A DNA stretch of 64,000 nucleotides, taken from the NCBI GenBank assembly GCA_963555705.1, contig OY743168.1:96388925-96452924 (forward strand), in the 5' to 3' direction. Below, in pieces: positions 1 to 64,000 of the stretch. Below the pieces are notes generated by a model, which ran no database searches, was not told the DNA's origin, and saw only the letters and a program-made list of their open reading frames with translations. The translations under genes and the position numbers were made by a program. This stretch comes from Ligustrum vulgare. Lineage: Eukaryota; Streptophyta; Magnoliopsida; Lamiales; Oleaceae. Within the stretch, counting starts at the first letter, position 1; every line of letters begins with the position of its first letter.

Positions 1-740
1 TTCTTCACGAACCAGCAGTAGTAAGCTGCTGTCACCAGCCTGCAATCCGTCTGATTTTCACCTTTTCTTCACCAGCAATGGCAGCAACAGCAGACTCCAC
101 CGGTAGCAGGCTGCTCCTGTCACCAGCAACCTCCTTTCCGGTTTCACCCGTCTCTCCTCCTCCCACTGCTGCTGTCACCAGCAGTGATCCTCCTTCCCAG
201 GCTGCCCTCTTATGTATCAGCAAAACAATTTTCTTCTTCCCGTTCTTTACTACTGCTGTCACCAGCAGTAAGACATCCACCGGTTCCTCTTCTTCTCCCT
301 TAAGCACTGTGTATATGTATATGTCAATTTTCAGCTGCTCCTCACATGTTTTCCAGCCTGGTTCCATCATGCCTTGTCCACTTTCCCATGCTTTGTTCCC
401 CATGTTGTCTTCCAACTCACACAGCACGTTCTCCCATCACTTTACAGCATCTCCATGATGTTCCAGCACAATGTTATCTAAAATTGCACTTTTGGTCCTT
501 CAACTTTTTGGGATGTTGCAATTGAGTCCTCAAACTTTTGATTTCTTTCAAATAGGTCCTTGGACATCAAATTTGCTTATCTTTTAGCTCAATTTCTCTC
601 CAATCTTGTCTATTTGCTTTCCAATTGAGTTTGTACCTAATTGTACAAGATAAACACAATTTATAAGTAGATATTTGCTCAATTTATCAATTAAAGTGCT
701 AATTTAGGAACTAAATAAGCGTGTAAAAACACACTTATCA
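1..740 (-). mobile_element. Partial LTR of a Ty3/gypsy (Tat/Athila-type) element
   Basis: Read on the minus strand, the segment starts at 740 with TGATAAGTGTG, the same kind of LTR start as at 57162 and, with one base changed, at 36495. It abruptly interrupts copia coding sequence that lies just to its right. The text after the start (AT-rich, then a run about ageing-type repeats of U3) follows the layout of the LTR at 57162. Bases 1-470 carry five copies of a near-palindromic word built on TCACCAGC/GCTGGTGA, which keeps frames open on both strands without making a recognisable protein. The window edge cuts the LTR. The family assignment is inferred from the termini and layout. Confidence 0.6.
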
Positions 741-2055
741 CTTTCCAAATGATCCATCCCAGGGTTACTTAAATATCTCCTTAGTATCTCAATAATGTAT
801 ACAATATCCGAACGCATACAAATTTGAGCATACATCAGACTTTCTATAGCTTAACTATATGTGATCCTCTGCATTTCTTTAATTTCAAGATAACTTTTCG
901 GGCATTAGTCGAGACTAAATTTGTCTCCCTTAGCGATAGGGCTGTCCCCTGATTTACTGTCTTGCATGCCAAACCTCTTAAGTACTTTATCGTTATAGCC
1001 CTTTTGTGACAATTCAAGAATACCCCGAGAACAATCCCGGTGTATCTGAATTCCTAATACAAAAGAGACGTCACCAAGATTTTTAATCTCAAAATTTTAT
1101 GTGACATGCCTATATCATTAGTGGCAAGCAATATGTTATCAACATACAAAATCAGGAAAATACACTTACTCCCACTGAACTTGTAATACATACAACCATC
1201 AACAACATTAATCTCAAGACCAAATGAGATAATTACTTGATGAAATTTGTATTACCCTTAACGAGAAGCTGGCTTGAGTACATAAATGGATTTCTTTAAT
1301 TTGCAAACAATATCGTCCCATCAATGTCACCATTGAGAAACGCCACCTTAGTATCCATTTGATGTAACTCGAGGTCAAAATGTGCAACAACCTAACTTTT
1401 CTGAAAGAGTCTTTCATTGAAACCGAAGAGAAAGTCTCTTTATAATCAATGTCATCATTCTGTGTAAAGCCCTTAGATACAAGACGAACCTTATATCTTT
1501 CCACATTACCTTTAAAATCCCCTTTGGTTTAAAAATCCATTTAAGACCAATGGGCTTCGTACCTTCTGGTAATGGGACAAGATCCCAAACTTTATTTTCT
1601 TGCATATGCTTATACTCCTTATCAATCCACTTAGAGAGTTAGAACCCTGCATGGCCTGATGGAATTGATTAGACCATCTTCCACCATTCCATTATTTTCC
1701 TTATGTTCTTGGAAAAATACTATTTAAATTATCCGGAATAGCATTTTTCCCTTTCTCTCGTGGATCTCCTTAATGGCTTTAGTTATTGAGGTTGCTGAGT
1801 TTGTACTTCTGAAATTTACTTTATTTTGGATGGGAGGTTTTTCAACATTGTCTAGTTGAGGTTCCGGATATGCTTTTTGATCAATGACATGCATAGAAAC
1901 TTGCACATTGTCAAAAGCAATAGTAGGAATCGAAACCGATCCTTCCTCAACTTATTCCTTAAAGACAATATCTCTAACCTTATTTCTCCCCCCAAACTCA
2001 ACATCCTCAAAAAAAGTTGCATTTCCCGTTTCAAAATTGACTTAAGTGTGGGATA
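741..2055 (-). pseudogene. Ty1/copia pol relic: reverse transcriptase and RNase H region
   Basis: Minus-strand fragments in several frames match the copia pol order. The pre-RT block (NKVWDLVPLPEG, then KPIGLKWIFK) lies at about 1520-1605. It is followed by RLVSKGFTQ and DYKETFS (about 1435-1500), then LYVDN at 1136-1150. The RNase H-side motif SLMYAQI..RSDI..RYLSNPGMDH lies at 741-860. The catalytic YVDD box reads YVDN, so the enzyme would be dead even without the frameshifts. No integrase core was found between this block and gag, which implies an internal deletion. The relic ends at 741, where an unrelated LTR has inserted. Confidence 0.85.
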
Positions 2056-2059
2056 ATAA

Positions 2060-2720
2060 AATTTATAGCCCCTTAAACGACTTTATTTTCTTTATTTGTT
2101 TTCTTACCCTTATCTTTAGAGGTGTTTTCCAAGTAAAAAAAACTTTCAGTTCTGTCCTGCTTCAACTTTTCTTCCTCTTGCACACAAAATTGAATGAGCT
2201 CATTTAGAGTTCATTTCTCCCTTTGATAGTTACAACTGACCTTAAATTGACTGAATTGTGCAAGAAGCTTGCACACTATGAAATGATCTCATTGAGAGTC
2301 CATTTCTACTTTGACAGTTATAACTAACCTTAAATTAACTATATTGTGCTGGAAGCGATATCAATACCAAATGCACGAGCAAGTCATTAGACAAGTCGAG
2401 TTTTAGTTCTTTAAATTTTGAAGCAGTGTGAGACATCTACATGATGGACTCCCTTATTTTCCCATTGCCTTTATACTTTATTGAAATCAAGTTTTGCATA
2501 AGCGTGCTTGTTTCAGCCTTATCGTTTTTCACAAAACGTTTCTTAATTTCGGCAAGGAATTCATTGGCATCATATACCTCTTCAGATACTATGCCACTAA
2601 AGGCTTCCGGAATGCCGCACTTAATGATCATGTGACTCACGTAATTTAAGCAATCTCACTTCTCAAAGTTCCTCATTTGACTAGATGAACTTTCATCCGT
2701 AAGAGGAGTAGGTTACTCAA
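2060..2720 (-). pseudogene. Ty1/copia gag relic (UBN2-type)
   Basis: A minus-strand frame at 2437-2640 reads like the gag polypeptide of plant copia elements (DANEFLAEIKKRF, then TLMQNLISIKYKGNGKIRE). Downstream on the minus strand come LLVHLVLISLPAQY and, further on, ELIQFCVQEEEKLKQDRTES, both typical of this domain. Between them about 110 bases appear twice: the blocks around 2190-2260 and 2285-2350 share the words CCTTAAATT and the text for the ELI..C motif. The frame is broken by several stops. It is upstream of, and on the same strand as, the RT relic at 741-2055, so the two are one element. Confidence 0.75.
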
Positions 2721-2999
2721 TCCTTAGTACACGGTCTAGATCGATGCAGCCAACGAAAAGTTAATGTTCTTGTTTTGATCCTTGAAGTTTGTTTCATAAA
2801 TACAGGGATTAAATTTAAGCTTGAAGATATACTACTAGTAGAATTTGAAATCGAATAGAGAACACTTAAACAAAATAGCTCACATAAATACCTTATTATG
2901 CAAATCATATTTTCAAATAATGGTAGAGCCCATCACAAGATACCTAGCACAACATCAATATTTAGTCTTTGGACAGAAATATTGACTTGTAAGTGGTAC

Positions 3000-3395
3000 T
3001 CTTGGTGTAGTAATCAAACACTGACAGTAAGACATGTCAACCAACAAACCTTTCTTTGGACCGATTTATTGATCACACGTAAAATCAAATAACCGTCACG
3101 TATTTATCACCACAAGTTCATGTGAAATTCGGGCCAAATACTGACCTTCCTTTGGGCCGATCAATATCCGCATGAGATAACACACAAACACCTAATTTTC
3201 TCTTAGTGTAGTGATCAAACACTGGCAATAAGACATGTTAAGCAATAAACCTTTCTTTGGACCGATTTATTGGTCACACGTTAAACCAAATAATTGCCAC
3301 GTGTTTATTACCACAGGTGCATGTGAAATTCGAGCCAAATATTGACCTTCCTTTGGGCCGATCAATATCCGCAATAAATAACACACACACAAATA
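3000..3395. repeat. Tandem direct duplication, unit about 200 bp
   Basis: Two consecutive copies of one unit (about 3000-3200 and 3201-3395) share long words such as CCTTTCTTTGGACCGATTTA and CTTCCTTTGGGCCGATCAAT. Divergence is modest. It lies in the presumed leader of the minus-strand copia element, between its primer site and gag. No coding potential is seen. Confidence 0.8.
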
Positions 3396-3534
3396 CCTTC
3401 TAATATTCAAAGTTAATTAATATCCACAAGAGAGGTTGCTTTGGCAACATGTTGTTTCAACTAACTTACTTTCGAATATTATATTTCTCAAAAGATTCCG
3501 ATGTACCAAGATTTGAAACTGAAATCCATTGATT

Positions 3535-4215
3535 TGCATTTATTTTTGACTTTAGGATTTGAATTATAGAATTCAAAACTTTAGAATAAAGCAATACTTA
3601 AGTTAGAAGAGTCAATTGCAATATTCTTAAACTTTAGGTGGCCAATTCTGTAAAATTTTAAGCTTGAAAGACTTAAATTATAATTTTCCCAAAACTTTAT
3701 TGGCCAATTTTGAGAAATTCTGAACTTTAGGTCCCAATTTGAAATAAAATCAAACTTTAGAGGTCCAAAATAGGAAATTCCCAATCTTTAAAGTCTGATA
3801 TTTGATGATTTTCAAACTTTAGGAGCCAATTTAGCAAATTCCCAAACTTTAGGGACTTAATTTAAAAAAAATTCAAACTTTAAGGACCAATTTTGAAAAT
3901 TTCCAAACTTTATTGACTGAATTAGAAAATTTTCAAACTTTAAGGACCAAATTAAAGAATTTCAGAACTTTAGATGCTGTATTAGAAAATTTCAAAACTT
4001 TAGGGACTGGAAATGAAAATTTTCAAACTTTAGGGGACCAAATTAGAGAATTTTCAAGCTTTAGGGACTAGTTTTGAAAATTCTCAAACATTAGGGGCTG
4101 GATTGAAAAATTTCCAAACTTCAGGAGCCAAAGTAGAAAATTTCAAAACTCTAGGGACCGAATTATAAAATTCGAAACTTTTAAAAAATCCCAACTTAAA
4201 TAATTTGTAACTTTA
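3535..4215. repeat. Degenerate minisatellite, period about 33-36 bp
   Basis: About twenty imperfect units of the form AACTTTAGGGACCAAATTAG followed by an AAAATTTTC spacer run end to end. Units vary by substitution and short indels. The array sits in the non-coding leader of the copia element. Bases 4370-4570 just beyond are a GC-rich patch (CGCCG-rich) with short open frames but no family I recognise. Confidence 0.85.
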
Positions 4216-5105
4216 GTGGCTAAAATTATAAATTCCATAACTTCAAGATTAAACATTTATTTAAAACAAATATAGAGGACCGAAGATGCAAATAACATAA
4301 TGAACCAAAAATTGCACAGTGGTCCCTGAAGGCTTCAAATTTCCAACATAAGTCCTTACCCTAAAATCGCGACAGCAGCTAGGTTTACAACCCTAGCTCG
4401 CCGTCGCTCTTAAACCCTCAAAACGCGGCGCCAGCACCACCGCCTGCAGCGCCATAGCCGGCGCTGCACCACAAATGTACCGCGTCGCTACGTGAGACGC
4501 CGCAACCCACCGCGCGCAGCCAAGTCCCCGCTCTGCGTGCCCAGGCCGACGACGGCTCCAACTTAAAAAAAACATTCAGCATCCATTTCAAACCGTTCAA
4601 ACCTTAATCATCCGAACGGATTAGAACCTTGATACTTCTTTACATCCAAAAATTCAACAGCAAAATCCATTCCCAAAAAACCTTTCAAAACCAAATCCCA
4701 TAACCCATAACCAGATTCAATATTTCAAAAAACCAAACTCATATTTACTTCAACAGAAACACTCGATGCAGTAAGGAAGTTAGAAAATATTTCTGAATCC
4801 ATACATCATCCAAAAATTCGACCCCAACAGATTTCGAAAGCCATACCTTGACTTCGAAAAATATATACATACACAAAGAAATTTTAATTGGCTGAAGACC
4901 CAAGCTCACATAACCAACACAGAAATTCTGATTTCGCATATACAGACACGATTGGTTTTAATTCATGATGAAATCAATATATATCCATATTCTTATCCAC
5001 CACAAACAGAGAGAAAAAAAATTGATTTGGTAGAAACCTTAATTTCGCATATACATAATTAGGTTTCATGCGTTCGAAATTGATCTGATAATTCAACACG
5101 ATGTT

Positions 5106-5118
5106 GGCTCTGATACCA
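5106..5118 (-). other. Primer binding site of the minus-strand copia element
   Basis: Read on the minus strand this is TGGTATCAGAGCC, complementary to the 3' end of plant initiator methionine tRNA and used by many plant copia elements. It is two bases from the LTR edge at 5121. It sets the element's direction as minus, matching the gag and RT relics. Confidence 0.85.
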
Positions 5119-5120
5119 CT

Positions 5121-5740
5121 TGTTAGAAAATTTATCACAGATAATTATTTATCTATGATCCAAAATAAATCATCATGCTGAATTATCAAGAATTAAATAA
5201 CTGAAACGGAAGCGTACCTTAATCAAACGTGATTCACGATAAACGATTCGGTTGGTTGGATCTTCTAAATCGATACGTAGTCCTTATTTTCTCTCTGATG
5301 ATGGGATGTCAGAAAAGATGAACAGTACGTAGGATTCAGGGACCATAACCGACTTTATATACTGAATTGTCAATTAACCTAATCCGGCCCATCATGAATT
5401 AGGTAATGGCCTGGTATCTACACATAAAAGCCCATACATTATTTTAGATGCATTAAAGCCCAATATACCAAATCCTTATTAGATCACTTTAATTGGGCTT
5501 AACCAAATTGATAGTCTTTTATTCAATACACAATAATTCACATATAAGCCCACACGATTGATTAAAATCCTTACAAATTAACCAAAAACCTCAAGTGAAA
5601 CATAGCACATAACTAATTGCTACACTTATACAAAACTTCCAGCGGAAGTATTTCAAACCTATAAGTCATTCTCAAAATCACATAGAGACAGTTATTTTTA
5701 GTAACGGGATGAGAAATGTATGATCAATAACAGGATCAAA
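5121..5740 (-). mobile_element. 5' LTR of the decayed copia element (outer edge not located)
   Basis: On the plus strand the segment opens with TGTTAGAAAATT, so on the minus strand it ends in AACA, then two bases, then the primer site. That is the expected LTR/primer junction. I could not find the other LTR (the 3' side is cut by the inserted gypsy LTR and the window start), so the outer boundary is a guess; an ATAACA at about 5730 is one candidate. Confidence 0.5.
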
Positions 5741-6366
5741 AGCATAAAATCCATCTAAAAACTTCGGGAGGTTGAAGAGGCGCTTACAATTTTACACTGA
5801 CAACATATAAGAAGCGGAAAATTACAAACTAAACCTGAAAAATTAGATTTTTCAGATATTTCCCTAATTCTGTAATTCTTTCAAAATAATTCCCCTTAAA
5901 ACTTTAAATCTTTTAAAAAGGAAAAAGAAATTCTCATAATTACAAATATATAAATTTTCAGCTTGCAGCAATTTTACAGTACTGTGATATTCGGAAAATC
6001 TGAAGGAAAAAAAAAAGGGAATGATTCTTATTCGAAACCTGAAGAAATCGAAAAGTTGATAACACACACATGCACCGAGAAATATTTATAAATTAAGAGA
6101 GGAGAAGCATACAGTAATGCAAAACGACGAAATTGCGTACGAATTTGGAGGAAAAAAAGGAAAAAATAATTTTAGATGGACATTCATTTTGAACATTCTA
6201 AAGTGACATTTTGATTTGTCAATTTCTCATTTGGTGATAAAAGAAAAAGAAAAAGAAAGAAAAAAGAAGAGTGCTGCAAAATGAATTGCAGTTCCTGCTT
6301 TCCCCGGCAAGAAATGGAGAACTTTCGGGTTATGGACTATATGAGCTAAGGCCCATAAGGCTTGTA
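5741..6366. other. AT-rich intergenic stretch, no gene seen
   Basis: Short open frames only, none with a recognisable domain. Homopurine runs near 6240-6270. No support for a promoter or RNA gene. Confidence 0.6.
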
Positions 6367-7774
6367 AGTGAAAATTACACTCTTACTTTATAAGAATCAA
6401 ATTCATAAATAAGATCAAACTTGTATTATTTCAAATTTTAGGTGTCAATTAAATATTTTAATTTTAACATTAATAGCAATAAGATTTAAATAAAATCACC
6501 ATATTTATCTACCTTCATATACATATCAAACCCTACTTCTCCTCATTTAACATGCACGTTCTCTCTCTCTCTCTCTCTCTTTCCTCATTTTCTATTCCGA
6601 GGAGTGGTAACCTCTACTAAGCCAAAGACACGCTTCACTGCTACAATCAACTGACGCTGGCTCCATACTGTGGGTGCACCCAGACTCTCTCTCTCTCTCT
6701 CTGCGAACTCACTCACTCACCGCCCCTCCACCTTCTCTCTGGCATTCTCTCCTGTGAACTCGCTCACTACGCGCAGGAGGCTTGATGTTGACGCATACAG
6801 TTTCGATTCGACGTCACCAGAATAGCAGTTGTTGCTACACGGTTTTGACCTGGAGTTCACCGAGGATGGTTAGCTGACATTCTCTGATTTGGAGACGAGG
6901 ATCTTTAAGCTCAAATTTAGTAGTTTGGGTCACAGGTTGTGGTGTTGGTGGGGGTATTGCGTTGATGCGTGAGTCTGTGGTGTTGCGGTGGTGCGCGAGG
7001 CCGTGGTATGTGAGGTCGGGGTGTTGCAGTGGTGTGCGAGGTTGTGGTGTAACGATGTGGTTATGAGACGGTGGTGGTGGTGATTGTGGTGGTCTGGTGG
7101 ATGCGGTGGTGCATTGGTGTGCGGTGGTGGTGATGGTGGTTGGTGGAGGTGATGCTTTGTGTGTGGCGGTTTGGTAGATGCCGACTGCAACTTTTTTTTT
7201 TTTTGGAGGTTGAGGTGGAGGTGGTGACGACGATGTTCAGGGGTGGTGAGCATAGATTACATGTCACATGTTTTTGGTAATTTTTTGAAATGAAAATAAA
7301 CTATGGTGCCGACGGTGGTGAACTGGTGGTGGTGAGACTATGATATGGGCAAGTTTTCAAATATTTTGTGACCTACTAATTAATAAGCTAATTGTGACCT
7401 AATAATATGATAATTGGGACCTAAAAGATTGGTGACCTAATAATTTGATAAATTGTGACCTAAAAATAACTTGGGATAGATCAATTTAAAATTTGTAACC
7501 TTGAAATTATTTGACTTGAAAAAATTGTTATTGTGACATATTATTTTGATAATTTGTGACCATAAAATTATTTGTGATTTAAGCTGTGTTTTGTAACATG
7601 AATTTATATTGTGTCGTGACTTGAATTTATATAATTAATAAAATATTTTTAATTATTTAATTTAATTAAATAATTATAACTGCAACCTGATTTTTGAAAT
7701 TTTTTAAGTTATATCTTAAAATTGAATATGTGTATTGTAAAAACCTTAAATATGTATTTTTCCTATAGTGTAAT
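6367..7774 (+). mobile_element. Non-coding TIR-like element, copy A (GGT-rich core)
   Basis: It opens with AGTGAAAATTACACT and closes with TTTTTCCTATAGTGTAAT, whose complement also carries ATTACACT, so the ends share an 8-base inverted word. The 7841 copy has the same beginning, the same GGT/GTG-rich middle, the same run of GTGACCTAATAATTTGATAA minisatellite, and the same AT-rich tail with AACCTGATTTTTGA. Two (CT)n tracts lie at 6560-6582 and 6685-6702. Long open frames in the GGT-rich core are composition artefacts (His/Thr/Pro-rich on the minus strand). Class of transposon not established. Confidence 0.55.
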
Positions 7775-7840
7775 CCAGGTTTATTTAGTGGGCCCCTAAT
7801 TGTAGGCCAGCAGTCCGAATTAGGGTGGAGAAAATAAAAT

Positions 7841-9451
7841 AGTGAAAATTACACTCCCCCTACTTTTAAAGATTCAAAAATTCATAAATGAAATCAAACC
7901 TATATTACTTCAAAATTTAGGCTGTAATTAAGAAATAATTAATTAATTAGATAAATAAAATTAATAATTTAATCTATTTTAATCCCACACCACTCTACAC
8001 CATTTCAACCCTAATTATATTTTGTCTAATCTATGTACACAAAACACTCTCTCCCAAATGGGCCTCCTCTCTCAAATAGTTCAACAAAAATAGGCGACTC
8101 CTCCTCCCCCCAATGGCCACACTACATGCCATAGGACTCCGCAACTAATTCCACTTCTCCGGCAAAACATCCGCTGACAGAGGCAAATTTCAATGTAACC
8201 CGAACGTCGATTCTTACCTCGAGGCAGTGTCAACGTCCCTTCCCCAACGGCCACAAACTGCGCCCCACCCAACTCGGCCACTTGTCGAAAGTCTCAAGAA
8301 GTTTCAACGTAACCGCGAGCACCACTTCGATCTAGTGGTGGTGTTGCTTCGAAGCTTCAATATAGTGGTTTTGGTGAAGTGAAGTGATTGAGACGGTGAT
8401 GATGATGAGGGAGGGAGTGGCATTTGTGCATTGGAATGTGGAGATGGGCTAGAGTTTTGTTGTTGGTGATGGCGGTGACGATGACGGGAGGGAGTGGGAT
8501 TACGGCAGCAGCAGTCTCGCTACTTTGATCGAGGCAGGGACACCACAACAAGATTTAGCAGGGGTATCGCTGTGCAGCGATGTGGTTTGCCTTTAAAAAA
8601 TAAAAAAAAAATAAAAAAACTTTGGTTCGTGGTGGTGCAGCCGACGTGAAGTGGCGGTGGTGGTGAGGGATTTTAATTTTGGTTTTGAAATTTTAACATG
8701 GTGTGTAGTTTACTAGTGGTAGTGGCGAAGGCCATGGTGGCGGAGGCGGCAGTGATAGTCGTGGTGGTGGTGTTGAGACACTAGCGGCGGTAGGGACAAC
8801 TGCAAGTGTTGATCGTGTGAGATGTTGTGACCTTGACAAATTTGAGGGGTGGGGCTATGTTGTAGGTCGTGAATGCGGTTCATGGTGGTGATTTGTTGGT
8901 GGTTCGTTTGAGGTGATGGAGATGGGGTGATGGCTATGGTGAGACAGCTAGTAGCGACAGAGGACAATTGTGACATCATCTGCATTTTTATTTTTTCTCT
9001 TTCGTTGGGAGTGATTGTGGTGGCGACAGCGTTGAGAGGGTGGTGGTGGCTGGGACTGTGACCTTGATGTAAAATTATTACCTATAATTTTTTTACTTGT
9101 GACCTTAAAAATGGTGGTGAGATGATGGCTACATATGGTGGATGCATGTGGTGATTGTCTAATGTTTTGACCAATAATTTGATAAATGAGACTTAAAAAA
9201 ATGTGTGACCTAATAATCGATGAGTTATGACCTAGAAATCAAATAATTGTAACCTAAAATTTTGTAATTGACGCTTAAAAGATTTGTGACCTAAAATAAG
9301 CTAGTGACCTTAATATATCTATTTATTAAAATATTTTTTTCTTTAATTAAATTAATTAATTCTAATTACAACCTGATTTTTGAATTATAGAGTTTTGACC
9401 TCCTTTTTGAAATTTGTATTTTAAAACACATCATTTATGTATTTTTCCCAA
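7841..9451 (+). mobile_element. Non-coding TIR-like element, copy B
   Basis: Second, diverged copy of the 6367-7774 element in the same orientation, starting AGTGAAAATTACACTCCC and ending near GTATTTTTCCC. The core differs (more GGTGGTGGCG words, 8330-9130), while the flanking arms align by eye. The 66-bp spacer between copies shows no clear target duplication. Confidence 0.55.
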
Positions 9452-10034
9452 TAACAATTTTGATATTTAGACAAATACATTAAAAAAATATATTTAGATC
9501 AAATACGTCCTTTTAGAAATATTCGGATCAATGTGTCCTTTTTAAAAAATAATTAGATTCAATACTTTGTCATATTTGAAACCAAATGACACATCGTTTG
9601 CGACTTTTTGATAAAATAAGTCAAAATTCCAGTCAAAAATCATATACAATGTCACTTTTTGTTCAAAAATGTGATAATATATTGAATTTAATTATTTTTA
9701 AAATTAATGCATTAATTTGAATATTTTTATAAAGAACGTAATTTTTCAAATTATTTTAGCTGGTAGCTTGTATGGCCTAATTTGTTGATAAAATTGGAAA
9801 GGTGATATTCATGTAACTATTTGACAAAAGAATAAATCAAACTATAGGATCTATTTTAGAGAGTTAACACTTAAAAGTAATATCTTAAGTGATTCTCTAT
9901 TTTAACTTTATTACAAAAATAAAATAAAATAAAATAAAATGAGGAATGACTATTGAGTTTGGTATCAGTGCAATTTTCCCTGAAATAATTTACAAATTTA
10001 TAATTGGAAGAAAAGGTAACCATTTCAAATTTAA
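9452..10034. other. AT-rich stretch, nothing recognisable
   Basis: Contains an (AAAAT)n-like run at about 9917-9940 and short frames without domains. No gene or element boundary supported. Confidence 0.6.
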
Positions 10035-10480
10035 GATAATTGTACTTCATACTATTTTTTTATCCCTTATTGAGATTTTTACTTACATTAATATTTTAAT
10101 TCATTTTTATTCACTTTTTTTTCTATTCAAATCTTAAAATATTCTCACCAACACCGCGTCACTGCCTCCCTTTTTATCGAAGGGGCTCCAACGACCTACT
10201 TTAGGGTGGATGTATTGTTGGAAGATATCACCATTGAGTTTTCTCCAATTCTATAACGTGTTTGATTAAATGTTTGACCAAAGTATCATAAAAAAGTTGA
10301 AAGTATCAATGTGCAATACTAAAATTTTGCCCTAAGTATCATTAAAATTTGAAAAAGTTTCAGGTTGTGATACCAAAATTTAAAAGTATGATCTTTAAAA
10401 GCATCATATTATGATACTTGTTTTAAAGAACGTAAATTTTAATAAAAAAAATTGAAATATTAATAAGTAATACTTTTAAA
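10035..10480 (+). repeat. Dispersed repeat, copy 1 (uninterrupted)
   Basis: The same text recurs at 34640-35048 plus 36496-36870: TTCATACTAT..TTTTTATCCCTTATT, then the CACTGCCTCCCTTTTT block, then CACCATTGAGTTTT..CCAA and AAAAGTATCATAAGT-type words. Copy 1 runs straight through the point at which copy 2 is split by a solo LTR, so it works as a paralogous empty site. Family unknown; no coding. Confidence 0.75.
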
Positions 10481-10689
10481 TAACGTAAATTTTAATTACG
10501 ATATCAAAAATTGAGTATTTGTCCAACTGCTTCTCAAAATTTCAAGCCTTTTTATTTTGAAGGCCCACGTGCACTCACAGAAGGGTTAAGTACGCAAATA
10601 CACAATTTTATAGGGTCTATTTTTAAATATCATGTATTTTAAAGATATTTCAACAAATACAAAACATATTATCAAAATCAGGTTTCTAA

Positions 10690-10960
10690 GGGCAGTCTTC
10701 ATTTTCCCTTGACGTGGAATGCTATTGGATAATTGTCTGAGCAAGCAAGCTCAATGAATGGCTAGGGACTAGCATTTCGGTCTTGTGGCGACCACCTTAT
10801 TGTAATTGGTGGGCTGTGATCTTATCATCAAGAGTTCATTGAGATCAATTATTGGGACCCTGATGACAATCCTGCTAGTTGGTACTTACCGGGCCGCAAG
10901 CAATCGGGGAGTTTTGTTTATAATTGTGCTATGATGTGTTGCTGAGTATCTAATTCTCAT
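10690..10960 (+). pseudogene. Short coding-like relic, family not recognised
   Basis: A less AT-rich island with an open stretch at about 10828-10944 reading INYWDPDDNPASWYLPGRK. It looks like decayed coding sequence rather than repeat, but I cannot assign it. A 12-base C run lies at 11094-11105 and a T run at about 11138-11152. Confidence 0.25.
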
Positions 10961-11154
10961 ACATGGATATGCAAAAATTTCAAGTTGTTTTTTCTTATCT
11001 TAGTAAGAGTTGCGTATAGTTTGCAATTTGGTTATGTGAATTTGCTATACCTCAACTAAAACATAAGTGAAATTCTTGTTGCAGACTCTTAAACCCCCCC
11101 CCCCCTCCGAATTTTTATCATTTAATGCTCAGTTACCTTTTTTTTTTTTTTTAA

Positions 11155-12075
11155 TAGCATTCTATAATGAATTACATTTTATAATTAATTACAGATGTTA
11201 ACTTAATTTCAATTTTACAATTATTTACAATCGTAACTAATTATTAATTATTGTTGTAACTTAATTTTATAATATTACAAGACAGTCAATTTTTCTTTTA
11301 AAATTAATTGAACTAGTTAAAAATTATAATAAATTACAGTTTGTAATTAATTATAACTGTAGTTTAATTTCAAACTTGTAATTAATTAATTACTATCCTA
11401 ACTTAATTGTATATTACAATTCACTCAAAGTTTCATTTCATTTAAAATTAATTGAATTAGTTACAAGTTGTAATAAATTACAGTTTGTAATTAATTACAA
11501 TTGTAACTATATTTCAGTTTTGTAATAAGTTACAAATATAACTAATTAATTACTATTATAACTTAATTGTAAAAAAAAAAAAAAAAAAACACACTCAAGA
11601 TTTCATTTTTCTTTTAAAATTAATTGAATTAGTTACAAATTGTAATGAATTACAGTTTATAATTAATTAAATTTGCAACTTAATTATATTTTGTAATGAA
11701 TTATAATTTGTAATTAATTACAATTACAATTTTATTTCAATTTTGTAATTAATAACAATGTAACTTATGAATTAGTAAAATATTAGTAATTCGTAATTAA
11801 TTACATTAGTGTAATTTGTAATTAACCAATGTCACAACCGCTTTGTTGGGCTATCGTCGAAAATACAATCATAACTTTATTTCAATTTGTAATTAATTAC
11901 AATTGTAAATTAATTATTTCAATCTACTAAATACCACCATTACCACCAATCACCACCTAAAATCATCACCACCAATAACCACCTAAAACCGTTACCACCA
12001 ACCATCACTTAGTAATTAATTGTAATTGTAACTTTATTTTAATTTGTAATTAATTAATTATAATTGTAACTAACT
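11155..12075. repeat. AT-rich array of TTGTAATTAATTACAA palindromes
   Basis: The 16-base palindrome TTGTAATTAATTACAA and variants, often followed by TTGTAACTT, recur more than a dozen times at irregular spacing. CCA-rich words (ACCACCAAT) at 11930-12120 follow. No coding. The (ACC)n-type block resembles the complement of the GGT-rich core at 6930-7150. Confidence 0.75.
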
Positions 12076-12685
12076 TACCATCACCACCGCTACCACCTAA
12101 TTACCACACCACAATCATCAATACCTTGCACCAAACAAAATCGCCAAACCCTTGTTAAATTTCTTGAAAGATTTCTAGTAAAATTTTCGTGTTGTAAAGA
12201 GACTTTCATCGAGAAATTATTGAATTATAGGATTTGTAACAAATCCATAGTTTCGCTTCTGAAGTTCTCTTGCACTTGACTACAACCAAAAGAGTCCAAA
12301 TTGCTGCCCATCCAATTTCCCACCATGTATGCATCGTGACACAGCCTTAGAAACAAAGATCTTCTACCTTCATCCCACTAAGCTTTCGCTTTTCGCACGA
12401 TCTGAAATTCCTCGTCTTTTCCCTTCTTCGAGAAAGACCCGGTAACCCCAATTATTGCCACTAATCTGAGAATACAACAAAACACACTATTATGTTAGAA
12501 AATAGGCATACATGACACACAAAGATGAAAGATCGTGCAGCGTTGGACGGGGCTGCAAACCCAAAACACATTACAAAAACTCTATTATAATATATATTGT
12601 TGAAATTAATCTCTCCTTGAGGTTGAAAGAGTCCATTTTTCTTAGTCCTAGTTTTTGTCTGCACGGAGGCACTTTGTGTGAAGTG
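12076..12685. other. Non-coding stretch with CCA-rich and unassigned sequence
   Basis: Bases 12076-12130 are CCA-rich. Bases 12130-12470 look less repetitive, but I see no domain or splice pattern that would make a gene. Confidence 0.5.
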
Positions 12686-12704
12686 CATCTCATCCAAATT
12701 ATGT

Positions 12705-12963
12705 AAAAAGGTCGAACCCCAACATTGAGGGTTCCCACCGACTCTGCCCTATGCCTTTGGTGGAGGAGGTAAATTGCAGGATATGCCTCCCGGAAGCCAG
12801 GGTGGAGAGCTTATGGATAGGCTTGACTATTAACCGTGGTAACTCCTGCTTGCGATAGGGTACAAATCCAGTATTTCAGGATTTGAACCCTGCACCCCAC
12901 CGCGCTGAGCCCTATCCGCCCCCCCCCCCCCCATTTTCCACTGGAAGATATACACTGGGGGCA
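12705..12963 (-). mobile_element. tRNA-derived SINE (Au-like), minus strand
   Basis: Flanked by an exact 19-bp target duplication, CATCTCATCCAAATTATGT, at 12686-12704 and 12964-12982. On the minus strand it has a tRNA-type B box (GGTTCAAATCC), an A-box-like GGGCTCAGCG upstream, a conserved middle (CTCCACCCTGGCTTCC..GGAGGCAT) and a T-rich 3' tail (CCTTTTT), as Au SINEs have. A run of about 14 C on the plus strand (12917-12930) lies near the 5' end. The same family occurs at 21039 in the opposite orientation. Confidence 0.9.
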
Positions 12964-13092
12964 CATCTCATCCAAATTATGTGAAGGGAGAGAAGTAAAA
13001 GAGAGACAAAAGAGGTTGTCATGGAACCAGTGAAGACGAAGACAAAAGAGAGTTTTGGTTTTGATTTAATAAATAAATATATGATTTGATAA

Positions 13093-13256
13093 TGTTATAA
13101 ATTAGAGAGAAAAGTAGAGACACCAATAAACTTGTGTATTATATTATGAACCAGAGCCCCATATATATAGGGGAAGAAATGGATATACAAAGTAATTATA
13201 ACTAGGGTTTTAGGGGTACAACTATCATTCACTAATACAATATAATATTTACAACA
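13093..13256 (-). repeat. 3' LTR of the copia-type element
   Basis: 164 bp, TG..CA ends, contains CCCCATATATATAGGGG, itself nearly palindromic. The paired LTR carries about 10 extra bases (an AAAGAGAG insertion near its start). Confidence 0.9.
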
Positions 13257-13292
13257 CTCCCCCTTGAATGACATATGATATTACAAAATATC

Positions 13293-13890
13293 TACCTCGT
13301 TAAAACCTTGTTTGATAAAACCCAATGGGACAAAAATATCAAACGAAGGAAAAAGAGTACAGTTGTTTTTGGAGTATTAAGATGAATGCTGCCTCGTTAA
13401 AACCTCGTCAGGAAAACCCAATGGGACAAAACCTTGGCTAAGGAAAAAGAGTACAACTACTCCCCCTTAGTGTTGATCGTTGTAAATCATCGAGTTGATG
13501 TATCCCAATCTTGTGAGCTGGTTTATTGAATGTAGATGTTGATAGTACTTTTGTAGATAAATCGGCTTCATTGTCACTTGAGTGAATTTCTTGAAAATTC
13601 TGGAGTCTTTTGATGATGCCTCGTTAAAACCTTGTCAGAAAAACCCAGTGGGAAAAAACCTGAATGAAGGAAAAAGAGTACAGCTACTCCCTCTGATTCA
13701 ATATGTATTTAATCATCCATATAGTTACTCCCCCTGATTCAATCTCTATTGAATCATTCATATCTTGATCTCTTCAAGAGTTTCGTATAAGAGAGTATAT
13801 CAATAGATATTGATGACAGCTACCTCATTAAAAACCTTTCCAGGAAAACCCTGTGGGAAAAAACCTCGGCTAAGGAAAAAAGAGTGTAGC
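13293..13890 (-). repeat. Four dispersed copies of a 65-75 bp block near the polypurine tract
   Basis: Copies start at about 13293, 13389, 13617 and 13819. Each runs CCTCGTTAAAACCTTG, a short variable part, AAAACCCAATGGGA, another variable part, then AAGGAAAAAGAGTACA. Spacing is irregular (96, 228, 202 bp). They sit just inside the 3' LTR. Function unknown. Confidence 0.85.
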
Positions 13891-14189
13891 GTATATTAGC
13901 TCCCCCTCATGGGAACATTACAGTTATATTGATACTGCACATAATTATTTCAACTGTAAATCGGTACAATATCGAATGTATTTACCAAGCATTTATAAAT
14001 AACACATATCTGATATCTGATATTATTTGTTCTTTGAATATATTCAATATTTCCAATCATTTGAACATGTTGTATCGAGCCATATTCTATAATCAATATT
14101 ATCAATGCATTTAATGCAGTTCTAAAATTTGGAAGTGACCTATTCACTTCACTGAACAATTAACTTATTCACTTCACTAAACAATTAAC

Positions 14190-17100
14190 TTATTCACTTC
14201 AGGTGAATAATTAACCATGAATTTGAAAATCAATTGCCACGATTTTTATTCACAGTAATGGTACATCTCAATTTCAACACTTTGTCATATAGAGTCATTT
14301 GTACCATTCTTCATGTAATCTAATTTCATACTATCTATCACATTCCATTGGAAATTGAATCTATTCAAGGCATATGATATATTTAGATCGCAAAGTATCT
14401 TTATACTTTGATCAAACAAGTTTCTTAAAAACTTGAATTATATATTTCAAATATATTTAATCCTTCAAGGATTATACTGTATGCTTCAAGCATCGTATAT
14501 GTTTCACATTGCAATTATCAAATTGCTACCACCAAATTTAAGTCGTGAAACATTAGATAGGTAACGATTCCTATATTTCAAATAGATTTTCTCTAATTAT
14601 TTCACTGCAATCCCAAAGTACCGAGGTATTGATTACCCTTTTTAATCTCACTCATTGGTACTTCAAAGAATACTCCCAACGTACCGAGTTGATGATCATA
14701 CATTTAGATATCACTCATTGGTACATCAAAGAGCGCAAGCTAGTAATCAGAGTAAATCATTTTTCATTAAATACATTTCTGATAATCATATAAGTATAGG
14801 CACTTATTATGCATTTTCAGGCAAATAAAATATTGTATCTATGCCAGATCTTTGAAACATTCGTTGAGCAACAAATCGTGTATTACGACTATACCTATAG
14901 GTATTTTACTGGCTTTACACTTTTATGTGTTTGGACTTCAGGTCCCAAAACTTCAGGTTTTGTAATAAGTTTAATTTAGCCTGAACGCATACTTTTGCCA
15001 ACTATTTTTATGTCGATTTTCTTCGACATATTTTCTTTTATTATCCTCGCTATCATTCAAATTATGATGCGGCTAGTTTCGCAATTTGCTTTTGCATAAG
15101 TGCTTTAAAAAGTGTGTCGACACAATTATCATCTCAATTTGATTTCTTTCCCCACAAGACATAAATATAGAGATCTCAATTTTCAATATTTCAAGTACTT
15201 GAACCTCTTCTAGAGATTTACAATTAATTATGTCAATAAATACTCTCTCACGAGTATATCTCCTCAATAAGACCACTATAATCATTTGCTCTATTTTTAT
15301 TTATTTGGGGATCTTTATTTGAATCAAATATTGCTACGCTTCAGGCGTGCTACATATAAATATGAGATAGAGCATGAGATTTTATTAATCTCTTATGCAT
15401 CTTGTAATTATGTTATCTTTGAACGTTTCGTTCATATTTTCAATCGAACTTCTGGTTCGTATTATTACTCGCGAGGATATATAGAACATAATATGATGCA
15501 TTTGTTTGATTTTAAGCTATTCCCCCCTAATGTTGAGAAAATTGTCCAATCAAATTGACAATAACTTTTTTTTTTCGACGTTGTAAAATATCACCCATTT
15601 GGGATATATGTTCAAACAACGCATTTTTCTCAACATTATTTATTTCCCATATCAGTGCATTGTGGTGGATCAATTGCACTATTAAAAAATTATATGGAAA
15701 AATTAGGCTATAACCATAAGCCAATTATAATAGGGAGAACTATGATATTGGCATGATGCGTAATAAAATTCCCTAAACAAAAAGGGAAGTATTTTGTTCT
15801 CAATTAAATTAATTGGAGGCGTTTAAAAAACAAAAATGTTAAACTATTTATCGACATCCCAACTAACACTTCTTAAAATGTTGAGATTCGTGTCCACTAG
15901 CATTATCAAGACACATTCTTGATTATATAATCTGAAAATCATGCTCATAATTCATAATTTGAGCAATAATTTCGCAAACTTCAGGTTGTGAACAACATTT
16001 AATCATCTAGTACATGTATCAAATCTATTAGATACAAATAATATTTAGATGATCAACGTGGAGGATGATGGGTCCCCATTTATCACCCCAATTAATTTTC
16101 AGAAATATAGGAAATTTAATCCCTATTTTAGCTAGTGATAATGAAAAATTTCATGAAAGAGAACAAACATCATATATGATTGAATTGAAGAATCTTCTGG
16201 TTCTTCATTGAGTATCAATTTTAATTTCGCATCATTATTGATCCAGTGATGGTCCAACTGGTCATGCCAAATAATAAAATTAAATTGAACTTCTGGTTCA
16301 ATATAAGATATAATCATATATTATTCAAGTAGTCAAACTAATCAATGTCCTTATGACATAAGTTATATGTTTTCCTTTAGAGATAAATATGAGCTCAAAT
16401 GAGATATTACTCATTCAAAAATCAATATGTCAATATTCTTCTGGAATATTTTAATATCAAATTAATAACACATCTCATAATATTGGGCTTTTCGAGAGCA
16501 AATTATATTCCAATATTATATTTCATATGAGATAAAATTATAATTCTTCAGGAATCATCACAACTATATATTAGACTACATCATAATAATCTTCTGGATT
16601 ATTAATAAATTCGAATTTCTTTGCGAAAAAGAATGCAGTATTTATCACTTGAGTAATAAAATAATATTCTTCTAGAATATTGAAATGTAGCAATAACGCA
16701 ATATTCTTCTGGAATATTGATTCGAATCTCATTCAATTATAACAATAATTGATATCTATTGTGCAATTTAAGAGCAAAATAACGAATTATTCTTCTGGAA
16801 TAATTATATTGCTAAAATTGCAATTCTTCAAGAATAATAAGTCAATATTCTTCTGGAATATTGATATTAATTATTCATTCTTCCTTTCAAGCCAACAATA
16901 TTTGTGCTCTACACGAGTGACGTTAAAATATTCTTCTTGAATATTTATCTAACGCGAATTGTGTTTATTCGAGAACACCAATACCATATTCGTTTAAAAC
17001 ATATTTTAAATTATGCTTCTTCAAGAGCATTGGATCAATATTCTTCTGGAATATTGAAATTGTAATATACTCCTCATGACAAGCAAGTAATATTCTTCTA

Positions 17101-18375
17101 GAATACTACTATTGTTGTCCTACTTCGTGAGCAACAATATGATACATTATTAAATCAAAATTTATGAATGAACATCTACAAATATTTAATCATCTTAAAG
17201 AATATTAATTACCATATAAACATAGTATGAATTTATATATAAAAATGAATTACCAAACATATATCAGGAAAAAGAATCTTCATATATAGAAGTTAACAAA
17301 ATTGACTAAATCTTTTATTGGCTAAATCTTTTACCAATATGCAAAAGATACTAAACATGCACGTGAATTCCATATATAAAAATTAAATATATAACTAATA
17401 TATAGTAGAATCAAATCTAATAATGTATTTGAGAATTCAAAATAACGTAGTGATTTCCAATGAAAAAATTGAAAGAGCAAAAAATAATAACAATAATAAT
17501 TTGCTGGAACAATGTATCCTTTAACGAATTTATTCCGATTCTTCCAAAAGAAATAATAAATCAATATTCTTCTAAAATATTGGAAATCATAATTCATGCT
17601 ATTCAGGAGCAAATAACATCCTTCTAGGATATTAATTATAATGTTGTACTACTTCAGGAGTAACAACAAATTATTTATAATAGACAATTTTACGATTAAT
17701 ATTTTTCTGAAAAATTAATCGTCCGTTGTGCTACTTCAGGAGCGAGAACAAATTATTGTTAAAGATTTTAGATATTTGCTCTTCTGGAGCAATTGAATAA
17801 TAAATCTTTCAAAATTATGCTCTTCAGGAGCAATTAATATTCTTTACGAATATTATTATAATAAAAATTGTGCTACTTTAAGAACAACCACAAATTATTC
17901 TTCTAGAATAATTATAGTTCTAAAATTTCGATTATTCAAGAATAATAAATCAATATTCTTCTGGAATATTGAAAATTTAATTTATGCTCTTCGGGAGCAA
18001 ATAATATTCTTCTAGAATATTAATTATGATGTTGTGCTACTTCAGGAGCAACAACGAATAATAATCAATTCTATGATTAATATCCTTCTGAAATATTAAT
18101 TATTTATTACATTACTTCAATAGCAATAACGAATTATTCTTCCGGAATAATTATAGATCTAAAATTGCTATTATTCAAGAATAAAATGTCAATATTCTTC
18201 TAGAATATTGAAAATTACAATGTATGCTCTTCAGGAGCAAATAATATTCATCTGAATTATATGTTGTGTTACTTCAGGAGCAACAACAAATATTTGTAAT
18301 AGGCAAACACGGATATATGATTAATATTCTTCTGGAATATTAATATAATGTTGTGCTACTTCAGGAGCAACAACA
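14190..18375. repeat. Array of short hairpins with a shared five-base loop
   Basis: Dozens of perfect or near-perfect stems of 4-9 bp enclose a loop TTC[A/T][G/A] (plus strand). Clear examples: 14190-14210 (8-bp stem), 14459-14473, 15445-15459, 16284-16302, 16432-16450, 16699-16719, 16785-16805, 16842-16864 (9 bp), 17035-17057 (9 bp), 17776-17792 and several more to 18375. Stem sequence differs from hairpin to hairpin, although a few stems (AATATTC, GAATTATTC, TTGCTC) recur. They are sparse before 16.2 kb and dense after it. Confidence 0.85.
16230..16300 (-). pseudogene. GAG-pre-integrase remnant of the copia element
   Basis: Minus-strand text reads IIWHDQLDHHW, close to the WHxRLGH signature of the GAG-pre-integrase domain, followed by a degraded MMR-like stretch. 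This is the only coding signature I can support inside the 13.1-18.8 kb element, and it agrees with a minus orientation and a copia origin. Confidence 0.55.
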
Positions 18376-18633
18376 TAATGAATTATCAATATAAAGATCA
18401 AAATCTGTCGAATTGGTTGGAGAAAATCAGATTCAGATTCATGAGCCGCAATTGCTAATGAACAACATCGTAATGAATAGATGTGAATTGCAATTGAATA
18501 GTAATAAAAAAAATCATATGTCACCAAATTAATTTCGGTGCATATGATTTTACCATCTAACTAATATTTTGATATATGGAATTTTGAAAAAGAAAATTAG
18601 AACTCAATTTGATAGAGACTCGTGCTGATAACG

Positions 18634-18807
18634 TGTTATAAACTAGAGAGAAAAAGAGAGAAAAGTAGAGACACCAATAAACTTTTGTATTATATTATGA
18701 ACCAGAACCCCATATATATAGGGGAAGAAAGTGATATACAAAGTAATTATAACTAGGGTTTTAGGGGTACAACTGTCATTCACTAATACAATCTAATATT
18801 TACAACA
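18634..18807 (-). repeat. 5' LTR of the copia-type element
   Basis: 174 bp, matches 13093-13256 almost throughout. Immediately left of it, on the minus strand, is the putative primer site TTATCAGCACGAG (18618-18632 region), seen next to the LTR in related plant elements. Confidence 0.9.
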
Positions 18808-18812
18808 GATAA

Positions 18813-20401
18813 AATATTTTATAACTCCCCGATTTTAAAATTTTAAAATTTAAATGTATGGTTAAGCCTAATTAACCCCTCACAGAAGCATACCAGTACG
18901 TAATGATAGGCCCACTCCATTATTTTGTTTCACGTGCAATGTGAAATGTGGATTAAAGTTATATTTTTATTTATAAATAAGAGTTTTAATTTTTTTTTAT
19001 TTAAAATGTGTGATTAAATATTAATTATAAAAAATATGTGTGATTAAATAATGATTTGAGAAAATGTAATGCTTATAAATAAACAAGTTTACCACCATGA
19101 TATTCTGCAGACTTGACAAAAAGTTTGAATTGCCATGACTTAGATTCAAACGATTGTTCGATTCGATTTTCTTGTTCTAGAACCTCACCACCTCCTAACT
19201 TTTATTGCCATCACATATTTATAAAAATGAGAATAATATATTTATATAAATTAGCCTCAAAAAGTGATCGAAAAGTGACGTCCTTCCTTTCAATTAAAGA
19301 GGGAGCTCCATCCCTAACCCTCCTAACTTCTTTTATTTTTTTCACCATAGTAACTACTATTTTATCTCGAGCATGAAAATTTATGCGGTGAGTGAAAAGA
19401 TATTCAAACAACTTGAAAAGGTCAAGGCATAACTCATAGTTTGCAGAATTAATCTTCTATTTGTACATACGTCTTGTTCATATTGAATTATCAATGATGT
19501 GTTGACAATTGTATAGTTGTTGATTTCAAACAACTTGAGAAGTTCAAGGCATAGCTCATAGTTCACAGAATTAATCTATTTGTACATACCTCTTGTTCAT
19601 ATTGAATTATCAATGATGTTTTGACAATTGTGTAGTTGTTGATTTGGAAGATGATGTGATTGATAAAATAATGAATATTCGCCAAATATGATATATATAA
19701 CCCAATATGTACACCACTATGTACAAATAGCATAACTCTAGTTCGCAGATTCTCACAACAATCAATTGGGAACACTTATCTAGTAAAATAAACTTGCACT
19801 TAATTTAATTTGATTATATTTCTCTATCAACTTTTACACGGTTTTAATTAGGGTTTTCAACATTTACAATGACGTTCATCTGTGTTCAAGTACATTTTTT
19901 TACGAGAAAGTTTAAAAAAAAAAAAAAAAAAGGGGGAGAATACGAGAAAGTAACAAAAAAAATATGGTACTCCCTTGGAAATTCCTCGTGTGATTTGGGG
20001 AACATTGTTAAGTGGACACTTTGGAAATAAATAAATGGAACAGATAACTTATTATTTGCCATGATTGATTAGCAGCACGAGTATAACTGAATAATTAAAC
20101 AAACGAAGCTGCCAAAGTTCCGGTAAAGTAAAATCGCAATGTTAAGAGCCTCTTTGGTTCATGAAAACTTTTTATCATAATTTTTTAAATTCAATCTTAA
20201 TCATTCATTATTGGCCCTCAAAATTGTCTGGATTATTTTTTATTTCAATCATGATACTTAGCCATAAAGAAAATTTTCAACCCTAAACAGTGAAAATAAA
20301 CATCCACAATAAAAAGAAAAAGAAAAGTTAAAAACAAAAGAGTCCCAAAACTTTGAAGGTCAAACTATAATTGGAGTGTGCCTTAACGCATATTTTGAAT
20401 G
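18813..20401. other. AT-rich intergenic stretch without a gene
   Basis: Holds a 121-bp tandem duplication (separate entry), homopolymer runs (19911-19932) and short frames without domains. An AGAGCCTCTTTGGTTCATG at about 20149 looks like a Tourist-type terminus without a clear partner. Confidence 0.6.
19403..19645. repeat. Tandem duplication, two units of about 121 bp
   Basis: Unit 1 begins TTCAAACAACTTGA at about 19403 and unit 2 repeats it at 19524. The whole unit, including TTGTACATAC..CTTGTTCATATTGAATTATC, is repeated with few changes. Confidence 0.9.
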
Positions 20402-20409
20402 GCTGGATT

Positions 20410-20964
20410 TAGAGGTGGCAAACAGGTCGAGCCGCTCGTCGGCTCGGTTCGCGAAAACACGAGCCGAGGACGGCTCGGCTCGTCAAACGGACGAGCTCGT
20501 GGGCGAGTCAAATATTGTAGTTGAACCATGGCTCGTGGTTCAACGAGCGGCTCGTTGGCACGAGCCACGAGCTCGTGCCGGCTCGTGTAAAAAAAAAAAC
20601 AAAAAAAAAATTAAACGTCGTTTTTTTACGTTGAAAACTAAAAAAACATTGTTTTTTTTACTTATTAAGTTATTAATAATTTATTTAATACATAACTTAT
20701 TACTTATTAATATTATACTTATATTTATACTTATTAGTATTCAAGATTTCAAATATTTTAGCTATCGAAGATTGTCGACTAAATAAATAAACTTAAGACA
20801 GTAAGACAAGAGGGAAAAACGGTAAGAATTGTTTTATTATTATATAAAAAAAAAAAAAATTCGAGCTAAACGAGTCGAGCTCGTTGTTCGGCTCGTCAGT
20901 TTGACGAGCCGAGCATTGCGAGCCATGGGTTGAGTCGGCTCGGCCCTGCCCATTGCCACCTCTA
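20410..20964. mobile_element. hAT-type non-autonomous element (555 bp) with exact 8-bp TSD
   Basis: Terminal inverted repeats TAGAGGTGGCAA / TTGCCACCTCTA are perfect over 12 bp. The flanks GCTGGATT (20402-20409) and GCTGGATT (20965-20972) are an exact 8-bp target duplication, as hAT elements make. Subterminal regions on both sides are packed with GGCTCG/CGAGCC words; the centre is AT-rich and has no transposase. The 136-codon frame across it is a by-product of composition. Confidence 0.93.
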
Positions 20965-21038
20965 GCTGGATTTTCCCGACAGGTGTAGCAACGACTTTGT
21001 TACAAAGCTCTCCTTCCAATTAAGAAGTTGTGTCATTC

Positions 21039-21288
21039 GCCCTCAGGGCACATCTCCAAGTGGCAAAGGGGATGGGTGGTAAGTGCTCAGCGCAGCTGTG
21101 TGCTTGGTTCGATTCCCCGCAAGGTGGAATTGGCCTTGTGGCAAGCGGGAGTTATTGAACGTTTCTCATGCTTACCATAAGCCCTTCCACCCTGGCTCCT
21201 TGGAGGCATAACCTGGATTTACCTTCCCGAACCAATGGCCTTGGACGTGGTCGGTTCGGGCCCTCAGGGTGTGGGTTACACCTTTTTT
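21039..21288 (+). mobile_element. tRNA-derived SINE (Au-like), plus strand
   Basis: Flanked by an exact 18-bp duplication, TAAGAAGTTGTGTCATTC (21021-21038 and 21289-21306). B box GGTTCGATTCC at 21106-21116, A-box-like GGTGGTAAGTGCTCAG upstream, T-rich 3' end (CCTTTTTTT). The middle (TTCCACCCTGGCTCC..GGAGGCATAACC) matches the SINE at 12705-12963. The 5' end starts GCCCTCAGGG, and the same word recurs near the 3' end. Confidence 0.93.
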
Positions 21289-21500
21289 TAAGAAGTTGTG
21301 TCATTCATAAAGAGATGCATATTCTCAACGTAATGAGAAATGAAATATCATTGATTAATATACTGGAATATTTTTGATAAAAAGCAAATCGAATCCCACT
21401 CTCCCATAAAAATTTAGTGTCCACTAAATTATACGTTCAAAAGGATCTCAAGGACAGAGATAATCAAATCTAATAATAGACCATTTTTTGATTAAAAAAA

Positions 21501-21533
21501 AATTTAATAATAATAATAATAATAATAATAATT
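21501..21533. repeat. (AAT)n microsatellite
   Basis: About nine AAT/TAA units in a row. Confidence 0.9.
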
Positions 21534-21767
21534 GCTCTCCTCATTAAATCGTATTAAATTTCACGTTAATGAATGACAAGTCAAGCAACTTCATCATATG
21601 TCAGGTTTATTATAATAAAAAATGTTTGGTTAATTAATTCCACACATAAAATATGTAACCTTGCTTTAATATCACATGATATGTACCCCAATGTAGAATC
21701 AATGCTACATATTATTATACAAAACATTTACTCACTTTTTTATTTTTTGAGTAATAAGTCTACCGTA

Positions 21768-21964
21768 GCCTCCATTTGGCAGCTTGAAAATCGTTTATAA
21801 ATAGAATCTTTATTGTTTTTTTTTTAGATAAATTGATTAAAAAGTGATTTCGAAAAATGTAAATAAAAAGTGATTTCAAAAAATTTATGATTAATATTAA
21901 AAAGTGATATTAAAAATTTTAATGTTAATAAACATTATTTATAACAATGTTACCAAATGAAGGC
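21768..21964. mobile_element. Tourist-like MITE (197 bp)
   Basis: Ends GCCTCCATTTGG and CCAAATGAAGGC are inverted repeats with one mismatch. Flanks are GTA and TTA, so the expected TTA target duplication is only partly visible. The family (GCCTCTGTTTGATA-type termini) recurs at 47190 and 56551. Confidence 0.5.
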
Positions 21965-22384
21965 TTAATTATGTACATTTGTTTGATACTCATTTTTAAC
22001 CACACATTTTTTCATAAAATAATATTACATGAAAAAAAAAGTCTTACTTTTTAACCATACATTCTACTAAAAATTATTATCATAAAATTTATTTTCTTCA
22101 AATAACGAGTCTCGAACAAGGGTATATATTTCTTACTCGACTCATGACTCACGAGTACGAAATTGAGTCTTTTTTATTTCTCTATTTTCTTATTATACTG
22201 GTCAATTTTAAATGGCTCAAGAATCGTTTCGCAGCAAAATCCAGTAATCCACTAACCTCAAAATGAGCGACCTTTTAAACTTTAAACACATTTATTTATT
22301 TTTTAATATTTTTTTAACCAGATATTTATTAATACAATAATATTAAACATAAATATAAAAATGATTCCCTAATTTTTAAACGCA

Positions 22385-22740
22385 GATTCTCTTAAATACT
22401 TCTCAATAAAGAAACAAGTTTATATAAGTAGGACAAACGAAAAAGGAAAGCTAGCCTATATAATTGAGACGGATGGAATAAATAGGGGTACATTGTTAAA
22501 CAAACAAAATAAATATTTCTCAATAAAGAAATAAGTTTATACAAATGGGACAAACGAAAAAACAAAATCCAGCCTATATAATTGGGACGGAGGGAGTAAT
22601 AATTTTGATATTAAATAAGGGTAAGTTGGAAATTTTCTTTACAAAAATTACTTTTTCAATGACATTAAATATATTTTTTTAATCTGTGTGAAAAAGTCAA
22701 ACAAACCTATATAATTGGGACGAAATGAATATTTAAAATG
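22385..22740. repeat. Three related units with Stowaway-like termini
   Basis: AATACTTCTCAATAAAGAAA, GGACAAACGAAAAA and CCTATATAATTGGGACGGAG recur in three overlapping partial copies. GGGACGGAGGGAGTA at about 22590 resembles a Stowaway MITE end. The units lie just left of the pararetrovirus element. Confidence 0.5.
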
Positions 22741-22984
22741 TAAATCAAATAGGGGCCTAGGGCTATATAAGATTTAAATAATCTACCTATTTATTTAATA
22801 TACAAAAGGAGGTATATCTGGCCTGTTTTTCTCGCCCAAAGAGATTTCACCAGATGACAAAGTGACAAACCAAATGTCCAAAAGAAAAGGCAACTTCAGA
22901 TCTTAGCAAGATGATTTCCTGCCCACAGAATTTCAAATTTTGACTTAGCATTAAATGATATATCTGCTTTACTGAATAAAAAAA

Positions 22985-23031
22985 GGATAAAACTATACTT
23001 ACTAACAAAATCATACTAACAACTTACTAAC
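22985..23031. repeat. Left terminal inverted repeat of the caulimovirid element
   Basis: 47 bp starting GGATAAAACTATAC and containing TACTAAC at three positions 11-14 bases apart. Pairs with 31394-31440. The A-rich 9-mer ATAAAAAAA directly precedes it. Confidence 0.7.
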
Positions 23032-23179
23032 ATAAATTAATACCTATTTTACCCTTTTAGCTAAAAATATAATTAATATCTTATTTCACATATTATCTTA
23101 TTAAATTTAACACATAATAAATTCTAAAAATTTAATTACTTTAAAGTTTTTATTATTTATTTCATAATTAAAAAATATT

Positions 23180-23449
23180 ATGCCTGTTTATGATCCCCAT
23201 ATACTTCACGAAAAAAGAAAAAATTTAATTAGAATTTTACATAGAGAATATTTAGAATTGGAAAGAATAGGAAGAGACCTAAATACTGATCCTATTGCTA
23301 TAGAAAAATATAGAGAAATTAAAAGACTAATTTTACAACATAATGAATATTTAAAATTAAAAGAAGAAAACTTAATCAGACAAGAAGATATAAGATATAT
23401 GGATGAATTTGAAGAAAGGTTTTTAAGGAGAATTAGACAAAGATTATAA
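23180..23449 (+). CDS. Caulimovirid small ORF B (89 aa), intact
   Basis: An intact 89-codon frame encoding a highly charged, probably all-helical protein (heptad-like Leu/Ile spacing in residues 14-35 and 47-75) ending in a basic RRIRQRL tail. It precedes the primer binding site and the coiled-coil/coat ORF. By size, position and charge it resembles the small virion-associated or nucleic-acid-binding proteins of other caulimovirids, but no sequence family could be recognised. The start is the only ATG. It begins 149 bp from the left TIR. Confidence 0.6.
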   Translation: MPVYDPHILHEKRKNLIRILHREYLELERIGRDLNTDPIAIEKYREIKRLILQHNEYLKLKEENLIRQEDIRYMDEFEERFLRRIRQRL

Positions 23450-23490
23450 TTCCGCAAAATAAAATTTCACTTTGACGATCCAACTCACAG

Positions 23491-23503
23491 TGGTATCAGA
23501 GCC
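23491..23503 (+). other. tRNA-iMet primer binding site of the caulimovirid
   Basis: TGGTATCAGAGCC, the minus-strand DNA primer site used throughout the Caulimoviridae. It follows ORF B and is 32 bases upstream of the ATG of the coiled-coil/coat ORF (23535). It therefore lies downstream of two small ORFs rather than in the leader. Confidence 0.9.
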
Positions 23504-23534
23504 TGTAGTTGTACTTAAAAATATATTTAAAAAA

Positions 23535-24542
23535 ATGTCTAAAAAATTACCAATAATCGAACCTAGAGTATATAATTATAAATCTAAAGATTTACCAAAT
23601 AATAGTCATTGGCCATTAATAACTGAAATATATGGAAAATTTATATCATTTATATTATTAGGAGAAGGAGGATTTGGAGAACATAAACAATTAAACTGGA
23701 CAAATTTATTTTTACTAAATAAATTAGGAATAAGTTTAGATAAAACTACAGAACAAAATTTAGAACAAGCAAAAAACCCAGAACAAGTTCAAGAAATTAT
23801 CAATAATTTACCATTAGAAATAAGACAAATGATAGAAATAACTAATGATTATAAGGATATAAACAAAAATATACACACACAAATATTAGAAGTAAAACAA
23901 TATGTAAATAACCTATCAAAACAATTAATAACTTTAGAAAACCAAATTAAGCAAATAACTGATAAAATAAATAAAATAGGAAATATGGTAGGAGTATATG
24001 AAAACCCAATAGAAATTATAGAGAAAAAAACTATTATAAAACAAATAAATATGATAAGAACAATTAAAGAAGAAGAAATAGGGAAAAATGATTTACATAA
24101 AAGAATAGATAATTTGCAACAAAATATTGGAATTATAAACCAAAATATAACAAAAATATATGATGAAATGGAAAAAAGAAAACCTAAAAGAATATTAACT
24201 GACAAAGAATTTAAAGCCATCAATAGATTAGGAATAAATATGATTACTGAACAAATAGAAAAATTTATGGAAAATCCTAAAAAAGAAGGCGAAGAAATTT
24301 ACATAACAGAAGAAGATTATATAGAAAAATTTAAAAATCTTAAAATAGAAGAAATTAATATGAATGAACAACAAAGAGCTTTAATACCAGCAGGACAACA
24401 TCCATCAGAATATATACAACAACCAGGAACTAACCAAGTTAAAAAAGAAAATACAAGTAATACTAATCCACAAAATACACCAGAAATCTATATGAATCAA
24501 AGACAAAACACAAATTTCAAAACAAATAATTTTATACCATAA
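23535..24542 (+). pseudogene. Caulimovirid N-terminal coiled-coil part of the coat polyprotein
   Basis: Open from the ATG at 23535 to a TAA at 24540 (335 codons). The first 60 residues hold a Trp/Gly-rich region (HWPLITEIYG, GEGGFGEH). Residues of about 110-260 are rich in Ile/Leu/Lys/Gln/Asn in heptad-like spacing, so a long coiled coil is likely, and the end is Asn/Gln/Pro-rich. The frame continues without a shift past the TAA into the coat protein region at 24543, so the TAA (probably an old CAA) may be a nonsense change within one polyprotein. Upstream of 23535 the frame stays open across the primer site but has no ATG. Role inferred from position only. Confidence 0.65.
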
Positions 24543-25712
24543 CAAAAATATTACACCAAGCCAAGTAAAAATTATCCTATAGAATATACACCATGGAGAA
24601 GTATGGAAACACAAATTAGTTCAGAAGGAAGATGGATAGATTTAGGATGTGTGCAAGATGTAGATCATGAATTAGAATTATGGATGAAATATATGACTAT
24701 GATGGCCTATACCAAAGAATTAACAGGAAAGCAATTACAATTAATGTTAGAAAATACATTTATAGGAACCACTGCAAGATGGTGGGGAAATTTAACAGAA
24801 ACTTATATAGGACAAGTTAGAGGAAATGACCAAGATGAAATAGGAACTATTTTAAGCAGATGTGAAGATGCATTAAAAAGAGAATATACATTAGTAATAG
24901 ACAGAGATACCAAAATTAGCTCAAGACTAAGACATAGATATTTATTAGAAAATCTATCAATATGTGATATGTGTTACTTTAAACAATTTGCATGTGAATT
25001 TAGAGAATATTTTGAAAAAGCAGAATATAATCAAGAAACATATGGTATGGAAATTATGAACCAAATATTCTTTAAATTACCAAACCCATGGAATTTAGAA
25101 TTATTTAAGGACTGGGAAAAATTAGAAATACCATTAAGTAATAATAGTTTAGGAGCAAGAATACAATTTATAGAAATGAGACAACAAGAAAAATGTATGG
25201 AAGCAAATAATATGATAAAATTCCATAAAGCAAGTAAAAAATCATTATGCTGTGATAAATTACAATATAAACCAACACAATGGAGATGTCATCTAGAAAG
25301 AAAATATAAGAAAAAGAAATATTATAGAAAAGATAAATTTAGAAATAAATCTAATAAATTTAATAAATATAAAAAACCATATAATAAAACATTTAAAAGG
25401 TATAGAGTACCATACAAGAGATATTTAAGACAAAAACAAAACAAAACAAAAACATATCCTAAAAATCCTAGAAAATGTAAATGCTATTCATGCGGAGAAA
25501 TATGACATATATCTCCAGAATGTCCTAAGAAAGATAAAAAGAAAAATATGATGTATATCTCATTAATAGAAAAAGAAAATTATAACTTATTACCTATTGA
25601 ACAAGAAGAAGAATGGGAAGAAATTTATGAATTAGAAGAACATGAAGTAATAAATACAATAATGGAATTAGAATCTTCAGAAGAAAGTGAATCTAATGAA
25701 TCTAGTGAATAA
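24543..25712 (+). pseudogene. Caulimovirid coat protein (gag-like) with CCHC zinc finger
   Basis: The frame is open to a TGA at 25503 and then to a TAA at 25710. The central part has TARWWGNLTE and a Cys-rich ICDMCYFKQFACEF, and is followed by a strongly basic stretch (Lys/Arg/Tyr, about 25290-25470). The CX2CX4HX4C zinc finger lies at 25482-25523. The TGA sits inside the finger, directly before its His, in place of an aromatic residue codon (probably TGG). The tail is acidic (Glu/Ser). Basic region, finger and acidic tail in this order are those of caulimovirid coat proteins. The internal ATG at 24603 is not needed if the frame is continuous with the upstream part. Confidence 0.85.
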
Positions 25713-25730
25713 GAATATTTATATATAAAT

Positions 25731-27077
25731 ATGATTAGACAAATTAGTGAAGAAGGTACATCTAAAGAATATGAATATCAATTAGAAGAAAATGAAGAAC
25801 AACTAAATGAAAGATTAATATTTAATCCTAAAATGTATGAAAAGATCTTAAAATCAAAATTAGATGTAGAACCAAAAGAAATATTTAATTTACCATTTTG
25901 GCAGAAAAACAAAGAAATAGCGTATGTAGCAAGAAACCATAGTCACCCTATAGACATAAGAGATACTACAGGAAATACATTAATACCTATAATAAATGAA
26001 GAAATTATAAGACAAGAAATAAACCTATTGAATCCTGAACTAAAAGGAAAAATAAAGAACATATATTTAGGAGCAGTACAAATTATAGCAAAAGCCTATT
26101 TTAGAGAAGGAATAGACACACCTATAGAATTCTATATTATGGATGATAGAATTGTAAGTTCAGTACAAGATGCTCTAATAGGAATTGTAACAGGAAACTT
26201 AATGTACCAAAAAGTAAAATTTACAATAAGACCAAATTTCAGCATAAGTATGGGAGAACAAAATAAAAATAAAGTCTTAACATTATATTACAGGTTAAGA
26301 GGGATAGATATGGAACCAGGAAGTAAAACTATAAGTTCAACTATTAGAACAATATATGCTTTTACTAGTAAACATGAAGTAAAAATTAAGAATGCTACAA
26401 GAATACATATAATAGAACCCATATTTCAGAATTTATTGGAATACAAACCAGCTAAAGAAAATCCAAGAATGACAATACCAGAAGATATAGAAATAGATTT
26501 CAATCAAGCTAGAAGATTAGTAAATATGGATAAACCACAAATAGAATTTGGAAGAAGATCAATTAGCCTAAGAAGAAATACTAGTACAAGATCATTACTT
26601 GAAATAGAAAATAGAAATGATTCAGAAAAACAAATAATGACAAAAATATATAGAAAAATACCAATAATGAATCTATCTAAAAGAAATGAGACAAAACAAT
26701 TTGAAGTTATGATAGAAATTAGAATAAATGGAGAATGGAAAGAGCAGAAAGTATTAATAGATACTGGAGCAACTGTATCTCATATAAAAGATAACATAAT
26801 AGGAGACTTAGAACTTAAAGTAACGAATAATTCAATTCAAATACAAGATTATTTTGGAAATATTCATCCCATGGATACTTATGTAGAATTACCAATAAGA
26901 ATAAATAAAAGAAATGAAATAATCATAAACATGTACGTAGAACATACAGGAAAGGTAAATACGGAATTACTATTAGGAACAGACTTCTTAGAGCAAGTAA
27001 AACCATATTACATAAAAGATGATAGAATGCTATTAACAATACAAAATGAAAATCTAGTTATACCAAGGTTATTATGA
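25731..27077 (+). CDS. Caulimovirid movement protein with C-terminal retropepsin-like domain (PR1)
   Basis: An intact 448-codon frame, in the same frame as the coat region and 18 bp beyond its last stop. Residues of about 105-260 look like a 30K-superfamily movement protein (YLGAVQIIAKAYFREGID, MDDRIVSS, IVTGNL), which opens plasmodesmata for cell-to-cell spread. The rest holds a retroviral-type aspartic protease: VLIDTGATVSHI, catalytic Asp codon at 26760 (residue 344), and a matching ELLLGTDFLEQ about 70 residues on. It ends in an ATGA overlap (27074-27077) with the next ORF. A protease domain here is unexpected because a second one starts the next ORF. Start at 25731 is the first ATG after the stop. 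Confidence 0.85.
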   Translation: MIRQISEEGTSKEYEYQLEENEEQLNERLIFNPKMYEKILKSKLDVEPKEIFNLPFWQKNKEIAYVARNHSHPIDIRDTTGNTLIPIINEEIIRQEINLLNPELKGKIKNIYLGAVQIIAKAYFREGIDTPIEFYIMDDRIVSSVQDALIGIVTGNLMYQKVKFTIRPNFSISMGEQNKNKVLTLYYRLRGIDMEPGSKTISSTIRTIYAFTSKHEVKIKNATRIHIIEPIFQNLLEYKPAKENPRMTIPEDIEIDFNQARRLVNMDKPQIEFGRRSISLRRNTSTRSLLEIENRNDSEKQIMTKIYRKIPIMNLSKRNETKQFEVMIEIRINGEWKEQKVLIDTGATVSHIKDNIIGDLELKVTNNSIQIQDYFGNIHPMDTYVELPIRINKRNEIIINMYVEHTGKVNTELLLGTDFLEQVKPYYIKDDRMLLTIQNENLVIPRLL

Positions 27078-29029
27078 ATAAAATACAAGGAGGAAGAGAA
27101 CATATTTATATACTAACCAAAATGAATTACAATGGATATCTTAACAGAAATTATCATGCATTGTTTGATACAGGAGCATCATCCTGTTTATTTAAAGAAA
27201 ATGTATTACCCCCAGAAATGTGGAGTAATAAAAAAGATAATGAAGAAAGAGTAATACTTGCAGGATTTGATGGAAGCACAAACCTAATAACTAAAGTAGC
27301 AAGGAATGTTAAAATACAAATAGGAAAATATGAATTACAAATACCTTATGTATATCAATTTGATGATATGCCAGGGGATATATTATTAGGAAATAACTTC
27401 ATAAAACAATATTATCCAATAACTATTGATGAAAAAGTTATACTTTTATCTACCCCTTGCCACCATATAGCAATAGCAATAAGAATTAATGATCCTTACT
27501 GTAGAGAAAAAGTGCCTCATATAGCAGCTCAGCGTGGTGAGGATAGACAAAAATTAACACAAACAACACAATTTATGCCTAATAAAAATAGAATAAATCT
27601 AGTACAAGAACATTTTGATCAAATTGTAATAAAAATATATTACAGAAAAATTATTAAAATTATCAGGAGATAATCCTTTGGAAAAATAGCACATAAATAA
27701 GCCTATGACAGAAATTATACTAGAAGATGATACTAAGATTATTAGTGTAAAACCAATTAAACATACACCAAAAGAATTACCTGAATTTGAAATGTACATA
27801 AAAGAAATGCTAGAAAAGAAATTTATTAGAGAATCTAATAGCAAACATAGTAGTCCAGGCTTCATTGTAATAAAACATTCAGAACAAAAAAGAGGAACAT
27901 CTAGAATGACAATTAATTATAAAAGGTTAAACACTTATACAAAAGAATTAAAATATCAAATACCAAACCAACATGTATTATTTAATCAAATTAGAGGAAA
28001 GAAATATTTCTCTAAATTTGATCTCAAATCAGGATTTTATCATATTATGTTAACTGAAGAATCTAGACATTTAACAGCTTTTACGGTACCATAAGGATTT
28101 TATGAATGGAATGTATTACCTTTTGGATTTAAAAATAGTCCAGGAGAATTCCAAAGGTACATGGATAAAATATTTAAAGATTATTATCATTTTATTACAG
28201 TATATATTGATGATGTTCTTATTTACTCTGAAACCAGACAATACCACTTAAAACATCTAAATATTTTTATAGATATTGTAAGGAATAATGGAATTATATT
28301 ATCAGCTACAAAAATGGAGATAGCTAGAGAAAATGTAGAATTTTTGGGATCTATAATAAGCCAAGAAGGAATAAAACTCCAAAAACATATTGGTACAAAA
28401 ATACAAGAATTTGACAATCATATAAAAGATAAAACACAATTACAAAGCTTTTTAGGACTTGTAAGACTAGGAAATATGTACCTAACCTAGCAAAACATTT
28501 AATCCTATTACAAAAAAGATTAAAAGGAAAAATTAGATGGACACCATGGTCTAAAGACGAAGAAGAAGAAATACAAAAAATTAAAGACCTTTGTAAAGAT
28601 TTACCAGAATTAGAATTACCCAAAAAAGAATGTGATTGGATTATAGAAACCGATGCATGTGAAACAGCATGGGGAGCAGTACTTTAATATATTTATCCAA
28701 ATGAGGATGAGGAAAGGATTGCACAGTACACTAGTGGCAGTTTTACTCAAACTCAAACTAATTATCATATAAATGAAAAAGAATTATTAGCTGTAAAATT
28801 TGCTATTAAAAAATTTGAATTATTTATTGTTACTACAAAATTCAAAATTAGAACAGATAATACACAAGTTAAATATTGGTTAACTAAAGAAATTGATCCA
28901 ACTATTGCAAATAAAAGGTTAGTTAGATGGCAAGTAGAACTTAGCCATTATGATTTTGAAATTATTCATATTAAGGGTACTGACAATGTTATTGCAGATT
29001 ATTTATCAAGACATGGAAGACATACTTAA
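27074..29029 (+). pseudogene. Caulimovirid pol: protease (PR2), reverse transcriptase, RNase H
   Basis: It starts at the ATG overlapping the upstream stop (ATGA). PR2 has ALFDTGASSCLF (Asp codon 27167, residue 32) and DILLGNNFIKQ about 70 residues on. A shift at about 27640 moves the frame; a TAG at 27687 follows. RT then runs in the new frame: HSSPGFIV, FSKFDLKSGFYHI, a TAA at 28092, LPFGFKNSPGEFQ and the intact YIDDVLIY. A second shift at about 28460 restores the first frame for RNase H (ETDAC, a TAA at 28685, NEKELLAV, RTDNTQ, DNVIADYLSR), ending at 29029. Both catalytic RT motifs survive, but the gene has two shifts and three stops. The two proteases lie about 400 bp apart, on either side of the ORF junction. 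Confidence 0.9.
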
Positions 29030-30117
29030 GAAAGTAGAAGAAATTAACTTGGCCATGGGTCAAATGAATATCAACTATTCAAATCTATTCAACCATGTGA
29101 ATACTTGCATGGCGCAGATTGTACAAATTAACAGTGAACTAGCCTTTTACAAGTCTAGGGTTAATTCTCTTGAAGAAATGTACAAAGGAGGATCCCAATC
29201 CTCTCCAGTGAAGAATTTATCTGTAGGACTTCCTATTGAGGAAGAAGTATCTAATGTATCAATTATTGGAAGTTCATCTTCCAAAACCATTAGCAAAACT
29301 ATTGAACCATCTAAAGAAACTTTTTTAGAAGCTGCGAAGAAACCAGCAGTCGTAACAAAGGAACTATCAGAAAAGGAGAAAGTTATGAAGAAACTAGAGA
29401 CATTCTTGAAGTATGTGGAGTATCTAAACAAGAGGACAAAAGAAGGAGAATGGCTAAGGACAATTAGCCATCAAAAAATCAATAAAGCAATTATTTTTCC
29501 AGGAGCAGAACCAAGAACAGTCAGGGGACTGTTTGACCAAGGACTTATTCAGTGCATATACCCTAGCAAGGATATGAAGGAAATATCATTATTACCTAAT
29601 TCTATCAAGGCAGCAGTGAAAACATATTTTGGAATTACCAAAGCTGAAAAGATCTATGTCAGGATTTACTCAGTCATTCCAGAATTTATTGATGAAGAAT
29701 TTTTAAGGGCAGAACATATTGTAAAACTTGGAGTAACTAGCAAAGCTATTCTTTCAGAACCAGAAATAAAATCATTTAACAAAGAGGAACAGATACAAGC
29801 TATTCCAGAAAAAAGGGCATTGAGATTTAGAGTAATGTATACTGAATTAAGGGATACCCTTACATAAACTAATGTTTGGGTATATGAATCTAATGATGAC
29901 AAATTATTGATCTACAGCATTGCAAGAATTAATCAAGTTAATAGTCAATTATGGAAATTAAGAGAATATGCTGAGAATATACTTGTCAGCAATTTGGATC
30001 TTAGCAAATGAGCATATAAATATCTACATCACCTAATGGAGGTAGAAGCGGGTCACAAATGTAATAATTGTGGGGACCTACTCAACTATAATGAAGATGA
30101 AGCATACCTTGTCTGAA
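29013..30117 (+). pseudogene. Caulimovirid TAV-like (transactivator/viroplasmin) ORF
   Basis: It starts at 29013, overlapping the end of pol by 17 bases, and is open for 284 codons to a TAA at 29865. The same frame continues through a TGA at 30009 to 30117, where a Cys pair (CNNCGDLL) lies near the end. The N-terminus is a coiled coil (residues 1-55), then a Ser/Lys-rich linker, then a compact domain with WLRTISHQKIN, FPGAEPRTVRGLFDQG and YPSKDMKE. In caulimovirids the last gene after RNase H is the transactivator that allows re-initiation and forms virus factories. Position, size and the final Cys pair fit that; the call rests on context more than sequence. Confidence 0.65.
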
Positions 30118-30277
30118 CACGAATTATTCAAGGCATGGGGGTTCAGACCCATGTGAAACTTTAGAAAAGCAGCAAAAATTATTGTAACTTTAGCTTTACT
30201 TTATCTACTTTAAATCTTAGCCAAGTATGTAAAAGATAGGGAATATTATCTTGTTCCCCAACTTTGCTTTTACCAAC

Positions 30278-30341
30278 TATAAAAGGAGGAGTCTCTCCTC
30301 ATTGTTAGCATCCGAAAATCATATGAGTTTTCAGCAATAAA
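30278..30341 (+). promoter_or_regulatory. Caulimovirid pregenomic promoter TATA box and poly(A) signal
   Basis: TATAAAA at 30278-30284 lies about 160 bp after the TAV frame. A start about 30 bases on (near 30308-30315) is expected. AATAAA at 30336-30341 follows closely, inside a five-codon uORF (30323-30340). The arrangement of TATA, start, close poly(A) signal is that of caulimovirid terminally redundant RNA. Start site inferred. Confidence 0.65.
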
Positions 30342-30996
30342 AATCTATATTCTCTATCTATTGTCTTTCTTTTCATTCCTAGTTCAAAATTTTCTTTCAT
30401 CAAACCAATCCAGAAACAGTTAGCAGAAGGTATGAGTAACTAAACTTCACATAGATATATATGAAGCCATAAAATAGTTAGTAATACTCTATTTGTTTAT
30501 GAGTCCATAAGTTTATTCTTTATAAAACTTTTGTTAAAAGAGTACATCCAGAGGTAGGAAACGAAACTGGATTGTGCTGAACCTCTTTGAAGTGTTTGTT
30601 TAAGTATTAAACAGAAAGTGTTGGAGTAAGTCTTTCGAGCATCCTTTAATGCATAAGTCTTTCGAGCAGCAACTATCTTCTATGAAGATGTGTTTAATAC
30701 TTAGATAAATAACTGAACAGTATTTGGTCAAAAATCTTTTAAAATCAGATTTACAAAGAAGCGTGATGGACCCATAGATAGAAAGAAGTATTATTGATTA
30801 TTTATGGTGGATTATATATCGTCTTTTTTATTGATATTATTCAAGTACTGTTATCATAGTCTTAAATTTATCATTTTGCTTATGATATCTCTTGCATGTT
30901 TTTACATATGTTGAAAATTTGTTTTTACTATTCCTAGAATTAACTATTGGAAGATGATTTGAATTAATAGCTTAAATTTAAATAGTTTTATAATTT
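30342..30996 (+). other. Caulimovirid pregenomic RNA leader with uORFs and a stem-loop
   Basis: About 690 nt from the predicted start to ORF A. Several ATG-plus-stop mini ORFs are scattered here (for example at about 30431 and 30649). A perfect 13-bp inverted repeat, TAAGTATTAAACA (30601-30613) and TGTTTAATACTTA (30691-30703), encloses two direct copies of TAAGTCTTTCGAGCA (30627-30641 and 30654-30668). uORFs followed by a strong hairpin suggest ribosome shunting, as in other caulimovirids; that is inference. Confidence 0.6.
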
Positions 30997-31332
30997 ATGA
31001 ATTCAGAACATTTAATAGAACTAAATCTTTCAGAAGTAAACGACTTTAAGTATTTAAGAGAAGAAACAATTAAACAATTAGAAATTATAAGAGAAGATTT
31101 AAGAAGATTTTATGATTTATTAGACAACGCAATAAAATAACCCTCATTCACAGATTTTTCACAATTTACTAGAATTATAGTAAATAAAGGAAGAATAATT
31201 AGTGATCTAGAGAAAAAAATTGAAGAATTAAATATAATTATTGAAGAAAAGAGTTTAACATATAATAGTATATATTACGCATTTTATGTAAACAATAAAT
31301 TTAGAGATATAGACATAACATCAAAAAACTAA
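30997..31332 (+). pseudogene. Caulimovirid small ORF A (about 111 codons, one stop)
   Basis: First substantial frame after the leader. It is open from 30997 to a TAA at 31138 and then in the same frame to 31332. The translation is Leu/Ile/Glu/Lys-rich and likely helical (REETIKQLEIIREDLRRF, then SDLEKKIEELNII). In a circular genome it would be followed by ORF B (23180), with about 300 bp between them in this copy including both TIRs. No family recognised. Confidence 0.55.
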
Positions 31333-31393
31333 AAGAATTATAACTAGAAGGATAACATAGTAATTGAACATTAAAATTTTTTGTCTTTTAGCC

Positions 31394-31440
31394 GTTAGTA
31401 CAACTGTTAGTACATTTTGTTAGTACATGTAGTAAGGTCC
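31394..31440. repeat. Right terminal inverted repeat of the caulimovirid element
   Basis: 47 bp ending GTAGTAAGGTCC on the plus strand, with three GTTAGTA words 12-13 bases apart. Inverted relative to 22985-23031. ATAAAAAAA follows directly at 31441-31449. Confidence 0.7.
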
Positions 31441-31449
31441 ATAAAAAAA

Positions 31450-32400
31450 ATAGGGGAATTAATCTTTACGGGTGCGTTCTTTTGCAATTTAATTTGCCAT
31501 CGTTACAAAAATTTAAATTACACAATTTTCCATTCCACTTTCTAACCATTCACATTTTCTCTCTCCAATTTTTAACCCTTCATCTTATCTAGAAAATACA
31601 AATAAATCAACAAATAATTTCAATTCCTTGATTTGACACAAAGTATTCCAAATTAAATTCCAAAATTACACACCCTACATTAACACTTCAAATTTCAAAT
31701 TTCGAATAATTTGACTTGACCCGTTTCAGATAGCATTTAAATGCGTTGTCGAACATATCAGCTTTACTCAATTTTTTTCATAGGCATGGTGCCATTGCAA
31801 ACTGCATTGTGGACTCACCATTTTCCTTATGGATGATATCTTCACGACGGCGCTTGCTCTAACGGGTCGCCCAATCAGCCAGGGTTTGGCAACCCTCCAA
31901 GTTGGGGGAGTGGGGCAAGATCTCGATCTGGAAGACTCGGTCTGAGGAGTTGCTGTCATTAAAGGCCAACCCAAAATCTTCTTGTTCACGGATGTTTGGT
32001 GGTGGTGCAGTTTCGATGGTGGTGAGCTGATTGTGAAGGTGGTATTGTTGTGGTGAGTCGATCTTGTGGTTTCAGGTGATGATGGTCTTCGGTGGAGTTT
32101 GAAGGAGCGGAGGACTTGAAACTTTTTAGGGTTTAGGGTTTACTGAAGGTAAGAAAATATGACTGTATGGTTCTACCCAAACCGGTATCGTTAACTTATG
32201 ACGTTTTTCTATTTTTTATTTGTAAAAGATTAGATCCTCCAATTTTAAAATTATTTTAAATAGAAGGGGGGCATTTTCTCTCTGTATAAGCGTTACGGCA
32301 ATTTCAAGCCCATTTTTCTTTGGATTCTGCAGATGAGTTTTCATTCTTTAAACGTAAGTTTCAGGTATTCAAACTTATGTATCTTTAATTTGTTCCACAA
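31450..32400. other. Intergenic stretch, no gene supported
   Basis: Starts with a segment (GGGTGCGTTCTTTTGCAATT) resembling termini of small DNA transposons. Bases 31780-32130 are less AT-rich, with short frames and a TTTAGGGTTTAGGG telomere-like word at about 32128. No domain seen. Confidence 0.5.
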
Positions 32401-33060
32401 AGATTGGCTTTCTGGGGTAATCTAGTTGACGGTTGCAGACCAAGTGTTTGTTCAAATGTCTGAACGAATAAATAATCTTCAAATCAATTGCTTATGTACC
32501 GTTTTCAATATTTGTGTTTGTGTATGTGAACAAGAAAGGTTTGCAATATTTCTACAAAACATTATAAATGCTAAGTTCATGTTGTTGGATAAAGGCAGAT
32601 TAACATTGGAAGGGATGTCACTGCGGCTCCACCATCATCGGAAAGGTAAACCGCCAACTTTTGGTAGTCATGCAAGAGTGAATCTTCAAGGACAAATTCA
32701 AGTTATTCTTCTTTCATTACATCAATTTTAACTGCATTAATAGATGTATGGCATTGCTGAAAGTCATTTTGGTTACTTTTTAGGTTCCCCGGGGAAAGAA
32801 TGTGCTTTTGATTGGAGACAAGACTGACCCTTTGAGTGACAAAATCTCAAGTTGGCTTTTTGCTTTTCAACAACAATTGTAATTGTATTTCTTATATCTC
32901 TGTTACACGGTGTCCAGTACCCCCAAATATTTTTCTCTTGTATTATACAGTATGGGCTTATGGCATGGAAACAGAATGTTGGTCGCTAATGGAAACGAAG
33001 GGAGCCGGGTAAGGTCTTTCATAATTAAAAATTTAACTAAAAACAATGTATGCCCCTGGT
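32401..33060 (+). pseudogene. Exon-like islands of an unidentified gene or gene relic
   Basis: Several stretches look spliced. One at 32426-32645 ends before GTAAACC. One at about 32784 follows a T-rich tract plus AG and reads VPRGKNVLLIGDKTDPLSDK. One at about 32945-33008 ends before GTAAGG. They do not join into one frame by eye, and I do not recognise the protein. It could be a degraded copy or an insertion-damaged gene. Confidence 0.25.
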
Positions 33061-33087
33061 TTTTCATTTTTGAGACATGATAATAGA

Positions 33088-33089
<2 letters not shown>

Positions 33090-33153
<64 letters not shown>
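33090..33153. repeat. (TTA)n microsatellite, about 21 units
   Basis: Uninterrupted TAT/ATT run of about 64 bases. Confidence 0.95.
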
Positions 33154-34639
33154 GTGATTCCGGGTAAGAAAATAGAATTATTTTTTCAGAAATCATTTTA
33201 GGATTCGAGGTTAATTTTTGAATATAAATTGATGAGAAAAGTAGCGACATTGTTTTAGTATACTTTGTCTAATAACTGCAGGTCTTTTAAAAGTGTAATG
33301 TTCTTAATCTCATCTAATGTTAGAATGAAAAGGATTTATATCCTTGTGCATCAGCCATTAGTTATGCCTATCGGTTGTGTATTGTGTTGATAAATGATTT
33401 TTCTTTGTCAAATTTTATTTTTGATTTAGTGAATGGTCTTTTTTTTCCCGAAGAAAGAAAATTTTTCTTCCGTGAATGAATTTGTCTGAGTTATGTGAAA
33501 ATTGCGCCAATAAGTTCAAACTTGGAGAGATAAAAAGGTTTTTTGGTTGGATGAGCTGAAGGAATCTCCCATGTTTCCTTGACTTAAATTTTAATTGCTT
33601 GATATCTTCATTTCCTACCAATGGCTTTCTAGCACCCTTTTCAGCAAGGGCAACATCTGCTAGCAGGAATTTTAGATGAAAACCCTTGGGAAACCAAGCA
33701 TGATTGAGAATGAGCAATGACTTAGAGTGTAATTCTAAAGTTTTGAGGGTTGAAAGTAAGTTCGAGCAAAGGGGTAGCACTTAGATCTTAATAAAAAAAT
33801 AAAAAAATAGAAAGTGAGATTAAAATAGGAAGTATTTCGTTTTTATCTACGATGATATTATTGAGCTCTTCAAAATATTATACCGAAGTTCTATTTATAC
33901 AAAAAGGCCTGTCATATTTGGTTATACTATAAGCAGAGAAATGTATTGCTTCATGGAAATAATACGAAACAGATGCTATGACTAATGAGGATTAAAATAC
34001 TCAAAAAAACATTTGCTCTTATAAAAGGCTTCTATAAATGTTTCATTACCTCTCATTACATGCAAGCCCATAATTAGCAAAATTCTCATATCTGTTAGCC
34101 AATTTAGCATTCTTTGATTATTTAAAAAATATAATATTATGCTATTTTAGCAATCACCCTGTGTGATGGTTTTGGGCAGATGTGGTGCTGGACAACTTGA
34201 GGATCTAGGATCATCAGATGTTGCACCTGATGGGGTACTTGGTTTTGGAAAGATTTTAGATTGATAGATTTGGGATTAGACTTTTGTACATGAATTACAT
34301 CGTGATATCTTCCATTCGCCCAGTTTTTGGGACAAAGATTGCCATTCACTTTACTTAACGAAGACTAATTGTTACAGAGAGGTGTCTTTGCACTTGAAAA
34401 CTAATGTTATTTATTTATTTATTTTTCTCATTGTTTTGTTTTAGTACCTTATTTTTTGTTATTAGAACATATCCGTGCAATGCATGAGTATGCAACTAGT
34501 GTGAACTAAATCACAACATACATCAGAATAATTTGAACAGTAAAAGCCAGTAGTCATTCCATTACAGCTCACTCCACCCTAGCTTTTGCCTTGATGGCCC
34601 CCTTGTAATTGGATGCGGTTCAACGTAATTTTTGAGCCT
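33154..34639. other. Intergenic stretch, no gene supported
   Basis: Two minus-strand frames of 121 and 70 codons (33415-33780, 34137-34349) have no recognisable domain and no codon signature I trust. Confidence 0.5.
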
Positions 34640-35048
34640 TAGGCCCTTATGCACAAATATTCTTGATGATTGCATTTCATACTATATTTTTATCCCTTAT
34701 TAAAATTTTAATTACATTAATATTTTAATTGAATTTTACTTACTTAAAGTTCAATAATTCTAGTGAGACATTAATAAGAGATATTTTTAATTGACAGTGT
34801 GGTGTGACAAATATTCTTTGGGTGATGAAAAAGTAAGTTGTGAGGTAGTTATAACAATTACCCAATGAATGTATGTAACTTCACAACAATGTCGATTAAA
34901 AATATTTCTTATTAATGTTCCCTTAAAATTACTTATTTAATTTTTCCTCTTAAAAAATTTATAATATTCTCACAAATATCACGTTCACCACAACAATGTC
35001 ACCTCCCTTTTTCTCAACGAGGCTCAGTGTATTGTCAAAAGACGTCAC
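34640..35048 (+). repeat. Dispersed repeat, copy 2, left part
   Basis: Matches 10035 onward (TTTATCCCTTATTAAAATTT, CACCTCCCTTTTTCTC). It carries about 180 bp not in copy 1 and stops at GTCAC (35044-35048), where a solo LTR begins. Continues at 36496. Confidence 0.75.
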
Positions 35049-36495
35049 TGTTGCTAACAGTAAGTGTGTTGGTCGAAATTACGAGGATTGAGTAAATTTA
35101 TGTTCTAGACTAGTTACCTTAACCGAAACTAGAAGATTTGCTATGATTTTAAAGTTTTGAATAAAATAAACTAACAAACTAAAATAAATAAAATCTAGTA
35201 AACAGAATTCAACTTAGGATTTTCTTAAGCGATGTTTAAATGTGTTGGGACATTCGATTTCACATTAGTTAATGCTCTTGATTCCAATCATCAAGTTTTA
35301 CTCATATCTATGTGCTCGATCGAATTCACTCATGCATATGAAATTTCTCTCTCGAGTTTAAATCAACCCTACCTAATTAGTCGACCATATTTCTAGACAG
35401 CAGGTTGTAATAACTAAGTGCGTGAAACACAAGAATTCATTTAGAGATTACAATACTAATAGACTAATATCTCTATTGTTTATCCAAGTACTAGATTTTA
35501 TTCCTAGATGGCTAGATCTAAGTGTTAGCTTACCTCTCGAATTATGAATACACTCATGAAATCATGAACAAATTATCAATTCATTCATTCATTAAACATG
35601 AAAATAAAATCAAAACATGCACATTATATGTAAAACTCAATTCATGAAATTAATAGTGTAAAACTTATGTTACATCGAATATCCCAACTAATAATTTAGC
35701 TACTCATTACAAAATAATTAAAAACGCATAAATAATATATAAACATGTTGATTTTGTTTAATTAACAAGAGAATAGAATTCTTGCAACAAGATTCAATCT
35801 CAGTCCCTTTGCCTTTCAAGAACTTTATGATAAAACTGAATTTTGTGTGTAATTGGCTGTGCAAAATCCCCTATACGTGCATGAATGGTAGTATTTGTAG
35901 GTTGCTCCAGAAACCTAGGAAATTAACACAAGAAATCGCGTAGGGACCTAAACTCGCGCTGGTCTAATATCTGCGCGGCCACACAGAAGAAAGTCTGATG
36001 GCCGCGTAGGCTATCAAAATGTGGTTCTCTGATGGTGTGTTCGAACTTGTGGCCACCGGGTGTAAAGGTCGTGGTCGCGCAGGCCAACTATTCCAGCGAA
36101 ATTTCATCTTTCAAAAGTGTTTAAATACGTTTCCAATCTTTAAATGCTTACAAGTTCTTCATCTTCCGATTGTTGCATTTTAGTCCCTATATTTTTAAAT
36201 CTCTTCAAATCTTTCTTCCAACTTCTCTTCATCTTCAGTTGAGCCATCTAACTTTGATTTCTAGCATTTTGCACCTTTTGTAAATCTCACTTGACATGAT
36301 CATCATCAATTTATCCATTTTAGTTCCAATTATCACCAAAATGCACATTATTTGCCTCGATTGCATAATTTACTCAATTTTGGCATATTTCCTAGAATAT
36401 AAACAAATAAAAAAAACTATGTAGACTTTATTTTAAAACAACAATAAATGATTCTAATTTAGATATATAAATAAGTTTATAAAATACACTTATCG
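35049..36495 (-). mobile_element. Solo gypsy (Tat/Athila-type) LTR, 1447 bp, GTCAC target site
   Basis: Flanked by exact GTCAC repeats (35044-35048 and 36496-36500). The plus strand starts TGTTGCTAAC; the minus strand starts CGATAAGTGTATTTT, i.e. the usual TGATAAGT start with its first base changed. No internal sequence or second LTR is present, so recombination between LTRs probably removed the rest. U3 carries repeated GC words (GCGCGACC, GCCTACGCGGCC). Length and start match the 57162 LTR. The uninterrupted related repeat at 10.2 kb shows the empty site. Confidence 0.88.
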
Positions 36496-36870
36496 GTCAC
36501 CATTGAGTTTTCACCAATTTTACAACGTGTTTAATAAAAAGTCTGACCAAATATAATGAAAGTATTATAAAAAATTGAAAGTTTCAATGTGTGATACTAA
36601 AATTCTGTCATAAGTCTCATAAAAATTTGAAAAAGTTTTTCAGGTTATGATATAAAAAATTGAAACTATCATAAGTATCATGTTGTAATACTTTAAAAGT
36701 ATCATAAGTTCCATAATATGATACTTGTAACGAAAAACATATTTTTCAGTAAAAATAATTTTTTGCAGTATTTTTCAGTGATTCTTTAAAATGAAGTAAG
36801 TTTCAATTATAACACCAAAAGTTGCAATACCAAAAGTTGTGTATTTGACAATTTGTACAAAATCCCCTAT
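36496..36870 (+). repeat. Dispersed repeat, copy 2, right part
   Basis: Resumes with CACCATTGAGTTTTCACCAA and the AAAGTATCATAAGT series, aligning to 10232-10480. Confidence 0.75.
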
Positions 36871-36970
36871 CAACTATTTGACATTTTTACTAAAAATCAA
36901 ATGGAATTACTATATATTATTAATAATACTTTCAGAATTAAGCTAATTGTAAAAATAAAATTGTACAAGT

Positions 36971-38087
36971 TAGTGTGGACAAAATAATCGAACCAGACCA
37001 AACCAAGCCAGAACCGAACCAAACCAAGCGGTTTGGTTCGGTTCTACATAAAAAAAATTATGATTTTGTTCTTAGAATTAAAAATCATTTGGTTTAGGTT
37101 CTGGTTCCGGTTCTCTTTCGAGAACCAGAACCAAGAACCAAACTCAATTTATATATTTTACAAATTACAATGTGTTCGGGAAATTTTGTTTATAATAAAC
37201 ACAATTTTCAATGCCAATTTTTAAACACGGGTCTTTTCTTTCTTCAATTTTTAACCACACATGTTACCTAGAAAACACAAATAACACCAATCATTATTAT
37301 TTATAACAGTTGCCGAACAGGGATATTCATCTCACCAAAAAATTTAAATCTGATATTATAAATGTGAAATGTACAAAAATGTTATTTACCATACATTTTA
37401 TCTCATTTCCTATTAGATAAAGATTTTAAATCACAAATATAAATTCTAATTCTAATTTATTTTTCTTCTTTTCAATTACAGACAAGCATTCACACTGCTT
37501 TACTTGCACTCCTATAACACAGCAATCGTTGCACTCCTTAATCACCATCGACGTCATTGATGTTTATTTTTTAAAATTTATGTATATATAAACCTCGGCC
37601 CAATTTCGTCAATTCTCAAGAGTTAACCCAAACTCAAATTCCAAATTTCATCCATAACTCACACGGCATCACGGTAGAACGAGACTCAGAACTTCATCGT
37701 AACCTATAACTATAAGTTTAAACGGTCTTTATGTTCGATTCATTAAGTTTCAACTGGTCGGCGAGCTTCCTTCAGGTGAGTTTCTTCTTCTTCGACTTAG
37801 AATAACAAGTTACTTTTTCTAAATTTTTGTTTTGTTAACTAAAAATTTTATTTTCTATTTAGTAATGATGTAAATGGATTCTAATGAAAAAGAGGATATA
37901 AACAGATTTTAATTTACATTTATTATTTAAAAATCTAAATAATGGTCCCAGAATCAAACCAGAACCGAGCGGTTTGGTTTCGATTTGATTCCATATCTTT
38001 AAAAAAATCAATTGGTTTCATTAATAAAAAATCATCAGTTTATGGTTTGGTTTCTAGAAGAACCAAACCAAATCACGTCCACCTCTA
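36971..38087. mobile_element. hAT-like non-autonomous element (about 1.1 kb)
   Basis: Ends TAGTGTGGAC and GTCCACCTCTA are imperfect inverted repeats of the TAGAGGTGG type. GGTTTGGTTCGGTT-like words lie inside both ends. Flanking 8-mers (GTACAAGT and CTGTACTA) do not match exactly, so the target duplication is unproven. Confidence 0.5.
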
Positions 38088-38383
38088 CTGTACTAACTCT
38101 CACATGGTGGTGAGTTCCACACACTATTTTATTCACATACCCTCTTCTTGCGAGGATTAGTACATTAATTTGTACAATTTTATTTGTACAAGTAGCAAAG
38201 TTGACTATGCACGGTTCGTTTCATCGGAAAAATATTATGACTTACAAAAACTTCTATTAAAAATAAAATTTACAACGGTGATTTATAAATTATAACCGAT
38301 CAAAAATTCTGTCTTTTATTTGAATTTTGGATTTGGATTCAACCCTTTTGGTTCATAGTTCAAGATTATAGATTTTTCATGGA

Positions 38384-39367
38384 CTTAATTGTTCTAATAA
38401 TCACCACATTTATATGTCTATATTTCAACTGTTCATTGAAGTTTTGATCACTAAATTTATGTCTGTGTCTTAAATTGATTATCAAAGTTTAAAGTGTCGA
38501 GTTTTTATCACCAAACTCATGAGCTAATTGTCGAAATAATCATTGGACTCATGTATATGTTAAGAGACTAATTAATGAAGTTTAGAGTGTCGAGTTTTGG
38601 TCACTAAACTTATCAAAATGTTGGACGTTAGTCATTGACTTAACTTCCTTAACAGAATTCGCGACAAAAGATGGATGTCAGGTGGCACTACGTCATCCTT
38701 AAATTAACAATCATGACACACCAAATTGTCAAGTAAGAAATTTTTAAAAACTTCTTCGATTGGTCACCAAGCTTTTAAAAGCATCTTTGACTGTTAATTT
38801 GGTGTATAAAATTGATAAATTGGAAAAACATTAATAAATTTTTAGATCCGTGTTTTCATTTTTACAAGTTTAATGACCAAAACTTGATCACCTTAAAGTT
38901 TAAAAAGAAAATCGAAGACCTTTTTAAAAGTCTAGAGACTAATTGAACACCTTTTTAAATATTTTACGTTGCAATTCGGTATGTAGTGATTGGTCAATTA
39001 AAGATGATGTGTCGCTAGGCTACGTGTACATTCTACTACGTTATCAATTTCATTACAAACAAAAGTTAAGTCAACGACTTACATCCAACATTTTAATTGT
39101 TTAGTGGTCAAATTTGACACTTTAAACTTCAGTGATCAGTCGAAAACATATATATAAGTGCACCGATTGTTAAGACAATTAACTTATAAGTCAAATAACA
39201 AAAACTCGACACTTTAAAACTTTAGTGATCAATCGAAGATATGGACATAGTTCAGTATTATTGAGACAATTAATTCATAAGTTTAGTGATTAAAACTCGA
39301 TACTTTAAATTTAAGTGATCATTTGAAATATAGATATAAATTCAGTGATTATTAAGACAATTAACTT
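38384..39367. mobile_element. Foldback element with long inverted arms
   Basis: The left arm starts CTTAATTGTTCTAATAATCA and the complement of the right end reads AGTTAATTGTCTTAATAATC. Matching continues for several hundred bases (words GAGTTTTGGTCACTAAACTT and TCGACACTTTAAA on opposite arms). The loop of about 200 bp is unrelated. No coding. Confidence 0.65.
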
Positions 39368-40790
39368 GTTTTTCATGTTTAAAAATCAAGTAAAAAAAAG
39401 ATTAACCTCACAAAGATAAATGGTTAGTAATGTTTAGTAAATCGTTTATAAACGATTCTTTATAAATATTATTTATAAATAGTAATGTGATAATATTTCA
39501 TTTATTTATTTTTTTGAAAAGAAAAAAAGCTGAGCGAGAATTTCTGATCAATTGAAATGTATTTTTCAAAAATAAAAAATAAAAAAAATCAATCCATTTA
39601 CATGTTGTCAATGTGAATGCTTATAATAACTTGTAGTAAGTACGTGTGTTGCACACCTTATATGTATAATGAATGTGATACATATTGTCTTCGTAAAAAT
39701 AATACCATTATTTGAATGTTGTTGAGCTAAAAGATATCAATTTGGGAAGTAATCAGTCAAAAAATGAAAATAAAAAATATGTAAATTCGAATAAAAGAAT
39801 TGTAAATAGTGTATTCGACAATTAATTGAGAAAAAAATACCAACGACATGTTGCAGGCTTTGTATAGTAATAAAGGATGTTATAGGCTTTGTATAGTAAT
39901 AAAGGATGTTATATCTCTAATGAGTTTGCTAAAGTACATAAAAATTTAGATATTATTGAATATGATAATGGGTATTGAATAGTAGAAAGTTACAAAATCA
40001 TTCAAATTCCAATCATATTTTTCTTTTTTGTCAAAGTAATCATATTTTTCTTTTTATTATTTGATTAATAATTGAAAATTTGTAAGGAAAATTCAATATT
40101 GCATATTTTTCAATAAATTTCATAAAATATTATTGAACTTGCTGTCAAATTTCATAATTAGAATTGATAAAAGACAATGCAAGGAAAAAGTTTACCATGA
40201 CACACATTTTGTGCGGTTTGATTGGTCACAAAAAATTGTGAAAAAACTTCGTTACCACTCATTTTAGCAATTTTCTCCTTTCAATAATTTCAAACACTTA
40301 TCTCCAGACTTTATAAAGAAAATTATTACAGAATATTTAAATTTATTGTAGATTAATATTACTGACTGATAAAAGACAAAATATTAAGGAAAATATTTAC
40401 ATAAAACCTAACAAATTTAGAGCGTTATTGACAAAAGTGAATAATGCAATAATTATATAAAAAAATAATAATAATTTATAATTTGACTTTTTATAGATAT
40501 TTTCTTGGTCACAAATCCAAAAATCATTTACTATATGTCACATATAAATTTATTTTGCGTTAATAGAACTCTCCTAATTCAATTATTAAAACAAGTTGAT
40601 CAAATTCAAAATTTTCTAATATATATGTATATAAATGAAAGATTATTTTTTATGGAACCATTGTTTATAATTGAAAATGTAGAATAAATTATTATTAAAG
40701 AACGATGTAAAAAAATTTAAGATAATTTTTCTTACAAATAAAAAATATGAACTCTAACAACGAATCATTAAAAAATTGAAAAATTATTAA

Positions 40791-40827
<37 letters not shown>

Positions 40828-41243
40828 GAAAGTTTATAATAATAAAATAAAATATTTAATGGTGTGAATAAAAATTGGTAATCAAAGCATCTTTTTGGCA
40901 AATCAAGAGAAACATGTTTTTTTTTACACAATTTCTCAAATCAATTTTTAATCACACATATTTTCTTTCTCTAATTTTTAAACACACATCTTACCTAAAA
41001 AACATAAAAAAATGTTTTTAAACAAAAAAAATTTAACAAACATGTTTTTAAATCCTCATTTTTTATATATTGTAGAAAATAGAATATGATGAGTGCACAA
41101 AATGAGTCTCTTTATTTTTTTTAATTTAATTAATTAATTAATTAATGGATAATATAGGAGGATATAATTGGTTTAAAGCAAAAAATTGTGAGGGTAAAAT
41201 CGGGATGTCAAAGATTTTCTCCTATTCATACTTTTATAGTATT
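39368..41243. other. AT-rich intergenic stretch with microsatellites
   Basis: Contains a 33-bp direct duplication (TGTTATAGGCTTTGTATAGTAATAAAGGA-type, about 39850-39912), an (AT)n tract at 40793-40825 and an (AATT)n tract at about 41127-41146. No gene seen. Confidence 0.6.
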
Positions 41244-41310
41244 GTAGATGTAGATGTAGATGTAGATGTAGATTGTAGATGTAGATGTAGATAGATGGTA
41301 GATGTAGATG
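41244..41310. repeat. (GTAGAT)n repeat upstream of the DUF1336 gene
   Basis: About eleven units of GTAGAT, some imperfect, about 240 bp upstream of the predicted TATA box. Confidence 0.9.
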
Positions 41311-41551
41311 AAGAAGATTTGTGAAGCGCGTTGGTTGAGAAATCCGAATACATGCAAGAAAAACAAGACATCCAACTCAAAATCATCGAACTGGACAAGC
41401 CCAAAAATAGAAAAATGAGTAAAATCTAACGTTAATTCACCATCGTTTGTCATGACGAGAAAAAAATGGCGTAATGAACCAAACATAGCTTCAGGACGTT
41501 CCATTGTCCCTGTCCTCTCCTCTCCTCTCCCCTCACCAATATTTACCATTC

Positions 41552-41559
41552 TATAAATA
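41552..41559 (+). promoter_or_regulatory. Probable TATA box of the DUF1336 gene
   Basis: TATAAATA preceded by a pyrimidine tract (TCCTCTCCTCTCCTCTCCCC, 41512-41531). A start near 41585 would give a long 5' leader. An intron in that leader is likely, with an acceptor GTTGCAG at about 42832, 27 bases before the ATG. Confidence 0.5.
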
Positions 41560-42858
41560 CACACGAATACACGCACATATCACTGTAAATTCTATAAAGA
41601 ATTGGTTTCTGGTATTCGAGAAAAAATAAGGTTTGAAATTGCCTTCGGATCCGACACCGTCGGACCCACTTTCCCTCTCTCTTTGCTTTGTAATTCATAC
41701 TTGTTCTTCCCGAGAGAGGGACACCCCCCGAAGCCCTTTTTCAGGTCCCCTCTGTCTGTTTGTGCAATGTATTTGTGAATATACGCTTGTATGATTTCTT
41801 TGGTCAGATTGTATTTTCTGGGAAATTTCTTGGCGTCCGTTGATTTCTGAAGTATGGTGATATTAAATTGAGGTTTCTGATTTTTACGCGGAAGGGGATT
41901 ATCTTTAAATTATATGTTTGATGATTGCTTTTGAATTGGTTTTCTTCACATTTTTGGGGTATTTTTCTTGATCATATTGCTTGATAATCTATTTTATTCC
42001 ATTTTTTGTATATGAATTTGTTTTTCATTTTCAATTTATATACCATTTTGGGCCTTTGATTTATACGTTTTTGATGGGACCCAATTTGGATCATTCTTTC
42101 TTTTCTAACATCTGATATCTTTTATTATTGGATTTGGTCTTTAAAACGAAGATACCAATGTCATGATCCCCTTTCTTGTTTTCTCTTATTAGCATTTTCT
42201 GATTATATTTGAAAAAGGAATGTAAAAAACTTGCATAAGATGTTACCAAAAATTAATAAATTTGCATAAGATATTGACCCCTGCATCTCATTTTCCATGC
42301 CTCTGTTCGATTTCGCCTTCCAATTTTGGGTTTGATGAGATCACATTTGGCTGCTTAGCTTTGTCAATATAATCCTTGCTTCGTTCTAGCAAATGGGATG
42401 TTGAGATACTGATTCGCGTGGAATTAATTTTACTCGAGATACTTCTATACGAAAGTAAAGAATCTCATGATTTACATTTTATAGTGAAGTGGTAGAACAA
42501 CTGAAACTAAGAGAGGGAATAGGTGATTCTCTTGAGATTTATTGCTAGAAAGCTATTTAGGTTTGAATGGACCTTAATCCAAATCTTGCAGATAGCCGGT
42601 AACTTTTAAATGTTTCCACCTTCATTCTGTATCATGAAGTTATGGATATTTATATGGTATATCTTAACATAGCTGAAAATCTCAATTATTTGTATTATGC
42701 TTATATGATTGTTTAATTGGAAATACGTGTAACTTCATAGATTTTGAAAATGAATCGGAACTTAGGACTGCAAGTTTAAAATATTGTGTATCAAAATTTG
42801 TCAGTGAGGCTGACAGCTTGCACACCGTTGCAGAAATTTAGAAGACCGACTCATACCA

Positions 42859-46517
<3,659 letters not shown>

Positions 46518-46605
46518 TACTGACATTTTCCGTCACCTGCAAAGGGCAAGTTTTAATGTGTTTTGACGTCAATTCCGAGCAATCATAGCTTCGACATGTG
46601 ATATG

Positions 46606-46611
46606 AATAAA
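46606..46611 (+). terminator. Poly(A) signal of the DUF1336 gene
   Basis: AATAAA 89 bases after the stop codon, with TTGTAACTTATGTTAAC-type U-rich text beyond. Confidence 0.5.
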
Positions 46612-47189
46612 GAGAAATAAGAAGTCATCTTATCCATAATTTTAACGTTGTTTCATATGAATCTTGTAACTTATGTTAACATCAAAGTATTTAACCTCTG
46701 ATGTGTATAAAACACCTTTTGTCACCTTTGGATGTAAATCTTATATTGATTCTTGATTTTATCTTATTATTACATTATTCTCTTCCTAGTTTCTTTCAAT
46801 ATAACTAGCTAATAAAATCATAGATTACAGTGAATGTTCTTTTTGGTCTTCTATTCTAAGACCACCTCCAAGGCATACCCAAATTTGGGATGATGAATAG
46901 TCCTATCCCAATTTTGGAATACACTATTTTATTACAAAAATGCCATTGTTATATTTACGAAATTGCCAATTTTATTTTATTTTTATAAATAAAAACTGTT
47001 TATACCAAATTTGTGACAAACTATTGGAGATGAAAAAGGGTTCCGATCAAATTTGGGTCAAAGTTCGGACCAAATTTGATTCGAACAAGATACTCTAAGC
47101 TCTTGATAAATATGATACCAAGGAATGATAATAATACTTAGTTTAAAAGAAGCCATTAGAATTTGATCACCTCAGTAAACACTAATTTA
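46612..47189. other. Intergenic stretch, no gene
   Basis: Around 46860-47100 are short palindromic words (CCAAATTTGG-type) that could be a degraded MITE. Boundaries not resolved. Confidence 0.4.
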
Positions 47190-47685
47190 GCCTCTGTTTG
47201 ATTAAAGTTTTTTTTGTTTATAAATAGATAATGTGATGTTTTTGTGGTAAATTATGTAGTTGAAAGGTGATTTAAAAAAAAAGTGTGTGATTAAAAAATG
47301 ATTTGAAAAATTGTGTTATTTATAAACTATAAACAAATTATCGTACGAAGTTCAACAAATGGTTTTATGTGCACCCTATATTTTGACCACTCAGATCACG
47401 ATAGTTCAGTTCGAGTTGGTTAGTGAGGTTGAGCGTTTCAATATTAGAATCGCCGTTTTTTAAAGGAACGATCCCACCATTTGTATTTCGAACCCAAGTC
47501 ATTGCACGTCGATGCGAGTGGGAAGTGAGAATTGCGTGATTTATAAACTTTATTTATAAACAACACATTTTTTTAAATCACATTTTAAGAATATAAATTT
47601 TTTCAGATAATTTTTAATCATATATTTTATTTTAAAAATATCATATTCTTTATTCATAAACGATTTATTTTTATCAAACAAAGGC
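47190..47685. mobile_element. Tourist-like MITE (496 bp), TTA target site
   Basis: Ends GCCTCTGTTTGATTAAAG and TTATCAAACAAAGGC are inverted repeats, with TTA on both sides (47187-47189 and 47686-47688), as PIF/Harbinger-type MITEs have. A less AT-rich segment inside (about 47340-47530) may be a later insertion, with a B-box-like GGTTCGAAAT on the minus strand. Confidence 0.7.
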
Positions 47686-48037
47686 TTAATGTCACAATCT
47701 TCGTAATTTGAAAGAACGTTTCCATCACTTAAGTACGAGACTACATGAAGCTCATGTTTAGCCCTCATCATAAACAAAACATATTTTTCTCTATTCTCTT
47801 CTACAACGTATTTATAAATTGTAATGATTGTATTAAATAACACATGCTAAAATAATATTACACAATAATTAATAAAAGATTTCCTATTTTTCAACCACAC
47901 ATTATCCTAAAAATCATTATTCAAAAATTTATTTATTTAGATAAACTCTTAAAAATCAACAGCAAACAAAAAGATTTTAATACCAGGGATAGAAGTGGCA
48001 TTAAGAAAAAAGAGTGAGGGTAATAGAAGGATCACGA

Positions 48038-48270
48038 TTTAGGGTTTCCTAATCAGTGCTTAGTCTATATATATTCATAGGAGCTAACAGATACACAACA
48101 CCGCCTAAGGCCGAGCGCTTCCCTCGCGAAAGAAGAGGTGGCGTGGTATTCCACGAGAGAGGTTTTTATAAATCGTGGCGCACGTTAGTGTGATGGGCGT
48201 ACATTAATTCAACTGGGGACTCCATGGCCGCTGTGCTGTTTCAGCTTGCAGCCACAGCGAGGGGATTGCC
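48038..48270 (+). ncRNA. Candidate structured RNA gene with telo-box and TATA
   Basis: TTTAGGGTTT (48038-48047) and TATATATAT (48066-48074) precede a GC-rich island (about 48098-48265) in otherwise AT-rich sequence. The island has short stems (GTGGTATTCCAC; GCTTCCCTCGCG..GAAGAGGTGGCG; GCTGTGCTGTTTCAGCTTGCAGCCACAGC). Plant small nuclear/nucleolar RNA genes often have a telo-box and TATA. I cannot match it to a family and it has no ORF longer than about 65 codons. A (TA)n tract (48272-48298) and T-runs follow. Confidence 0.3.
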
Positions 48271-48275
48271 CTATA

Positions 48276-48298
<23 letters not shown>

Positions 48299-48306
<8 letters not shown>

Positions 48307-49159
48307 TTTTATTATTTATTTTTTTCTTTTTTTGGTGTGCGTTTGTGTGTACTTTGTATATGAATTTTAGAATTTTTTTAGGGTTTATCTTATCATCTTT
48401 CCCCAAATAATTATTCCTTACTTTTCACAATGTTTTTGTTATAATCTTTTTCAAATACCGTGAAGGATGAACGTCTTTTAATAAATCATATTGCAACATG
48501 ATCCACTGTATATAATGATTTTTTATATTGATTTGGTTTTACAATTAGTTACAATACCAACATTTTTTTTTTTTTTTTTAATAAATGTTTTCGGTTGTTT
48601 TTACTTAAACATGCGGTATAACAACTATTGATAATGAAATAAAAGTTAACTAATAAAATTATTTCATTAAAACTAAATTAAAATATAATTATTCAATTGA
48701 ATAATTACCTAATTGACGATAAATGAAGATATTTTTCAAAATGCTAAATTCTATCTTTTGTATTCATGTCGTATTTTAGGTTTTAACTTTTAACTAATTT
48801 TTCATTACATGGCCCATTTATATAATTTTCCTTTTTAATAAATATAAAATATACAATTTATCACCAAATGATAAATAACATATCCTCATGCCCAGAGTTG
48901 TATGAATATCATTATTTAAAATCCATTTTTCTTCAAAGTTTGTTTTTAATAAAAATTTCTTCCAAGAAAATAATTTTAAACTTAAATTCAAAAAAATCTC
49001 AATTTTTTAATTACACATTATTATTCAAAAGCACTACAATAAAACACATACCATAAAAAAATGTGGCTTAAACCCTTATTATGGCAAGTTTTTTCAAATT
49101 ATTTTTTAATAGCATATTTCTCAAAACTAATTTTTAGTCAGTATTTTACTTCCAAAATA
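48299..49159. other. AT-rich stretch, nothing recognisable
   Basis: Poly-T tracts at 48297-48312 and 48564-48580, short frames without domains. Confidence 0.6.
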
Positions 49160-49942
49160 TTAGGTCGTATTCTCTTTACTGTTTTGAGGTCGTTTTCTGT
49201 TTTTATTTTCGAAAATGCTAAAAATGCGTTCTATTTACCATTTTCGAAAACGTATTTTGAAAAACAAAAAACAATTTGTACACAAAACGCAAAACGTCCA
49301 AAATTTCGTTTTGGACGTTTTGTGTGTATTTCGACAAAAAATGAATTTTTTTTTTTTTTTAAATCATCTTAACTTGAAACTATGTTTAATATAATTTTTT
49401 TATTTTTTTTTTATTTTTAGAATTATTCTAGTTTGGAATTAAGCTTAAATAAAAGTTTTTTTTTTTTTTTTTTTGAGAATTATCCTAACTTGGAACTAAG
49501 CTTAAATAAAGTTTTATTGAATTCAATATCAACATTACAAAAAAAATTAAGTGAAAATTCTTGTTATATTTCAAAAATTGCACTGATAAATAGATTTTGG
49601 TGATTTTGAAAGAACTTGCATTTTCTGAATTTTAATAGAATTAGAGATTTCTTCAATCCCGAACCTGACCAAGCTGTGTTAATATACTCTTAATGCTTAC
49701 ATTATTGTGTTGCATGTAACCATGTTTTCAGTGTATTGTGAAAGGAAATTTGAGTTTGAGTCTGTAGTATTCTGCAAAATTTCAAACAGAATATATTTTC
49801 CAGCTTTTCATTTTCAAATAGTTTTCAGAAATGACAAACCAAACGCGTTTTCAGCAAATTTGAAAATAAAAATAAAAACAGGAAATACAAAATATTTTCG
49901 AAAATGAAAATACAAAATAAAATACAAACGGAACGCCACCTT
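49160..49942. mobile_element. Possible small TIR element
   Basis: Left text TTAGGTCGTATTCTCTTTAC and the complement of the right end TAAGGTGGCGTTCCGTTTGT are related, and ATTTTCGAAAATG words recur inside both ends. No exact target duplication. Internal T-runs at 49347-49360 and 49457-49475. Confidence 0.4.
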
Positions 49943-49975
49943 ACTTTTTTGTTTTTAAATAAAAAATTTACAGAA

Positions 49976-50800
49976 CCAAGGTGGAGTGAATAAATAAATC
50001 GTCAAATCGAATTAAATCGTAACAAATTGATTGTTTGATTCAGTTTTAAAAGTGAAATTGTTTGATTTGGTTTGTAAAAAATTTTAAAAAGCTTTAAACG
50101 TTTGATTTAGATTTTAATTGTCAAAATTTCAATTTCAAATTGCTAATCCGTCAAATTTTAAAAATTATAAAAAATAAAGGTAGACTTCCAGTTTTTTAAA
50201 AAAATAACCAATACTACTTAATAACCTAATCAGGTAATATATTTTCCAAATTAATTGTTTTATTCTTCATGATTATTTAATCTTGTAATGATTAATATGC
50301 TCCATAAAAGTTACAGATAGAAGTGTTCACAATGTTACTAAAAACTATTTTACTTACACAGAGAAAGTAGGACATGTGCAAAATTAATTATAGTCAAAGA
50401 GTTTATGGTGGAAAAGCTTGAATTAGCCCAAGCAATGTCTAGGAGTCTTTCTTATGTACTTATTGGTACAGATTGAAACGTAGGTGAATTATGGTATCGC
50501 TTGTGCTAGATTGCGCGATCTATTTCACCCAGTAAAAGATTACTCATAACACGTAAAAGAAATTGTGGTTTCTAATTTCATTGAATTCAAATTTCCAAGT
50601 AAGACATAGGATTGGTTTTGGGACAATCAGTACACTTATATGATGTTTGAATAGCGATACATGACTTTAATATCAAATCGTTTTAAACCGTTGGTTAAGG
50701 AAATGAAAATGTTTGGTTTTGAAAAGTTTTAAACCGTTTTAAATTGTTTGATTTGAAATTTTGCTACAAACCACTCAAATCAAACTGAATTCACCCCTAA
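49976..50800. mobile_element. Possible hAT-like element
   Basis: Left AAGGTGGAGTGAATAAATAA and the complement of the right end TTAGGGGTGAATTCAGTTTG suggest TAGGGGTG-type termini, with TTGTTTGATTTGG/CAAATCAAAC words near both ends. No target duplication found. Confidence 0.35.
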
Positions 50801-51131
50801 AATAGAGGCTAATGATTAACTATTGCAATTTTAACTCTTGTTCACATCAAGAACTGATTGGGTTGTCGTCAAGATTTTATTATTACTAGAAACCTCAAAA
50901 ATGAAATTTTACCATTGCTTCGTAAGTGAGGTGGGATACTACTTTCGATTTGAATATGGTCGTCCTTATTTTGGTTGAAGTAACCTTGTTCGTCCTAATT
51001 TAACAGACATAAATTCAGTTCACTTGCAAATCATTTGATCAAGACGATCAAATTGGTGTCCTTAGATGATTCCTTGCCTTTCTATTGGATCGATAGTTTC
51101 GTCATCCGTCACAAAGGAATAGATTGGATTA
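50801..51131. other. Intergenic stretch, no gene
   Basis: Nothing recognisable on either strand. Confidence 0.5.
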
Positions 51132-51338
51132 GAGCAATATTAGTGTTCGGGAAAAAACCCATATTTGGATTTATTCCCCCTTATTCCATCATACTTAAAT
51201 AATGTGGGAGATATGTAGGAGGAAAAAACCTATTTTTAGGAAGAAAAATGTAATTTGGCCTCTTTTTACATTTTTCACACTTCATTTTCGCCCTTAAGTT
51301 TTTCCCCCTACATTTCTATCCCAACACTAATATTGCTC
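51132..51338. mobile_element. Tourist-like MITE (207 bp), TTA target site
   Basis: Inverted ends GAGCAATATTAGTGTT are identical over 16 bases, then match again after one mismatch. TTA lies on both sides (51129-51131 and 51339-51341). Non-coding, PIF/Harbinger type. Confidence 0.88.
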
Positions 51339-51341
51339 TTA

Positions 51342-52046
51342 TCGGTTGAATGACATGATGTGCACACACCCAATGGAAGAAATGGTGGAAACTAGTGTTG
51401 TTTGGCACCATCCAAGGTATTTCGGGCCATTGTATTTGCGCCACATCATTATCTCCATGTTCGATACACCAAACATGGGGACAATGATGATGTGCAAATA
51501 AACTTATTCAAGTATTTCTGTGGGATTTTGCTATTTGTACAAACACAAGTGTAAAAATTGGGTTAGGATAATGCTTTCTATTATTTTTACATTCAGTCAA
51601 CTGTTTGAGAAGGATCAAGAACTCCAAATTTGCACGAACTCGTCTAACCAACATTCAGAGTTGTATGTTCAGCAGAATCATAATTAAACAGAGAGTTTAC
51701 AACACATTCAGTTTTATTCTTAGACTTCAATTATATCATTTTCATAGCAACTCTAAAAAAAAGGAAAAGATATAAATCATATTGAATATACAACAGAAAT
51801 TGAGATGGAAAAGTGGGGTGGATGAGAAAATAAATGAGGATGGAATTTCATTAGGGTGAAGCATCTCTACTATAATTAGAGAAGAAAAGACAAGGCTAAA
51901 CTTGACATCATGTTGTCACCAGCTTAATCTCTCGGTCAAAATATTTCAAAATGATCCCCCATTTTGATAGGAATTGACAATGTACCTATCATTTTTGCTC
52001 AATTCTGATTTTCTCGTACCAGACTACCATTTGGTTTTCGTATTAT
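51342..52046. other. Region between the MITE and the kinase gene 3' end
   Basis: Holds the presumed 3' UTR of the minus-strand kinase gene. TTTATT at 51713-51718 (AATAAA on the minus strand) is a possible poly(A) signal about 330 bases past the stop. No other gene. Confidence 0.45.
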
Positions 52047-55000
52047 TCATTGGTACGACTTCCAACAGTGGGATGAAAAGGTTATAGTCCGACTCCGTGC
52101 TGCATTGATGCAGGATCGTGCACTCCTGGTGGTGTTTAATATAAATCTGCACAAATACAATCATATCATTCATTTTTGTTACAAAAATTCTACATGGACT
52201 ATGTCCAATTTTCATGTCCATGTAGTAGAGCTGTTTTTCTTAGAGGCCGTTTGGTCCATGGAAAGTGTTTGGTTTTTGTGGATTTTTTGTATTTTTTTAT
52301 GGATGTATGATTTAGATTGGTTTGAAACGTAAAAAAAATGTGGGCTTAACTAAAGATGGATGGTTGATATTGAGTTTGAAAATTTTTATTAAAAATTCTT
52401 GAGGGACCAAACAGGCTCTTAGAGTTAAATTTGCCAAACATGGTGTTAGTTTCCGTATTACCTCGGGAAAAGCGGGATCTACGAGGATGGCCATTCATAC
52501 TTGTCTCCGTTCTTTGAGACGGATACAACAGTGGCCCTGAGAATCCACTCCTCCCTTTCAACTTATTATGATGCTGTTCAAAAATTTAGAGAGATTCTGA
52601 ATTCAGCAACATGATTGTAAACTCATGAATCTTGAAGAAAATGTTGCTCACCATTGATAATTCTTGAGGTTCATATGCATCGGGTGGATCAAAAGAATCC
52701 TGTTGATGGAGCGGGATTTCTTGTTGTTTAAACGTCACTTGTTTGGCGCTCTCAGTAGGGCTTCGTGTGTTGGATCGGACCTTGCTAGGAATATCGTCAA
52801 ACTCTTGGACTACAGCGTCCAAAGTATCTTGTGGGTGCATTACACTGGATAGGTCTAATGTACCTATATTTGTACCCAAATTGTGACTTCTTGAAGTATG
52901 ATAACCTAATCTTGTCATTCGGGCTTCCTGTTTTCGCCTTTTTGCCCATGCAAAGCCACTGGATGCTGTGATTTGCACCGGGACTGTTTTAACGCTGTCT
53001 GCTTGAGACTCCTCTGTCATTTGAGAAGCCTCGGAAACTGTATCATAAGATTCCTTGGCTGACATCCGAGACACAGTAGCTCGTCCTCCCTTGTACAGAT
53101 GGGAACCTCCACCATGACGTCTTCGACCAACTTGAATATTGGCCTCCACGATCTTTATGGAAACAAGCCAGACTAGAGTTAGTGAGAATGAGAAAATATG
53201 CACTCTGCTTGTGTGGAGGATAAAGATAGATTATAGTAGAGAGAACCTCAGATGGAATTACTGTGCCAAAACTAGTTGGATCTTGATGAGTTTTACGCAC
53301 TCGTCTTGGATTTTTCATAGACACGGCACCGACCTTCCTCCTGAAAATTAGTACACATTGCTAGCAATTCTAGAATTATTACTCATAAACTTAATCAAAT
53401 AGGAAACTTTCTAGAAACAATTATGAAAGAAATGAAGAATGAGACAGTTCACCTTCGCACTTCTTCACGGAATTTAGCGTCAATCTCTTTGTTCGGTGGA
53501 TACTTTGGCAAGCTTGATGGATCACATGCATAAGGCTTGGTAATGAAATACTGAAAAAAGAAAAAGTTCAGACAAAAACATATTGAATATAAAGTATAAA
53601 CATCCAACATAGGCATAAAGCCTGACTTAGCCCTTGTTTGGTCGCGAACCATTTTTTCAAATTTTTTCTCAAATTCATTTTCAACAATACATTTCTATGA
53701 GACCCACCACATTTCACACTTTTCAACCACACATTCTACCAAAAATCCAAAATTCTCTCAAAACTATGCACTTAATCAAGGTTTTTACGGAATTGACAAA
53801 AGATGAATTAATGAGCTCTAAAAAAAAAAAATCACAGGCCAATGAAAATATGAAGTCTTTTACCTCAGATTCAAGAGCAGAAGAAGCAGTACCGCGCCTG
53901 TAAGGCTCAATGGAAAGAAATGTTTCTATGAGGTTTACCGCACTTTTTGGGAATTCCTTGCATCTTTCTCGAAGTGTACTATCATAAGGTTGCTGAGGTT
54001 TAAACATGGTGGCAAGAGGAAGTTTCGATGTTCTCCAATAATCATCCGGTGGAGAACCACAAAGTTTGAAGATTTTGTGCAGTTGTTCAACCTACTTAGA
54101 CAAGGAGAATACAATTTTTAACTGATTATTACTAATGCCAAGTCAAGATTCATATAGATTTTGAAAAATGTTCCAACCTCAGTTCTTCCTTTGAGAAGAG
54201 GCCTTCCAATAAAAAGTTCGGCAAAAACACAACCTACACTCCATACATCCACGGATTCCCCATAATTTGTCGACCCCAACAGGAGTTCAGGAGGACGATA
54301 CCACAAAGTCACCACACGACTGGTCAATGGTTGCTTATTCTTTGCTCTCATAAAATTCGCGAGCCCAAAATCTGCTATTTTCAAGCATCCTTCATTGTTT
54401 ACTAAAATATTCGACGCTTTAATATCCCTGTGAATTATACCTCGCAAGTGACAATGCTCTAATCCACACAGTAGTTGCCGCATATAGCACTTGATCTACT
54501 TTCATAAGAAAAAATGAATCAGAAAACAGAATCATTAACCGCGAGAAAAATTGAAGAACAATAACGCATGAAAAAAAAAAAAAGAGAGAGTAGACACAAA
54601 CCTGTGAATCACTAAATTTGATATCAGGACATGATAATAGCCCAGCAAGGTCGTGTTCCATGTACTCAAAAACAAGATATATGTTACATGATAATCGAGA
54701 AGTGATTATGCCTTCTAACTTCATGATATTTGGATGGTCAAGTTTGCGTAGAATCGTTATTTCTCTTGCCATAAATCTTACGCTTTCTGGTTGAAAATTA
54801 TCAAACCGCACCTTTTTCAGGGCAACTATCTTACCAGTTTTCACATCCCGCGCACGGTAAACATTACTGTAAGTGCCTTGTCCAATCTGCACGTGTAAAG
54901 GACATGGAAAGTGATTAATGAGGCGGTGAATACTACAGATAGCCACCTAGTAATTCACTAATCAGCTCAACACTTAGTATTAACAGAAAGCCCTTGTGCC

Positions 55001-56106
55001 GTGTTTGGTTGGGAGGGTTGCATATCATTGAACGATATTAAGGAAGAAAAATAAGCAAAATCCATTCATATATAATAGTAGTGCGTACATGCACTCGTGG
55101 TTCTATTTCACCAAATGCTCTCGTCCTTGTATTGTCAAAACAGACAACTGACATCAGAATGTTACCATATTAAAATCAACCCCGCCAAGGAATACTCGAG
55201 TTAGTTCTATGCCTTCAATTACATACTCATCGATGTATCTTCCCAGACTCTACTTTTTTTTTTTTTTTTAATTGTAGAAAAAAAGATAGCAGCGCCCACT
55301 CACTAAGAATCCTGATCAAAACCATACTGAGATCATGATTCACAAGGGAGTCCATACACATTGGTTTGTACCAATTCGCAGTCGGCAACAAAATTAGTCG
55401 AAGGCTAAAACTATTATTGTTTCAAATATGCCAGCAAGAGCCAAGAGCTTATCCTCAAAGTGATACTTTGTGCCAATTGATGCATATTATCCTCAACAAG
55501 TTTATAAATAACATATTTCCCATACCACCTTTTAACTACGTACATTTCCCAAAATCACTTTTCAACCACATATTTTAAATCGAAAAATGTCACATTCTTT
55601 TTTTATAAACAAAAAAATTTACTAAACAGAGGCTTAATTTAGATATAACACAATGCACTGCCAACAAGAATTAAAATGATGTAAATGACCTTGTCTAATT
55701 TCTCGAATGCGTCTGATCTGAGAGGTAGCCATCCCTCAATGGCTTCCCCAGCCACAGCAGAAAGCCAAGCCGGCCACCCAGCCGATATGTGTTCGCTTTC
55801 TGTCAACCTCCCAAATTTAATACTGAAAACAGCCTTCTTCTGAGACTGAGAGGCCCCTCGCTTTAAAGCTCTCAAGTTCCCGGAATATTCCACATGGCTG
55901 CGCCTTTTCTTCACAGATTCCCCATCCTTCTCTTCCTCAGGTTCCTCCTTAATCTTCTCCAAGGGAAGCCCGAATGCACGCAATGAAGATAAGGTAGGCA
56001 GATGATGGCCCGAACCATTTCTTTGGCCAGCTGCAGTTGAGGCAGAGGAGGATGTATCGAATTTCGGTGATTCAATTGTGGCGTTCTTGGAGCTAACGCA
56101 ACCCAT
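52047..56106 (-). CDS. CDK-like Ser/Thr protein kinase (At1g54610-type), 697 aa, nine exons
   Basis: Exons in order: 56106-55690, 54886-54602, 54495-54178, 54091-53864, 53550-53453, 53340-53247, 53152-52652, 52561-52462, 52099-52047. GT..AG introns, total 2094 bp, in frame. I start at the second ATG (56106) because it gives MGCVSSK, a myristoylation signal; an ATG three codons upstream is in frame. Kinase domain at residues of about 136-420: G-loop IGQGTYSNVY, VALKK (Lys163), HRDIKASN (Asp258), DFG (275-277), VVTLWYRPPELLLG. The C-terminal 270 residues are Ser/Arg-rich with YACDPSSLPKYPP and SGPLLYPS, typical of this plant-specific CDK-like group. Substrates unknown. The last exon is the least certain. 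Confidence 0.92.
52243..52418. mobile_element. Tourist-like MITE (176 bp) in the last intron of the kinase gene
   Basis: Ends GAGGCCGTTTGGTCC and GGACCAAACAGGCTC are inverted repeats with one mismatch, flanked by TTA (52240-52242 and 52419-52421). It lies wholly inside the intron 52100-52461. Confidence 0.85.
55470..55633. repeat. MITE fragment in intron 1 of the kinase gene
   Basis: TTTACTAAACAGAGGC followed by TTA is the right terminus of the same Tourist-like family as 47190-47685. The left terminus is not clear. Confidence 0.4.
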
Positions 56107-56115
56107 GACCTCCAC

Positions 56116-57161
56116 TACCCATCAAATGGTCCTACACCGTAAGGATTCGGATACGACCCAGATGGGAAATGGGTCACAGACTGGAGGAGGGTGAAATCAA
56201 TAATGAGATACCCTACATTAACACCCTTGACGTTGTTTCGAAAGAAAGTTTGCCACAAATATGAAAAATTCCTCAAGAACAGACCTTTTTTTGGGGGGTG
56301 GCGAAAGAGAAAGAAAGAGAAAGGGAGACATTTGAGTGCTTATTGTTGCGAGATATACGGAAGTTAGAGTTATTTCAAGGGGGAAAACATTTCCATTTTC
56401 GTGGGGTCCGTTCACTGCTTATTTCTTTCCCTCTTCAACAACAAAGATGAAATGTGACCGTTGGAACTTCAGCTTCAGTTTCCGTTGGTTTTTTTGGTGT
56501 TTTGCGTTACAATTTTTGGCCAACTGCCCCAACCGCTAGAACCATAACTAAAAGCCTGTTTGGTAAAATTTATTTATAAAATTTGTTTATAAATGTCCAT
56601 TTATTTAGCAACATTAGACAAATTTTTTTTTAAAAGTCAATAATTTCAATCGATCAAAGATTTTCATCCACCATTTTTTTGGATCAACGAAATGTTGACA
56701 CGTCGCTATTTATAAATAATATTCATAAACAACATAAACGATTTATCAAACAGAGGCTAATGTAATTTTATAATAATTTTTCAGCTTAAGAAAATATTAC
56801 AAATGTGTATAAAATATTAATTTAAAATATTACTTTAGATGACAGTCAACCTTGATTCACTATTCAACAGAAATAGACTGATGATAAATGATTACTCATT
56901 TGAAACTTGCATTTTTGTTTAAGTGTTAATTTTGCTTTTTAAGTCGAGTGATTTTGAGTTTCACGTTAATGGTATCTTTAACATAAAAACCCTAATTTAA
57001 GGACTTCAGTCGACTTGCATACCTAAAATCATCCTACTTGAAAGGTCATAGAAGACATCCATCTTCCCATACATCAATCCATTTTTTTATTTTTTACTTT
57101 TTAGCCATATTACAAGAAGCAGCACATTTTAGACAAAATTGTACACATTTCCATGAGATCC
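56116..57161. other. Upstream region of the kinase gene and intergenic DNA
   Basis: 56116-56540 is the likely promoter and 5' UTR of the minus-strand kinase; no TATA box stands out. A GA-rich tract lies at about 56300-56328. At about 56551-56757 a Tourist-like pair of ends (GCCTGTTTGGTAAA, TTTATCAAACAGAGGC) occurs with an imperfect target site. Confidence 0.5.
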
Positions 57162-58586
57162 TGATAAGTACTTTATTAACATTTATTTTATGCACTTATA
57201 ACCTTGGATTAGCAATAATTTGATCATATTTAAGTATTATTAATGTATTTTATATTGTATAGGATCATAAAGAAAGAGAAAAGAAGAAAAATGACCAAAA
57301 TGCACTTAAAGCTGAAGATTGAGGACCTTGGATGTAAATAAGTTACGGCTGCAATGCAAATAAGTCACGACCGTAAAAGTGTTCATCGCATTAAGAAAAA
57401 TCAACAGAACATGAGTTACGGCCATAAATAAAAAGTTACGGCCGTAACCTTCAAGTGTGCAAAAAGAGGCAGAACCTGGTTTACGGTCGTAAACCCAAAA
57501 GTTACGGTCGTAACCTCAAAACATGAAAAATCAGCAGAAACCAAGTTACGGCCATAAATGATTTTTCACGGCCGTAACTTATTCGTCAAGAATTTCCTTT
57601 TTTTTATTCTTTCCATAATTTTGGTATGTCTTGAGCCCAAAGTTAGGACACGATTTTATGGCTATAAAAAGGGAATTTCATGACAGAAAAACGTGTGAAA
57701 AAATTGCTAAAGGAAGAGCGGCTTGCTTGGAGCGTGGAAGAGAAATAAAGCGACTCGAGAAGGTGAATCAAGAGCGAAAAATTCTGGAATTCTTCATGGC
57801 TTTAAGCTGCTAAGTTATCCACCTAGTTCAAAAGAGGACGTTGTGTTTTAATTACTTTGTTCATCCCTTTTCCAAACTAGTAACCTAGTTCAAAATTATT
57901 TACTTTGATTGTTGGATTTTTATGCGTTTTTACTTCAATCGATGCAATACTTTATTTGATTAAGGTCTTATCATTTAATTTGTTGTATTGAGATTTTCTA
58001 TTTTGAATGATTAGATCCGTAATCGTCTTTTTGTTCAAATCATAGTAGCAAGTGGGAATTTATTATTTCCATAGAAAATTTTAACTTATGTTAATTGTCA
58101 CGAGCTTGTCTGACTAATAATCTAATTCACCCTAATTCTTCTCAAACATTATATAGTTGTTGTCTTAAATCTAAAGAGCTTGTTTCAGATTATTCAATGG
58201 CTAATGTTTGATTAGAGAGTTTATTCTAATTAAACGTAACTAAGGGATAATTGGAATAGTTAGAACTTATTAACTATTTACGGGTGATAAATCAAAGAAG
58301 AAATTGAACTCGCGTTACTTGAAAAGTGATAACATTGTGATAGAACACAACTGAACCTGATAACTAGGATTTGTCAATAATTGATTTATATTCTATCCAA
58401 TTTACGTTTTTATTCTATTTTCAAGTCATTTATAATATTTAAACTCAAAAAACCCCCCATCTATTCTAATTGACATAACACTAATTTAGTTCATGTTCCT
58501 TGTGAGATCGACTCTTACTTCAGCTATTACAATTAAATTTGATGATTTGCAAGTAAGATATTTAATTAAATTTCGGTGCGTAATCA
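57162..58586 (+). repeat. 5' LTR of the gypsy element (1425 bp)
   Basis: Starts TGATAAGTAC, ends GTAATCA, and is followed after six bases by the primer site. Bases 57340-57580 hold about eight variants of the palindrome TTACGGCCGTAA, each in an AAGTTACGGCCGTAACTT-type setting. Length is close to the solo LTR at 35049 (1447 bp). Confidence 0.8.
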
Positions 58587-58592
58587 AATTTT

Positions 58593-58611
58593 TGGCGCCG
58601 CTGTTGGGGAA
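58593..58611 (+). other. Primer binding site of the gypsy element
   Basis: TGGCGCCGCTGTTGGGGAAC, close to the TGGCGCCGTTGCCGGGGA site seen in Tat/Athila elements. A run of 35 A lies downstream at 58681-58715. Confidence 0.85.
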
Positions 58612-58679
58612 CGGTTAACCAATTTAGTATTTAATCAATTAGAATTTTTTTTTATCTTCACTTTATTTCTATAATTTTT

Positions 58680-58717
<38 letters not shown>

Positions 58718-58735
58718 TTTTGCTTATTTGCTTAT

Positions 58736-61590
58736 ATGCTTAAAACTTGGTCAACTAATTTTGAACTTTTTGATCTTGACCCAGAAATCGAGAGAACTTT
58801 TCGACAACAAAGGAGAGCAGCACGACAAATGGCAACTAATAACATCAACAACAGAACTCTTAAACAACTGGCTACGCCCGATGTTGCTCAGCAGCCATTG
58901 TGTATTACGTTTCCAACGGTGGAAAAATGAAAAACTTTTGAGCTTAAATCTAGGCTCATCCACTTGTTAACGACTTTTCGAGGGAACCCTGGTGAAGATC
59001 CGATAGACACCTAAAGGAGTTTCATGTGGTTTGCGACAGTATGAGACCCACGAGCATTACCGAGGAGTAAATAAAAATGAGAGTTTTCCCATTCTCATTG
59101 AAGGATGCTGCCACCGACTAGCTTTATTGTCTACCATCGGGAACAGTTACTACTTGGAACGACATGAAAAGACTTTTCTTGGAAAAATACTTCCCTGCAT
59201 CGAGAGCTGGTACCATCAGAAAGGAGATATGTGGGGTGGGCCAGAACAATAACGAAACATTGTATGAGTATTGAGAGCGTTTCAAGAAGCTCATCTCTAG
59301 CTGCCCCCGTCATCAGATTAGAGAGCTGTTAGCCCAAGATAAACTAACCAAGAGGGGGTGAATTGATTTATAAAACTTTTTCGATAAATAATCTTAAACT
59401 TAAAAACCAATGGGTACAAGTATGAGCACTTAGTGTTGCAAGTAACTTAACTATCAATGTAGTGTACTATAAATGTGTAAACTTAATTGATAAAGCAAGT
59501 ATAACATTTAGATATAGTGTTGCACAATATAAATTGATAGAATAGAGTAAGTGCAATGTAAGTAAGTAAAAGGGATAAGAGAATGCAAACACGATTTAGG
59601 GAGGTTCAATCAACAAACGTGATCTACGTCCTCCGTTACCTAGCTCTCCGTCACGAGCAAGGCTAAATCCACTATATTGATAACTTACAATAAGGAGTAT
59701 CGAATCCTTAGGTGACTTTACAACAAGGAGCATCTATCCTTTACAATCGAGTTTTCACAAGGATCTTGAAACCATAAGCAAAATACAAATGAGAATTTTA
59801 CAATTGAATAAATTCTCTTAACAAATGATATGATCAAGTCAAGTATCTTGAGAGTTTTAGGATATCACTTCAATAGATAGCAAATATTTAAAGCTCAAGT
59901 GTTTATGAAAACTTTAAAAAATGATATGAGATAGTTTTGCTTGAATCAAAGTTTTTCAACCAATGATCTCTCTTTCCAAATAATACTTAGTTAAGTATGA
60001 AGAGAGATTTACACTTCAATAAGTGTTTGGTGATGATGAACTCAATCAATGATCAATAATGAAGTAAGAGTATTGAGTTTTCTACAAAATAGAATTCTTG
60101 ATAAAGATATAAAAAGTTTTGATCAATCAAGAAAGTTCTTTGCAATAAATGAAATAGATTGTAAAATAAAGTAAGCTCAATGATTTTCTCAATAATTTTC
60201 TCTCTTAAATGCTCTTGTAAGTTGGTAGAAATGAATGCAAGAGAAGTGACTATTTATAAATCAAGAAATTGAGCTGCAGGATGTTTCGGTCGACCAAAAG
60301 TTCAAAACTAGCCGTTATACTATTTGAGCCGTTAGACTTTTGGTTGAGCAAACATTTTCGGTTGATCATACTTTAGGTCGATCAAGTGTGTTTCGGTCGA
60401 CCGAAATAGGAAATTTTGGAATTTTTATTTTTATATCAAAAGATTTATTTTTCCAGAATTTATTTCATGTTATGATTTGAAAAATCATTTTTATGCAAAT
60501 AATGATTTCTAGAAATAATTTTGAACTTTATGGACTTGCTAAAAATTGATGAGTTGATACCTTTACAAATGAGTTGAAATTTTTCAACATAAATCTTCTA
60601 AAGCTTTAATCTTCAGTCTTTGACGATCTTGTTCACTTCAAATCTCTTTTATGATTGCTTTGTACTTCAATGGATGACGATTTTGATCTCGGACTATCCA
60701 AATAACACATATATGATAAAACTCAAGAATTGAAACCATTAGTAATACAGGAGATCTTGTTTGTTATAATTAAAACAATATATACGTGAATAGTCACAGG
60801 TCAACACGAGCAACTCTTGGTGTAGTATTTCTACGAAGGTCTAGCGCCGATGGATAGAAGCATGATAGACGCCGCAAGTGGAGGTGCGCTAATGGACAAG
60901 ACACCGGAACAAGCACGGGATTTAATCTCCAATATGGCGGAGAACACTCAGCAATTCAACTCAAGCAGGGATTCGCAAGTCCGCCGTGTGAACGAGGTAA
61001 GTAGTTTCAATATCGAAGGTCAATTATATGAACTAACAAATCTCGTTAAGCAACTTGCTTTAGGGAACTCGAATCAGGTCAAAGCATGCAGAATCTGTTC
61101 AAATTTTGGACATCCGTACCTGTCCGGTGTTACAAGAAGAAAATAATGAACAGATAAATGCTGCAGGAGGTTTCCCTTTCCAAAGACAGTGGTACAACCC
61201 GTACTCCAACACATACAACCTTGGGTGGAGAGATCACCCTAACTTGAGCTACGGAAATAACAAACCCCCAGGTTTTACTCCAAACAAGCCACAAGGACAA
61301 TTCCACCAACAAGGGACTTTCCAACCACAGGGGCAATATCAACAAAAATCTCTAAATTCAGTTATGTCTCTCGAAGATATGGTAAAAATGTTGGCAACTA
61401 ACACAATGCAATTCCAACAGGATGCCAAATCCACCATTCAAAACTTGGAAAATCAAATGAGCCACATGGCCATTGCCATAAATAGATTGGAGGCAAAATC
61501 TGGAGGGAAGTCACCATCGCAGCCCGAGGTGAATCCCAAAAACGTGAGCGCCATAACTCTCCGGAGTGAAAAGGAAGTTGAGGGTCCGTG
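58736..61590 (+). pseudogene. Gypsy gag, split by an insertion
   Basis: The N-terminal part is at 58736-59327 in mixed frames (RQQRRAARQMATNN, FRGNPGEDP, FPFSLKDAA-like text, SCPHHQI). The frame resumes at 60807 with EQLL..YFYEGLAPMDRSMIDAASGGAL. A zinc knuckle CRICSNFGHP at about 61090 is frameshifted before its last Cys (CPVLQEE in the next frame). A Gln/Pro-rich region then runs to a TGA at 61589. Reading on both sides of 59328-60806 is continuous, so the insert is later than the gag. Confidence 0.85.
59328..60806. mobile_element. Solo-LTR-like insertion in gypsy gag (1479 bp)
   Basis: Starts TGTTAGCCCAAG and ends AGGTCAACA (TG..CA). Flanks are AGAGC (59323-59327) and CGAGC (60807-60811), a 5-bp duplication with one change. 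It contains GAGGGGGTGAATTG near the start, common in LTRs of some plant copia elements, and repeated CGGTCGACCG-type words at 60285-60410. No coding. LTR identity is inferred from the ends. Confidence 0.7.
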
Positions 61591-61591
61591 A

Positions 61592-62640
61592 ATGGAACCG
61601 GTTGCACCTGAAAGGGAGGAAGATGAAAAGGAAGGAGTCGGGAAGAGAAATGACACTTCACAAAACTCTCGGGTAAAAACTGACTCCCATTTAAATGTTA
61701 AACTAACACATCCACCTTTCCCTAACAGGTTAGCAAGGGCAACCAAGGAGGGCAAAGAAAAGGAGATTTTGGAATTGTTTAGGAAGGTTGAAATCAATAT
61801 TCCGCTATTGGATACCATCAAGCAAGTCCCCCGGTTTGCAAAGTTTTTAAAGGATCTATGCACTAACAAACGGAAACTGGTGGGGAACGAGAAGATAAGA
61901 GTGGGGAAAGCGTTTCAGCCCTGTTTCAAAGGAAATTGCCTCCTAAGTGTAAGGACCCAGGTATGTTTACTGTGCCATGTCAAATAGGTAACACCAAGGT
62001 AGATCACGCACTGATAGACTTATGAGCATCCATTAATGTAATGCCTAGATCTACTTACAATGCGTTAAACCTTACCAAAATGACTAAAACAAATGTTATC
62101 ATCCAACTAGCCGACCGTTCCCATGCATATCCGGACGGGGTAGTTGAGGATGTGTTAGTGCAGGTAGGAGGGTTGGTGTTTCCGGAGGACTTTTACGTGC
62201 TAGATATGAATGATGATCACTCCCCTAACTCTACCCCTATATTGTTAGGAAGACAATTTTTGTGGACGTCCCAAACCATAATTGACGTGAGAAACGGGGT
62301 GTTGACCATGGAATTCAATGGGGAGGTGGTGCAATTTAATATTTACGATGCAATGAAACATCCCAATGATATGTGTGCTGCCTACTCTATTAATGTCATT
62401 ACTCCTGCAGTGCAGAAAGTCTTTGAGTTAAATTGCAGGGATGAGCTAGAAGCAGCTATTGTGGAGTCTCTAAGGCAAGATGATGACAATGAATTGGGCA
62501 TGAGCAAGGAATTAAAAGATGGAATTGTTGCACTTAATTCACTGGGACCCGCACCACGCAGGTATGCTGTCAAAACAAGTCAGCTAACGGACTATCCTAA
62601 CAAATTGCTACCTTCTATTTTGCAGGCCCAGTGGTGGAAA
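61592..62640 (+). pseudogene. Gypsy protease region
   Basis: After the 61589 stop the frame continues with KEKEILELFRKVEINIPLLD. A shift follows near 61930. The aspartic protease reads ALIDL then a TGA where Gly belongs, then ASINVMP (about 62005-62045); the TGA destroys the DLGAS active-site motif. PILLGRQFLWTS follows at about 62240. The frame runs open to 62643, where a shift leads into RT. Confidence 0.85.
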
Positions 62641-64000
62641 TGAAGTCTCTGCCCTCCCATTTGAAATATTTATTTCTTGGTGACGGAGAAACGCTTCCCG
62701 TAATTGTTTCATCCAATCTCACCAAGGTGGAAGAAGATAAACTGGTTCGGGTTCTTCAGGAGCACAAGGAGGCGATTGGTTGGACCATCGCGGATATCAA
62801 GAGAATCAACACATCAATCTGCATGCATCGTATATTGCTTGAGGAAGGAGCTCAACCATCAAGACAGGCTCAGCGGAGGCTAAATCCAGCAATGATGGAC
62901 GTGGTGAAGAAAGAAATTTTAAAGCTGTTAGGAGCAAGGATGATCTACCCAATTTCAGACAACAAGTGGATCGGTCCAGTACAAGTGGTGCCCAAGAAAT
63001 CGGGAGTAACTGGAAAACAAGGATGGTGAACTTGTACCGACTAGGGTCCAAACTGGATATCGCGTATGCATCGACTAGGGTCCAGCAATGATAGACGCAT
63101 GCCCTTCGGCTTGTGTAATGCTCCCGCAATATTCCAACGTTGTATGATGAGCATTTTTTCTGAATATATAGGACAAATTATAGAGGTTTTCATGGATGAT
63201 TTTAGTGTGTGGGGTGACTCATTTAACGCATGCTTGGATAATTTGTCATTAATTTTGAAACAATGCATTGACACTAACTTAGTCCTAAATTGGGAGAAAT
63301 GCCATTTTATGGTAGATAAAGGGATTGTGTTAGGTCATGTAGTGTCGGAAAAGGGGATACAAGTTGATAAAGCTAAGGTGGACTTCATATCTGCATTATC
63401 TTACCTCGCAAATGTGCGGGATATACGATCTTTTCTCGGGCATGCAGGTTTTTATCGCAGGTTTATCAAGGACTTTTCCAAAATTGCATCACCACTGTGC
63501 AATTTGTTGCAAAATGATGTCCCATTTGAATTCACCGAACTGTGCAAAAAGACCTTTAACCAACTGAAGGAGCGGCTGAATACACCCCCGATCATTCAAC
63601 CACCAAAATGGGATCTTCCATTCAAAATAATGTGTGATGCCAGTGACTATGCAGTGGGAGCAGTCTTAGGGCAATGGGTTAGGAGAGCGGTCCATGTGAT
63701 TTACTATGCCTCCCGAACCCTGAATCAGGCCCAATCAAACCATACCACCACTGAAAAGGAACTTCTATCTGTGGTATTTGCTTTAGAAAAATTTCGTCCT
63801 TATTTATTAGGTTCTAAAGTAATTATTTTTACAGATCATGCAACATTAAGGCACTTGTTTGTAAAGAATGATGCAAAGCCAAGAATCATCCGCTAGATAC
63901 TCTTATTACAAGAATTTGACTTGGAGATTAAAGATAAGGTGGGGTCCAAAAATGTAGTTGCCGACCATCTTAGCGGGGTAGTGAAGCCCGAAGACGACCT
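62631..64000 (+). pseudogene. Gypsy reverse transcriptase and RNase H, internally deleted
   Basis: The N-terminal RT is at 62631-63065 (LPSHLKYLFLG, EAIGWTIADIKRI, PISDNKWIGPVQVVPKKSG), with a one-base shift at about 63010. Text up to RVCIDY is then readable in another frame. It jumps to RRMPFGLCNAPAIFQ at 63088, so about 60 residues, including the first catalytic Asp, are gone. An 11-base word, ACTAGGGTCCA, is repeated at the junction (63041 and 63073 areas). VFMDDFSVWGD, with both Asp, is intact. RNase H follows (KIMCDASDYAVGAVLG, TTTEKELLSVVFALEKF, TDHATLRHL), with a stop at 63894. The coding continues off the window. Confidence 0.9.

Follow-up and report, generated by a model that had tools for sequence, protein, structure and literature searches.

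Caulimovirid genomes with transposon-type ends dispersed as discrete insertions in Ligustrum vulgare

Endogenous caulimovirids, Mutator-like elements and virus–transposon hybrids

The entry of caulimovirids into plant chromosomes is called speculative or unknown in the cited sections of two accounts (PMC10377300, PMC10175614), the former of which describes endogenous loci as often flanked by (TA)n and frequently found as arrays or rearrangements, with NHEJ or help from retrotransposons proposed as the route. The family from Ligustrum vulgare described here resembles the endogenous caulimovirids (florendo-, petu-, solendo-, badnaviruses and others) in its gene set, tRNA-Met site, genome size and decaying nuclear copies, but differs from them in that its inserts are of unit length, end in fixed inverted repeats and are flanked by 9-bp duplications. 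Petunia vein clearing virus, a petuvirus, is another caulimovirid to figure in discussions of integration; the cited part of PMC10741241 counts it among the very few pararetroviruses of plants in which an integrase domain is present. What it has is an integrase-like motif, in contrast to the inverted ends and 9-bp duplications of the Ligustrum family, in which the ORFs scanned gave no Pfam integrase match.

Among DNA transposons the nearest likeness is to Mutator-like elements (MULEs) and Pack-MULEs. The Mutator element Hvu_Abermu (8,176 bp), as characterised in the cited section of PMC9168764, produces 9-bp duplications at TA-rich targets and has GGG..CCC ends, thus sharing with the Ligustrum family its duplication length, GG..CC-type ends, target preference, inverted ends and size. 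Its inverted ends, however, measure 138–145 bp (same section), compared with about 47 bp here, 75% alike and built of heptamer arrays; and whereas Pack-MULEs carry gene fragments, the cargo in Ligustrum is a virus genome, and the ORFs tested there contain no transposase domain. Teratorn, the piggyBac–herpesvirus fusion of medaka, is likewise a DNA virus genome that lies between transposon ends and inserts as one piece, although it spans ~180 kb, encodes a piggyBac transposase of its own and has TTAA as its target (PMC10175614, cited section), while the Ligustrum family is a reverse-transcribing plant virus with no recognised transposase and 9-bp duplications. No caulimovirid with transposon ends is reported in the titles and abstract openings among the matches listed from the openly licensed literature. 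The fresh 9-letter duplications at almost every checked site point to precise insertion by a transposase and not to the accidental capture usually assumed.

The caulimovirid unit in the window

The window, the whole 64,000-nt stretch of L. vulgare DNA that was analysed, contains a caulimovirid unit of 8,456 bp (22985–31440, Table 1). A first-pass annotation had described a caulimovirid enclosed by 47-bp inverted arms with three TACTAAC heptamers each and a flush 9-bp repeat, and this description was borne out: the inverted arms (~47 bp, 75%) are identical in 36 of 48 aligned columns, each holds three exact heptamers, the outer letters of the unit are GGA...TCC, and the exact 9-bp repeat abuts the outer edges of both arms. 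Taken without the duplication the arms are moderately unusual (local score 38, reached in 11 of 1000 dinucleotide shuffles), and together with the flush repeat they attain a score of 22 that was reached in none of 600 shuffled windows (maximum 18.5). The flanks joined as an empty site have no further copy within the window. Elsewhere in the window a pair scoring 26 occurs at 44157/55610, inside two inverted dispersed repeats.

Table 1. Features of the caulimovirid unit and its borders (window coordinates)
Feature	Position	Strand	Basis or remark
Target duplication, left copy, ATAAAAAAA	22976..22984		same layout elsewhere in the genome, with 25 further 9-mers
Left terminal inverted repeat, GGA..., TACTAAC at 23000, 23014, 23025	22985..23031	+	arm alignment; left end of 40 scored genomic matches
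ORF beta, 89 aa, charged	23180..23449	+	no Pfam match; 64% aa identical homologue (77 aa) by similar arm in L233
ORF gamma, 356 aa, coiled-coil-like	23472..24542	+	Pfam coiled-coil matches weak, below cut-off only
tRNA-Met primer-binding site TGGTATCAGAGC	23491..23502	+	~500 bp inward of left end
Coat protein gene piece	24603..25505	+	PF22909, E 1.3e-9
Movement protein + first aspartic protease domain	25731..27077	+	PF01107, E 2.4e-33; PF13975, E 1.9e-8
Peptidase A3 + reverse transcriptase	27074..28490	+	PF02160, PF00078
305-aa ORF	28950..29867	+	no specific Pfam family
TATA box (30278), AATAAA (30336)	30278..30341	+	inferred from sequence
ORF alpha, single in-frame stop 31138-31140	30997..31332	+	ORF list; ~110 codons
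Right terminal inverted repeat, ...TCC, three minus-strand TACTAAC	31394..31440	-	arm alignment; right end of 40 scored genomic matches
Target duplication, right copy	31441..31449		exact repeat of left copy

The gene set is that of a caulimovirid, with Pfam matches to a coat protein, a movement protein with aspartic protease, a peptidase A3 and a reverse transcriptase in pieces (the RNase H part lying outside the scan). ORF gamma and the coat and movement genes occupy one common frame with stops between them, the stop of the coat piece falling in an apparent zinc-knuckle region (a knuckle judged by eye), and the peptidase A3/reverse transcriptase region is broken by frame changes into 27074–27673, 27705–28094 and 28161–28490. 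A coat gene ahead of the movement protein gene recalls, in our judgement, the cavemo- and solendoviruses, and the 305-aa ORF, assigned by position, presumably stands in the place of the caulimovirid inclusion-body/transactivator gene. The pregenomic RNA probably starts and ends in the region of the TATA box and AATAAA. Both the tRNA-Met primer site and the length of the unit are those of a caulimovirid, genomes of which range from 7.1 to 9.8 kb (PMC13308828, cited part). The position of the primer site rules against a suggestion of the earlier annotation, that this lineage has linear ends made by reverse transcription, since it lies well inside the left end.

Could the virus itself encode an unrecognised integration enzyme? 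Integration is precise although the family yielded no known transposase, and four ORFs (alpha, beta, gamma and the 305-aa ORF) lack a clear assignment, any of which might in principle encode one. We consider this improbable: beta, gamma and the 305-aa ORF, the three of these four that the scan covered, have no Pfam match to a transposase or integrase, gamma is coiled-coil-like, and alpha and beta comprise only ~110 and 89 codons. A Pfam scan of eight window ORFs likewise returned no transposase domain. Long direct repeats of the LTR-retroelement type are absent from the 20 largest of 47 families (largest 49 nt), and neither a tRNA scan nor an Rfam scan gave a match in the window. The movement-protein ORF had no PDB match by sequence and no tblastn match in a phage collection; three protein pieces used as queries retrieved no relatives from a viral contig collection, where the primer-site pattern gave no viral-gene match among the matches listed. 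One viral contig bearing the arm pattern (L121) proved phage-like: it carries TACTAACAAAATT repeated in tandem and, at E below 0.01, matched none of the viral pieces, and was set aside as coincidence.

Copies across the host genome

Matches to the two ends were scored across the 1.38-Gb host genome for the best 40 of 608 (left) and the best 40 of 706 (right) loose candidates, which are candidates and not copy counts; copies were picked by their match to the ends, so that ragged or older ones are under-represented. Chance letters aside, all 40 left-end matches begin at 22985 (the 39 others starting at query positions 24–38, where query 36 is 22985) and all 40 right-end matches terminate at 31440, the 39 others lying no more than 21 letters from it. 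Both ends could be paired in 29 of 40 copies, the right end remaining unpaired in 11. The first-pass annotation had proposed that many copies with the same ends, each with a duplication of its own, would prove transposition, and this is the pattern observed: in 26 of the 29 paired copies an exact 9-bp duplication lies flush with both ends, every 9-mer being different. One of the remaining copies matches in 8 of 9 duplication letters, and the other two lack a duplication and show CC in place of GG at the left end. Mis-paired flanks, used as a control, gave a duplication in none of 812 cases; this and the shuffled windows reject a chance origin of arms and duplication. The duplications are 84% AT, the flanks 69%. 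None of the 29 left flanks (1.5 kb each) matched that of the window copy at E 1e-8, and the copies therefore look like solitary insertions on their left side.

These data show a mobile, dispersed family of ~8.5-kb caulimovirid genomes, inserted as discrete units with fixed ends and a 9-bp duplication. There is strong support for the central claim of the first-pass annotation, that a whole caulimovirid lies between borders like those of a DNA transposon and moves with 9-bp duplications, whereas the annotation's suggestion that a virus landed once inside a pre-existing small element is contradicted, because many insertions have both ends in common. The arms could also be read as a leader palindrome of an ordinary endogenous caulimovirid, broken at its tip and joined to chromosomes by end joining, with the window repeat arising by chance. 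Arm–arm RNA pairing is indeed strong (-37.8 kcal/mol, compared with -18.1 +/- 3.4 and a minimum of -29 in 300 shuffles), but the exact, flush and all-different duplications contradict this for the family as a whole, and duplications of this kind are not known to result from end joining. It is very improbable as a general explanation and may apply to the two copies without a duplication.

Copies with other break points, which together with a lack of heptamer repeats the first-pass annotation had named as evidence against its proposal, do exist, but the four identified all carry an arm. One is right-truncated and keeps the arm at its other end (L133), and three are partial (L230, L233 and L234, with viral matches of 87, 475 and 862 bp of ~3 kb) and have it at the retained end. 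The arm is apparently an old part of the viral lineage, since an arm of the same type also occurs in a relative (L233) whose identity is 73% over 475 bp and whose ORF beta shows 64% protein identity. Genome-wide, seven variant arm sites were found, and all six that were retrieved are viral copies or fragments; no autonomous MULE with these ends appeared among those six sites and the eight window ORFs. A direct arm–arm junction string was absent from the loci examined, which are chromosomal copies only.

Insertion of the family is Mutator-like in duplication length (9 bp, within 7–12, and flush in 26 of 29), in end letters and in AT-rich targets, the three features on which the assignment rests; inverted ends are common to the copies, which were selected by their ends. 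A transposase of another superfamily that makes 9-bp duplications could meet the same few features and is conceivable, if unlikely. Duplications of 8 bp for hAT and 3 bp for PIF/Harbinger elements count against it. So do the lengths given in the cited part of PMC10741241, where Mutator duplications span 7–12 bp and those of CACTA elements 3 bp.

Origin of the ends and variation among copies

The reading we favour, to which we assign a probability of roughly one half, is that of a replicating virus with transposon-type ends in its own genome, which a putative host Mutator-like transposase would insert. The virus genome itself would carry both arms, with ORF alpha and ORF beta on either side of the adjacent pair when the genome is circular; a host-supplied MULE transposase would bind the heptamer arrays, open the circle between the arms and paste the opened unit into AT-rich DNA. 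For integration the virus would then behave as a non-autonomous DNA transposon, its multiplication proceeding via reverse transcription, and each copy would decay once inserted. Slightly more tentatively, transposon ends may have arisen in evolution as a permanent feature of the circular viral genome, allowing precise integration by the host enzyme, so that the virus alternates between reverse-transcribing multiplication and chromosomal life as a DNA transposon. Such a virus would be a plant, reverse-transcribing counterpart of virus–transposon hybrids such as Teratorn, and its habit would help explain the wide dispersal of the Ligustrum caulimovirid family. With its fixed ends and target duplications, the family allows one integration route to be tested directly, through assays of binding to, and transposition of, its short ends.

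The possibility raised in the first-pass annotation that a MULE captured a viral genome once (or that a virus landed between two MULE ends), the composite spreading as a non-autonomous element with viral genes as passive cargo, is a less probable one, and agrees less closely with the variant patterns than does a virus carrying the ends. The ends, duplication length and AT-rich targets match those of MULEs, and three internally deleted copies (L125, L127, L134) keep their ends and duplications intact. Capture of what is apparently one genome length, opened between two ORFs and with all tested core domains present (RNase H being outside the scan), would however be a coincidence, and passive capture does not readily account for the arm beside the 73%-identical relative.

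Variation among the copies also bears on the choice. The movement-protein piece was retrieved for 20 of the 39 other copies. Trees are near-star, with 92% of the branch length terminal in the tree of 21 copies and 90% in that of 28, a shape that a rapid burst from a single master would likewise yield. Private variants fit neutrality, with 114N/21S for C>T/G>A (expected ratio 5.37) and 166N/62S for the others (2.77), whereas amino-acid changes are under-represented among variants in at least three copies (13N/15S and 7N/14S, respectively), and variants in exactly two copies are intermediate (32N/11S and 17N/8S). Pooled, single and shared variants differ in amino-acid change at p = 0.0002, a depletion that passive genes would not show. 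Nearly all shared variants (116 of 117) conflict with another in the same piece, as expected of a recombining pool, although recurrent mutation or gene conversion could also cause this.

A replicating virus with its own ends is thus supported by the fixed ends, the duplications, the near-star trees, the contrast between neutral private and depleted shared variants, the conflict among shared variants, the private indels, the old arm and the 8,456-bp length, and is weakened by shared stops that are not clearly depleted, by the few shared indels, by the two copies without a duplication, and by the failure to find a MULE with these ends among the sites and ORFs scanned or an arm–arm junction in the loci examined. 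Relative to synonymous variants, stops number 12/48 among shared and 32/83 among private variants (p = 0.28); nine of the 12 shared stops are C>T or G>A and three are otherwise, and four are present in at least three copies. In the movement-protein alignment all 12 indels are private. Indels common to two copies each comprise an 18-bp deletion and, at an A-run, three small insertions, lesions that, with the shared stops, speak for cargo spread from a common composite.

The element and its inverted ends

The caulimovirid genome in the window (8,456 bp) carries, according to Pfam and in this order, a coat domain, a movement protein with an aspartic protease, a peptidase A3 domain and a broken reverse transcriptase. 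This copy is decayed: the frame running through gamma, coat and movement protein is broken by three in-frame stops, the pol (protease/reverse transcriptase) region changes frame, and ORF alpha carries a stop. It is bounded by inverted arms of ~47 bp with three TACTAAC heptamers apiece, both adjoined flush by the 9-bp repeat ATAAAAAAA. The first-pass annotation's reading of these arms and their abutting repeat as a genuine boundary around a viral gene set is borne out: the arms by themselves are only moderately unusual (local score reached in 11 of 1000 shuffles), arms and repeat together were equalled in 0 of 600 shuffled windows, and the sole higher-scoring pair in the real window sits within inverted dispersed repeats.

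Features of the window
Feature	Position	Remark
Caulimovirid element	22985-31440	
Left and right arms	22985-23031, 31394-31440	
ORF beta	23180-23449	near left end
ORF gamma	23472-24542	
Primer-binding site	23491	
Two consecutive aspartic protease domains	25731-27673	movement-protein ORF end; second (A3) at pol start
Probable promoter and polyadenylation region	30278-30341	
Possible leader intron	30429-31391	AG/GTATGAG ... TTTTGTCTTTTAG/CC
ORF alpha	30997-31332	near right end
Second inverted pair	10574-18887	flush 9-bp repeat CTCACAGAA; GGGTTAA-type ends; score 15.5
Dispersed short repeats	18958-19090, 40910-41042, 44126-44271, 47181-47329, 55495-55639	both orientations
Retroelement remains	63066-63896	reverse transcriptase and RNase H domains (Pfam)

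The second inverted pair is possibly due to chance, because 27 of 600 shuffles attain such a score. The possible intron, seen by eye and not reported by a scripted acceptor pattern, ends immediately before the right arm. The dispersed short repeats, with at least five copies in the window, are possibly MITE-like.

Copies and target duplications in the host genome

The host assembly (1,384,917,791 bases, 51 contigs), with contigs of 38–100 Mb that point to a plant assembly at chromosome scale, was searched with queries spanning each end. Forty left-end matches were scored, the best of 608 loose candidates, and all except the window begin at query letters 24–38 (letter 36 being 22985); the 40 scored right-end matches, the best of 706, all end within 21 letters of 31440, the window again excepted. 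Right-end stretches fetched for the 39 non-window copies of the left-end list allowed the terminus to be placed in 28, giving 29 complete copies with the window; of the other 11, L133 is cut at its right end and ten lack a full right end in the fetched stretch. An exact flush 9-bp duplication, different in every case, is present in 26 of the 29, one further copy matches at 8/9, and two (L146, L147) have no duplication and begin on the left with CC rather than GG. Exact matches at 7, 8, 10 or 11 bp were found in 0 of 29, and mis-paired flanks used as a control gave 0/812 exact matches (best 7/9). The duplications are richer in AT than the flanks (84% vs 69%), and a comparison of 29 left flanks, each 1.5 kb long, with that of the window copy gave no match at E 1e-8. 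These data are transposition-grade evidence: many copies sharing ends, each with its own duplication, were what the first-pass annotation had named as proof, and 26 of the 29 complete copies show this. At least three shortened copies retain intact ends and duplications, L125 and L134 missing pol stretches with differing break points and L127 being ~670 bp short in the left part. By eye, one copy that lacks a 9-bp duplication and starts with CC (L147/L176) is flanked by two stretches that repeat each other in inverted orientation, which would fit insertion inside a palindromic element.

A search for heptamer arrays carrying another inner base turned up seven genome sites (reversed control pattern, 0), and all six of those fetched contain viral sequence, the heptamers themselves being present by selection, as the search required them. 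Three loci are 92.5–97% identical over about 2.96 kb, two match only beside a right end, over 87 and 862 bp, and L233, at 73% identity across 475 bp, carries an ORF beta whose protein is 64% identical. An arm at the equivalent place in so diverged a relative shows that its presence is more than a recent, isolated event. An arm-pattern match in a phage-like viral-collection contig (L121:7155-7216) was taken as coincidence and the contig rejected as a viral relative; it bears tandem TACTAACAAAATT repeats near its end.

Mechanism of insertion

Fixed ends, 9-bp duplications and many insertions are shown. The mechanism of caulimovirid integration is termed speculative in section 3.1 of a 2023 review (PMC10377300), and no caulimovirid with such transposon-type ends appears among the listed titles and abstract openings on caulimovirids, transposons and Mutator. 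The nearest virus-transposon hybrid is Teratorn (PMC10175614). A Mutator element described in PMC9168764 makes 9-bp duplications and has GGG..CCC ends and TA-rich targets. A host Mutator-like transposase may act on the ends; no recognised transposase was found in the eight ORFs scanned, which include beta and gamma but neither ORF alpha nor the RNase H part. The two arms would be adjacent in a circular genome, since they flank the gap between two ORFs and a strong duplex is predicted in the RNA leader. The suggestion that this lineage has linear ends, if made by reverse transcription, is disfavoured by a primer site ~500 bp inside the left end.

Source and age of the copies

Copies may integrate from a replicating pool. 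With amino-acid-changing and synonymous variants (N/S) pooled across four coding pieces, private variants agree with the neutral expectation, whereas those in at least three copies are much poorer in amino-acid changes (for C>T/G>A 13N/15S, where a ratio of 5.37 is expected; for other changes 7N/14S, where 2.77 is expected), and those in exactly two are intermediate (32N/11S and 17N/8S). Single and shared variants differ when pooled (p = 0.0002) and not significantly in the movement-protein piece by itself (p = 0.07); these Fisher tests assume independent variants, and recurrent mutation can imitate sharing. Of 117 shared variants in three pieces, 116 conflict with another from their own piece, the pattern of a recombining pool. 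Pointing the other way, stops show no significant depletion among shared variants (p = 0.28), and a few indels in the left 1.55 kb are common to two copies. Weighing these, we favour, with moderate confidence, integration out of a replicating, recombining virus population.

Across 20 copies and the window, the movement-protein piece has a mean pairwise difference of 1.9%; all 12 indels in its aligned parts are private, L195 is also missing 85 bp from the edge of the piece, and terminal branches make up 92% of tree length. When 28 copies are compared over the left 1.55 kb, terminal branches account for 90% of tree length and average 0.0096, which at a plant substitution rate of ~7e-9 per site per year gives, as a rough figure only, about a million years.
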